A stretch of DNA of 42,052 nucleotides from positions 1 through 42,052 of IMG/VR virus record IMGVR_UViG_3300007515_000015; one strand, 5' to 3'. Positions 1-42,052 of this stretch are shown piece after piece. Numbering within the stretch: the stretch's first letter is position 1; the number at the start of each line of letters is the position of its first letter. The notes beneath the pieces are model-generated. The model was given only the letters and a program-made list of their open reading frames with translations. It was not told where the DNA came from and made no database searches. The position numbers and the translations under genes are program-made. The stretch comes from a virus.

Positions 1-119
1 TCCCAAAAGGGGTCGTCTGCTGGGGGCGACCAACCCGGAGCCTCGGGAGCCGGAGCCTCGGGAGCCGGAGCCTCGGGAGCCGGAGCCTCGGGAGCCGGAG
101 CCTCGGGAGCCGGAGCCTC
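1..119. repeat. Terminal direct repeat (copy 1 of 2) marking contig circularity
   Basis: Bases 1-119 are identical to 41934-42052, base for base. Base 120 (a) is where the two copies stop being comparable. The first 37 bases of the repeat are non-repetitive, which makes a chance overlap inside the 15-bp repeat unlikely. A length of exactly 119 is one of the k-mer sizes used by common metagenome assemblers, so I read this as an assembly overlap of a circular or terminally redundant genome, not as a biological terminal repeat. Confidence 0.9.
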
Positions 120-2195
120 AGGACCGCCACCGCGACCGGGACCATGCGGGCCGCCTTCAGGGAAGAAGTCGTCTGGTGGCTGCCAGTCGTCTGGTGGCGC
201 CCAAACTCCGCCTTCGTCTCCGCCTTCGTCACCGTCTTCGGGTCCTGAGAACCCGGGTCCTTGAAAACCTCCACCGTCCGGTCCCCGACCTTCGTCTCTG
301 CCAATAGGCGGTACGTCCACGTTGATAGTGGGATCGAACTGGAACGCCCCTTCACCAAACGTGACGTTGCTCCCCGGTCTAGGCACGAACCGTTGATAGT
401 CAAGGTACGGCTGCGCGTCGGCAGCGGTGAAAGCCGGAGTGCCGCTACGGGTGGAAATCTGTTCCGTGATGGCCTTGTAAGGGTCCATCTCGTAGTCCGT
501 TGCCCCAGCCGTAGCCAAAAGCGATTCCATTTGTTCGTACTGGGCTTTGGTAAGCCCTCGCAACATGGGTGCGTACTGCTCCATTGCTGCGTTGATCGCC
601 ATATTCGCTCGCGTCTGCGCTGCAATGGACCCCAACAGTTCCCGTTGGCCTTCTTCCGTTGACATGGCTGCGTGTACGTCCTGCCACTGAGCCAACGCTG
701 CGTTCTCGTCGGCTTCCGCGACTTCCGCACCCGCACGTTTCGACATCAACGACTCAAGTGACCGTTCAACGGCTAGTTCGCTAAGCACCTCGTTGGCGTC
801 TACGCGCCGACCAGCCACGTCAATCGTTGATTCTTCAATATCTAGCGCCCTGAGCGCTATGTCGGCATCTACTTTGTCGTAGCCGATTGACTCCAACCGC
901 ATCGCTACCTGCTGGCGGTCCAGCCCAAGGTTGGAAAGTTTACGGGCCTCGTCTGCGATGCTCGTCTGGATAGCGAGCCGGTTCGTATCGAGCCTGCTGA
1001 TCGCATCCGTAACGTCCGCCTTGGACCTCCCGTACCGGTCAGCCAAATAGCCGACATCGGTGAACTCCAGATCCAACGCCCGCAAGTTGGCGTCCAAATC
1101 AACCGCTGCGCGATCCTTTTCGGCTGTCAACTGCGCTCGTTGGAACGTGTCCCCCGCTTCTAGTTCTGTCAGGCTGAGGTCAGCACCGGTGGATTGCAGG
1201 GCGATTTCGTCCAGCGCCAGTTGTTTGCCGAGTTCGATGTCTGCGACATCTTCCCTGATGCCGGTAGTGAACGATGCTCCACGCGCATAGGCGTCACGCA
1301 ACGCAGCCCGTTCAGCGCGGTCTGCTTGCAGTTCCGTTGCTCGTTTGTCAAGGTCGGCTTTGTCTCGCACCAAGTCGATGCGACCCTTGCCGACTTCAAG
1401 AGACTCACCCAGCAGCGTTTCGCGGGCTGTCCGCAACGCTTCCGCAATCGTGTCCATCGTGTTGAGATCAGTTTTCTGAAGTCCGATCTCTGTTTTCTGA
1501 TCGGCGGTCATGCTGATCTGATCCGACAACGTGTCGATCTGACGGTCGAAACTTTTTTCGTCCAAGTCAACGTCGGTCAACGTCTGGTTCAGATAGGTGA
1601 TCGCATCGCCAACACTGGCTTCCTGAAGTCCGATGCGGCCCGGTAGTTCGGCCTGACCACCGGGTCCGGTGAATCCACCGGACAGTTCCAACCCGACTTC
1701 TCGTTCCGCTAGACCAGCGCGGTCCAACAGGTTCTTTGTCTGCTCCCGGTTGAGACCCACGCCAAGCAAGTTGTTCGCCAAGTCTTCGCGCGTCAGATCC
1801 GCCAGATTCTCCTGACCCACCGCATGGTCCAGAATGTTCTTTTCCTCGGCGGTCAACGCCCGTCGCGCTTCCTGCCACGTCGTGCGCCCACCGAAATGTT
1901 CGTCACTCAACAGTTGGGCAACAGTCGGCTTCTGCGCGCGACGAACCTGTGCTGCCAACTGGTTACTCAACTGAGTGCCAGCCTGCGTAATAGCCGATTC
2001 TCCAAGCGACTGCGCTTTAGCGCGGTTCAGCAGCAACCCTGTGAGTGCCGCTATCTGCGCCTTGTCCGCATACGGATCGGGGTTCTGTATGACCTCAACC
2101 TCAGTGGCCTGCACATTCTTTTGACCGGCAGCCGTGCCTTGCCCACCCGGATCTGTGGCGGTGCCGCCAACGGGTGGCAGAGAAATCCCGCCCAT
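1..2195 (-). CDS. Large coiled-coil virion protein, N-terminal 731 residues (gene continues across the contig join)
   Basis: The ATG at 2195 overlaps the TAA of the adaptor gene (TAATG), and the frame stays open to base 1. Because bases 1-119 equal 41934-42052, the frame continues exactly into 41231-41932, giving a 965-aa protein. The N-terminus is Gly/Pro-rich. Residues of roughly 40-560 are highly charged, Ala/Leu/Glu/Asp-rich and helical-looking, with long heptad-like stretches and no cysteines noticed. After about residue 640 the chain becomes Gly/Pro/Asp-rich and then enters an EAPAP pentapeptide repeat. It sits upstream of the 656-aa and 1921-aa genes and after the connector-like gene. 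I infer an internal virion or ejection protein of a short-tailed phage. No catalytic motif is visible, and the family is not recognised. Confidence 0.85.
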   Translation of the reverse strand, partial: MGGISLPPVGGTATDPGGQGTAAGQKNVQATEVEVIQNPDPYADKAQIAALTGLLLNRAKAQSLGESAITQAGTQLSNQLAAQVRRAQKPTVAQLLSDEHFGGRTTWQEARRALTAEEKNILDHAVGQENLADLTREDLANNLLGVGLNREQTKNLLDRAGLAEREVGLELSGGFTGPGGQAELPGRIGLQEASVGDAITYLNQTLTDVDLDEKSFDRQIDTLSDQISMTADQKTEIGLQKTDLNTMDTIAEALRTARETLLGESLEVGKGRIDLVRDKADLDKRATELQADRAERAALRDAYARGASFTTGIREDVADIELGKQLALDEIALQSTGADLSLTELEAGDTFQRAQLTAEKDRAAVDLDANLRALDLEFTDVGYLADRYGRSKADVTDAISRLDTNRLAIQTSIADEARKLSNLGLDRQQVAMRLESIGYDKVDADIALRALDIEESTIDVAGRRVDANEVLSELAVERSLESLMSKRAGAEVAEADENAALAQWQDVHAAMSTEEGQRELLGSIAAQTRANMAINAAMEQYAPMLRGLTKAQYEQMESLLATAGATDYEMDPYKAITEQISTRSGTPAFTAADAQPYLDYQRFVPRPGSNVTFGEGAFQFDPTINVDVPPIGRDEGRGPDGGGFQGPGFSGPEDGDEGGDEGGVWAPPDDWQPPDDFFPEGGPHGPGRGGGPEAPAPEAPAPEAPAPEAPAPEAPAPEAPGWSPPADDPFW
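38..119. repeat. 15-bp tandem repeat coding for EAPAP pentapeptides
   Basis: About 5.5 copies of a 15-bp unit (gagcctcgggagccg) lie back to back. On the minus strand each unit encodes Glu-Ala-Pro-Ala-Pro, giving a rigid Pro/Ala linker between the coiled-coil body and the C-terminal 220-residue domain of the 965-aa protein. The unit length is a multiple of three, so copy-number changes keep the frame. The contig ends lie inside this repeat, so the true number of copies may be larger than shown. Confidence 0.9.
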
Positions 2196-2881
2196 TAGTA
2201 TTCGCCGCCCCACAGCCAACCGGGAATGTGGCTGCTACCAACCTGAATGAAGTCGCCTTGGTCTGTCCAACGGCGAGTCTGGTCGATCATCTCTTGGAGC
2301 GAATCCATGTAGATGGCGCGGGCTTCCTGCCAACGTGGGTCGCGGTCCTTGCGTAACGCAACGTGTTCCACATACGACTCGATTAGATCCTCGTAGCCGA
2401 CAGGAACCTGCACCGTCGAACCTGCTGCCGAACCGTCCGTCGCAAGGTTCGATGCCGTCTGGTAGAAAAAGACCTTCAACTTTCCTGCTTCGGACGGCGT
2501 AGGGTAAAGAACGATTTTCAGCGTAGGCGGGTACCCCCACATCGTGTAGAACGTCGGGTACCCCTTGCTGGTCGTTTGCGACGCCCACCACACCGCATCC
2601 ATCGAGTTGAAATCGCGGTACTCCAACGGGTACACGTTGCTGGAAGCAGTCGGCCTCCATTCAACCCGGTGAACACGCAAGCAGCCATCATTGACGGTGT
2701 ACTCCTGCGTGTTTGCCGTGACGTTGATTTCTTCATACGTCTGCAAAGACTCAGTTCGGCGCGCAATGTCGCGTGCCGCTTCGTTGATCCACGTCCGCAG
2801 TTCAGCGTCAGACCACTGGCCGGAAGTCGTCTCGTCCAGTTTGTTGCGAATGTTGGTGAGGTAGGTGGCTTGCGTTGCCAT
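2195..2881 (-). CDS. Connector/adaptor-like head-to-tail protein
   Basis: This 228-aa protein starts with a helical segment containing a 'W-S-D-A-E-L-x-x-W-I-N-E-A' pattern (residues 22-35), followed by mixed beta segments and a C-terminal helix (about 175-205). This is the layout of phage adaptor proteins that bind under the portal (P22 gp4, T7 gp11 and HK97 gp6 functional class). It has no membrane segment or cysteine cluster. It follows the metallophosphoesterase with a 9-base gap and overlaps the start of the 965-aa virion gene by one base, so the two are probably translationally coupled. It lies unusually far from the portal gene (about 13 kb). The function is inferred from shape and motif similarity; a small tail protein is the main alternative. 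Confidence 0.6.
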   Translation of the reverse strand: MATQATYLTNIRNKLDETTSGQWSDAELRTWINEAARDIARRTESLQTYEEINVTANTQEYTVNDGCLRVHRVEWRPTASSNVYPLEYRDFNSMDAVWWASQTTSKGYPTFYTMWGYPPTLKIVLYPTPSEAGKLKVFFYQTASNLATDGSAAGSTVQVPVGYEDLIESYVEHVALRKDRDPRWQEARAIYMDSLQEMIDQTRRWTDQGDFIQVGSSHIPGWLWGGEY

Positions 2882-2890
2882 GCGGGTATC

Positions 2891-3967
2891 TTACCAACCT
2901 TCTGATTTGCGGTCCCCGGCAAGTATCGGTGCTTGCCACACTACTCCGTTCTTGGGCACGGTCACCCACAATGCCTGCTGCGGAGCCTCAAAACTAAAGT
3001 TCGATGTGGCGGCGTACTCGTCCCATCCTTTGAGGGAGCCATTTACTATCAGACCATTGGACGCGGCCTGTATCAACGTGTGCCAATGGCCGACGATCAT
3101 TATGTCGAACGGCGTTCCCATCGACTCGTAGTTCTGCAACTTCTTGGCACGCATACGCAGGAGGGGGGGCCAAAGTCCGCCAATGCCCTGACCCCCCCTC
3201 GCCTGATCCCCGTGCGTAAGCAGATACGTCGTGTCGTACACGGGGACAACGGCGTCCGTTGCCTCAGGGATTTGGAAGGTGATCCGACTATCGGACTTCA
3301 ACAGGAGTGCGAGTTGGTGTGCGAGGAACCAGTCGAAGTTGTCTCGCGCCCGTAGTTTCGACCTTGGTTTGTGCGTACGCCGACTGTGGTTGCCGACCAC
3401 GCATGGAACATGGACCGATCCGAACTCCTCCGCCAGCATCGAAATGCCGGAAGCCAGTCGTTCCGACCAGAACAGCAGGGAACCCAACATCGTGTCTTCG
3501 TTGGTTTCCGTCAGTTCTTCATGGATGTCACCACTGAAGATGTCCCCACCCATGAACAGCACTACCCCGTCGTAGTCAAGTCCCGACAAGTAATCGCGGG
3601 TTAGTTCAACGGTCTTGTTGAAGTACCGGTCCAACCGTTTGACGGCGATCTCACGGTTGTAGGCGTTGACGTTGTTCATTTCCTCCGGTTTGACGACTTC
3701 ATCGAAATGCGTATCGGAAAGAATGGTGCAGATCGTCGCCGCGTCTTTTTTGGATTTCTTCTTGCCATTTCGCGGCTGAAGCCATTTTGGTACAGACGAC
3801 AGTTCGGTGCTGAGGTTTCTAAAAACCTGTAGTTCTCTGCCTACAACCAGAAGTTCTGACTCTGCCTTGGATAAGGCAGCCTTAGCGATGTCGCGCTCTG
3901 CCCGAAGTTTCGCTACAGAAGCAGCGGCAACAAAGTCTGCGAGGTCTTGTGAATCATCGTCGCTCAC
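2891..3967 (-). CDS. Calcineurin-like metallophosphoesterase
   Basis: This is a 358-aa protein with a charged helical N-terminus (residues 1-75) and a complete metallophosphoesterase motif set: D85-x-H87 in 'SDTHFD', G141-D142 with G146-D147, G192-N193-H194, H252 in 'THGD', and G293-H294-W295-H296. These residues form the two-metal site of the calcineurin/Mre11/Lambda-phosphatase fold, so hydrolysis of a phosphoester (nucleic acid, nucleotide or phosphoprotein) is expected. The N-terminal helix could be a targeting or oligomerisation arm. It lies inside the virion and lysis cluster, not with replication genes, and overlaps the small gene upstream by 14 bases. The substrate cannot be read from the sequence. 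Confidence 0.85.
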   Translation of the reverse strand: MSDDDSQDLADFVAAASVAKLRAERDIAKAALSKAESELLVVGRELQVFRNLSTELSSVPKWLQPRNGKKKSKKDAATICTILSDTHFDEVVKPEEMNNVNAYNREIAVKRLDRYFNKTVELTRDYLSGLDYDGVVLFMGGDIFSGDIHEELTETNEDTMLGSLLFWSERLASGISMLAEEFGSVHVPCVVGNHSRRTHKPRSKLRARDNFDWFLAHQLALLLKSDSRITFQIPEATDAVVPVYDTTYLLTHGDQARGGQGIGGLWPPLLRMRAKKLQNYESMGTPFDIMIVGHWHTLIQAASNGLIVNGSLKGWDEYAATSNFSFEAPQQALWVTVPKNGVVWQAPILAGDRKSEGW

Positions 3968-4172
3968 GATTCATCACCCCCATAACCTTCCCGGGTGTAG
4001 CATCCTCATAGCCTAAGGATTTCAACCATTGGCAAGCCATTTCCTTCCCAACCGAGTTGGACCGCATGGCATCCCACAACTGGTTGTAGACATCATCTGG
4101 GAGGCTGTCGGCCCACGCTGGCATCCTCTTGGGACGGTTGGCAAACTCCTCTAGGCTTGTGTCAGACGCCAT
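3954..4172 (-). CDS. Small conserved-looking protein of unknown function
   Basis: This is a 72-aa acidic-then-basic protein, probably starting at the ATG at 4172, which overlaps the end of the endolysin gene by 11 bases. A longer form from 4226 would run 65 bases into the endolysin gene and is less likely. It contains 'MPAWADSLPDDVYNQLW', then a helix and a basic end. It looks like a short helical DNA-binding or adaptor-like domain (the spacing resembles terminase-small or head-completion N-domains), but I do not recognise the family. It is coupled to the phosphoesterase gene downstream by a 14-base overlap. Confidence 0.65.
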   Translation of the reverse strand: MASDTSLEEFANRPKRMPAWADSLPDDVYNQLWDAMRSNSVGKEMACQWLKSLGYEDATPGKVMGVMNRERR

Positions 4173-4896
4173 CAGGGACCCGTGGGTTCCACATCGCGGA
4201 CCACTCCTTAGAACTAACCCTTCCATTTACATCCAGCAGAAACGCGCGCTGCAACTGTTCGACAGCGCGTTTGGTCTTTCGACCGAAGATCCCGTCCGCA
4301 TTGCCGCAGTTGAAGTCGATGGCGTTGAGCCTCTGCTGAACAACTTTGACAGACGGACCTTTGGACCCGCGACGCAGCGAACACCACGCAATATCCCGAC
4401 CAACTTCTTCTATGAACGCGAGGACGCCTTTCCAATCCATCTCTGGTTCAGAAGGTTTGTCTGGTGTCCCGTCGCAAGGAAACCAGTCTTTGGCATCTCG
4501 CGGTTGGAAGTGCCACCACTCCTTGATGGAACCGTCTCTGTTCTTGACGGTTGGCCGCAGTCCATAGCGGCGCGCAACTGATGTGACCACAGGAATGGAC
4601 CCGCCTTTCAGCGTGATGCGGAAATCAACTGCGTACGAATACCCGTCGGGCTGTTCCTGATGAAACGATCCCCTGAAGAAACCGTCTGGTCGCAGCCAGT
4701 CTGGATTCGCAGCAAGGTTTCCCTTACCTGCGCGGTACTTGTCGTACAGCCGTTTCTGCGCCGCATAGGACCTGCAACCTGAAACAACTGCGACACGGCC
4801 AGCAACGCGACCGTCGCCAAAGAACGCCTCCAGCCTCTCCCTGAACCTTGGGTGGATCAAGGAGAGGTCAACGTGCCCGCCAGTCGTTGGGATCAT
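4162..4896 (-). CDS. Endolysin: M15-type peptidase plus peptidoglycan-binding domain
   Basis: This 244-aa lysin has two domains. Residues 10-135 match the VanY/L-alanyl-D-glutamate peptidase group (M15): 'SGCRSYAAQKRLYDKY' at 39-54, the zinc ligand H79 with D91 in 'YSYAVDF', and the last ligand H129 in 'EWWHFQ'. Residues of about 176-236 are a PG_binding_1 module with the typical 'G-x-x-V-K-x-x-Q-x-x-L' and 'D-G-I-F-G-x-x-T' signatures. Peptide cross-links or stems of the host wall are the expected substrate. There is no signal peptide, so export through the holin pore is expected, but the candidate holin lies far away at the end of the late arm. Upstream and downstream genes are packed tightly. 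Confidence 0.88.
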   Translation of the reverse strand: MIPTTGGHVDLSLIHPRFRERLEAFFGDGRVAGRVAVVSGCRSYAAQKRLYDKYRAGKGNLAANPDWLRPDGFFRGSFHQEQPDGYSYAVDFRITLKGGSIPVVTSVARRYGLRPTVKNRDGSIKEWWHFQPRDAKDWFPCDGTPDKPSEPEMDWKGVLAFIEEVGRDIAWCSLRRGSKGPSVKVVQQRLNAIDFNCGNADGIFGRKTKRAVEQLQRAFLLDVNGRVSSKEWSAMWNPRVPDGV

Positions 4897-4903
4897 CAGT
4901 CCG

Positions 4904-5080
4904 CTATTCAGTCGTTGTCGTGAGCCAACCGCTCTTGTGGCTCTCTACAACCATTTTAGCAGCCTTGTAATCTTTGACGAGGTTTATGAGGTTGCCGTTC
5001 TCAAACACCCCGTACCAAGAAGACACGACGCCCCGATGATCTGGCACGTTGATGCACTTGATACCGTGATCTACTATCAC
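4904..5080 (-). CDS. Small hypothetical protein with GTG start
   Basis: An uninterrupted 58-codon frame starts at GTG 5080 and fills the gap between the 138-aa gene and the endolysin. An in-frame stop lies a few codons upstream, so GTG is the only plausible start. The ribosome site is weak (a run of AGG/TAGG). The product contains 'DHGIKCINVPDHRGVVSSWY' and 'NLVKDYKAAKMVVESH', a plausible small globular alpha/beta fold. Its position in a late operon with almost no intergenic space supports it being real. No family is recognised. Confidence 0.55.
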   Translation of the reverse strand: MIVDHGIKCINVPDHRGVVSSWYGVFENGNLINLVKDYKAAKMVVESHKSGWLTTTTE

Positions 5081-5107
5081 GCACCAAAGCCTAACCTACC
5101 CCGTCAT

Positions 5108-5524
5108 CTAGGACAATCCCCCACGCCGAATCTCAACCAGACCTGTAATAGTGATACACAACTTGGCAGCCACCGACTGGAGCCCTCGCAGCATGTAGCC
5201 CTCCTCCATGATGAGCCGCAACGAATCGTGGATTACCGTCGTGTTGGCGGTCACCGACACGTCGTAGAACAGCGCGTTGCTGACGGCGCTAGAGGCACCC
5301 TTTGCGACCATGTGCAGCCGAAAGGTACGGGCCGAACTGTCAGTGTTGGCGATGACAACCTGTAGTACCTCACTTCGGGCACCCGGCAGGTTCGGAGAAG
5401 TATAAAGCAAAGTGTCGCTAGTACCCGGGTTCCCTTGGTAGAAGACCTTGCGTACAGTTTCGCGCTGCTGGCTAGGGGGCTGGGCAACCGCCAACTGGGA
5501 TGGATAGCCTGTTTCTTCCGGCAT
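5108..5524 (-). CDS. Small beta-rich virion-associated protein (unknown)
   Basis: This is a 138-aa protein. The ATG at 5524 is preferred over the TTG at 5530 because it follows GGTGGG at good spacing. The sequence is polar and beta-rich with alternating hydrophobics ('FRLHMVAKGAS', 'DVSVTANTTVIHDS', 'LCITITGLVEI'), like small phage fibre-tip or decoration folds. It lies between small membrane proteins and the lysin in the late operon, so a particle-associated role is plausible but unproven. It ends with TAG, 27 bases before the GTG-start gene. Confidence 0.7.
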   Translation of the reverse strand: MPEETGYPSQLAVAQPPSQQRETVRKVFYQGNPGTSDTLLYTSPNLPGARSEVLQVVIANTDSSARTFRLHMVAKGASSAVSNALFYDVSVTANTTVIHDSLRLIMEEGYMLRGLQSVAAKLCITITGLVEIRRGGLS

Positions 5525-5526
5525 CG

Positions 5527-5712
5527 TCAACCCACCGACGGATGGTTCTCAATGAACTCCTGATACTGCTCAGGAGTGGCAAGGACAATCTGCATCACAG
5601 GTGCAGGCTCCGACGGACCCTTGCCTATCGTCATGCTGACCGTGCCCACAAGAGTCCCGATGGCTACCAACAGTCCTGTTGCAGCAATAATGAGTTTCGT
5701 CGTTCGTTCCAT
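5527..5712 (-). CDS. Small single-pass membrane protein
   Basis: This 61-aa protein has a basic N-terminus (MERTTK) and one strong hydrophobic segment (residues 6-28: LIIAATGLLVAIGTLVGTV), followed by a polar tail. The topology is N-in or signal-anchor-like. It sits next to another membrane-anchored coiled-coil protein and two genes before the endolysin. A lysis accessory role (second holin or antiholin) is possible by context. The two-helix protein at 33186 is the better holin candidate. Confidence 0.65.
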   Translation of the reverse strand: MERTTKLIIAATGLLVAIGTLVGTVSMTIGKGPSEPAPVMQIVLATPEQYQEFIENHPSVG

Positions 5713-5714
5713 GA

Positions 5715-6209
5715 CTAATCCGCATCGTCAAACCAGTCGTCGCACCATTTCTTACTGCGGCACGCTTCCTCGTTCATGTCCACACGGGACTCTAAGCGAT
5801 CAAGCCGTAGGTCAATCTCATCGAGTTCGTCTACGCCGCTCTCAACGATGTCCAAGAGGGATTCCATCTGACGCTTCACGCCCTCCAGATCACTGACAAC
5901 AATCTCCATCATCGTGCTGGAAGCAAAGTTCCTAGTGTCCTCCACACGGGCAAGGCGCATACTCTCCAACGCATCAGCGTTCGTACTCACGCCTTCTTCA
6001 ATGGAAGCAAGACGGGCCAGCACCGCACTATCAGTACCCGTGTTCTGTTCGATGACAGTCACGGTCTTCTCTAAGTCGTCGATACGTCCCGCGACTTGCG
6101 CCGCGTTCCAGACGACAACGCCGCTCGTGATCGCCACAGACAGGATCAGTCCGAGTGTGATCCGCGACACTTTGACTTGCTTCAGATCGGTGATTACTTC
6201 ATCGGACAT
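5715..6209 (-). CDS. Membrane-anchored coiled-coil protein
   Basis: This is a 164-aa protein with a cytoplasmic-like N-terminal stretch (about 15 residues), a membrane helix (residues 16-40, 'RITLGLILSVAITSGVVVW') and a long heptad-patterned region to about residue 150. Two cysteines (EEAC, KKWC) lie near the acidic C-terminal end. The layout resembles phage membrane-tethered lysis proteins or host-surface modifiers. It sits two bases before the 61-aa membrane gene, suggesting the two act together. No enzymatic motif is seen, and no family is recognised. Confidence 0.7.
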   Translation of the reverse strand: MSDEVITDLKQVKVSRITLGLILSVAITSGVVVWNAAQVAGRIDDLEKTVTVIEQNTGTDSAVLARLASIEEGVSTNADALESMRLARVEDTRNFASSTMMEIVVSDLEGVKRQMESLLDIVESGVDELDEIDLRLDRLESRVDMNEEACRSKKWCDDWFDDAD

Positions 6210-6218
6210 GATCGTACA

Positions 6219-6500
6219 TTACTCAGGCGGTGTGGGCCAAACCACTTCAGACACGCGGCTGTACGTCGCGGGTAGATCCCGTAGTTCCTGCCGGTACGTC
6301 GCCCACTCTGCCTTCTTCTCATCGGTGAGTGGTGCGTCGGTCAACTGTGTCCAATCGGTGCTAGCCAGTATCCCGGTGCGCTGAGAACGGGTCATCGTGA
6401 AATTCTGATCCGCTGCTTCTCTCCGCGCCTCCTGTTCAGCGATCTCATCGTCGGTGAGGGGAATCATCACCCCGTCCACCATCTTCATCGGTGTTGACAT
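6219..6500 (-). CDS. Tail fibre assembly/tail chaperone-like protein
   Basis: This is a 93-aa protein with a strong AGGAGG site before the ATG at 6500. The middle 'ILASTDWTQLTDAPLTD' followed by 'WATYRQELRDLP' is the signature of a family found at the end of many phage fibre proteins and as stand-alone fibre-assembly or tail-chaperone proteins (PF16778-like). It follows the fibre gene and its three paralogous neighbours directly, which fits a chaperone or assembly role for them. The assignment rests on the motif and position. Confidence 0.75.
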   Translation of the reverse strand: MSTPMKMVDGVMIPLTDDEIAEQEARREAADQNFTMTRSQRTGILASTDWTQLTDAPLTDEKKAEWATYRQELRDLPATYSRVSEVVWPTPPE

Positions 6501-6508
6501 TTGGCCTC

Positions 6509-7039
6509 CTAAGCCGAGTTGAGTCCGTACAGGGAAAACACGGAATGTTCAGCGAAGTCGCCCACGCCGTTGGCAATCGTGATCGTTGTGATAGCCGCAG
6601 TAGACTTCCAATGGCCGTGCATTATCGTCTGCTGATAATCATGAGTGTCGCCAGCAGTCCCCGTGCCCGCCGAGCCACCGATAACGCCCTTATATTTGTC
6701 CGTAGCCCTATAGTCCAAAATCCAAAATTCACAAGTGGAAAAAGCGTCTGTCTGATCCCGCGTAGCAATAGCATCCATCCCATAGCTGAACCGTGACTCA
6801 TCCCAATCGCTGGTTGCGATGCTGGACGGACCATACGCATTCATATGTGCTTGCCAGTAGTTGCCGCTAGTAGAATCACTATTGAACCGGATATCCGACC
6901 CGTCAACGGCGTTGGTCCGTTCCGACCTTGTGTGACCCTTCAACAACAGATGCGTATAGGAACCTAGAGACGAGAACGTAATCGTCGCCGCACCACCTGA
7001 ACCGACCTGTTGATGCTGAACAAGTTCTAGACCAGCCAT
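6509..7039 (-). CDS. Receptor-binding-like virion protein, paralogue C
   Basis: This 176-aa protein starts at the ATG at 7039, which overlaps the upstream TGA (TGATG). The longer frame from 7054 ignores this coupling. Shared motifs with the next two genes are an N-terminal 'FNSD...GNYWQ', a middle 'ATDKYK', and a C-terminal 'W-x-S-T-A-x-x-T' ending in 'FSLYG'. The family is common in metagenomic phages next to fibre genes and looks like a beta-sandwich tip protein. Its likely role is an exposed tail or head appendage contacting the host. The exact function is not known. Confidence 0.75.
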   Translation of the reverse strand: MAGLELVQHQQVGSGGAATITFSSLGSYTHLLLKGHTRSERTNAVDGSDIRFNSDSTSGNYWQAHMNAYGPSSIATSDWDESRFSYGMDAIATRDQTDAFSTCEFWILDYRATDKYKGVIGGSAGTGTAGDTHDYQQTIMHGHWKSTAAITTITIANGVGDFAEHSVFSLYGLNSA

Positions 7040-7569
7040 CAGGAATTCCTCCACCCATACAGGGAAAACTCAGAACCAGACACAAAGTTAGATCCGTCCA
7101 TCGGAGCCAACTTCAGCGAAGTCACCACCGCCGTCGAAGTCCAAAGCCCGCCAGCCAGACCAATAATGGCATCATTGCTCGTAGAGGCATCGCGGAGAAA
7201 CCCGCCATACTGTCGAACCGAAGTCTTCCGATCCGAGTCGGCATAGCCTCCGATGTCGATGATCGCCCCACCGAACTCGTTTGTACCCGCCGCACCGGTC
7301 GCACCAGCACGAAAGATTTCGATGTTGCTCTGAGAGAACCGTTCACTGACAGCGGATGAAGATGTGTGGGCATACATGGTTTGCTGGTTGTAATTGCTAC
7401 CAGAGTTGAAAGTCAGAGCCATCGCATCCGACGCCACAGACCCACGGTCTGTCTTCGCTACGCACCGCACCTGAAGAAACTCGTAGTCAGCCGAGATCGA
7501 AGTGAACTCCACATACGAAGCCGAAGACGACAATGTACTCGTTGCGATGTGCTCATAGATGTCAGCCAT
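7039..7569 (-). CDS. Receptor-binding-like virion protein, paralogue B
   Basis: This 176-aa protein has the same length as its downstream paralogue. It contains 'LTFNSGSNYNQQ', a Gly/Ser-rich central region and 'LWTSTAVVT' before the terminal 'GSEFSLYGW'. It has diverged from A and C mainly in the middle third. It is coupled on both sides by TGATG overlaps. The beta-rich composition and near absence of Lys clusters fit a fibre-tip fold. I infer divergence after tandem duplication. Confidence 0.75.
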   Translation of the reverse strand: MADIYEHIATSTLSSSASYVEFTSISADYEFLQVRCVAKTDRGSVASDAMALTFNSGSNYNQQTMYAHTSSSAVSERFSQSNIEIFRAGATGAAGTNEFGGAIIDIGGYADSDRKTSVRQYGGFLRDASTSNDAIIGLAGGLWTSTAVVTSLKLAPMDGSNFVSGSEFSLYGWRNS

Positions 7570-8165
7570 CAGCCCGTACTCGTCCTAATCCCGTAAAGAT
7601 CAAACTGTGAACCAGAGGCGAAGTTGCCGTCAGGGTTCATTGTGAAGGTTGTCATCGCAGAGGTGGACTGCCATGACACCATCCGACACACAAGCGAGTT
7701 GTCTTCTGAAGCGTGCATGGTCCCGAATCCCTCCTGTATATAAATGGTCTTGTACTTGTCTGTGGCGTTCACATCCATGAAGTTGATGATCGACACTCCA
7801 TAGAAGTTCGCAGACATATCAGCACCGATCAGGTGGGCTGTCCGAAAATATCCGATGGGGCCAGTCTTCGCCGCACCGACAGTTCCACCATTCGTGTTGA
7901 AATTCTGCCATAGATAGTTATCGCCTGAATCCGAGTTGATCTCTGTCGTCACCCCAACACCGACACCGTTGTTCGTGCCACGGCCAGCCATCACCAGCAC
8001 AAGGTCTTGGAAGTCCGACCACGCCGTACTAGAACCAGACGACGACATCGTGACCGAAGCCGTATCCGAGCCGAGCGTGTTCGACTGGATCGCCACCCAC
8101 GACCCGGTGTCACCCGCATCGCCTGAACCGGCAACCGCCCCGATCAGAGCGTGTGAGAGGACCAT
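7569..8165 (-). CDS. Receptor-binding-like virion protein, paralogue A
   Basis: This is a 198-aa protein, the longest of the three paralogues, with about 20 extra N-terminal residues. It has 'EINSDSGDNYLWQ', then 'NATDKYKTIY', 'SWQSTSAMTT' and a final 'GSQFDLYGI'. It overlaps the fibre gene's stop by one base, so it is made together with the fibre. It may attach to or replace the fibre tip. Three versions side by side suggest varied host-surface binding. The function is inferred from family and context. Confidence 0.75.
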   Translation of the reverse strand: MVLSHALIGAVAGSGDAGDTGSWVAIQSNTLGSDTASVTMSSSGSSTAWSDFQDLVLVMAGRGTNNGVGVGVTTEINSDSGDNYLWQNFNTNGGTVGAAKTGPIGYFRTAHLIGADMSANFYGVSIINFMDVNATDKYKTIYIQEGFGTMHASEDNSLVCRMVSWQSTSAMTTFTMNPDGNFASGSQFDLYGIRTSTG

Positions 8166-9892
8166 TACGAGTCCAGATTACCGAGGATGTACCACTCGTC
8201 CGTTTCATGCTTGATCAGCACACACGACGAATACTGCGTCTTAATCTTGTTCTTATCCTCATCCGACCGGGTGGTCACACCGGACCCCTCCGTGATAACA
8301 ACATCACCACTCCCCAACCGGACAACTACGATCTGTGTGCCAATCGGGAAGGCAACCGATGAGTTCGGCGGGATCGTCACATTCTCACTGGAACTACTGT
8401 TGATCTCAATGACCTTCCCGGCGTCCGTCAAAACCAGTGTGTAATCGGCGGTCTTACGGTCCAGATCAACGGCCTGCCCGACAGCGACACCGATAGTTGC
8501 CGTGCCGCTAACTGTGACCCCAGTCAAGGTCCCTACAGAAGTAATGGCCGACTGCGCTGCACCGGTAACCGTCGCCGCAGTACCAGAAGCATTGCCAGTG
8601 ACGTTGCCAGTGAGGTTGCCCGCGAACGCAGTCGAAGTTAGGACACCGGTACTCGGGTTGTACGTCAGACCGGTGTCTGTCTCAATGCCCTGCGTGCCCG
8701 TCGCGCCATCAACGAACGTCGGATAGACCGTTTCGTCCGTTGAGTTGTTAGCCGTGGCTGTGACATTCGTAGCCTCGGTCGCTGTTGCAGCGTTACCCGT
8801 GCAGGAACCTGCCGAACCCGAGGCGTTGCCAGTGACGTTGCCGGTCAGCGCTCCCGCGAAGGCGGTCGCCGTGAGGGTGCCAGTTCCGGCGTTGTAAGTG
8901 AGTCCTCCGTCCGATTTAGGCGCAAGATCCCCCGTAGCACTCTCAAAGAGAGCCACGGAACAAGAGGTGTCCGTGGTATCGGCAACGGTGATAGTGGCCG
9001 GGACGATGGCTGCTGTTCCATCAAACGATGTACCTCCGATAGTTCGCGCTGTCGCCAACGCGGTTGCTGTTGCGGCGTTGCCGGTACAAGATCCTGACGA
9101 CCCAGAAGTATTGCCGGTGACGTTGCCGGTCAGGTTGCCGGTGAAAGCAGTCGAAGTTAGGACACCGGTGCTGGGGTTATATGTCAGTCCCGTGTCTGTC
9201 TCAATGCCTTGGGTGCCCGTGGCACCATCAACAAAAGTGGGGTAGACGGTTTCGTCTGTTGTGTTGTTTGCGGAGGCGGTGACATTGGTGGCCTCGGTCG
9301 CTGTTGCAGCATTACCGGTACATGAACCTGACGAACCCGAGGCGTTGCCGGTGATGTTGGTTGTGATGCCACCAGCGACAGTCATCGCACCACTGGAGTC
9401 GATCACCATACGGTCGTTGGTGCCCAACGCTGTGCCGTCACTGATCTTGAACTTGTCAGAGTCGGAGTCGTCAATACCGATGGTGAAGGTTTCACCCGTA
9501 CCGTTGTCTAAGGCAAACGAAAGGTCCGCGTCGTGTTCTACTCCTGTTCTTGAGTAGATCCGCACCATCTGGTCGGTTGCTGAGGAGTTGCCTTCGATGT
9601 GGAGAGACGCACCGGGTGAACTTTCGTTGATGCCAACTCTCTTGTTGGTGCTGTCTTCGGTAAACACGTCGCCGGTGATGACGCTCGTGACATTCGTCCA
9701 CGCCGAACCGTTGTACGCCTGCACTTGGTCTGTTGACTTGACGTAGCAGATCATCCCCTCGGTCGGGGTTATAGCATCGCGGGCCGTGGTGTCGGCAAAC
9801 ACCATGCAAACCTGATCCTGTAGATAGGTTTGGACGTTCGCCGCTGTCACGACTTCCGATGCCGACCATGTGCGGTATCCTGCTCCGGCCAT
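8165..9892 (-). CDS. Tail fibre built of internal repeats
   Basis: This is a 575-aa fibre. The N-terminal segment (residues 1-70, 'YRTWSASEVVTAANVQTYLQ') is a typical particle-anchoring start of marine and actinobacterial phage fibres. Residues of about 95-175 contain 'SSPGASLHIEG', a motif frequent in fibre shafts. Three imperfect repeats of about 80-90 residues follow (about 185-435), each carrying 'LTYN-x-x-TG-x-LT-x-TAF' and 'LTGNVTGN-x-SG'. The C-terminal 110 residues form a separate head-like domain ending 'DEWYILGNLDS'. It is Gly/Thr/Asn/Ser-rich with few charges and is followed directly by three receptor-binding-like genes. A trimeric adhesin is expected. Confidence 0.85.
   Translation of the reverse strand: MAGAGYRTWSASEVVTAANVQTYLQDQVCMVFADTTARDAITPTEGMICYVKSTDQVQAYNGSAWTNVTSVITGDVFTEDSTNKRVGINESSPGASLHIEGNSSATDQMVRIYSRTGVEHDADLSFALDNGTGETFTIGIDDSDSDKFKISDGTALGTNDRMVIDSSGAMTVAGGITTNITGNASGSSGSCTGNAATATEATNVTASANNTTDETVYPTFVDGATGTQGIETDTGLTYNPSTGVLTSTAFTGNLTGNVTGNTSGSSGSCTGNAATATALATARTIGGTSFDGTAAIVPATITVADTTDTSCSVALFESATGDLAPKSDGGLTYNAGTGTLTATAFAGALTGNVTGNASGSAGSCTGNAATATEATNVTATANNSTDETVYPTFVDGATGTQGIETDTGLTYNPSTGVLTSTAFAGNLTGNVTGNASGTAATVTGAAQSAITSVGTLTGVTVSGTATIGVAVGQAVDLDRKTADYTLVLTDAGKVIEINSSSSENVTIPPNSSVAFPIGTQIVVVRLGSGDVVITEGSGVTTRSDEDKNKIKTQYSSCVLIKHETDEWYILGNLDS
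8596..8830. repeat. Intragenic repeat in fibre gene (copy matching 9110-9345)
   Basis: About 235 bases here match 9110-9345 with scattered, mostly third-position differences. Both encode the segment from the 'GNAATATEATNV' stretch to the 'TGNLTGNVTGN' stretch. The coding match is stronger than the DNA match, which suggests an old duplication kept by selection. A third, more diverged copy lies between them. Confidence 0.8.
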
Positions 9893-11754
9893 TATCCCAA
9901 CTTGTCCTCGTTTAGTACGTCGTCTGTCCGGTCCATGACGAGCCCTCGGTGGGAAACGTCATGGTTCGGTATGTGCTGCTTCGGGAAGTACCCGAAGTTT
10001 AGCGCATACACCGTAGGTGCGGCTGACGTGCCGTCGTGAGAATAGGACCGGATACGAACATTGAACGACCGCATCGTGAATCCGCCCGTTTCACGGACGA
10101 CATGGGTGATTGTTTCGTTGCCGGAATCCGACTGGTCGAACACAAACGACCCGATGGGTCCGTCCTCTGACGCTTCGTCTCTGAATATGTCAACGTGTAC
10201 CAGACCGCGACCCTTGAACGTCAGTCCGATTTCGCGTAAATGGATGTACCGCTCGTAGTCAAGAACGAGGGGTGCAGACCGCCAGTAGAAGGTGGGAGCA
10301 AGAACGTCCGCTTCCAACCGGCATATCACGCCTTCTCCCTGTTCCTGATACTTGCCGACTGCGCCGTAAGCGGCATCGGTGTTGTTGAACACCTGCCCAG
10401 CCGGGACATCCCAGTATCGGATGCGGTTGTCGAAACCAGACTCCTGTACGGGGTCTGACAGTCTCCACCACGCTCCGGTGCGCTCGTCCAGTACCCATTC
10501 GTTTGGCATAAGGACGTAGTTGTTCCATGCCTCGCATGATCCGGTATGGCCCTTACGTTTAGAGGCGTCGTCGTAGTCGCAGAACCCTGTGTCTAGGAAA
10601 GGTGACATATTGCGGCTGGTGTCGCCGCCATCCCATGCGTACACCGAACCTTTGGCCGTTGGGTAAATAAACCCCAGAGTGGACATCGCCCCAAGGCACG
10701 TTGCGTTACCCGTTACCTTTGGTAGAGCAACCACCGTTGGCGATTCCAACGATCCTGTGATGAGTACGGCCCCACGTCCTTTGATCAGCAACAACTGGTT
10801 GGCGGTGATACTCGTCCACGCCGTGTAGCCCGTTGCGTTCTGAATCTCAAACGTAATCTGTTCACCAAACGTGTTGGCCGAACTCGACTCAAAGTCGAAC
10901 AGCACACCCGGCGGTGTCGAAAACACTATGTTCTCGTTAGAGGTGATGTTTGGTCCGTTGACGCGGGTGAACTTCGACACGACGAACCCGACGATTCGGT
11001 TCTGGTGGGCAACGATTTCAGTGGGCTTGTTCGTAGTCGGACTGCCCACACTGGTCGTTTCCGACATCAGGTACTTCGGGGACGATCCACCGGTGCCGTC
11101 CACTGAATCCGGGTAGGCCACCACATCCCAGTCCGAGAGATCGTGCGCCATCCATGACGCGACGATTACCGGGTCGCCGGGACGGAACTGGTCGTCTTCA
11201 TCGAATGTCCCAGACCGCTTTTCGCGTGTTGACGCAAACGTGATCGGTCGCCACAGTTCGCTCGAAATGGGGGACGGACCAGAAGTAACCGCTCGGTCAA
11301 GGATCTGATAGTTGGCGTTGTCAGCAAGGTTGACTGCTTCAATATGAACATTGCGGCGGTATGCCGATGCCCCGTCGTGTTCCAACCACTGAACGCCTAG
11401 ATACAACTCCACCGGGTAGTCGTAACTATCCGAAGGTCCACCGATCCCGCCTTGGGACGCAAACCCGCAAACTTCAAAGTTGGAACCCGATACCAGCGGA
11501 TTCCCGTTGTAATGCCAGCCGGACGCGCTGTCGAGAAGATGATCGGTAGTGGCCCCTGCCGAACCGGTGCGGTTCAGTTGCTTGGCGGTACGGACCACCT
11601 GCATCTTAGGAAGTGGACCCAGCCCTGATGTGGGCAGAGCAACACAACCCCAAGTGTCCGTTTGCTGCGCCGTGCCCGGTTCCTGCGTCGGTGAATACTT
11701 GTCTCGGATGCCGGGGCTGAAGTCAGTTAGTTGAAAGTACTTCAGTTCTGGCAT
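9892..11754 (-). CDS. Large virion protein, tail hub/tube or head-closure candidate
   Basis: This is a 620-aa protein with an N-terminal 'FSPGIRDKYSP' and multiple beta-rich WD/YWD-type segments. Features include 'HQNRIVGFVVSKFTRV' (about 250), 'LLLIKGRGAVLITGS' (about 310-330), and 'VPAGQVFNNTDAAYGAV' and 'LRLEIGLTFKGRG'-like blocks near the end. Several short sections look like beta-propeller or beta-solenoid strands, as in T7 gp12 or P22 gp10 class tail nozzle proteins. It lies between the capsid genes and the fibre, the usual place for such a protein. It overlaps the 109-aa gene by 32 bases and the fibre gene by one base. The role is inferred from order and size. Confidence 0.65.
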   Translation of the reverse strand: MPELKYFQLTDFSPGIRDKYSPTQEPGTAQQTDTWGCVALPTSGLGPLPKMQVVRTAKQLNRTGSAGATTDHLLDSASGWHYNGNPLVSGSNFEVCGFASQGGIGGPSDSYDYPVELYLGVQWLEHDGASAYRRNVHIEAVNLADNANYQILDRAVTSGPSPISSELWRPITFASTREKRSGTFDEDDQFRPGDPVIVASWMAHDLSDWDVVAYPDSVDGTGGSSPKYLMSETTSVGSPTTNKPTEIVAHQNRIVGFVVSKFTRVNGPNITSNENIVFSTPPGVLFDFESSSANTFGEQITFEIQNATGYTAWTSITANQLLLIKGRGAVLITGSLESPTVVALPKVTGNATCLGAMSTLGFIYPTAKGSVYAWDGGDTSRNMSPFLDTGFCDYDDASKRKGHTGSCEAWNNYVLMPNEWVLDERTGAWWRLSDPVQESGFDNRIRYWDVPAGQVFNNTDAAYGAVGKYQEQGEGVICRLEADVLAPTFYWRSAPLVLDYERYIHLREIGLTFKGRGLVHVDIFRDEASEDGPIGSFVFDQSDSGNETITHVVRETGGFTMRSFNVRIRSYSHDGTSAAPTVYALNFGYFPKQHIPNHDVSHRGLVMDRTDDVLNEDKLG

Positions 11755-12052
11755 CTGTCACACCTAAGAGAATCCTGACCGTTGCTAGTTCTTCTTGCAG
11801 GGCAGCGATTTCACCCCGCAACTCAAACAGCGTTGTCGTTGACTCTAGTGCGTGGAGTTCTGCCTCCCGCTCACGGCCAGCGACAGACGTTTCGGCGCTG
11901 GCTGCGAACCCGCGCACCTTCGACTGGCGCTCCGTAGAAAACACCATCGCTGCTTCTTCGTGGAGGTTGGCGAGTTTGCCCGCTACTGCACAGTAGAGCG
12001 ACCGTAGTTCTTCAACCGACAAAAGGTAGTAGCCGGTGAAGTCGTGCCTCAC
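11723..12052 (-). CDS. Helical coiled-coil protein of unknown function
   Basis: This is a 109-aa protein with GTG start at 12052, overlapping the previous stop by four bases. It has a short N-terminal segment ('GYYLLSVEELRSLY'), then long helices rich in Glu/Ala/Leu with heptad spacing (residues 25-105). There are no catalytic motifs. Its position between the 168-aa protein and the 620-aa virion protein suggests a particle-assembly or chaperone role. A similarity to head-tail completion chaperones is possible but not shown. Confidence 0.65.
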   Translation of the reverse strand: MRHDFTGYYLLSVEELRSLYCAVAGKLANLHEEAAMVFSTERQSKVRGFAASAETSVAGREREAELHALESTTTLFELRGEIAALQEELATVRILLGVTDARTEVLSTN

Positions 12053-12555
12053 TGACGCTTGGCTCGTTTAGAAGCAACCGGTTCAGGAGTGTCTTCGTCG
12101 GCGTCAGCATCAGGCTGGTCGGATCGGACCTGCGATTCATACTGTTTCTTGAGCCGATCTAGGTCCTTGGCCTGCTGGCGGATCATCCCCAGCATGTCCT
12201 GATGCTCGTCTACTGTCACATCCGCCTGCGACACTGACGTACCGGTGGGATCGTCAATAACAGTCGTTACTGGATTGTTTCCATCCACGTCGGTCACTTC
12301 GACCACTGGCTTGGTTTCTTCCCACAATGCGGGATTGTCCCCACAGCCGTACCGGATCTGCAACCGTCGGAACTCGTCGTCGCGCTCGCGGAGAGCGCGC
12401 TCGGGCTTGTTCTTTGCGTCCCAGTCGCCAAACCACAGTTTGGCTGCTTCTAGGGGCACAATGGCTGTGCCCTTTGGGTCCACCGAGTATGTGGTCCCGT
12501 CGAACGAATCGACAAGGACCACATCTCGGCGGTTAGTGACCCTGACTACTGACAT
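12049..12555 (-). CDS. Head-associated protein with charged C-terminus (unknown)
   Basis: This is a 168-aa protein. The ATG at 12555 is chosen because a longer frame from 12768 would overlap the decoration gene by about 190 bases. The N-terminal 60 residues form a compact beta-like unit ('RVTNRRDVVLVDSFDGTTY', 'IVPLEAAKLWFGDW'), similar to small phage proteins that follow the capsid gene. The rest is acidic, with a helix (DMLGMIRQQAKDLDRLKKQYE), and ends in a Lys/Arg-rich tail. A weak AAAGG site lies upstream. It is probably a head-completion or structural protein. Confidence 0.65.
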   Translation of the reverse strand: MSVVRVTNRRDVVLVDSFDGTTYSVDPKGTAIVPLEAAKLWFGDWDAKNKPERALRERDDEFRRLQIRYGCGDNPALWEETKPVVEVTDVDGNNPVTTVIDDPTGTSVSQADVTVDEHQDMLGMIRQQAKDLDRLKKQYESQVRSDQPDADADEDTPEPVASKRAKRQ

Positions 12556-12581
12556 GCCGCCGCTGCCTTTCTGTAGAGGTT

Positions 12582-13040
12582 CTAGAACTTCGAGAACCAG
12601 ATCGCTGCCTGATTGGTGGACCCAATCTCGGTACCAAGGTAGATACCGAAGTGGTCGCCAACAATGGCGTTGGCATCCGCTGGGGACACCTTTCCAGCCG
12701 CGCCGTCCGTCGAACCGTGAAGGGTCACGAGATCGTCTAGGGCCGGTGCCGTGTTTCCAATGTTGCACACCGCGTAGCCGAAGACAACAACCTCAACAAC
12801 CTCGTCGGCTGCTGCTGTGTTCTTCGCCACGCCAAGAACGCGCTCGGGGAGCGAGTCGGAAACGTCCAACTGCTCCACGGTGACGGTCGTGTCGGTGTCT
12901 ACCGAAGCGGCAACTGCCACAAGATCACCAGCGGTGATCGCAGCAGCAGCCTTGAACGGTGCGACGATTTGGAAGTTGACGGATGAGCCAGTGGACTGGC
13001 CGAAAGCGCCAAGTGGGTTGGTGAGTACTTGATTCGCCAT
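12582..13040 (-). CDS. Capsid decoration-like protein
   Basis: This 152-aa protein lies 12 bases after the major capsid gene and has a GGAGA site. It is Ala/Val/Thr-rich, with almost no aromatic residues and repeated beta strands ('AITAGDLVAVAAS', 'EVVEVVVFGYAV', 'GDHFGIYLGTEIG'). This pattern is known from small head-decoration and DUF2190-type capsid proteins. No cysteine pairs or catalytic motifs are seen. The likely role is stabilising the capsid surface. Position and composition support this; the family assignment is tentative. Confidence 0.65.
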   Translation of the reverse strand: MANQVLTNPLGAFGQSTGSSVNFQIVAPFKAAAAITAGDLVAVAASVDTDTTVTVEQLDVSDSLPERVLGVAKNTAAADEVVEVVVFGYAVCNIGNTAPALDDLVTLHGSTDGAAGKVSPADANAIVGDHFGIYLGTEIGSTNQAAIWFSKF

Positions 13041-13052
13041 GTCGTCGTCTCC

Positions 13053-14036
13053 TTACGCCGTGAGGGCAGACATTTTGCCCTGCAACTGACAGTTGTTGAT
13101 GACGAGGTTACCAGCCCAGAACATCTTGGCGACCATCGCGTCCTGCTGGATTGGCGTCTGGAAGTCCTCTAGATAGAAGTCCGCTCGCGGCGAAACCGCA
13201 AAGTGGATGAAATCTTCGTTGAGGAAGTAGATGTGCTGACCGGAACCGGACCCCGACGGGCCGTCCGTCGGAACGTGCGAATCCACACACAGCGGAACGC
13301 CATTGAACAGCAGGTTGGTGAAACCAGCCTGCGCCAACTGCTCATCGACAGCGCCCTGACCGACGTGGATCTGCACGTCAGCCTGATTCAGCGCCCAGAA
13401 GCGGTTGTAGTTCGTCTGCGTGGTGACCAGCACCGTCGGGTGCCGTCCGCCGTTTGAGCAGTTGCCGAACATGGTGTTCATCGTCGCCAGCGACAGCGTG
13501 GTGGTCGAGCCGTCGTACTGCGACTTCCACCATGTGTTGCTGGAACGGGCGATTCCGGCGTAGGTGCCTAGAACCGTCGAATCGTCAACGGCACCTTCGA
13601 TGCCGTCGATCTGCTTGGTGTCTGTTGACCCGTCAGACCACAGTCCCGTACCGAGCAGTTCGGCCATCTCCATTTCGGCCTGCTGGAAATACAGGCGAAT
13701 GAAGTCAGCAACCGCTTCGGGGCTGTCCGTCTTGATCAGGGTCAGGCCGTCAACTGTGACCGGAACGTAATACTGCTTCCAGTCCCACGCAGCGTTCTTG
13801 ATGGTGTCCGACGGGGTTACGTCCAGAAGGTCGAATCCCGAGTACGCGCCACCCGCTGCCAGACGGCTGTGCATGAGCGGTACTTCGATCTGCGTGCCAC
13901 CCCGAACGATCTTCTTGTTCGCTGAGTTCAGACGAAACAGCAGAAGGTTCGAGTTGTAGACGTTATCGGTTACCTCGGGGAGGATGTACCGACGCGCAAT
14001 CGAAGTAACGACATTTGAGCCGATTGGCGTTGCCAT
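13053..14036 (-). CDS. Major capsid protein (HK97-like fold, inferred)
   Basis: This is a 327-aa protein directly after the scaffold-like gene, with a strong AGGAG site. It starts 'MATPIGSNVVTSIARRYILP' with an N-terminal arm of about 30 residues and then 'GGTQIEVPLMHS'. A central P-domain-like helix ('DSPEAVADFIRLYFQQAEME') follows, with an A-domain-like end ('FTNLLFNGVPLCVDSHVP', 'FYLEDFQTP'). The size, order after portal and scaffold, and the 'Q-x-D-V-Q' segment fit phage capsid proteins of the HK97 class. No cleavable delta domain is obvious, which agrees with the separate scaffold gene. Confidence 0.85.
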   Translation of the reverse strand: MATPIGSNVVTSIARRYILPEVTDNVYNSNLLLFRLNSANKKIVRGGTQIEVPLMHSRLAAGGAYSGFDLLDVTPSDTIKNAAWDWKQYYVPVTVDGLTLIKTDSPEAVADFIRLYFQQAEMEMAELLGTGLWSDGSTDTKQIDGIEGAVDDSTVLGTYAGIARSSNTWWKSQYDGSTTTLSLATMNTMFGNCSNGGRHPTVLVTTQTNYNRFWALNQADVQIHVGQGAVDEQLAQAGFTNLLFNGVPLCVDSHVPTDGPSGSGSGQHIYFLNEDFIHFAVSPRADFYLEDFQTPIQQDAMVAKMFWAGNLVINNCQLQGKMSALTA

Positions 14037-14059
14037 GTGTTGTTACTCCTGATGAATGG

Positions 14060-15004
14060 TTAGTTTGATTTTCCCAACGCTGCTGCGATTTCGTTGACCA
14101 TTGCTGATCTACGACCCGCAGCATCGGCGGGTACTGCATCGGTGTCTTGCCTTGGGACACTGCCCGCAGTTCCACCAACAGAAGCCATCTTACGCTTTCG
14201 GGCTGCGTCTTCTTCTGCGTCAGCAAGTCGCTTGTTGAACTCTCGTTCGCGCCCGTTCTCAGATTGCAAATACACGATCTCTAGTGCGCGTTCTACCGCT
14301 TTGATCGGATCTCCGGTTTCTGAGTAAAGCGCAGGGACTATGTTTAGTCTGGCTGCTTCGGTGGCGAGAGAGTGGACTTGCTCGTTGCTGAGGTCGTATG
14401 CCGAGGCGAACTGTGCTTGTGCCGCTTCGACATGCTTCTGATTCTGTGCCGCTTGCTGCTGCATCTGAATCTGCTGCTGCTGAGCGAGGTAACCCTCTAG
14501 TTGGTCAACCTTCTTGAGCCGTTCCTGAACCGAATCGGGAAGCAAATCCCAATCCTCGTCGTATTCAGGCTCGATTGGCTGCTGAGGAGCCTGCTGGACA
14601 GGCTGCTGAGGAGCCTGCTGAGGGGGCTGCTGACCGTGAGGAATCAGTTGGTACTCGCCGGTCATGTAGCCAACGAACTTCATTGCTTCGTCCGGGTTGG
14701 TGTTCATCCAATCCCAGAACTTGGCGACACGCTCCGCTTCTTCCTGCGGGACCTTTACGTCGCCCAACTGGATGTAGTCGTTGGCGTCACCGCCGGGGGG
14801 TTCCCCCTCGGCGGCTGGGAGATAATCGCCCCCGGCGGCGACATCTTCTGCTTCGACGCTGCTGTCGTCGGCGTCGTCAGCGAACTGGGCTTCTAAATCC
14901 GAAACCCATCGCTCTGTGCCTGCTTCGGCACTAAAACCCTGATCTGCTAGGGAATCGTCTATTTGATCCTGTGTCAGTTCGTATTCAGTTGTTTCGTCGC
15001 TCAT
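14060..15004 (-). CDS. Scaffold-like capsid assembly protein
   Basis: This is a 314-aa acidic protein. Residues 1-75 are Asp/Glu-rich. Residues of about 120-145 hold a Gln/Pro repeat (two copies of QQAPQQP-like). Residues of about 150-260 are Gln/Ala/Glu-rich helix with coiled-coil character, and the C-terminus is basic (RKRKMAS; ending 'AALGKSN'). The gene lies between portal and capsid genes, the usual position for internal scaffolds, and the C-terminal basic helix is typical for capsid binding. It starts directly at the stop of the 111-aa gene. Confidence 0.8.
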   Translation of the reverse strand: MSDETTEYELTQDQIDDSLADQGFSAEAGTERWVSDLEAQFADDADDSSVEAEDVAAGGDYLPAAEGEPPGGDANDYIQLGDVKVPQEEAERVAKFWDWMNTNPDEAMKFVGYMTGEYQLIPHGQQPPQQAPQQPVQQAPQQPIEPEYDEDWDLLPDSVQERLKKVDQLEGYLAQQQQIQMQQQAAQNQKHVEAAQAQFASAYDLSNEQVHSLATEAARLNIVPALYSETGDPIKAVERALEIVYLQSENGREREFNKRLADAEEDAARKRKMASVGGTAGSVPRQDTDAVPADAAGRRSAMVNEIAAALGKSN

Positions 15005-15340
15005 CTATCTCATTCCCGCTGATGCCACCAACCGACGTAGTTCGTCTGGATTGGGCATCCCCGCCGATGGGGATGGTCCTGATGGAGCCATTGCCGGTGC
15101 GCCGACTCCGGCTCCTGCGGCCTGAGACAACTGCTGGCCCATGCCGGGAGGCACGACGCCTCCTGCTTGGGCTAGTGCCTGCGCCGCCTGCTGCATGGGT
15201 TCCCGCAACTTGTCCAAAATGGACGATTCGATGGCCGACAAGAACTCAAGGTTTGCATCTGGAGCGGCCTTGAGTTGTGCCAGCGACGAGAGGAGTTGAT
15301 GCAACCCCTCCTGCATCGTGTTGTTCTGCCGGGTAGCCAT
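15005..15340 (-). CDS. Small Ala/Gln/Pro-rich protein preceding scaffold
   Basis: This is a 111-aa protein with helical N-terminal two thirds ('EGLHQLLSSLAQLKAAPDAN', 'MQQAAQALAQAGG') and a low-complexity Gly/Pro/Ala part, ending 'DELRRLVASAGMR'. It directly precedes the scaffold gene, with stop and start touching. It may be an accessory scaffold or a minor head protein. There are no catalytic motifs or cysteines. I do not recognise the family. Confidence 0.65.
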   Translation of the reverse strand: MATRQNNTMQEGLHQLLSSLAQLKAAPDANLEFLSAIESSILDKLREPMQQAAQALAQAGGVVPPGMGQQLSQAAGAGVGAPAMAPSGPSPSAGMPNPDELRRLVASAGMR

Positions 15341-15346
15341 AGTGGA

Positions 15347-15481
15347 CTACTTCTTGGCAGAGAGGTCCCGTGGGGACTGGTTCTTCTTGGCAGAGGTGTT
15401 TGCGCCGTAGTCGCGGCCAGCGGTGTGGCCCAACTTGTGCACCTTGATGCTCTTGCCAGAAGTGGATGCCGGTCCGGGCAT
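15347..15481 (-). CDS. Very small basic protein
   Basis: This 44-codon frame has a good AAGGAG site seven bases before the ATG at 15481. It ends TAG at 15347, seven bases before the next gene. The product has many Lys/Gly/Ser residues ('SIKVHKLGHTAGRDY', ending 'DLSAKK'). The fill of an otherwise empty gap and the ribosome site argue that it is translated. The role is unknown; a DNA-binding or particle-internal peptide is possible. Confidence 0.6.
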   Translation of the reverse strand: MPGPASTSGKSIKVHKLGHTAGRDYGANTSAKKNQSPRDLSAKK

Positions 15482-15495
15482 GATTGCTCCTTGTG

Positions 15496-15654
15496 TCAGA
15501 GTGAAGTCGCGTTGCGGCGATCTTCGCCGTGTCCTTCGCCCGTCTCTTTGTTGACGGACTTGCGGCCTACCTGCTTCGACATCACGGAACCCTTGTCGGA
15601 GGGACCCGACCAGCCTCGCGGTGTCGGAGCGTTCGATGAGAACTTGTCAGCCAT
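15496..15654 (-). CDS. Very small basic protein
   Basis: This is a 52-codon frame starting at ATG 15654 after AAGGTG. It is Gly/Ser/Lys/Arg-rich, with 'PRGWSGPSDKGS' and 'KETGEGHGEDRRNATS'. It lies between the portal gene and the 44-aa gene, with small gaps at both ends. The composition suggests a disordered peptide, possibly packaged. No similarity is recognised. Confidence 0.6.
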   Translation of the reverse strand: MADKFSSNAPTPRGWSGPSDKGSVMSKQVGRKSVNKETGEGHGEDRRNATSL

Positions 15655-15668
15655 AGCAGCACCTTACA

Positions 15669-17447
15669 CTAGCGGGGTCTGTTACGGGACCCCATGTTGG
15701 TTTTCTTGTCGTCCTGCTGGCCTATGCCGAGAGTCGATTGAGCGTTCAACCGTTGAAGGATGGATTCGCGGTTCGGGTAGTCATGGGCTTCAAGGACGGC
15801 TTGTGCGTCCAGAGCGCCCATAGCGAACAATGTTTCCGCTTCGGCAATGCGCGCTGCGCGAGAAATCGGCATGGCGCTTCCGGCGCGGACGAACAACGAG
15901 AACTTCATGGGAGACGCTCCTTGTTCGTTGGGGACGAAGAAGTGGCGCGCCCGCAACGCAAGCATGGACCGTTCTCCGTCTTGGCCGACGATGGACATGA
16001 CCCTCGGAAGTGAATAGTTCTCCACAACAAGGTTCGCCAAAAGGTTCCCCGCCTTGGATAGCGTTCGTTCCAAGTTCCTGAGCGCCAGCCTGATCCGTAC
16101 GAAAGCCGACTCGGCCACGGAGTCGATAACTCCCTGCGCGTTTCGACCCGTTGGAGAAAAGCCGCGTACCACCCCTGATAGTCCACTGATGCGTTCCATT
16201 TCTGCGATGTAGAAACTGATGAGTTCCTGCACGTCGTTTGGCATCTGTGGTGGCACCAACCAACCTGCTTCAGACCCTGCGCCTTTGGTGATCCTCTGAC
16301 CGGGCCGATTGACGATCTTAGTACGCGGGATACCCGACCGGGAGTCCTCCATGAAGATCGGGTTGGATACCAGTTCAGCGTGCTGTTGCAGCGACGCCAA
16401 CAGTCGGTTGATCGCCAACTGTGGGTCTGCGAGGTGGTCAACGAGTGCGATCCCCCACATATCTCCGATGTCGTGGTTGGTGTACCGGACGTACGGGTGT
16501 AGTCCGTGCTGCCACATATCCATCGCGCGTTCGTTCATCAGAACGTGAGATCCGGTGGTGATAATGCACCGCCATTCGGTGACGTTGAACGGTTCACCCT
16601 CGTCGTCGCCGGGTTCCGGCGAAAACAGGGTGTTTTCCTTGATCCACGCCTCAAACACGGTGATCGACCCGTCGTAGTACGCAGAATCGGATACCCGGCC
16701 ACCCTGACCGGGTTTGCCGTACACCGGGGGAACCGTGCCTGATCCTCCGCTGTGGGCAGCGAGGTTTGCCATTGGGGCTTTGCCGCCGGTTTCTGTCGAA
16801 TCTCTCCGTGGCAGGCTGTACCCGGCACCCATGTCGTCGTCTATTACGTCGCCACGGTTGGGGAACCGGCGCTCAAACTCCACAAGGGACAGTTCCCTAG
16901 CCTCAATGACATAGTTGGCGTCGTCAAGGCTCGTGGCGTTCGGGTCGATGAACAACGTGAACGGGTCACAACGTCGCATGACCGGATTTCCCGCACCGCC
17001 ATCGGAGCCGGGATCGTAGACACACTTGAAGAACCCGGTGCCGTAGATGAAGGAATCAAACAGAACCTTCTCTACTTCGCTCTCAAAGTTCTGATTGACC
17101 CAAAGCGAATCTAGGACTGTTTCAAGATCCTGTGCGAGTTTCTGTTGAAAGTTGGAGTATTGGGAGTGTGGGTCCGACGACGCTACGCATTGAAATCGAA
17201 TACGCTGATCCGTCATCCAGCCGACGAGCGCTGAAATGATCGGATAAATCTCAGAAGCCGTTGGCGACGGCATCCACGCATCGCGCGTAGCGGACCATCC
17301 CCGGTTGTGGACCAGCCGGTAGGCTTTGCGCCACCGGTCGTGGCGTCGGTTCATTTCCTTGCGCGCAAGGTCGAACAGCCCGTTGATGCGTCCTGCGACT
17401 ACATGGTCTTCGCCTTGTGCGTGATCTGTGCGCTCCGCTACAGCCAT
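15669..17447 (-). CDS. Portal protein
   Basis: This is a 592-aa protein. The start is Lys/Arg-rich helical ('RINGLFDLARKEMNRRHDRWRKAYRLV', split here at the motif), followed by 'SEIYPIISALVGWMTDQR', an 'LWVNQNFESEVEKVLFDSFIYGTGF' block and 'KCVYDPGS', typical for the portal wing of P22-like and related portals. The central part shows 'HGLHPYVRYTNHDIGDMWGI' and 'LADPQLAINRLLASLQQHAEL', the conserved portal stem region. The length fits portals of 500-700 aa. It lies after terminase and before scaffold and capsid, as expected, and overlaps the FmdB-like gene by 10 bases. It forms the dodecameric DNA channel at one capsid vertex. Confidence 0.85.
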   Translation of the reverse strand: MAVAERTDHAQGEDHVVAGRINGLFDLARKEMNRRHDRWRKAYRLVHNRGWSATRDAWMPSPTASEIYPIISALVGWMTDQRIRFQCVASSDPHSQYSNFQQKLAQDLETVLDSLWVNQNFESEVEKVLFDSFIYGTGFFKCVYDPGSDGGAGNPVMRRCDPFTLFIDPNATSLDDANYVIEARELSLVEFERRFPNRGDVIDDDMGAGYSLPRRDSTETGGKAPMANLAAHSGGSGTVPPVYGKPGQGGRVSDSAYYDGSITVFEAWIKENTLFSPEPGDDEGEPFNVTEWRCIITTGSHVLMNERAMDMWQHGLHPYVRYTNHDIGDMWGIALVDHLADPQLAINRLLASLQQHAELVSNPIFMEDSRSGIPRTKIVNRPGQRITKGAGSEAGWLVPPQMPNDVQELISFYIAEMERISGLSGVVRGFSPTGRNAQGVIDSVAESAFVRIRLALRNLERTLSKAGNLLANLVVENYSLPRVMSIVGQDGERSMLALRARHFFVPNEQGASPMKFSLFVRAGSAMPISRAARIAEAETLFAMGALDAQAVLEAHDYPNRESILQRLNAQSTLGIGQQDDKKTNMGSRNRPR

Positions 17448-17815
17448 TGTTTCACTTCTCGTTCGCCCGTCTCGGTCTTACGGCGCATCGTACTATCCAT
17501 ACCCTCGTCCGTTACCCTAAGCGACTCTTTATCGCTGAGATCGACAGGGACGTAGTTGACCGTCTTTCCGATACGTTCCGATTCCTTTTCAGAAGCGCGA
17601 CGCAGTTCTTCCTTGAACTGCTTTGGATCGCTGATGGCCTTACCAACCGTGTGATTGTAGTGTTCGTGCATCACCGTTGTCACAGCGAACGAGTAGACAC
17701 GTCTCAACGCGGGAGACTGGCACTCGGGGCAGACAACTAGCGGGTCGTCAGTGTGCTTCTGCCACTTCTCGCCGTGCGCCCCGCACCCGTGGCACCGATA
17801 CAGGTAAATCGGCAC
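17438..17815 (-). CDS. FmdB-family zinc-ribbon protein
   Basis: This is a 125-aa protein with GTG start at 17815. The N-terminal 45 residues match FmdB/CxxC_CxxC regulatory zinc ribbons: 'MPIYLYRCHGCGAHGEKWQ' and then 'LVVCPECQSPALRRVYS', giving two CxxC knuckles. The rest is a charged helix (about 75-95) and a basic end. In bacteria this ribbon is found in small regulators. In phages such genes lie near terminase and portal, with unknown role. It overlaps the portal start by 10 bases. Confidence 0.8.
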   Translation of the reverse strand: MPIYLYRCHGCGAHGEKWQKHTDDPLVVCPECQSPALRRVYSFAVTTVMHEHYNHTVGKAISDPKQFKEELRRASEKESERIGKTVNYVPVDLSDKESLRVTDEGMDSTMRRKTETGEREVKQWL

Positions 17816-18058
17816 TTAGTAGTACCACGAATCCTGCCGACGCCGTTCCGCTTCAGCGTCAGCGCGCATACCGTCGCGTTCCTTCGTCAACTCCGACCAT
17901 TCGTCAAAGTCTTCCCGAACCCACGACTGGCTTCTTGGAAAACGTGGGTACTTCCTGCGGAGGGCAGCACACTCGGCGCATGGCGGTTGGCCGTACAGTT
18001 TGGGTTTGCCGTGACATGACGTACACCAGTCCCATAAACCATGCTTGTTGAGTTTCAT
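17816..18058 (-). CDS. Small zinc-finger protein
   Basis: This is an 80-aa protein with one CxxC pair (WCTSC, residues 12-15) and a second (PCAEC, 27-30), forming a likely zinc knuckle, followed by a charged helix and a 'WYY' end. GGAGGAAC precedes the ATG at 18058. It ends next to the FmdB gene and overlaps the HNH gene by four bases. It resembles small phage zinc-binding accessory proteins near terminase. The target is unknown. Confidence 0.7.
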   Translation of the reverse strand: MKLNKHGLWDWCTSCHGKPKLYGQPPCAECAALRRKYPRFPRSQSWVREDFDEWSELTKERDGMRADAEAERRRQDSWYY

Positions 18059-18375
18059 ACAGTTCCTCCGTGTTGTGATTCTAGTAGACCTAGTTCGGTC
18101 GCTGTTTCAGGATGATCGTGTATCCACCGGTGGCAACCCCGGCATATTGCTATCGTGTTCTCAGGGTCAAGGATCGACCCGCCACGGGACCGCATCAACG
18201 GTTCGTGTAGTTCCGTCGCCCGTGCCCTACAGCACGCCACACCGGTATTGAGGTAGATCGTTGCTCCGGCTTCGCAACTGGTTCGTTCACCGAGTTCCTG
18301 TTCCACCAGTCTTTGGCGTTCCCGGTTGATCTTGGCCCGCTTCTTGCTGACCTTTCGTAACGGTGTTCGTTTCAT
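18055..18375 (-). CDS. HNH endonuclease
   Basis: This is a 106-aa protein. The start at ATG 18375, overlapping the terminase stop (ATGA), is preferred over the longer frame from 18408. The N-terminus is Lys/Arg-rich. The HNH core is visible: a first pair CEAG with the later C-C, then 'ELHEPLMRSRGGSI' (H and catalytic-type residues), 'NTIAICRGCHRWIHDHPE' with N, C-x-x-C and H-x3-H. HNH enzymes beside terminase assist packaging and genome cutting in many phages, especially those with cohesive ends. All expected His/Asn/Cys positions are present. Confidence 0.85.
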   Translation of the reverse strand: MKRTPLRKVSKKRAKINRERQRLVEQELGERTSCEAGATIYLNTGVACCRARATELHEPLMRSRGGSILDPENTIAICRGCHRWIHDHPETATELGLLESQHGGTV

Positions 18376-19997
18376 GTGACGGTCGCCGTCTCGTTCCATT
18401 CCTCCCACGCAGGGGAGATGGGTAGCGCATCGTGTGGTTCCTCTGAACCCATAGGTCCTTCATAGCCGTGTACGGGTCCCTCTGTGGAGGCGCAGATGCA
18501 GGCGATAGCCATTGCCATCACACAGTCGTCGTGTGACCGCCCTGAGCCGTCTGCGGGTCCGTACCCGCCGTTGGGAAGCGTGACGTAGGTTCGCATCTCG
18601 TCGTACGTCTGTGGATCGTGGATCGTCATGTCGCGGTCGGCAATGAGTTTGATCAGCCACCCAATCGCCCATTCCTTGCGTTTCCATGTGGTTGACCAGC
18701 CCATCGTTTCGCTGATCTTGCCGGGGGTCTTGTCAGCCCACCTGTTGCGCCAGATGTACGGATAGTCGATCTCTATGAGCCTGCCGATGGTGGCGTAGCC
18801 GGGTCCTTCGACTTCGGTGCTGATCGTTGCGTGGTTGTAGTATGCGCCGAGTTTGGCTAGTTCCTCAGCGAACGTCATGGGGTCGATCTTGCCGTTCCAG
18901 ACGGCAACCTGTTCGTATGTGCGCCTGTTGATGACCTGTGCACAAGCGTTGTCGCCCATAGTCGTGTGCGTCGGATCTGCGCCAATGAAATACTTTCCCC
19001 AACTCAGGTCGCTGGAGGGTTTCCGGTAGATCGTCAACGACCCTGACCGGTCGGGGGTAAACTCCACATAGTTGCCCCGTCGGGTAAGGAATCCCTTTAC
19101 CCCGGCTTTTGGTTCGTACACCATCTTCAAGTTCTGGATGGGGAACACATTGGTACCGGACGCAATGAACGCTTCTTCCGGTGTGGACGGGTATTCCTGC
19201 ATGAACCGTTCAAGGTTGGAGTCGGCTAGGTTTCGGATCGCCCACCGTCTCCAAGCCAGATGGTCGTCGTCCACCCCCATTCGATGAAGGACACGTTCGT
19301 CTTCATCAAGGTTGGTGAGTGATTCACGCTTCAGGTTCGACGCCGACGCCGTGTATTCAGGATGTTCCCACCACGGGAAGAACAACGGCCTGTAGTCGTT
19401 GTCGCCGGATACGGCGTTCTGCCATGTGTCGTAGAACCAGTTGCCGACACCGTTGGCGGTCGATTCCAGCAGGATCATCGACTTTGGTTGATTTGGGATC
19501 GTTTGTCTCAAACCAAGCATCATCTCGTCTGGTCTGTCCCAGAACGCAATCTCAGACCCGTGCATTGCGTTGATCGTCCGTGATCGACCAGCGCGCATGT
19601 TCTTCGCGGTAGCGATACGGATACTGGAGCCGGTTTCCTCCCACGCCAGTTCCTTGCGGGACACATACTTCGTGGTGTAGAGGTCCTTGAACGGATACGT
19701 CTCCCAATACAACTTCGTCATGTTCAGGAGGTATTCGGATGCGTCGATTTCGTGTGCGATGACCAGCCCGTACGTTTGTTCGTGCATCATCACCCATGCG
19801 AACATCAAGGCTTCGGCAAGTGTTGAGATCCCCAACTGACGGGCTTTCAATACGACGACCCGCACCGGCACGCCGCGCGAGTACATATCGTTGATGACTT
19901 CCAGCGTTTGCTGCTGCGCCCAGTTCGGCTGGAACCGCTCTACTGTCTGTTGTTTGGTTCTAATCGACAGTTTCTCAATGAGCGGATCGAACTTCAC
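18372..19997 (-). CDS. terL: Large terminase subunit
   Basis: This is a 541-aa protein. The ATPase part shows a deviant Walker A ('LKARQLGIST', K51), a Walker B-type 'HGSEIAFW' (E149) and a coupling motif 'LLESTANG' (177-183). The nuclease part shows 'FIGADPTHT' (D341), an acidic 'STEVEGPG' (about 393-400) and 'SHDDCVMAMAIA' (D490/D491), giving the metal-binding triad. The full length and both domains are intact. It packages DNA into the prohead through the portal. It overlaps the small-subunit gene by four bases and the HNH gene by four. Confidence 0.95.
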   Translation of the reverse strand: MKFDPLIEKLSIRTKQQTVERFQPNWAQQQTLEVINDMYSRGVPVRVVVLKARQLGISTLAEALMFAWVMMHEQTYGLVIAHEIDASEYLLNMTKLYWETYPFKDLYTTKYVSRKELAWEETGSSIRIATAKNMRAGRSRTINAMHGSEIAFWDRPDEMMLGLRQTIPNQPKSMILLESTANGVGNWFYDTWQNAVSGDNDYRPLFFPWWEHPEYTASASNLKRESLTNLDEDERVLHRMGVDDDHLAWRRWAIRNLADSNLERFMQEYPSTPEEAFIASGTNVFPIQNLKMVYEPKAGVKGFLTRRGNYVEFTPDRSGSLTIYRKPSSDLSWGKYFIGADPTHTTMGDNACAQVINRRTYEQVAVWNGKIDPMTFAEELAKLGAYYNHATISTEVEGPGYATIGRLIEIDYPYIWRNRWADKTPGKISETMGWSTTWKRKEWAIGWLIKLIADRDMTIHDPQTYDEMRTYVTLPNGGYGPADGSGRSHDDCVMAMAIACICASTEGPVHGYEGPMGSEEPHDALPISPAWEEWNETATVT

Positions 19998-20407
19998 TGA
20001 TCGGGGTTGTCTTCCTCGGCGTCGGACTGTTCGACTTCTACGGTCCCCGCTACGTCCATCTCAGCGATCATCTGTGTGATGCTCGCCCGAAGGTCAGAAA
20101 GGTCTTCGCCTTTTTCTTCGGCAAGTAGACCCATCATCTTGGCAAACAGGTTTGTGACCATTCGTTGCTTGACGACCGGCGAACCTTCGTCAAGCATCAG
20201 TAGGGTTTCTTCAACGACCCTCCACGCTACCCTGCGAACCCCGACCCGTAGATCGTCGTCGTCCCTAGTGGCCGCATCTACGGGGAGTTCCGTTACAGCA
20301 GTTCGGACCTTCTCAACGTCAATGTCGAAAATGGTCGCAATGGTGGCTGGAGACAGCCCGTAGGACGCCAACTGGGTGATAACCGTCTTTGCGGGTGCCC
20401 GTGCCAT
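19994..20407 (-). CDS. Probable small terminase subunit
   Basis: This is a 137-aa protein with an N-terminal helix-turn-helix-like part ('QLASYGLSPATIATIFDIDV', residues 11-30), a helical middle that fits oligomerisation ('RRVAWRVVEETLLMLDEGS', 'MVTNLFAKMMGLLAEEKGED') and an acidic C-terminus. The gene lies directly before terL and is coupled by an ATGA overlap, the normal arrangement for TerS. The assignment rests on position and fold pattern. Confidence 0.75.
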   Translation of the reverse strand: MARAPAKTVITQLASYGLSPATIATIFDIDVEKVRTAVTELPVDAATRDDDDLRVGVRRVAWRVVEETLLMLDEGSPVVKQRMVTNLFAKMMGLLAEEKGEDLSDLRASITQMIAEMDVAGTVEVEQSDAEEDNPDQ

Positions 20408-20586
20408 CAGTCGTCCTCCGACTCGTCTTCGTCAAACCACACGTCGGCGTTGATACTCCGGTATGTCTCCACCAACTCGTTCAGTCGCTCAAGTAGTTCT
20501 TCCTTCTCGTCTTCCGACAAGTTGGCGTCCACCCGGCGAACCCGATTCCAGTCAACCATGACCAGCAGCAGTAGTAGCAGGATCAT
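20407..20586 (-). CDS. Small acidic protein upstream of terminase
   Basis: This 59-codon frame starts at ATG 20586, inside the stop of the HTH gene (ATGA), and ends in a TGATG overlap with the small terminase gene. The first ten residues are hydrophobic (MILLLLLLVM), followed by a charged helix with 'DEKEELLERLNELVETY' and an acidic tail. A second start at 20559 (MVDWN) would remove the hydrophobic segment. Perfect coupling at both ends supports it being real. The function is unknown. Confidence 0.65.
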   Translation of the reverse strand: MILLLLLLVMVDWNRVRRVDANLSEDEKEELLERLNELVETYRSINADVWFDEDESEDD

Positions 20587-21050
20587 TCATTGGACCGTCT
20601 GTTTCTTAGTGCTTTTCTCGCTTCTGAAAAATAACGAGAAATCTGTTCAGGGGATGGGTCAGGATGGGTATGGATGGGTTGGGTGACAAGGGTGTCACCC
20701 CGTGGTGCGTCTTCTGTCACCCCGTTCTGTTCTGTTTGACGCCCCGATTGAGCCACGGGGTGACAAGTTGACAGCCCGTGGAGAACCACCTCGTACCCGT
20801 TTGGCCGACGATCCCAACGAATATGGGAGGGGCCGGGAACCACCCGTAGTTCGCCTATTTCAACGAGTTCCTTGATCTTTCGCTGGACCGTTCTTTCCGA
20901 CAGAAGGGTCTTTTTAGCAATCGTCGCAACAGCAGGCCAAGCATTAGTCCCGTCGTGGTCACAACTGTCAGCAATAGCCAAAAGAACGAGCCTCGCGTTA
21001 CCCACAGACTCCGATACATCCCACACCTGCGCCATTACCTTGACAGACAC
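20583..21050 (-). CDS. Helix-turn-helix protein (HTH_36-like)
   Basis: This is a 155-aa protein with GTG start at 21050 after AAAGGG. Residues of about 5-70 form a winged-helix domain of the kind seen in phage replication-initiator and DnaD-like proteins: 'GNARLVLLAIADSCDHDG', 'WPAVATIAKKTLLSERTVQR', 'KIKELVEIGELRVVPGP'. The second half is polar, His/Pro/Thr-rich and probably flexible, with a basic end ('ARKALRNRRSNE'). No AAA or primase domain follows. It could act as a transcription regulator or replication initiator. Confidence 0.75.
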   Translation of the reverse strand: MSVKVMAQVWDVSESVGNARLVLLAIADSCDHDGTNAWPAVATIAKKTLLSERTVQRKIKELVEIGELRVVPGPSHIRWDRRPNGYEVVLHGLSTCHPVAQSGRQTEQNGVTEDAPRGDTLVTQPIHTHPDPSPEQISRYFSEARKALRNRRSNE

Positions 21051-21051
21051 T

Positions 21052-21417
21052 CTAAGAACCCTTTACCGGATAGTAGTCGCCCACCTGAGGCGACTTCCCC
21101 AACCATTCAGGGTTGATTTCGTAAACCTTCGGCATGGGCAGTCCTGCTGCGGTCGTTCTGTACTCCGCAGAAATCATCCCGAAATCCACGAGCCTCTTAG
21201 CGCGACTGGACGCCAACCGGCGATTGGTCCCCAACAGCAGACCCAACGACTGATTCGACATCTCGCTGTACCAGCGATTGCCGATCTGTTGCGCCGACTG
21301 AACCAGCGCATCCCATGTATCGGCGTCTAACGGCGTAAACGTCCGATTTCTTGGTGTTGACATATCTCCTCCTTCTTGGATAAGATCGCTACGTTGATTG
21401 GGCCAAGGCTCTTTCAT
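21052..21417 (-). CDS. Winged-helix-like DNA-binding protein, two possible starts
   Basis: The frame gives 121 aa from ATG 21417 (GGAAGGAGG seven bases upstream) or 103 aa from ATG 21363 (AAGGAGG four bases upstream). Both sites are strong and in the same frame, so two protein forms are possible. The core 'LDADTWDALVQSAQQIGN', 'SNQSLGLLLGTNRRLASSRA', 'KRLVDFGMISAEYRTTA' fits a winged helix with a wing made by the last strands. It sits in the first genes of the late arm and may regulate it. No specific family is recognised. Confidence 0.7.
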   Translation of the reverse strand: MKEPWPNQRSDLIQEGGDMSTPRNRTFTPLDADTWDALVQSAQQIGNRWYSEMSNQSLGLLLGTNRRLASSRAKRLVDFGMISAEYRTTAAGLPMPKVYEINPEWLGKSPQVGDYYPVKGS

Positions 21418-21473
21418 CGTGGAACCTCCTTCCAGAACGGGGGGTCGGGGCAATGGATACCCCGGCCCCCCGC

Positions 21474-21701
21474 TCACTTTTTGGCCCGCTTGCGTCGAAT
21501 ATCGACATCCAAGTTGATTCCGTAAGCATCCGACACCGGCACCACCAGATGCTTGTCGGAATACGGCACCACCATCGTCAGAAGAACGTCCCCCGACGCC
21601 GTAAACCGCAAATCACGCATCGAAGCCGTGAACATCGTCTGCTCAAAGTTCGGCTTGACGCCAGTCCGGTGTTCAGTAGACGTTTCCTGCTTGGAAGCCA
21701 T
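21474..21701 (-). CDS. Small protein of unknown function
   Basis: This is a 75-aa protein with ATG 21701 overlapping the upstream TGA. It has a polar N-terminus, then beta-like strands ('GDVLLTMVVPYSDKHLVVPVS') and a basic C-terminus ('DVDIRRKRAKK'). It has no cysteines. It lies 56 bases before the HTH gene's first start. The function is not recognised; a small OB- or SH3-like fold is conceivable. Confidence 0.65.
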   Translation of the reverse strand: MASKQETSTEHRTGVKPNFEQTMFTASMRDLRFTASGDVLLTMVVPYSDKHLVVPVSDAYGINLDVDIRRKRAKK

Positions 21702-21862
21702 CAGACAGACTTCCCCGCAGCGCTCTTAGTGGTCCACTCCAACGCAGTACCACAGAGATTGCACTCCCAATCCCAGTTCACCGCCACCTTATGGCTGATG
21801 AAATGCCTGACGCACTCCGGGCAGCGAACATAAGTCCGTTTCGGCTGGGGCTTGGCGCTCAT
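21701..21862 (-). CDS. Small zinc-ribbon protein
   Basis: This is a 53-codon frame from ATG 21862 (ATGA overlap with the membrane protein gene) to TGA 21701 (TGATG overlap). It has two CxxC knuckles, 'VRCPECVRH' and 'WECNLCGTA', spaced about 20 residues apart as in rubredoxin-like or zinc-ribbon folds. The N-terminus is Lys/Pro-rich. It would bind one zinc and may be a transcription factor or adaptor. Exact coupling on both sides supports translation. Confidence 0.75.
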   Translation of the reverse strand: MSAKPQPKRTYVRCPECVRHFISHKVAVNWDWECNLCGTALEWTTKSAAGKSV

Positions 21863-22179
21863 TCGTCCTCCTTCGGCGCTGGAGGACCGTAAATCGGCCT
21901 CGGATCAACCCACTCCTGCGTATCAGGGGTATCCGCCCCCCAATACTGCCAACCGGGCAACGTCTCAAACAGCGGAGACGTAGATCCCACGTCCGATTCG
22001 TACTGAATCCCGTCGTCACCGTCTGCTGGCTGGCCCAACAACGTCCGAACGACACCCATACACATCTCTGTGAGGGATTTCAGCGACCGTTCCACCAAAA
22101 ACAACGCCAGATACAGCGTCAACAGCACCGTAGCCACCGTTACAACGCACATCACCGCAAGGAATCCGCCGGATGGCAT
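21859..22179 (-). CDS. Single-pass membrane protein, first gene of late arm
   Basis: This is a 106-aa protein. The ATG at 22179 follows AAGGGAG at good spacing; the longer frame from 22251 has no such site. It has one strong membrane segment near the start (residues 5-29, 'GGFLAVMCVVTVATVLLTLY'), followed by a polar, Pro/Asp-rich tail ('PRPIYGPPAPKEDE'). It probably sits in the host membrane with the tail inside. The function is unknown. It marks the start of the minus-strand operon. Confidence 0.7.
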   Translation of the reverse strand: MPSGGFLAVMCVVTVATVLLTLYLALFLVERSLKSLTEMCMGVVRTLLGQPADGDDGIQYESDVGSTSPLFETLPGWQYWGADTPDTQEWVDPRPIYGPPAPKEDE

Positions 22180-22445
22180 GTGAGAAGTCTCCCTTCTAGG
22201 ACGTTCACATAGTGTTTCACATCTTGGAACTATCCGCAAGGATTTTTTCAACGGCCCGGTTCCAGATTGCGGCGTCTTCCCCCCCCGGCGCGCGGCTGGT
22301 CAAACTGGGACTGGTGGCCGTCAACCCTAACCAACGTCCGGGGCAATGCTCCGGTTCGGTAGATTGGATTTATGGCCGGTCGGGAGGCTGGTCTGAGGGA
22401 AGAATATCCAACTTTCCTCTTGACAACATAAAAGGAGTTTCCACG
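22180..22445. promoter_or_regulatory. Divergent intergenic region between the two arms
   Basis: This 266-base stretch separates the minus-strand late arm from the plus-strand early arm, so promoters for both are expected here. Seen in it: two copies of TTCACAT (22204-22210 and 22216-22222, 12-base period, reading ATGTGAA towards the minus genes), an eight-C run near 22278, a TTGACA at 22420-22425 without a matching -10, and a good Shine-Dalgarno (AAAGGAG) for the gene at 22446. No convincing -35/-10 pair was found. The direct repeat may be a regulator site. Confidence 0.5.
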
Positions 22446-23036
22446 ATGGAAGCATCAACTTTGACCGAAGAGTTGGCTGCTCTAGCAATAGCAGCAGCCG
22501 CTCCGAAGAACAAGGAAGCCGCTTCTGCGGGACGAGCAGTCAAAACTCTGGCTAACCTTGGGATCACTCTCACGGCTGACCAGATGGCGAAGGTTCCTAC
22601 CGCAGCCGCCAAAGTGGACCGGACGACTGGCGACAACCTCGCCACGGCTCTGACCACGATGCTCGATCACTCGCTGATCGACGGCGACGATGCCTCAGCC
22701 GCTCAGACTGCTGTGGACGATTGGAAAGCCGCGAGGCCGACCGGTCGCTCATCCGCTTCCGGTCCACGGATCGGGACTTCGACGGACAACCCCGCTGACA
22801 CTTGGCTCCACCTCGTCGTCAACGGTACCCCCGTCAAGACCACTACTCGGAAGGCCGGCGGAGCAATCAGCAGCCTGTACGACTCGATCGGTGCCATCGC
22901 TCGCAAGGAGCATGGCGTCACCTCCGCAGCATGGAAGGGAAACCTCGATGCGATGAAGGCTTCGATCTACTCGGAGACGGATGCGGACCTCGAGTACGGC
23001 AACGGAATCGTCATCAAGGTGCGGTTCGAGGGCTAA
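22446..23036 (+). CDS. Early protein of unknown function
   Basis: This is a 196-aa protein. The ATG at 22446 follows AAAGGAG; an upstream start at 22212 would read through the divergent promoter region and is rejected. The N-terminal half is Ala/Lys-rich helical (residues 1-90). The second half ('DTWLHLVVNGTPVKTTTRKA', 'GGAISSLYDSIGAIARKEHG') has a short beta/alpha unit and ends with 'YGNGIVIKVRFEG'. As the first early gene, with its own strong hairpin behind it, it may be highly expressed (host takeover or DNA-binding). I do not recognise the family. Confidence 0.8.
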   Translation: MEASTLTEELAALAIAAAAPKNKEAASAGRAVKTLANLGITLTADQMAKVPTAAAKVDRTTGDNLATALTTMLDHSLIDGDDASAAQTAVDDWKAARPTGRSSASGPRIGTSTDNPADTWLHLVVNGTPVKTTTRKAGGAISSLYDSIGAIARKEHGVTSAAWKGNLDAMKASIYSETDADLEYGNGIVIKVRFEG

Positions 23037-23042
23037 GGGAAT

Positions 23043-23070
23043 GAGGGCCGGGGAGAAATCCCCGGCCCTC
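23043..23070 (+). terminator. Strong hairpin with GAAA tetraloop after the first early gene
   Basis: Bases 23043-23054 pair perfectly with 23059-23070 (12 bp, mostly G-C) around a GAAA loop, seven bases after a stop codon. The T-tract of a classic intrinsic terminator is absent (a C-run follows), so it may be a pause or mRNA-stabilising element, or terminate with host factors, as GC-rich hairpins do in Actinobacteria. Confidence 0.7.
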
Positions 23071-23076
23071 CCCCCC

Positions 23077-23142
23077 GGCTTCGTTTGGTACCTGCTTGAG
23101 AAGCAAGACAGCAAGCAGACAGGTTCGATTCCTGTGAAGCCA
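23077..23142 (+). tRNA. tRNA-like element without a D-arm (possible tRNA-Leu GAG remnant)
   Basis: A perfect T-arm is present: ACAGG (23119-23123), loop TTCGATT, CCTGT (23131-23135), with the conserved TTCRA pattern. Six acceptor pairs follow: GGCTTC (23077-23082) with GAAGCC (23136-23141), and discriminator A. A possible anticodon arm CCTGC/GCAAG (one mismatch) encloses TTGAGAA, with U33-type T and anticodon GAG (23098-23100). Only eight bases lie between acceptor and anticodon stem, so there is no D-arm, and the 66-nt length is short. Bases 23092-23098 can instead pair with 23112-23118 (7 bp). It may be a degraded tRNA or a tRNA mimic. No CCA is encoded. Confidence 0.4.
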
Positions 23143-23181
23143 CGAAAGTAAGCAAGACAACAAGCAACGGGAGGTTGCTCA

Positions 23182-23379
23182 ATGAAAGAGAAGGTAGCGA
23201 TACAGATTTTCTGGAAGACCAACCCCGACATGGGAGTTGATGTCATGCCCGTGACCGACCCCGATGAACGCCTGTCGGGAGTGTTCCGGCACTACCCGGC
23301 GGAGAACCCGGCCCAACTCGACGCCATCCTCAAAGGCGTTCACCGCTGTTTCGAGGTAGTTCAGGAGGTGTGGGACTGA
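23182..23379 (+). CDS. Small protein of unknown function
   Basis: This is a 65-aa protein with GGGAGG before the ATG at 23182. It contains 'VAIQIFWKTNPDMGVDVMPV' and 'NPAQLDAILKGVHRCFEVVQ', a beta-hairpin plus helix pattern. One cysteine is present. It is coupled to the next gene by a TGATG overlap. It is an early gene, and the family is not recognised. Confidence 0.7.
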   Translation: MKEKVAIQIFWKTNPDMGVDVMPVTDPDERLSGVFRHYPAENPAQLDAILKGVHRCFEVVQEVWD

Positions 23380-23579
23380 TGAGTAGTGCGAGGCTATGTA
23401 TCACGGTGCCTGAGGCGCTATGGCGTCGAGCGTGCCCCGACGGTGACTCACCGTCGAAGGTCGTACAGGAGGCGCTCCGCCTGATGGTGGACGCCAAGTT
23501 CGAGGCGACGAACGCCTCCATCCGAGAGTACTACGAGGAGGCCATTTACTCAGGGTACTACGAGGAGGCCATGTCATGA
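23379..23579 (+). CDS. Ribbon-helix-helix-like small protein
   Basis: This is a 66-aa protein starting at ATG 23379 after AGGAGGTG; the earlier start at 23370 is less likely. The N-terminal 'ARLCITVPEALWRRAC' and 'SPSKVVQEALRLMVDAKF' match the beta strand and two helices of ribbon-helix-helix DNA-binding proteins. A repeated YYEEA appears twice at the end (DNA repeat of about 17 bases at 23530 and 23557). It may be a regulator of early genes. Confidence 0.7.
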   Translation: MSSARLCITVPEALWRRACPDGDSPSKVVQEALRLMVDAKFEATNASIREYYEEAIYSGYYEEAMS

Positions 23580-23653
23580 GTAAGAAGCGCAAGCAGCCAC
23601 ACAACCTGCGACCGAAGGGCGGTCGCACGACCCCGAAGGGAGGGCGACGATGA
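23576..23653 (+). CDS. Tiny basic peptide (25 codons)
   Basis: ATG 23576 overlaps the preceding TGA (ATGA) after a GAGGAGG site, and the frame ends TGA 23653. The product is Lys/Arg/Gly-rich (MSKKRKQP...RPKGGR). Coupling and ribosome site are good, but the length is very short, so it may not be a functional protein. Confidence 0.4.
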   Translation: MSKKRKQPHNLRPKGGRTTPKGGRR

Positions 23654-23661
23654 AGGAATGA

Positions 23662-23675
23662 ACTCTACATAGAGT
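23662..23675. promoter_or_regulatory. Short perfect palindrome, operator-like
   Basis: ACTCTA and TAGAGT form six-base arms with a two-base spacer. It lies two bases before a possible start codon at 23677, in a small gap between tiny genes. It could be an operator for a dimeric regulator such as the ribbon-helix-helix or XRE protein, or an mRNA hairpin. The evidence is the symmetry only. Confidence 0.4.
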
Positions 23676-23676
23676 C

Positions 23677-23769
23677 ATGAGTACCCTCGCACCACGCAAG
23701 GTGGCACCGGCTCACGACCGGAGCGAGGGACGACGGAAGCACCGTCAACCTAGGAATGGAGGTTCCTAA
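23677..23769 (+). CDS. Tiny basic peptide (30 codons)
   Basis: The frame from ATG 23677 to TAA 23769 overlaps the next gene's ATG (TAATG). The product is Arg/Pro/His-rich. The ribosome site is weak (AAGGAAT at distance), and the region also holds the leader hairpin of the next gene. It could be a leader peptide for 23769-23960 rather than a protein gene. Confidence 0.35.
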   Translation: MSTLAPRKVAPAHDRSEGRRKHRQPRNGGS

Positions 23770-23960
23770 TGAAAGTAACCCCAAGACATGAAACCTTTAT
23801 CGACGTGGAGTTGGACCACACCTCGCAACAGGCATTGCGCTTGCTGTTCGAGCGGACACCCAACTTCCCTTCGCTGCTGCTTCCACTAGCGGAGGCAGTC
23901 GGGTGGGAAGATCCTGCTCCCCGCCGCGCCGTCTACATGAAGGCGAAGGAGTCGGCATGA
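23769..23960 (+). CDS. Small protein of unknown function
   Basis: This is a 63-aa protein. The ATG at 23769 follows the AGGAATGGAGGTTCC leader, which also occurs before 24322. The sequence is amphipathic helical ('SQQALRLLFERTPNFPSLLL', 'PLAEAVGWEDPAPRRAVYM'). It is coupled to the next gene by an ATGA overlap. It has no cysteines. No family is recognised. Confidence 0.7.
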   Translation: MKVTPRHETFIDVELDHTSQQALRLLFERTPNFPSLLLPLAEAVGWEDPAPRRAVYMKAKESA

Positions 23961-24130
23961 CTGAAGCCACCCAAGGCACTACGTCTGCCTTTACCCAACC
24001 GTGTCTACCGGGCTTTGAACCCGACGACACGCCAAGCGACGAACCCTCTCTGGAGGATAGGGTCATTCGGGTCTTGATGGCATCAGCCCGAGCGAAACTG
24101 GCTGCCTCCAAGGAGGCGGACGGATGCTGA
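23957..24130 (+). CDS. Small protein with PCLPGFEP motif
   Basis: This is a 57-aa protein from ATG 23957. It has a disordered N-terminal half with 'QPCLPGFEPDD', resembling short peptide motifs that bind sliding clamps (Q-x2-L-x-F-like), then a helix ('DRVIRVLMASARAKLAASKE'). If real, the motif would recruit the host DNA polymerase III beta clamp. This is a hypothesis from motif likeness only. It overlaps the next gene by seven bases. Confidence 0.65.
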   Translation: MTEATQGTTSAFTQPCLPGFEPDDTPSDEPSLEDRVIRVLMASARAKLAASKEADGC

Positions 24131-24255
24131 GCGTACTCACCGTCGTCATCCAAGTCCTATTCATCGTGGTCGTACCCTTTGCGATGTACGCCTGCTACCG
24201 AGAATGGCGCGAGGACCTCAAAGAGTTCTGGCGCGACGAGTTCAAACGGGGTTAG
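24124..24255 (+). CDS. Tiny single-pass membrane protein
   Basis: This is a 43-codon frame with AAGGAGG before ATG 24124. It has a strong hydrophobic helix (residues 3-22, 'SVLTVVIQVLFIVVVPFAMY') followed by a charged tail with 'REWREDLKEFWRDEF'. It overlaps the previous stop by seven bases. It may act as a small membrane effector, such as a superinfection-exclusion or holin-like peptide. The function is unknown. Confidence 0.65.
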   Translation: MLSVLTVVIQVLFIVVVPFAMYACYREWREDLKEFWRDEFKRG

Positions 24256-24261
24256 CCCGAT

Positions 24262-24291
24262 TTGGCATAGGCAACCAACGTCTGCTAAAAT
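24262..24291 (+). promoter_or_regulatory. Sigma-70-type promoter candidate
   Basis: TTGGCA (24262-24267) and TAAAAT (24286-24291) are separated by 18 bases, each one mismatch from consensus (TTGACA, TATAAT). It lies in the 66-base gap before the gene at 24322, with the ribosome leader beginning at 24306. It is the best promoter seen in the window and would drive the early genes to the right, including the AAA+/VWA pair. Confidence 0.65.
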
Positions 24292-24321
24292 GGCAGGCAG
24301 CCGACAGGAATGGAGGTTCCA

Positions 24322-24534
24322 ATGGCTGAGTTACCCGGTGAGATCAAGACGATCCACCTTCCCGGTCCAACCCGGTGCTGTGACTTGTGTGCGATAGAGG
24401 ACAAGGAGCAGGACGCGGAGTACGACATGCCAACGATCTTCGGGTCGTGGGGGTATGTATGCGAGGCGCACCTTCGCACGCATGTACCTCGCGGCGGGGA
24501 GTCGATCGGTACCCACATCGTTTGGACGGGCTGA
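24322..24534 (+). CDS. Small Cys-rich, zinc-binding protein
   Basis: This is a 70-aa protein starting at ATG 24322 after TGGAGGTTCC; the ATG at 24310 lies inside the leader. The cysteines CCDLC (about 19-23) and, after about 25 residues, 'YVCEAHLRTH' make a C2-C-H type zinc site. It is acidic in the middle. It is coupled to the next gene by TGATG. It is likely a small zinc-finger protein of early function. Confidence 0.7.
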   Translation: MAELPGEIKTIHLPGPTRCCDLCAIEDKEQDAEYDMPTIFGSWGYVCEAHLRTHVPRGGESIGTHIVWTG

Positions 24535-24668
24535 TGCCCGCCGAACGGACCACCTACTGCCGGTGTACCTCCTGTAAGAAGGACGCACACGGGCAAGGAC
24601 CCGGACTCGTATGGGTATGGGACGAGTCCCGCGACAAGTGGATAAGGGGGTGGCCGATCTCCTGCTGA
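24534..24668 (+). CDS. Tiny Cys-rich protein
   Basis: This is a 44-codon frame from ATG 24534, overlapping the previous stop (TGATG), to TGA 24668. It has Cys at 'YCRCTSCKK' (C-x-C-x2-C) and a final Cys, enough for one metal site. It has an aromatic centre ('VWVWDESRDKWIRGW'). It follows another zinc protein in the same operon. The function is unknown. Confidence 0.6.
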   Translation: MPAERTTYCRCTSCKKDAHGQGPGLVWVWDESRDKWIRGWPISC

Positions 24669-24697
24669 CCTGCTACGGCTACCGAGCCTAGCCCTTT

Positions 24698-24730
24698 GTC
24701 CCGCACCACCCTCCCCTACGGGTGCGGGAC
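24698..24730 (+). terminator. Hairpin before the AAA+ gene
   Basis: GTCCCGCACC (24698-24707) pairs perfectly with GGTGCGGGAC (24721-24730) around a 13-base loop, in the 107-base gap before the AAA+ gene. No T-run follows, only ATTGG. It could be an attenuator or a partial terminator that sets the level of the ATPase pair, or an mRNA processing site. Confidence 0.5.
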
Positions 24731-24775
24731 ATTGGGGTGCGCTCGCACCAACAGACCTCTTTGGAAGGAGGCAAC

Positions 24776-25873
24776 ATGAATGACACCGACACTTCGGCTG
24801 ACCCCATCGTGGTTCACCCGGAAGACGTTGGGCAACAGGTAGACACAGTTACCTTGACTACTCACGAAACATGCGGGTATGCCAAGGTGGAACTACCGAG
24901 GTACGACCCCATGTCGTTCCCCGAGTCTGACCGGGTAAAGATCCCGACAGAATCTACCTTCATCGACCACGACGACCTCTCATACCGAGTCGGCGTGGAC
25001 TTCGCACGGGGACGAGTCCCCATGCTTTGGGGACCAGCAGGGGTGGGCAAGACACAACTAGCCCGCCACCTTGCGTTCCTCATGCGGGTTCCCTTTGAGC
25101 GTATCCCGCTCGGTGAGACCTCAGAACGTGAGGATGTTACCGGGCACTACGAACTCAAGGGTGCCACCACCGAGTGGATCACATCACGGCTAGCCCGGTC
25201 ATTCACCCGACCGGGAGTCGTATGCGTGGACGAGTGGAACGCAGCCCCACCGGCTGTACTCCACGTCGCCCGTCCTGTCCTAGACGACTCCGCCGCGCTC
25301 GCGCTGGACGCCTACGACGGGCGCATCCTGATGAAGCATCCCCATTGCTTCATGGTTGCGACAGGCAACCCCGACTGGATGCCCCAGTACGCAGGTCTGC
25401 TACCACTCAGCGAGGCTGACGCCGACAGGCTTTCCCACATCAACGTGGGGTGGCCGGAAGTACGGACAGAAGCAGAGATCCTTCTCAACCACCTCGGCCA
25501 GCACGATCTGGACAAGGTACCGGCATGGCAAGTTCTCTGCGCCCTCGCCACATGGCAGGACCTCCGGTCAAGCATCGACCGGCAGGGCCTAGCGATCACG
25601 GCTGGCACCCGGTCGCTGATCAACTTCGTTGAGTGTCTCCAGTACCACCCGGTACGAGAGTCGATGGCGAAGGTGTACCAGCGTATGGACTCCCAGTCGT
25701 ACTCGCGTGTCGAACAGGCGTTGGACTCCCACGATTGGGGACGCAACCCCAACCCGACAGCGCTCGAGTTCTGCGAGTCAGTAGCGGACCCCGCATACGA
25801 ACTCGCCTCCAAGGTGGGTACGACCCTCACCGTGGAGGAGTGCGACGAGGGTGAAGACGGGGACGATGAGTAG
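24776..25873 (+). CDS. MoxR/CobS-like AAA+ ATPase
   Basis: This is a 365-aa protein. The ATG at 24776 follows GGAAGGAGG at good spacing; the longer frame from 24722 runs through the hairpin. It shows Walker A 'GPAGVGKT' (86-93), Walker B 'VVCVDEWN' (148-155), sensor-1 'VATGNPDW' (N198) and an arginine in 'SEADADRLSHINVGW' (R218) typical of the dynein-related AAA_5/MoxR/CobS group. The N-terminal 70 residues are a separate beta-rich part, as in CobS. It ends overlapping the start of a CobT-like VWA protein, the usual partner. I expect a hexameric ring that remodels a target with its partner's help. The target is unknown. Confidence 0.9.
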   Translation: MNDTDTSADPIVVHPEDVGQQVDTVTLTTHETCGYAKVELPRYDPMSFPESDRVKIPTESTFIDHDDLSYRVGVDFARGRVPMLWGPAGVGKTQLARHLAFLMRVPFERIPLGETSEREDVTGHYELKGATTEWITSRLARSFTRPGVVCVDEWNAAPPAVLHVARPVLDDSAALALDAYDGRILMKHPHCFMVATGNPDWMPQYAGLLPLSEADADRLSHINVGWPEVRTEAEILLNHLGQHDLDKVPAWQVLCALATWQDLRSSIDRQGLAITAGTRSLINFVECLQYHPVRESMAKVYQRMDSQSYSRVEQALDSHDWGRNPNPTALEFCESVADPAYELASKVGTTLTVEECDEGEDGDDE

Positions 25874-28160
25874 GCGGAGCGACCACCCGTCAATCGGCGC
25901 ACTCGAGAACGAAGCGTGGCTACACGATACCGACCCGGATTGGATCAAAGCATACGAAGTAATGGGGGACCTCGTACCGAGGTTCACCGACATCGTACGA
26001 CTCGCGGCTGGTGACACGGGCCTACAGGTCATAGTCCGACCTAATCAGGGTCCAATGACCAACGGGGCCAAGGTCGTCATACCCGTAGACATCGGGTTCG
26101 CTAACGTCGATCCGAAGCGTCCGTGTACCTGTGACACGAGCGACGACTGCGCCTACCACGTCTTTGTGGGGTACCTGATTCACGAAGCAGCCCACATCGC
26201 TTTGGGTTCCACCAAAAAGGTGACGCCCGAACTGATCGGGGACGTACTCGCGTCGTTCGACAAGATCGGGGCGTACATCGGGCCGAAATATGCGGAGCAG
26301 GCGTTCACTTCGCCAGCATCCACCACCGCCCGGGTGACACTCGAAGCGATGACGGTCCTGACACCCGAACAATGGAGCAGGTACGACCGCAAGCCGGTGA
26401 GTCTCCTTGAAGTGGCCGGCCTGTTCAATCGTCACGCTCCCAACGTATGTAACGCCTTGGAAGATGCCCGCATCAACCAAGTGATGGGGTTACAGCGATC
26501 CGCTTTGGACCAAGTTATGAGAAGGCTCCTCAAGCGCATAGTGATAAGCGCGATGGGGGTAGAGGACGGACTCGGGGAAGCACCAATCGGGTACCAAGTC
26601 GCTGTCGGTATGGAAGTCAAGATGGAGCATGACCTTGATCTCGGACCTCTACTGAAGTCTGAGACAGCATCAGTCGCCCTTGCCGACGACGTACTCCACC
26701 GGCTCGTCACCAACCCCGACCTGTTCCAAAGCACCGCCGATTGCGTGGCTGCTTCTGCCATTCTCACCGAACACCTCCGCAACACATACGGGTTGTACGA
26801 GGTGTCCGTAGACCGTGAAACCCGACAGGGATCGAAGTTGAAATCCGGTAAGGACACGGGCGACGACGGCAAGATGAAGCCAAGCCAGCAGAAACGGGAA
26901 GCAAAGGAGTTGGGTCAGGGCTCCGACCGGACTTTGACCCGGTCAAGGAACACCGCCCGCGCCGACGACCGAGGGTTCGGAGAGTATGACCGAACCCACG
27001 ACACCCCAACAGAGGACCCTCAAACCCGAACCGACTTGAACAAGGCGTTGATCGACGCTCTGGACAAACTCGCAGACCCAACTGAGGTAGAGGGCCCTGC
27101 TGAGGCAGCCAACACCCCGTATGCGGGTGGCTACGGAGTCAAAGCGGGGTCAGGGGAAGGCTCCTACCGAACCGTCGTGCTTCGCCCCAATCTGGAAGTT
27201 CGAGCGCATGACGACATCATGATCGGACCCGGGTTCACATACGCAGCGGGCAACTCGGGCGCGCCGGAACGAATCCAAACCTTGGACAACCAGACGTTCA
27301 AGCCCGTCGAAGCATCGCAGCGGGCTCTAGCCGAAGCCCTTGGACTCAACCGGAGGTCAGCGAACGTGCCGAACCTCCCGTCCGGGCGTCTACATGGCAG
27401 CAAACTCGCCAAGGTCCCGTCTGGTGGACGGCGAGTATTCAGGCGTGTAGAGAAGCCAGCCAAGAGGTCGTATGCGGTACTCATAGGGGTTGACCAATCC
27501 GGCTCCACTCACGGAGGTACGGACGACCAACTACGGGCACTCGCGTACGGGCAGGCCGAGTTGCTGGACAGAGCGGGAATACCGTTCGCCATCGCAGGCC
27601 ACACCGGACGAGGGTACGCCACACACCTTGACGGGGACAGGTTCGGGGAGTTCGAGTGGGAATCGAAGGAAGCCTGCGAAGAAGTCTGCCAGTCCTACGG
27701 CGTGGAGCCGGGGGGCCGGATAGACCTCGCAACCATCCAACTCATCAAGAACTTCGCTGAACCGTGGGACCTAAGAGCGAAACTGGCTCACGCCAACTTG
27801 TCGGGCGTGGCCCAGAACCTAGACGGCATCACCCTGCGGGCGTACATGAATCTGCTCTGCTCGCACAGAGCGACCGACCGCATCCTGCTCTACTACACGG
27901 ACGGGGCAATGCCCGCTGAGGACAGGTCCCACCAGACTCCGATCTTGGAGGCGGAGTGCCGACGGGCGAAGGCCATGTCGATGCTCCCCGACCGGCGACT
28001 ACACCTCATCGGTGTCGGAGTCGGCACCGACTCGCCCAAGAAGTACGGACTCGACACCATCGAAGTCCCGAATCTGATTGAGGAGGGTGAAGACGAACTC
28101 GGCATCGGCCTCGTCGTAGAAGGTCTGTCGGAACGAATCCAAGCAACCATCAACAAGTGA
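25866..28160 (+). CDS. CobT-like protein with HExxH and VWA domains
   Basis: This is a 764-aa protein (ATG 25866; a GTG at 25851 is also possible). The N-terminal part has CTCDTSDDC (87-95) and a zincin-like 'HEAAHIALG' (H106-H110), followed by 'NALEDARINQVMG' (197-208), like CobT and DUF2201 proteins. Residues of about 320-420 are polar and low-complexity. A CobT-like linker ('GRLHGSKLAKVPSGGRRVF') leads to a VWA domain with MIDAS 'DQSGST' (D543, S545, S547) and 'YTDGAMP' (D679). It is encoded directly after and overlapping the AAA+ gene. The pair resembles cobalt-chelatase CobST or MoxR-VWA, but no CobN is present, so chelation is doubtful. Confidence 0.85.
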   Translation: MSRRSDHPSIGALENEAWLHDTDPDWIKAYEVMGDLVPRFTDIVRLAAGDTGLQVIVRPNQGPMTNGAKVVIPVDIGFANVDPKRPCTCDTSDDCAYHVFVGYLIHEAAHIALGSTKKVTPELIGDVLASFDKIGAYIGPKYAEQAFTSPASTTARVTLEAMTVLTPEQWSRYDRKPVSLLEVAGLFNRHAPNVCNALEDARINQVMGLQRSALDQVMRRLLKRIVISAMGVEDGLGEAPIGYQVAVGMEVKMEHDLDLGPLLKSETASVALADDVLHRLVTNPDLFQSTADCVAASAILTEHLRNTYGLYEVSVDRETRQGSKLKSGKDTGDDGKMKPSQQKREAKELGQGSDRTLTRSRNTARADDRGFGEYDRTHDTPTEDPQTRTDLNKALIDALDKLADPTEVEGPAEAANTPYAGGYGVKAGSGEGSYRTVVLRPNLEVRAHDDIMIGPGFTYAAGNSGAPERIQTLDNQTFKPVEASQRALAEALGLNRRSANVPNLPSGRLHGSKLAKVPSGGRRVFRRVEKPAKRSYAVLIGVDQSGSTHGGTDDQLRALAYGQAELLDRAGIPFAIAGHTGRGYATHLDGDRFGEFEWESKEACEEVCQSYGVEPGGRIDLATIQLIKNFAEPWDLRAKLAHANLSGVAQNLDGITLRAYMNLLCSHRATDRILLYYTDGAMPAEDRSHQTPILEAECRRAKAMSMLPDRRLHLIGVGVGTDSPKKYGLDTIEVPNLIEEGEDELGIGLVVEGLSERIQATINK

Positions 28161-28170
28161 AGGAGCAGCA

Positions 28171-28476
28171 ATGACCATGCCAACCCCAACGGAGCAATGC
28201 CCGCGATGTGATCGCACAACGCTCCAATACGAACAAGTATTGAACGCCTTGTCTCGCACAACCCGAGGCTTCTACGACCCGCCCGTGTACGTCTGCTCCG
28301 ACTGCGGAACAGACGAAGCACTAGAGGAGTACTTCCTCCACTCGGCTACACCTAAGGACGCTTGGCCCCTGCCGGCCCTGTCGTTCGTGAGTCTGGTTGA
28401 CGACATGAAAGCACGAGTCGAAGAGCACCGACTAATCATCAACATGCCCGCTGAGGGCAAGGAGGAAACACAATGA
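28171..28476 (+). CDS. Zinc-ribbon protein
   Basis: This is a 101-aa protein with GAAGGAG before its start. Two CxxC pairs, 'CPRCDRTT' (about 10-13) and 'VCSDCGTDEA' (about 42-45), form a zinc ribbon. The C-terminal half is helical and acidic. It overlaps the next gene by four bases. It may act with the AAA+/VWA pair just upstream or as a transcription adaptor; nothing more can be read. Confidence 0.7.
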   Translation: MTMPTPTEQCPRCDRTTLQYEQVLNALSRTTRGFYDPPVYVCSDCGTDEALEEYFLHSATPKDAWPLPALSFVSLVDDMKARVEEHRLIINMPAEGKEETQ

Positions 28477-28715
28477 GCGACGAAGGTTTCTCAATCACCA
28501 CGCCGGAAGGCATCGAAGCGTACCGGCTGCTCACTATCAGGGCTGCGTTGCGGTTGGAAGTCAAGACTGGTCTGAAAGCCAGCCGAGCAAACGTCCTACA
28601 CGCAGCACAGCGGGTCATCGAAGAGCGAAACATGGCTCCCGTCCGCACCCGCAAGCAGGCACTCAAGGCAATGGACCTGATCTGCGACGAGTTGGAACCG
28701 GGAGTCCTGAAGTGA
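28473..28715 (+). CDS. Small helical protein of unknown function
   Basis: This is an 80-aa protein with CAAGGAGG before the ATG at 28473. It starts 'SITTPEGIEAYRLLTIRAAL', then 'RANVLHAAQRVIEERNM' and 'KQALKAMDLICDELEPG'. It is all-alpha and amphipathic, with one cysteine. Similar short proteins sit in early operons of many actinobacterial phages. The family is not recognised. Confidence 0.7.
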   Translation: MSDEGFSITTPEGIEAYRLLTIRAALRLEVKTGLKASRANVLHAAQRVIEERNMAPVRTRKQALKAMDLICDELEPGVLK

Positions 28716-28924
28716 TGAGCCGCATGAGCGACCTTCATCTGGACATACAGCGCCACCTCGGGTCTGAAATCCAAGACACCTTTGGCCGGTGCGCTCGTCC
28801 AGAAGACTTGGCACGTTGCGTCTACAACGCAGGCGCATACCTGAACGTGCCGACAGGTGAGGTACTACAAGTACTGAACGACATGATCAACGAAGCAACG
28901 AAGGAGATGGAAAGCGATGAGTGA
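28712..28924 (+). CDS. Small protein of unknown function
   Basis: This is a 70-aa protein whose start overlaps the previous stop (ATGA-like; ATG 28712 or 28715 both possible). It contains 'QDTFGRCARPEDLARCVYNA' and 'PTGEVLQVLNDMINEATKEM'. It is helical and acidic. It overlaps the next gene by eight bases. The function is unknown. Confidence 0.65.
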   Translation: MMSRMSDLHLDIQRHLGSEIQDTFGRCARPEDLARCVYNAGAYLNVPTGEVLQVLNDMINEATKEMESDE

Positions 28925-29300
28925 CCTCAAGATATTCAACGTGGTCAACGAAGGCGGCAAGGCCCGACTGGTGCCACTCAGCACCGAGTGTGAGGAATAC
29001 AACGGGTGGACAAACCGTGAAACATGGGCAGTCAACCTCCACCTATCCAACAAGCAGGACTGGTACCAAGGAGCAATCGACGCAGTAGCAAAGCAACTTC
29101 ACGACGAACCCGACACCTCTCCCGTCTACATGGGTGACGTACTCCGTCAATACTGGGACTACGACATCTTCTGCGACCCCGATCTCGAGTTGGAATGGGA
29201 AGTCCTAGTACTCCGTGACGTAGGCAGCGAATGGCGGGTCAACTGGACGGAGATCGCAGAGCATTGGATCGCAGACGTAAAGGAGCATCAAGATGCCTGA
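28917..29300 (+). CDS. DUF7249-like protein
   Basis: This is a 127-aa protein with GAAGGAG before ATG 28917. The block 'EEYNGWTNRETWAVNLHL' (about 26-43) is the signature of a small family found in phages and plasmids (DUF7249, 'NGWTNxETWxVNLWL'). The C-terminal half is rich in Asp/Glu/Trp, suggesting an acidic helical domain that may mimic DNA or bind a protein. The function is unknown in the family. Confidence 0.75.
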   Translation: MSDLKIFNVVNEGGKARLVPLSTECEEYNGWTNRETWAVNLHLSNKQDWYQGAIDAVAKQLHDEPDTSPVYMGDVLRQYWDYDIFCDPDLELEWEVLVLRDVGSEWRVNWTEIAEHWIADVKEHQDA

Positions 29301-29571
29301 CATAGACGACCTAGTAAGCGCACAGGACATAGGGCAGATCGCTCAGGTCCGTACCTCTGCGGTAAACAACTGGCATAAAAGGTACGGGACTTTCCCCCAG
29401 CCGTACATCGAACGGTGGGGTCGGATGCTGTGGCTCCGAACAGAAGTCATGGACTGGCTTGAATCATCTGGAAGGCTGACAGCCCACGCAATCATCAGAA
29501 ACCTCCTGTCGGAAGACCCGGACATCTCCGCTGCCGAGAAGTGGCTGGACCAATCAGAGGGACGGGCATGA
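29293..29571 (+). CDS. Excisionase/MerR-type HTH protein
   Basis: This is a 92-aa protein. Residues 5-60 read 'LVSAQDIGQIAQVRTSAVNN', 'WHKRYGTFPQPYIERWG' and 'MLWLRTEVMDWLES', a winged-helix of the AlpA/excisionase/MerR type with the usual Trp-x3-Y pattern. GTAAAGGAGC precedes it. As there is no integrase, it is more likely a transcriptional regulator than an excisionase. Confidence 0.75.
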   Translation: MPDIDDLVSAQDIGQIAQVRTSAVNNWHKRYGTFPQPYIERWGRMLWLRTEVMDWLESSGRLTAHAIIRNLLSEDPDISAAEKWLDQSEGRA

Positions 29572-29873
29572 TCGAGTGTGTGATTTGTGGGGTTACTGAC
29601 CCCGAAGAAGGTCTGTCAGGACCGGGCAACCACGGTATCGAAGGCGACGTTTGCGAACTGTGCTTCCGGGTGGCACCGATGACTGACGACTTCGGAAAGG
29701 AGCATCACAGTGGCAGGTGGGTACCAGTTCCGCCCGCTCATCTAGGCGATGACTTGGACGAGTGGGTTGAAACCTGTCCGCATGATCGGGTCGAGTTGCT
29801 AGCCCACGACCGCGAAGCGCGCCATTACATATGGGAGTGGATTCCGTTTGAGTCCGAAGAGCGACATGGTTGA
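29568..29873 (+). CDS. Zinc-finger-like small protein
   Basis: This is a 101-aa protein from ATG 29568 (ATGA overlap); the longer frame from 29541 is rejected. It has a CVICGVTDPEEG knuckle and a second 'DVCELCFRVA', together a two-CxxC zinc site. The C-terminal half has Trp/His/Glu and 'CPHDRVELLAH'. It lies in a run of small Cys-rich early genes. The function is unknown. Confidence 0.7.
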   Translation: MIECVICGVTDPEEGLSGPGNHGIEGDVCELCFRVAPMTDDFGKEHHSGRWVPVPPAHLGDDLDEWVETCPHDRVELLAHDREARHYIWEWIPFESEERHG

Positions 29874-30114
29874 AGCAAACTGTGTTCGCTCTGGCTGGTG
29901 CTGCCAGCAGGCCCCATGCCCGTTCGGTGAAGCCGAAGAAGGCGGAACTGCCTGTATCCACCTCGTTGGCGATGAACCCGGCGAGTACGAGTGTGGCAGG
30001 TACGATGAGATCATGGCTATGCCACCCGAGATGGGAGCAGAGGTCGCTCCAGCCTTCGGCGCTGGATGCTGCTCTAACTTCAATCCGGTGCGAATCGCCC
30101 TGCTGTCACGGTGA
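29866..30114 (+). CDS. YkgJ-like Cys-rich protein
   Basis: This is an 82-aa protein (ATG 29866). Cysteines are arranged as 'VRSGWCCQQAPCPFG', 'CIHL', 'EYECGRYDE' and 'FGAGCCSNF', resembling the YkgJ/CxxCxxCC family of zinc or iron-sulfur proteins often found in phages. It would bind one or two metals. It overlaps the methyltransferase gene by four bases. The role is unknown; redox or metal sensing is possible. Confidence 0.75.
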   Translation: MVEANCVRSGWCCQQAPCPFGEAEEGGTACIHLVGDEPGEYECGRYDEIMAMPPEMGAEVAPAFGAGCCSNFNPVRIALLSR

Positions 30115-31001
30115 GCCTTCGACTACTCAAATGGCCGGGAGGCAAAGGCGGGATGCTAGATGACCTACTCCCCCTCATACCCTACGACAACCTGTTCGTA
30201 GACGTATTCGGAGGTGGCGGGTCGGTCCTACTCAACCGCAAGCGATCACCGGTAGAGGTCTACAACGACCTTGACGGCAACCTCGTCAACCTGTTTCGTG
30301 TCCTCCAGACAGACCCCCTAGAACTAGAGCGCCGACTCAGGTCCACGCTCTATTCCAAAGAGGAGTTCGTCAAGGCCATACACATCATCGACGGGCGCGA
30401 CGAGCCAGCGGACGACATCGAGCGGGCTTGGGCCATGTTCGTGAACATGAACCAGAGCGTCGTAGGCCGTGTCATACGCACACAAGGCAACTGGTCCAGA
30501 GCCGCGATAAGCGTCTCAGGCGAGTCTGCGGTAGTAGCAGGGTGGAAGTCCCTCGTGAACCGCTTAGGTGGCATCTACGACCGTCTCAGCGGGGTTCAGG
30601 TAGAACAACGGGAAGCGAACGAGGCGCTTAGATACTGGGACGGAAGCGAAACCGTCTTCTATGTGGACCCCCCATACATACACGACACACGGGTTGAGTC
30701 CGAGTACTACGCCCATGAGATGAGCGACGAGGCCCATGAGGAAATGGTCAGCACCCTGTTGGAGTGCCGTGGCTACGTCGTGCTATCAGGCTACGACCAC
30801 CCCATCTACAACAAGTTTGATGACGCAGGGTGGGAACGAGTCGAGTTCAGGCGCGTCACTACAATGACGGCAAGTCAACGAGGAAAAGGCGATGATTGGG
30901 ACAGAGAAATCAAACCAAGGGGTGAACGGGTGGAAGTGGTATGGCTAAACCAGAAAGCCCATTCCCAAAAGGCGGACCCGACGCTGTGGGACACCCTGTG
31001 A
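30111..31001 (+). CDS. DNA adenine methyltransferase (D12 class)
   Basis: This is a 296-aa protein with GTG start at 30111. Motifs: 'LKWPGGKGGML' (K7 to L16) and 'FVDVFGGGGSVL' (29-40), which bind S-adenosylmethionine, and the catalytic 'DPPY' (186-189). 'SGYDHPIY' and the C-terminal 'GERVEVVWLN' are typical of D12 class Dam enzymes. It methylates adenine at a short site, perhaps to avoid host restriction or to mark phage DNA. No cognate restriction gene lies nearby. The end overlaps the next gene by 61 bases. Confidence 0.9.
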   Translation: MSLRLLKWPGGKGGMLDDLLPLIPYDNLFVDVFGGGGSVLLNRKRSPVEVYNDLDGNLVNLFRVLQTDPLELERRLRSTLYSKEEFVKAIHIIDGRDEPADDIERAWAMFVNMNQSVVGRVIRTQGNWSRAAISVSGESAVVAGWKSLVNRLGGIYDRLSGVQVEQREANEALRYWDGSETVFYVDPPYIHDTRVESEYYAHEMSDEAHEEMVSTLLECRGYVVLSGYDHPIYNKFDDAGWERVEFRRVTTMTASQRGKGDDWDREIKPRGERVEVVWLNQKAHSQKADPTLWDTL

Positions 31002-31258
31002 TAGAGGCAGGTAAGACAGCAGTAGGGATGCTGAGGTCGGCATGGGACGACGACGCAAAGTTCAGCCAGAAGGGTGTCACAACCCTGCTGAAAGGACTCG
31101 GGGTTCCTGAACTCACCCACTTGGCAATGGTCCAGACCGTGTGGCTGCTTGAACAGATGGAGTGGATCGCCAACGTGGAACTGCCCGACAGCGAAACCCT
31201 TTCTGTAGAGGATCAGATCGCCTGTCTAGGAATCGACATCGCCCTCGGTGAGCAATGA
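30941..31258 (+). CDS. Small protein of unknown function
   Basis: This is a 105-aa protein with ATG 30941 after GGAAGTGG. The start lies 61 bases inside the methyltransferase gene. Sequence blocks are 'AVGMLRSAWDDDAKFSQKGV', 'HLAMVQTVWLLEQMEWIA' and 'VEDQIACLGIDIALG'. It is mainly helical. It is coupled to the next gene by ATGA. The family is not recognised. The long overlap is unusual for this genome. Confidence 0.65.
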   Translation: MAKPESPFPKGGPDAVGHPVIEAGKTAVGMLRSAWDDDAKFSQKGVTTLLKGLGVPELTHLAMVQTVWLLEQMEWIANVELPDSETLSVEDQIACLGIDIALGEQ

Positions 31259-31551
31259 GCGAGACTCCGAGCCTCTCCGAGCAATGGGAAACCCACACTT
31301 GGAACAACGACCGGTGCGAGGCGTGTGGTGAGTTGAAAACCTCGCACGCTGCGATCCGTGCCTGTGATCCTGAAAGAAGAGCAAAGGGGCTAGCCATGCT
31401 CGATTACCACCCCTACCCGACGAAACACAAGCGGTCTTGTATTGACGACGAAGGAAAGATCGAGTGCGTGTGTGGTCTAAGCGAGTCGATGGACCTCTAC
31501 GACGAGAGCGTTGCCGAGCGGGCTTTTGAGTTCAGGCCGGAAGAAGCGTAA
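31255..31551 (+). CDS. Cys-rich small protein
   Basis: This is a 98-aa protein starting inside the previous stop (ATGA). It has CEACGELKTSH, then 'SCIDDEGKIECVCGLSE', together four Cys plus His that could bind zinc. It ends 75 bases inside the opposite-strand RusA-like gene, with which it converges. It is acidic. The function is unknown. Confidence 0.65.
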   Translation: MSETPSLSEQWETHTWNNDRCEACGELKTSHAAIRACDPERRAKGLAMLDYHPYPTKHKRSCIDDEGKIECVCGLSESMDLYDESVAERAFEFRPEEA

Positions 31552-31854
31552 CTCCACGACATGATCAGGCCCGTCATCTGGCAGAACCCCGGCATCAACC
31601 AGCCCGTCAATCGCAGACTTCGCAGCCGGGAAACATGCGCCCGTATCCTGCGTCCGCCTGTCGTTCAGATGGGGCATACAGGTCAGGATGCACCTCTCCA
31701 TAGGGGGTATGCGGGCCTTCATAGCGAGCCATGCGAACGAGTCGCGCCATTCCTTGACCTGTTTCGCCCTGCTGTAGTAGTTGCTGTCACCGTAGATGCT
31801 GTTCTGAGTGAACGGCCTCGCGTAGTGGACGACTTCCCAACGGTCAGTCGTCAT
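31477..31854 (-). CDS. RusA-like Holliday junction resolvase
   Basis: This is a 125-aa protein on the opposite strand to its neighbours. The N-terminus has 'YARPFTQNSIYGDSNYYSRA'. The core 'DTGACFPAAKSAIDGLVDAG' (D71, K80, D84) and 'VLPDDGPDHVVELRFF' (D94/D95) follow the RusA layout, with acidic residues that bind Mg and a Lys near the helix. It is expected to cut four-way junctions made during recombination-dependent replication, in keeping with the RecT-like gene nearby. It overlaps the XRE gene by 11 bases. Confidence 0.75.
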   Translation of the reverse strand: MTTDRWEVVHYARPFTQNSIYGDSNYYSRAKQVKEWRDSFAWLAMKARIPPMERCILTCMPHLNDRRTQDTGACFPAAKSAIDGLVDAGVLPDDGPDHVVELRFFRPELKSPLGNALVVEVHRLA

Positions 31855-32092
31855 CTAGCAGGTCTTCGGGTTCGCACTCAAACAGTTCGCACAGGGCCAG
31901 CATGTGGTTGTGGCGTATGGGCATCCGACGATTCGCGTACTTCGACAGCGTGGACGGGTCGATGCCGACCAGACCCGCGACGTGGTACATCGGTGCCCCA
32001 CTACGGGCGATCATCTGCCGTAGCGCCGATGGCCGGCCACGGGTCGCAATGATCGGAATGGACTGACCCAGCCGAGGGGGATCTAATGTCAT
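31844..32092 (-). CDS. XRE-family HTH regulator
   Basis: This is an 82-aa protein with AAGG before ATG 32092. The HTH core 'LRQMIARSGAPMYHVAGLVG' and 'IDPSTLSKYANRRMPIR', then 'LCELFECEPEDLLDD', is typical of Cro/CI-type regulators. It is transcribed away from the RecT-like gene and lies beside a 48-base divergent region that it probably controls. It may act as an early/late switch. Confidence 0.85.
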   Translation of the reverse strand: MTLDPPRLGQSIPIIATRGRPSALRQMIARSGAPMYHVAGLVGIDPSTLSKYANRRMPIRHNHMLALCELFECEPEDLLDDD

Positions 32093-32140
32093 AGGCGGAC
32101 CTTATCATGTATCCAAGAAGATCCGAAGGAGGATTACCCA
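32093..32140. promoter_or_regulatory. 48-base divergent region between XRE and RecT-like genes
   Basis: It must hold ribosome sites and control signals for both directions. On the plus strand a TATCAT (32103-32108) resembles a -10 box and GAAGGAGG precedes 32141; on the minus strand AAGG precedes the XRE start. No -35 match is seen. A regulator site for the XRE protein is likely here but cannot be pinned down by eye. Confidence 0.45.
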
Positions 32141-32932
32141 ATGTCAGAGATTGAGAAAACACCGGTACTCACACCGGAAAACCAAGAACGAGTCCTGAAG
32201 TACCTAGGACTAGACCCCCGCGACACGGCCACGCAGGCCCTCGTCCAAATCTGTAACCGCTACGGGTTCGACCCGCTGTTGAAGCACGTCGTACTCATCG
32301 GCACAGGTGGCAAGAAGAACACCTACGTCACACGGGACGGGCTGCTACACCTCGCACACCAGAGCCATCAACTCGACGGCATCGTCGTAGAGGAAGAAGG
32401 CGCTGACAGCGAGGAATGGTGGGCCGTCGTACAGGTCCACCGCAAGGACATGGGCCACCCGTTCAAGTACCGGGGACGGTACTCCAAGAAGGGGGCCAAC
32501 GCCAAGTACGGACCTGAGATGGCAGTCAAGTGCGCTGAAGTCATGGCGCTACGCCGAGCCTTCGACGTGTCCCTGCCCACCGTAGAGGAACAGTGGGACA
32601 CTGTGAGCGGGCAGGTTGGGAGCGTCGAACCCCTACAGGAACATCATGTACCCGACTCCAAGGAAATCGCAGCGGTCGAGGAGATTCCACCGGCGGCAGC
32701 CGAGATCGCCAAGGTAAGGCGCACTCTTTCATCCGATCCCACCCGTGAAGAACTCGAAGACCACCGTGACCGGAAGTACATCGTCAACCGCATGAACCAC
32801 CCCGAGGTACCCGGCAAGGTACGATCAGAGTTCCGGGCCAAGTACGGTCATCCCGACGAACTCTCTGGGGCTTTGATGCACGAAGCGCGACTCTGGGTCG
32901 ATGAAGCGACCCCTGATGTTGAACCCTTCTGA
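32141..32932 (+). CDS. RecT-like single-strand annealing protein
   Basis: This is a 263-aa protein with GAAGGAGG before ATG 32141. Blocks 'QICNRYGFDPLLKHVVLIG', 'YVTRDGLLHLAHQSHQLDG' and 'GPEMAVKCAEVMALRRAFD' form the RecT/Bet/Erf-like core (helix, strand, aromatic 'YVTRDGL' motif, and a Lys-rich end). The last third is charged and flexible. It would anneal single strands in phage recombination, with the RusA-like protein resolving junctions. No partner exonuclease is recognised in the window. Confidence 0.85.
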   Translation: MSEIEKTPVLTPENQERVLKYLGLDPRDTATQALVQICNRYGFDPLLKHVVLIGTGGKKNTYVTRDGLLHLAHQSHQLDGIVVEEEGADSEEWWAVVQVHRKDMGHPFKYRGRYSKKGANAKYGPEMAVKCAEVMALRRAFDVSLPTVEEQWDTVSGQVGSVEPLQEHHVPDSKEIAAVEEIPPAAAEIAKVRRTLSSDPTREELEDHRDRKYIVNRMNHPEVPGKVRSEFRAKYGHPDELSGALMHEARLWVDEATPDVEPF

Positions 32933-33254
32933 CGAACTCTTGGAGGCTGTACGGGCTGGCGCATGGTGGCGTCGTCAAGCGGCTTGTGTCGATGTCGAAC
33001 GCGAAGTGTTCTACGACCGGACACGGCAGCGCGAGGCGCTCACCTACTGCCAGCAATGCCCTGTGAGCAACTGCTGCTTGGACTACGCCCTGAAATGGGA
33101 ATCTGAATACGGGGTGTTTGGCGGGTACAGCGCTCGACAGCGCGCCCGGTTACGGCCCGAACTCACCCACTACGCCAAGGAAAAGTTACGACAAGGCATT
33201 TGGGGATCGGTCCCCGTACTGGGAAGCGACGACGGACTTGAGCAGGCTGAGTAG
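32901..33254 (+). CDS. whiB: WhiB-family iron-sulfur regulator
   Basis: This is a 117-aa protein. C29, and then C50-x2-C53-x5-C59 ('YCQQCPVSNCCLDY'), give the four-cysteine cluster-binding site of WhiB proteins. The 'EYGVFGGYSARQRARL' block (71-75 GVFGG) replaces the usual G-V/I-W-G-G tryptophan with Phe. The basic segment after it binds DNA in family members. WhiB proteins are found only in Actinobacteria and their phages, which identifies the host group. The end overlaps the holin gene on the other strand by 69 bases. Confidence 0.9.
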   Translation: MKRPLMLNPSDELLEAVRAGAWWRRQAACVDVEREVFYDRTRQREALTYCQQCPVSNCCLDYALKWESEYGVFGGYSARQRARLRPELTHYAKEKLRQGIWGSVPVLGSDDGLEQAE

Positions 33255-33374
33255 CGCCGAAGCACCAGCCAACGCAGCGCTCTTGCCGCTCGCTAGATCC
33301 GTAACGACAAACGTCGCAAGAAACGCCTGCGCGAAGGTAACTACTGCGCGCTCGGCAATGTCCTTGTAGTTCAT
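33186..33374 (-). CDS. Holin (r1t-like)
   Basis: This is a 62-aa protein with two membrane helices (residues 8-26 and 34-50) and a polar end. 'IAERAVVTFAQAFLATFVV' is close to the signature of r1t-type holins of actinobacterial phages ('ERAxxTFxQAxLA'). The start overlaps the previous stop (TAATG). It would open the membrane for the endolysin encoded 29 kb away in the same transcription direction. As the last late gene it ends inside whiB. Confidence 0.8.
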   Translation of the reverse strand: MNYKDIAERAVVTFAQAFLATFVVTDLASGKSAALAGASALLSLLKSVVASQYGDRSPNALS

Positions 33375-33490
33375 TAGTAGGAACCTCTCTTTTTTGTAGT
33401 GACCTTGGTGCCCGTGCGCTTGGCTGCCTTCTTGGCAGCAGCCTTGCCCTTCTTGGTGTACGGGTAGTGGGTTTTACCTACTCGCGGCAC
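33374..33490 (-). CDS. Small Lys-rich basic protein, GTG start
   Basis: This is a 38-codon frame from GTG 33490 (GGAGGT eight bases upstream) to TAA 33374. Lys and Arg make up about 40% of it ('YTKKGKAAAKKAAKRT'), like a histone tail or phage internal basic protein. The longer 77-aa frame from 33607 overlaps the giant gene by 134 bases and is rejected. The start lies 16 bases inside the giant gene. It may bind DNA or RNA. Confidence 0.75.
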   Translation of the reverse strand: MPRVGKTHYPYTKKGKAAAKKAAKRTGTKVTTKKRGSY

Positions 33491-36400
33491 TAAGGACCAC
33501 CTCCAATAGTTCGGGATTGTTTTTAGCGAGCCCATACAGGTCCCTGACGTTGTACGTCTGGCCTCGTATGTGTGCCCGTTCGTATTGTAGCGCATTACTC
33601 CAGTCACCTGTGCGTAGTGCCCGGTTCACTATGTCTCCCGTGGCTTGGTCCTGCGCCAGACCAGACTTGATCATCTCAAAGCCCCGTGACCGTCGGCGCG
33701 GAGCGAACGGCGTACCGAACGAACCCCAGATACGGGAAGCGAACGCATCCGGGTCGCGTTGCCGTAGTTGACGGAGTTCACTGGACATGCTGGACACCCC
33801 TGCCAGTTCCGCGAGACCCTTGAACCCTTCGATCTGAGGGATGATGGACCTCGGGAACGTCTGGAGGATGCTAGGTGCCACGGCACGCAGCCTGCCAGTG
33901 TCGGGGCTGTAGACCATCTCCGGGTACAGCGACGGCCTACCAGACATGGGGTTGATGCCAAGGGTTTCACCGACAGCACCGATCAGCGGAGATGTCTGAG
34001 TAAAGAACCCTAGAAGAACCCCTGACCCGTATTCTCTGCTGTCGAAGTCAGCGAGCCGTGCGAGATCAGAGAACGGGTTGGCAGCGCGAGCGTTGATCGA
34101 CCACTGCTTCGTGTCGGGACCTTCCTTACCGATGAAGAACGTATGCGACATCCATTGGGGTATCCCTGACCTGAAGTCCTCCATCTCAGCCGCAGCAAAG
34201 TTGGTCATCACCGATACCCGCAGCGGATGGTCGAACGGCAGGGTGAACGTGTACTTCAAGACGTGCTTCATCCAACCGTAGAACGGGAAGATGCGCCTCA
34301 TGGCGACACGCTCCCACGGAAGCATGGCGTCCCAATCTTGGAGGATCTTGTTGGCGAGTTGAACACCCGCCTCCGCTGCGTCTGTTGCGCTGCGGCCCTT
34401 CTTGATGAGCCGATCCGACTCGTGCAGGTAGGCCATCGACCGGTACACGCTGTCGAAGTATTCGTTCATCTGGAACGACTTGTTCGCCCCCTTCTGGATC
34501 GCCTTGATGACACCGCCTAGCCACTGGCCCTCTCTGATACCCCACAAGAAACCCGTCTGCTTCTCAGTAGACAACCTTCTGAAGTCATGCTCAAACTGTT
34601 TGATCAAATCAGGATCGACCATCGCGGCACCCTTGGAGATGCCTATGTCCATCTTCCCTTCGTCCACCATCTTCTTCGCACGACCCACATACTGGAGAAC
34701 CGTCGGATCGGTACGGGCCATCAGCATGACCATGCCACCGACAGCGTTGTAGACAAGGAATCTGGGTGACAGCGCCAGCGCCGACACACGGAACACATCC
34801 ATTACCTTGTCGTACGCACCCCGGTACGGAACCAGACCACCGACCTTGGTTTGGGCTTCGATTGTCGTGTTGACAGACTTCGGGAAATAGGTGTCCGCAA
34901 TCGCCAAGTCGATAACCTCGTCGGTCGCCCCAATCGACTTCCGTCGGTACTTGACTTTGAACTCGGGTGCCCAACGATCAGACATGCCCCACTTGGTCGG
35001 GTCGATGGTCGTGTAGTCCCTTTCAACGATCCGCTTCGCTACCAGACCGGGCGATTCATGCGGGCGATTTGCCATTTCTGCTGCGATCTCGTCCCGGTAC
35101 TGATCTATCAGGTCGTCAAACGACCTGCCGAAAGCGGAGAAGATTCCATCGAGCCTGCCGATTTCCTCCCCGCCCCTCCTTAGGGTCCTCCCGAAGAAGA
35201 AGGCTTCCGTGCCGGCCTCTCGCATGAAGTCCATAGCCGTTTCAGAAATCGCAATGGCTGGGTTACGGATGTACGGCTCGGCGTTGTTCAGATGGCGCGT
35301 CTTGAACATCGCCGGGGTACCCAACCTGTGGCCGACCATCTTGCCGGGGGCGCGGCCACGGTTACCCAACTGCCGGTGGGGTATGTAGATCGGGTTCACA
35401 CCCGCTGCTTCCATGTCCTTGACGGCCTGCCACGCCTCCCTGCGAATGACCCCGATTTCCTTGGGGTCCAGCCCAGACAGTTTCGCTGCTCTGGTGTACG
35501 ACTCGAACATCAAGGCTTCCATCGCCTCTGGCGTAGGACGCTTCATAGACGTTGCGATCCGGCGTTCAAGTTCCCGCCGGTACAAGGGATGCCACCGTGC
35601 CGACAGGCTAGAAATCTTGCCCTGCCACTTGAGTACAGCCTTCTCGGCCTCACTCATGGACTCGGTGATCTTCTCGTCTAGCGACGACCCACGCGCCTTG
35701 GCAGCCTCGGCTTTTATCCGAGCGTCGTTCAACTCACCCGCAAGTCTGGACTGTTTCGCACGCGCCGCGTTGACCGTATTCGTGGTGGCTGTTGACGTAC
35801 GGAGTTGGTTGACTGCCGTTTCGATCTCAGTCAACTCGTCCAACAAGCCCGGTGCGTGGTCCTTCAACCGGCTCTTGATGTTCTGAGAAGCCTTCCTGTT
35901 CAACGCCGACTCGGCCTGTGCGAGTTTCTTCCGGCCTTCAGTCCACTGGTTCCCTCTGAAGTCTGCTTCGGCGTTCCGCAACAAAGTCACGACCTCTGTT
36001 TGCAGCGTCTTGAACCCACCGACGATTTTATTCTGGACTTTGTTTAGATCCTTGACCTGCTTGGCGGACGCTGCGGCTCTACCCTTTGCCTTGTCGTACC
36101 CGGGTTGGTCGCCCTTCTTTACCTTCCGCGACGACTTACCGAGAGCAGCCATCATCTTTCTCTGCGACGGCTTGACCCGCACCCCGGCATCAAAGAGTTC
36201 CTTTGCCCGTATCTCCAACGCTTCCTTCGCTGCGTACAACGGGTGCGTTGACCCTGTTGCGTCGATCTCATCCAACTGGTCGTACAGACGCCGCAACTCT
36301 GGTTCGTCAGGATGAGCCTTTCCTTTGGCTGCGGGCTTCTCAGTGAACGTCGCCGTGCCCGCTTCCAGTCGGGCCTGTAGGTCCTGTTCCAGTTTGCGGA

Positions 36401-39239
36401 CCTGTAGCAGCGATTCGTGGGCATCCACGACACGACTAGCGGGTTTGACTGTCGCGGCAGCCGTCGCCTCAGCGCGTGCGATGTCCGCTTCGACCTTTTC
36501 CACAAGCGCTTGACGGTCAGCCAGACGGGTTCCTTCATCGACAATGGTGGGTCCATACCTGCCGTACCGGCCTTCGGCCATGTCTACAATGGGTCGCCAC
36601 AGTTCGCCCTGACCCACCGCTGATGCGGGTCGATCCGGCAGAATCTCCTTAGCGCGATCCATGACACGCTGAGCAGCGACAGACGAGTGGCTGCCCCTCC
36701 GCGACACGAACGATTCCTCTGGTGCGGTCCTGCTGGCTTCAACCAGTTCTTCTATCAGTTGGTCCAGACGCTCCTCGGTGAACGACTCCCTGCGGAATCC
36801 CTCAAACCGCTTCATATCGACATCAGTCCAGTCATCCATGACCGCCCAGTCGTCGATGTCGTCGGCAAACACTTTCTTGGTTTGCCAGTCGCCGTTCTTG
36901 GTTTGGCGAGTCAAGACGTAGGTGTCTGCGGGGGTATTCTTCCCTTCGTAGCCCTTGGGATGGAACTCATCAGACACCCATACGGCACCGTCCTCGGGGT
37001 CAACCAGCATCCGTGAACCCCGACCGGACTGAATCAGGTTCTTCTCATGCGCGGTCAGACTCGTCGGATACGTCATCCCCTTCCTTACGGCGTCTGCGGG
37101 TCCTTCGATCCGGTACCCCTCGGGGGCATCGGAAGCAGCAACGTCCTTGCTGCCGGACTTGGAGATATTCCTGTTGTCTTTCCCAGCCAGTTCATCCCGA
37201 AGGTCGATGCGAATGAAGTCTTCGATCGCCCTCTGTACGGGGGTAGCAGACGCCTCCGTGTTGACCAGCAGTTCACCTTTCTTGGCACCGGAATCCTTCT
37301 TTGCTTGGTCGCGTTGCTTGCGTGCTGCCTTGTGTGCTGCCTTGAGCCGTGAAACTTCTGTCGGCTCAACAAAATACTTTTCACCTTTGATCGTTCGTTC
37401 TGTCCAACCCTCGGTTCGCAGTTCTTCCAACTTCTTTTCCAGAAACGTCACCGTTCGGGTCCCTGTTTGACCCTCAATAGGGATTTCGATTTCTGCTGCG
37501 AGATCCGTCGCCGCATCCCCGAGGACATCGTTCATTTCCTTGACGTAATCCTCTAGAGAACCCGGCCTGAGTTTGCCTTTGCTCTCAATGACCGCTGCCC
37601 GAGCCTGATCGGGGTTCATCCCGACCTCGTTCGCAACCGTTTCCAGATTGCGTTCCGCCGCAACACGAGCCGCCGTCAAATCCGCTGCGTTCTCAGCAAC
37701 GAGTTCGCCGTCGATTCTTCTGCGCGTCGCAACCAGCCGTCCCGCCTCCGTCGTAGGTGTCCTCCCGGTAACGGCTACCTCATCGCCATCGACTACGGGG
37801 CTGCGCTCCTTGTCGTAATGGTAAGCACGTTCACCGTCCCGCATCGGCGCGACATCTTCCGGCCAACCAGTCTCAGAGATCACGGTTTCCTCACGGGGCT
37901 TGAGGCTGTCCCGTGCTGCCGCATCGGCTTCCGACTTTGCGGTGGCCGCTTTGATTTCGTCTGGGAACCCGAGATCCGGTAGCCGCATCTTTTCGATACG
38001 CTCAAACAGGCTCGTTACCGTCGCAGACGCAGCAAGCGGGTCGTGGGCATCAACGATCTTCTTCTGAGCCTTGAGTTCCTGCGCTTTCTTCGCCGCCCTC
38101 GCGCCGTGGCTGACCTCTTTCGTGGTCGCAGACGCCTTCTGTTTGACGACTGTCGGATCACCCTTTTCGGCCTTCTCCATCTTCTTGATAATGGATTTGA
38201 TCTCAGCGGTAGAGGGATAGAGTTCCCCGCCGATCATCAGCAGTTCGCCCTCCTTCAACCCGTGGTCAGAGAACCACTTGATCATTTCAACCGTGTCGTT
38301 AGCCATCGCCAACCACTGGCTGCCGCGACCCGAGTTGCGTGCCCATTCAGGGGCAGGCATACCGGGATTCCATTCACCAAACTGCATCGTGTCGAACGTC
38401 TGGGACAGTTCAGCGTCAGTGAAGTCGTCTAGCCACGTCCCGAGGTGTGTCTTGAGTTCGTCAACTGTGGCAAACCTTCCACCAAGGAAGTCCTCTACGA
38501 GCAGCCCTTCTTCCGCTGCCCTCTGCGTCTGCCGTCCACGACGAGCAGCGCCCTGAGCGTTCACCCCACCAGCACCGGTGTTCGACATCGACCTAGCCAC
38601 CCGGTCATACGGACCAGACTCCCGAATCTTCTTGACTGCCTTGGCTGTCAAACCCGCCTTGGAAGCGATAGGCAACAAGTCCAAGAACGTGAACACAGGA
38701 TGCGCTGCAAGTTCCTTCACCGACTTGTCGCCCTCGTAGCCACCACCGATCATCTCAGCGGTAAACGACCCCGGCACCAGCCGCACACCGGGCGCGCCAG
38801 CGATACGGCCAAGACCCTTGAAGTCGCCTTCGGCCAGCATCCCTACACCCTCGGAGACAGAAGGAATCAAACCTTTGTCCGGGTCCATGATCGCTCCGGG
38901 TTCCTTCAACATGAACCCGGGTAGTTGCGGCAACCCCAACACGATGTCTTTCAGATCGCGTGCAGCGTTCTCAGCGAACCCCAACGGATTGAAACGGCCA
39001 CGACCCATGCCCGTTTCTCCGGGCATTACCTTCTCAGAACTGATCGCTATGGCTGCCTCGCGGTCAGACATGGGCGTGCCGCCCTTGTTGATGCGATCAA
39101 GGTCGTACAGGTACGCCTGCCGTACAACGTCCATTGCGACGCCGTTCTGGAGGCTGATCGCGGCGCGCCGACGCCACCGATCACGCGCAGTTTCTAAGCC
39201 AGTTTGCCTACCGGGAAAGATCGGCTGTGTAGTAGGCAT
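33474..39239 (-). CDS. Giant internal virion protein (1921 aa)
   Basis: This is a 1921-aa protein from ATG 39239. The N-terminal part (1-230) has hydrophobic helices and 'GLPQLPGFML'. The middle (about 370-1150) is charged, Lys/Ala/Glu-rich and coiled-coil-like, with Arg-rich segments. Later parts show 'RVSALALSPRFLVYNAVGGM' and 'RRIFPFYGWMKHVLKYTFTL', motifs common in very large phage virion or ejection proteins. No polymerase, lysozyme or protease motif is seen. It is probably packaged inside the head and ejected with DNA (T7 gp16 role). It is the longest gene, about 14% of the genome. Confidence 0.85.
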   Translation of the reverse strand: MPTTQPIFPGRQTGLETARDRWRRRAAISLQNGVAMDVVRQAYLYDLDRINKGGTPMSDREAAIAISSEKVMPGETGMGRGRFNPLGFAENAARDLKDIVLGLPQLPGFMLKEPGAIMDPDKGLIPSVSEGVGMLAEGDFKGLGRIAGAPGVRLVPGSFTAEMIGGGYEGDKSVKELAAHPVFTFLDLLPIASKAGLTAKAVKKIRESGPYDRVARSMSNTGAGGVNAQGAARRGRQTQRAAEEGLLVEDFLGGRFATVDELKTHLGTWLDDFTDAELSQTFDTMQFGEWNPGMPAPEWARNSGRGSQWLAMANDTVEMIKWFSDHGLKEGELLMIGGELYPSTAEIKSIIKKMEKAEKGDPTVVKQKASATTKEVSHGARAAKKAQELKAQKKIVDAHDPLAASATVTSLFERIEKMRLPDLGFPDEIKAATAKSEADAAARDSLKPREETVISETGWPEDVAPMRDGERAYHYDKERSPVVDGDEVAVTGRTPTTEAGRLVATRRRIDGELVAENAADLTAARVAAERNLETVANEVGMNPDQARAAVIESKGKLRPGSLEDYVKEMNDVLGDAATDLAAEIEIPIEGQTGTRTVTFLEKKLEELRTEGWTERTIKGEKYFVEPTEVSRLKAAHKAARKQRDQAKKDSGAKKGELLVNTEASATPVQRAIEDFIRIDLRDELAGKDNRNISKSGSKDVAASDAPEGYRIEGPADAVRKGMTYPTSLTAHEKNLIQSGRGSRMLVDPEDGAVWVSDEFHPKGYEGKNTPADTYVLTRQTKNGDWQTKKVFADDIDDWAVMDDWTDVDMKRFEGFRRESFTEERLDQLIEELVEASRTAPEESFVSRRGSHSSVAAQRVMDRAKEILPDRPASAVGQGELWRPIVDMAEGRYGRYGPTIVDEGTRLADRQALVEKVEADIARAEATAAATVKPASRVVDAHESLLQVRKLEQDLQARLEAGTATFTEKPAAKGKAHPDEPELRRLYDQLDEIDATGSTHPLYAAKEALEIRAKELFDAGVRVKPSQRKMMAALGKSSRKVKKGDQPGYDKAKGRAAASAKQVKDLNKVQNKIVGGFKTLQTEVVTLLRNAEADFRGNQWTEGRKKLAQAESALNRKASQNIKSRLKDHAPGLLDELTEIETAVNQLRTSTATTNTVNAARAKQSRLAGELNDARIKAEAAKARGSSLDEKITESMSEAEKAVLKWQGKISSLSARWHPLYRRELERRIATSMKRPTPEAMEALMFESYTRAAKLSGLDPKEIGVIRREAWQAVKDMEAAGVNPIYIPHRQLGNRGRAPGKMVGHRLGTPAMFKTRHLNNAEPYIRNPAIAISETAMDFMREAGTEAFFFGRTLRRGGEEIGRLDGIFSAFGRSFDDLIDQYRDEIAAEMANRPHESPGLVAKRIVERDYTTIDPTKWGMSDRWAPEFKVKYRRKSIGATDEVIDLAIADTYFPKSVNTTIEAQTKVGGLVPYRGAYDKVMDVFRVSALALSPRFLVYNAVGGMVMLMARTDPTVLQYVGRAKKMVDEGKMDIGISKGAAMVDPDLIKQFEHDFRRLSTEKQTGFLWGIREGQWLGGVIKAIQKGANKSFQMNEYFDSVYRSMAYLHESDRLIKKGRSATDAAEAGVQLANKILQDWDAMLPWERVAMRRIFPFYGWMKHVLKYTFTLPFDHPLRVSVMTNFAAAEMEDFRSGIPQWMSHTFFIGKEGPDTKQWSINARAANPFSDLARLADFDSREYGSGVLLGFFTQTSPLIGAVGETLGINPMSGRPSLYPEMVYSPDTGRLRAVAPSILQTFPRSIIPQIEGFKGLAELAGVSSMSSELRQLRQRDPDAFASRIWGSFGTPFAPRRRSRGFEMIKSGLAQDQATGDIVNRALRTGDWSNALQYERAHIRGQTYNVRDLYGLAKNNPELLEVVLSAASR

Positions 39240-39245
39240 CCATCA

Positions 39246-41216
39246 TCAACCCATGTTGCCAAGCAACGCCTGCTCAAACGGATCGGACAACTGCCCACCC
39301 AGCGCAGCGTTGGCTCCCTGACGGGCCTGTGTTTCACTGGTGATAGCAGTAATAGCCGGTGTTGCTGCCTGCTGCTGCATACCCACTAGAAGGTTTCCAG
39401 CGATTTCCTGCGAGTTGGTTTCCAGTCGTTCTCTGAGGTCGGCGTCCTGAATGTGGCTGTAATCCATGTTCATCAAGCCAGTAGCGACACCGTAGAAGGG
39501 TTCCATCGCGGTGCCGATGCCCTGCGCTATGGCTGACAGGTCCTCCGCTGAATAAGCGGGGTTCAGGGCTTCAGGTGTCCACGGGAACCCCGTGAACCCG
39601 GCCATGCGGCCCGACTGGTACATCATCTGAACCAACTGCGACCGGTCAATCATGCCTGCTTCAGCCATCTGCCAATACGCTTGGAAGTTCTTGAGTGCCG
39701 CATCAGCGACCTCTTGTCCCATGCCCTGCGCTGACGCTGCGTTGGCGAACATATCCTTTGCGATGTCTAGGGGCTGTATTTCCTTTTCCCCGGTGCCACC
39801 GAACAATGACCCAACGAGCGGTAGTGACTGAACGAGATTCGCTGCCGCACCACCGGTCACCAAGTTGAGTGCCATGAACGCGGGTGCCCCCACCAGCGCG
39901 CCGACACCACCAAACCCTGCGCCGAACGCTGCACCGACCATGAGTCCCTCAGCAACAACGTCGCCTTTGGTGCCTTCGTCAAACCTGTCTCCAAGTAGGA
40001 AACTGCCGACCATTGCGGTCGCCAATGCGGGGTTGGCTCCCCGTAGGAAACCAAGAGTCGATGGACCTATGCCCGCCTTAGCAATGCGCTGGGTGATTCC
40101 ACCCATGCCCATCGCGCCGAGGCGTGTTGACATCTCAGCCGCCGGGCCCGCGGCCTTGGCACCCTTGATTGCCTTCGTGTAGTTCGCGCCGATAGTAAAC
40201 GGGTTGTGCCGGCCTTTTGCCCAGCCCGCGAACCCTCCGAAAGAAGTCTTCGCACCAGCAGGAGCAGCACCAGCAGGAGCAGCACCAGCAGGAGTTCCGG
40301 GCGTCGGACCCTGAGTAGGACGTGGTGGACCGTAAACCGGACCCCGAGGATCGCCCATCGGCATCCCGCCCGGATACTGTGGACCTACGCGCGCACCGTA
40401 CTGACGCGCCCTTGCGTTCTGGACTCTCGGGTTTTCGATTGTCGCCAACGCTTGTGTAGCAGACCGAATCTCAGAACCAGCAACCTGACCAGCCACCGCC
40501 CGTGCCGCCTGTGCTGTACCGGGACTTCGACCAGCCATCCCCCGGACCGTGTTGAGAGATCCCTGCGTTCCACCGGGCGGGATCGCAAAGGTCCCTGCCG
40601 ATCCAACTCGCGGAGTCGGACCCGGACCAAGCGCCCGTGGCGCGGGCACTCCGTGTCCACCGTGCAGTACGGGCAGGTGACGCGGATTGACTGGTACGCC
40701 ACGACCCGTCGCCCTGCTTGTCCCCAACGGGTACGTCGCAGGATTGTATTGACCCGGCACACCGGCTACAGGACCCACAGGTCTCGGCGCTGGTGGACCG
40801 TGCATTGGTCCAGCAGGCGCCCCACCGGGCGGAGCGTGAATACTGTAAGGCCGCTGCGGTCGGACTTCACGAATCGAAATGGGCGACGGTTCCGCCATCG
40901 TTGCGGGACCCTGCATCATTGCAGGCCCCTGAAGCGGTGGCTGAGAACCCGGCACCTGAGGTCTGGCAAGATAGTTGCCGAGACCTTGACTTTGTACCGG
41001 GGTGGAAGGCAGTGTTTTCATCCCGGCGGGTGGATCAGCGAACCCCTCAGCAATCTGCGTCGCTCCGTAGGCACGCCGTGCTTCCGCCCCTGATGGGTAC
41101 TGGGTTGGTATCTGACTAGCGAGAGCAGCGTCAACAGCAGTCGGGCCAGCGGGCGTACCCACGGCCTGCGACATTGCGCGACTGATCGCTGCTAGGACTT
41201 CGCGTGCTGATGCCAT
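39246..41216 (-). CDS. Internal virion protein (656 aa), Gly/Pro/Ala-rich
   Basis: This 656-aa protein starts at ATG 41216 after AAGG. The first 320 residues are Pro/Gly/Ala-rich and disordered, with a short APAGAAPAG repeat (DNA repeat near 40255-40290). Residues of about 390-480 contain hydrophobic glycine-zipper-like stretches ('GLMVGAAFGAGFGGVGALVG'), which may insert in a membrane. The C-terminal third is helical. Located between two other large virion genes, it probably forms part of the DNA-ejection channel. Confidence 0.8.
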   Translation of the reverse strand: MASAREVLAAISRAMSQAVGTPAGPTAVDAALASQIPTQYPSGAEARRAYGATQIAEGFADPPAGMKTLPSTPVQSQGLGNYLARPQVPGSQPPLQGPAMMQGPATMAEPSPISIREVRPQRPYSIHAPPGGAPAGPMHGPPAPRPVGPVAGVPGQYNPATYPLGTSRATGRGVPVNPRHLPVLHGGHGVPAPRALGPGPTPRVGSAGTFAIPPGGTQGSLNTVRGMAGRSPGTAQAARAVAGQVAGSEIRSATQALATIENPRVQNARARQYGARVGPQYPGGMPMGDPRGPVYGPPRPTQGPTPGTPAGAAPAGAAPAGAKTSFGGFAGWAKGRHNPFTIGANYTKAIKGAKAAGPAAEMSTRLGAMGMGGITQRIAKAGIGPSTLGFLRGANPALATAMVGSFLLGDRFDEGTKGDVVAEGLMVGAAFGAGFGGVGALVGAPAFMALNLVTGGAAANLVQSLPLVGSLFGGTGEKEIQPLDIAKDMFANAASAQGMGQEVADAALKNFQAYWQMAEAGMIDRSQLVQMMYQSGRMAGFTGFPWTPEALNPAYSAEDLSAIAQGIGTAMEPFYGVATGLMNMDYSHIQDADLRERLETNSQEIAGNLLVGMQQQAATPAITAITSETQARQGANAALGGQLSDPFEQALLGNMG

Positions 41217-41230
41217 AACCGGACCTTACT

Positions 41231-42052
41231 CTAGTAGAAGAACGCCAACTCTGGGTACTGCTCTACCAGCGGAGTCGCTGACACGAAAGATGTCTGCGGC
41301 TCACGCACCGGAAGTACCGCATTGCCTCCCATGCCGCTGAGTTGACTAACGATTTCGTCCATCCAAGCCGGATCACCCGCATTAGCAAACCCTCCGTACC
41401 CTTTACCAGACCAAGTACCGAGAGAGTTAGTGACTTCCGGCATGTAGTTCATCGTCGCGGCGTCAATATCCTGCTGCAACGCTGCTACAAGCGGATCGTA
41501 ATAACCCAGTTCTAGAGTAGAAACAGTGTTATCGACACCGGTTTGATAATCCGGGTAGTTCCACACCAGCGGATCGCCCGTTTCGTCATAGTTGTACGGG
41601 TCGTAGCCCAGCGATTTACCGTAAGTGGTTGCCAACGGATTGAACTCAGCAGCCGAACCAGTCATTCCTTGGCCCTGATCTGTTTGGCCTTCCATGTTCT
41701 GCCACAGAGCCAACGTCGCCAAGTTGTTGTCGGTGACTGGCGCGCCGATACCTGTCAGCACGTCCGTTGCGAAATCGCCGGTCGTTAGTTGATCGGACAG
41801 CGATGGACCAACCGTGAAATCAGCAACAGTCGGATCAGGTTTGTAGTCGCCTAGATCCCCGAACGTGTGGCTCAAAGCCCGACGGGTCGGTGACGTGCGA
41901 GGCATCCCGCCCGGGCCGGGGAAGAAACCCGGGTCCCAAAAGGGGTCGTCTGCTGGGGGCGACCAACCCGGAGCCTCGGGAGCCGGAGCCTCGGGAGCCG
42001 GAGCCTCGGGAGCCGGAGCCTCGGGAGCCGGAGCCTCGGGAGCCGGAGCCTC
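41231..42052 (-). CDS. Large coiled-coil virion protein, C-terminal part
   Basis: This is the end of the 965-aa gene whose start is at 2195 (circular join). It includes the EAPAP repeat, a Trp/Pro-rich linker ('GWSPPADDPFWDPGFFPGPG') and a 220-residue C-terminal domain rich in Tyr/Asp/Gly ('LGYDPYNYDETGDP', 'SGKGYGGFANAG'), ending TAG 41231. The domain resembles fibre-tip or lectin-like beta folds but has no known motif. An ATG at 41905 could give a separate 224-aa form, without a clear ribosome site. Confidence 0.8.
   Translation of the reverse strand, partial: EAPAPEAPAPEAPAPEAPAPEAPAPEAPGWSPPADDPFWDPGFFPGPGGMPRTSPTRRALSHTFGDLGDYKPDPTVADFTVGPSLSDQLTTGDFATDVLTGIGAPVTDNNLATLALWQNMEGQTDQGQGMTGSAAEFNPLATTYGKSLGYDPYNYDETGDPLVWNYPDYQTGVDNTVSTLELGYYDPLVAALQQDIDAATMNYMPEVTNSLGTWSGKGYGGFANAGDPAWMDEIVSQLSGMGGNAVLPVREPQTSFVSATPLVEQYPELAFFY
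41934..42052. repeat. Terminal direct repeat (copy 2 of 2)
   Basis: It is identical to 1-119. When the map is drawn as a circle, this copy should be removed, which leaves about 41,933 bp. The boundary lies inside a 15-bp tandem repeat, so the repeat length and the genome size carry an uncertainty of some units. Confidence 0.9.

Follow-up and report, generated by a model that had tools for sequence, protein, structure and literature searches.

The window analysed here is the whole 42,052-nucleotide stretch of the IMG/VR virus record IMGVR_UViG_3300007515_000015. It carries a 119-bp terminal repeat, as does one relative, and is thus a closed, complete assembly. Within its early arm of approximately 11 kb (22290-33254) lies a pair of adjoining genes, here called S and T, with the following features.

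24683..24745, + strand: hairpin directly upstream of S, an inverted repeat at the matching position in four related phages
24776..25873, + strand: S, a MoxR-type AAA+ ATPase of the CbbQ/NorQ/CobS group, 365 aa (Pfam AAA_5, 5.7e-17; PHROG phrog_5424, 3.8e-47; AF2 and Foldseek)
25031..25054, + strand: Walker A GPAGVGKT, S residues 86-93 (G86, G89, G91, K92 and T93 in 26/26 homologues)
25217..25234, + strand: Walker B VVCVDE, S residues 148-153 (D152 and E153 in 26/26)
25851..28160, + strand: T, zincin-like head, variable linker, proposed finger and CobT-type VWA, 769 aa (CobT_C, PF11775, 8.9e-6; phrog_5298, 4.1e-57)
25935..26789, + strand: N-terminal head of T, residues ~29-313, related to the CobT N-terminal domain (hhalign)
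26130..26150, + strand: cysteine pair C94...C100 of T
26181..26195, + strand: zincin motif HEAAH, T111-115, in helix 101-117
26460..26471, + strand: EDAR, T204-207, putative third metal ligand, in helix 196-215 (D205 and R207 in 26/26, E204 in 25/26)
27267..27458, + strand: conserved pre-VWA segment T473-536, proposed finger for the ATPase pore (59-61% identity in the clade)
27459..28157, + strand: VWA domain with MIDAS residues D548, S550, S552, T675 and D684 (PF11775)
28171..28476, + strand: small Cys-rich protein directly 3' of T (51-54% identity in three relatives)

S starts at ATG 24776 behind a strong Shine-Dalgarno sequence, AAGGAGG, and stops at 25871-25873. T starts at GTG 25851 or, alternatively, at ATG 25866, and ends at 28160, which gives an overlap of 23 nt or 8 nt, respectively; the sequence GGAGGAG lies within the 3' end of S. 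Together the two genes span 3385 bp, about 31% of the early arm. This is in good agreement with an earlier note on this DNA, which had described them as overlapping and as about a third of that arm. The pair is confirmed as real, since the Pfam and PHROG matches and the residue invariance in 26 homologues exclude chance. The small Cys-rich protein that follows T is conserved in the four-phage clade only and has no close family in a Pfam search.

The hairpin 5' of the operon consists of an 11-bp upper stem, a 2x2 pyrimidine mismatch, a CCC/GGG helix and a C-rich loop, and its folding z-scores range from -3.3 to -5.9. All 11 upper-stem pairs are kept in all four phages, six of them with two-sided changes. 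This covarying element is reported here for the first time. In distant phages no leader hairpin is evident upstream of the pair, and a DNA-pattern scan for it was too unspecific.

Residue invariance was scored on 26 actinophage-type homologues. In S, the active residues of Walker A and Walker B, sensor-1 N198 as well as R166, R218 and R264 are invariant throughout this set, so that the Walker motifs are intact as claimed earlier and no related phage in the set has lost the ATPase active residues. The AF2 model of S (pLDDT 87) has NorQ and CbbQ as its top Foldseek matches (TMt 0.83-0.86), so that its AAA+ core is intact and belongs to the CbbQ/NorQ group. Its fold agrees with Paracoccus NorQ at TMt 0.79-0.85 and is equally close to the Rubisco activase subunit AfCbbQ2 (TMt 0.86).

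Directly beside S, its partner carries a complete CobT-type VWA MIDAS, composed of DQSGS (T548-552), T675 and D684. T675 is kept in 24 of the 26 homologues, the other MIDAS residues in all of them. Both the MIDAS and the kinship to CobT had been proposed before and hold, with PF11775, the CobT VWA domain, scoring 25.9 bits (cut-off, 21). The AF2 model of T is moderate (pLDDT 73, pTM 0.49). Its best Foldseek matches are the VWA domains of NorD in NorQ complexes, and the MIDAS domain of midasin was found as well. Within the clade, VWA and finger are approximately 60% identical, the head 41-44% and the linker 31-33%; such divergence of head and linker would be expected if they contact variable targets.

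S and T are the sole families common to all 31 loci compared, which span actinophages, enterobacterial phage-plasmids, A. baumannii and Aeromonas plasmids, and phages of Rhizobium, Roseobacter, Vibrio, Pseudomonas and Stenotrophomonas. The pair is therefore kept as a unit, which answers the question of its conservation in related phages, and no third conserved component occurs within the compared flanks. At least 129 phage records annotate it as CobT/AAA-ATPase. About 900 plasmid records, mostly phage-plasmid-like, also contain it, and E. coli phage-plasmids are among the carriers. A search of viral contigs with the single S sequence returned no relatives; an alignment-based search did find relatives, and a clade-specific S search added no members. 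A single relative came from a scan of genome contigs; the MAG contig on which it lies is listed under Pacearchaeota and is probably a misbinned phage contig. The pair itself is not new but already present in the literature (PMC8651126, PMC7824862).

A "CobST" cluster has been described in Druskaviridae, Saparoviridae, cyanophages and other viruses and read as a means to hijack the host CobN (PMC8651126). It resembles S/T in that adjoining genes for an AAA+ protein and a CobT-type VWA protein occur in tailed viruses without CobN. Applied to the window, the published proposal would make the pair a viral cobaltochelatase motor which captures host CobN and raises the cobalamin supply of host enzymes, e.g., class II ribonucleotide reductase. 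Two domains of T are indeed related to CobT, and S matches a solved CobS structure at 4e-5. Moreover, many actinobacteria make cobalamin. However, CobN (PF02514) is absent from the window and from all 30 carrier records, as the earlier note had observed beside the pair, which rejects a cobaltochelatase with a phage-encoded CobN. Hosts without CobN carry S/T as well: E. coli carriers exist, yet a control E. coli genome lacks CobN. S reaches 27.5 bits with the CobS equivalog model TIGR01650, far under the cut-off of 558.55, and neither a cobalamin riboswitch nor any other Rfam riboswitch was found near the operon. A link to a viral ribonucleotide reductase was rejected too, as only SSU5, RHEph10 and phiK7B1 encode one and none of the 26 viral contig records of actinophage carriers does. 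Bacterial CobS-CobT shares with S/T a homologous VWA and, via intermediates, a related N-terminal domain, but the genuine rhizobial CobT of Shinella works with CobN and has lost the HExxH that the phage branch keeps. A cobaltochelatase role thus fits poorly. We do not regard S/T as a cobaltochelatase and consider this explanation very unlikely.

The relation of the T head to CobT was traced by hhalign. Against a set of CobT N-terminal domains from SSU5 and Rhizobium phages the head gives P=9.6e-9 (reversed control, 0.38). A direct search of T with PF06213, the CobT N-terminal domain, gave no match; the head of SSU5, one of the PF06213-positive heads behind the profile link, matches it at 4.7e-29. 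The zincin-like HEAAH of the earlier note is present, and H111, E112 and H115 are invariant in all 26 homologues, together with D205 as putative third ligand; as sequence motifs, these residues correspond to a zincin site. The same note had also described a CxC-x5-C. C92, C94 and C100 do occur in this spacing, but only C94 and C100 are conserved (26/26 each), C92 being kept in just four. HExxH is intact in SSU5, E. coli p009_B, Aeromonas, RHEph10, CRP-810 and ICP2, and most viral T proteins retain it; it is lost in the A. baumannii plasmid, phiK7B1, ANB28 and the Shinella CobT. Because a zincin-type HExxH and a downstream Asp are kept in this branch, the head probably binds a metal, and judging from these motifs it may clip a target.

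T could accordingly be seen primarily as an ATP-regulated metallopeptidase which destroys a specific host protein, with S as its unfoldase. Both HExxH and the downstream Asp lie in predicted helices and are invariant, and the Asp is also missing from three of the four homologues without HExxH. On the other hand, several homologues without HExxH, in phages and plasmids alike, retain S, the VWA and the MIDAS, and thus cleavage is not a general requirement. The head has no match among Pfam peptidase families, no zincin fold is found among the best 50 PDB fold matches of T, and MoxR/VWA relatives remodel rather than degrade. We therefore hold a primarily proteolytic function to be unlikely, albeit with some chance of being right.

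The earlier note further placed the pair in a phage without polymerase, helicase or primase, in place of replication genes. The following genes were identified elsewhere in the window.

2891-3967: SbcD-like exonuclease (phrog_284, 5.6e-50)
20583..21050, - strand: lambda-O-like replication initiator, HTH_36 (phrog_1032, 1.6e-20; phrog_391, 8e-16; PF13730, 4.7e-12)
32141..32932, + strand: RecT/Bet-like ssDNA annealing protein (PF03837, 5.2e-6; phrog_252, 9.2e-10)
32901..33254, + strand: WhiB-like regulator, which indicates an actinobacterial host (PF02467, 1.5e-17)

No polymerase, helicase or primase family matches the window proteins scanned, and Pol III alpha is absent in six frames too, so the first part of the claim holds for these. 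Likewise, neither PolA nor DnaB_C occurs in 18 actinophage-type records, and Pol III alpha is missing throughout. The second part is overstated: the phage has its own O-like initiator, RecT and exonuclease, and DnaE or PolA, together with a DnaB-type helicase, is present in proteobacterial carriers, often adjoining the pair. A role as substitute for replication genes is thus unsupported.

The genomic context also bears on virion assembly. In group 2.2 jumbo phages a MoxR ATPase and a vWA protein whose N-terminal part is a metallopeptidase domain (ASV44729/ASV44728) were proposed to act in virion assembly, with a MoxR-vWA precedent from an archaeal virus cited there (PMC7824862), and by description their architecture is similar to S/T. 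By analogy, S/T would be a chaperone and maturation peptidase which process capsid or tail proteins. Unlike the jumbo-phage pair, S/T stands in an early-arm or replication-module context. It belongs to the + early arm of the window, opposite the structural genes. Its neighbours in ICP2 and in SSU5-, Rhizobium-, Pseudomonas-, Stenotrophomonas- and Aeromonas-type elements are primase, helicase, ligase or DnaE. The surroundings of the 31 loci have no structural gene in common. An assembly function is therefore quite unlikely in our view.

A MoxR-vWA core also occurs in conflict systems predicted for bacteria (PMC8195603), and a phage-borne version resembling the VMAP/iSTAND ternary systems might serve superinfection exclusion or defence. 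Among the PADLOC models, none matches T and S is hit weakly at the generic P-loop, so that no convincing defence system was recovered. The lack of a conserved third component in the 31 loci and of an effector domain C-terminal to the VWA speaks against it as well, and we regard a conflict system as highly improbable.

The comparison supports a resemblance of S/T to protein-remodelling machines rather than to a chelatase. NorQ-NorD of Paracoccus and Jhaorihella shares with it the ATPase fold, the VWA fold, the MIDAS and, for T, the plan of head, linker and finger; it differs in its target, nitric oxide reductase, and in that the papers considered here describe no HExxH head in NorD. CbbQ-CbbO differs likewise by its target, which is Rubisco. 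The conservation of the active-site and MIDAS residues, the constant pairing of S with T, their relatives in fold, the homology to CobT and the lack of CobN in the carriers are direct observations. With these in hand, we consider it fairly probable that S and T form one ATP-driven MoxR AAA+/VWA remodelling machine, similar to NorQ-NorD and CbbQ-CbbO, with a zincin-like head and probably a host target.

In this remodelling machine, S would form a ring whose pore is plugged by the finger in front of the T VWA. By position and conservation, T473-536 may be equivalent to the NorD finger described in PMC13036017 and PMC9976466, which also serve as the mechanistic template. T would grip one target with its VWA MIDAS and its N-terminal head; on ATP hydrolysis, the VWA would be twisted relative to the head, which would distort the target. 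The head, with HExxH and downstream Asp, would bind a metal and might clip the target. Because no third gene accompanies the pair, a host protein is the most likely target, but every phage may also encode the target beyond the compared flanks. The remodelling of host proteins proposed in the earlier note is thus retained in so far as the pair is NorQD/CbbQO-like, intact and never found with a phage CobN. For RNA polymerase, the replisome or defence complexes as its target, we see no evidence.

A more far-reaching version, which we put forward tentatively and think rather unlikely, sets the viral pair apart from B12 enzymes: an AAA+ motor would drive a zincin-headed VWA protein to reshape and cleave one specific host protein early in infection, across hundreds of phages and approximately 900 mostly phage-plasmid-like plasmids, and bacterial CobT would be a branch in which the metal site was lost. 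At present, annotations of the pair frequently name cobalamin or porphyrin biosynthesis, and viral ecology then treats it as an auxiliary metabolic gene. Should it instead remodel or cleave proteins, many claims of viral "B12 metabolism" need revision, and a widespread route of host takeover would become testable in laboratory phages, one of them recorded on E. coli K-12.

The window record (42,052 bp) carries a 119-bp terminal repeat, equal in length to that of a 41,822-bp relative. Assemblers produce such repeats from closed circles, so the record is a complete virus. The repeat (41934-42052 and 1-119) lies inside a 30-nt repeat coding for EAPAPEAPAP, in a virion-side gene that crosses the circle junction. 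Structural genes occupy the - strand and an early arm of about 11 kb the + strand, and a WhiB-like gene points to an actinobacterial host. The features of interest are:

24776-25873, + strand: S, a MoxR-type AAA+ ATPase
25851-28160, + strand: T, its VWA partner (alternative ATG start at 25866)
20583-21050, - strand: lambda-O-like replication initiator

S and T overlap by 23 nt, or by 8 nt if T starts at ATG 25866, and a good ribosome-binding site precedes each; T's lies within the end of S. Together they belong to a kind of viral gene pair that is already known and often misannotated. The earlier note was right in observing the pair: its genes and motifs are present and conserved, apart from the cysteines, of which only C94 and C100 are conserved. 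Across 26 actinophage-type homologues, S never varies in Walker A, Walker B or the sensor-1 Asn, and T never varies in the MIDAS DxSxS and Asp, the HExxH or, in a downstream ED.R motif, the Asp and Arg.

The comparison covered 31 loci from actinophages, enterobacterial phage-plasmids, A. baumannii and Aeromonas plasmids, and Rhizobium, Roseobacter, Pseudomonas, Stenotrophomonas and Vibrio phages. S and T are the sole gene families common to all of them, which indicates a two-component machine without a dedicated third gene. The window and three relatives (L002, L030, L074) form a close clade, in which identity is about 70% for S and 46% for T, compared with 94% for the major capsid protein. 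L074 (NYZR01000052.1) is filed under a Pacearchaeota MAG and is probably misbinned, because the contig carries a WhiB homologue.

The best solved relatives of the S model (pLDDT 87) are NorQ and CbbQ. The T model is of moderate quality (pLDDT 73, pTM 0.49); by structure comparison, its VWA domain has its nearest matches in NorD, as seen in NorQ complexes, and in the MIDAS domain of midasin. NorD acts through a finger placed in the pore of NorQ and through two proposed contacts that grip its target (PMC13036017, PMC9976466), and T shares its plan of head, variable linker, conserved segment and VWA. Within the clade, identity is about 60% in segment and VWA, 41-44% in the head and 31-33% in the linker. 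The remodelling machine proposed in the earlier note is right in kind, and the host proteins named there are putative targets.

The VWA domain of T clears the CobT_C cut-off, and its head has no Pfam match. By profile comparison this head resembles SSU5-type heads (P=9.6e-9; reversed control 0.38), and the SSU5 head clearly matches the CobT N-terminal domain (4.7e-29). In the T model, helix 101-117 bears the HExxH and helix 196-215 bears E204/D205. The actinophage type and the SSU5, E. coli p009_B, Aeromonas, RHEph10, CRP-810 and ICP2 proteins all have an intact HExxH; the proteins of the A. baumannii plasmid, phiK7B1 and ANB28 have lost it, as has the genuine rhizobial CobT (Shinella). Every protein with the HExxH also has the downstream Asp, and three of the four that lost the motif have lost the Asp as well. 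On this distribution, the head is most plausibly a zincin-like metal site that most viral members have retained and that has decayed in Shinella CobT; we infer that the change ran towards loss. The A. baumannii plasmid, phiK7B1 and ANB28 loci, with QEVAK, SEISK and REVST in place of the motif, keep the VWA and the partner ATPase.

The pair is unlikely to be a chelatase. CobN was found in none of the 30 carrier records and is not found in the E. coli control genome, and E. coli ranks with the most frequent plasmid hosts of S and T; S falls far under the CobS equivalog cut-off, and no B12 riboswitch is present. Ribonucleotide reductase was found in 0 of 26 viral_contigs carriers. It has been proposed that viral CobST hijacks host CobN (PMC8651126), which may hold in hosts that have CobN but cannot account for the E. 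coli carriers. The Caulobacter vibrioides control genome has a CobT N-terminal family match and no CobN match; this orphan cellular CobT may likewise function in something other than cobalamin synthesis.

The earlier note placed the pair "in place of replication genes". No polymerase, helicase or primase is recognisable in the window phage, as stated there, and PolA, Pol III alpha and DnaB_C are absent from the other actinophage carriers tested, including all 16 larger actinophage-type records searched (62-84 kb; L004-L017, L039-L068). The replacement itself is unsupported. The window phage has the lambda-O-like initiator, missing from that note, an SbcD-like exonuclease and a RecT-like protein; SSU5, RHEph10, phiK7B1 and ANB28 encode DnaE and a helicase, and ICP2 PolA and a helicase. 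Since these proteobacterial carriers have their own polymerase and helicase genes, often adjoining S/T, the pair is part of the early or replication region without replacing it.

A strong hairpin stands just 5' of S in all four clade members:

Window, 24683-24745
L002, 8803-8863
L030, 1763-1831
L074, 2617-2686

All four phages preserve pairing along the 11-bp upper stem, with two-sided (compensatory) changes at 6 of 11 pairs; a 2x2 pyrimidine mismatch and a lower CCC/GGG helix are kept, and folding z-scores range from -3.3 to -5.9. The missing T-run rules out a standard terminator. The C-rich loop of the hairpin could pair with the S Shine-Dalgarno. On the strength of four sequences, two of them similar, the hairpin is a candidate for RNA-level control of the S/T operon, though the inverted repeat might just as well work at the DNA level.

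Of all these results, the case against a cobalamin role is the most useful.
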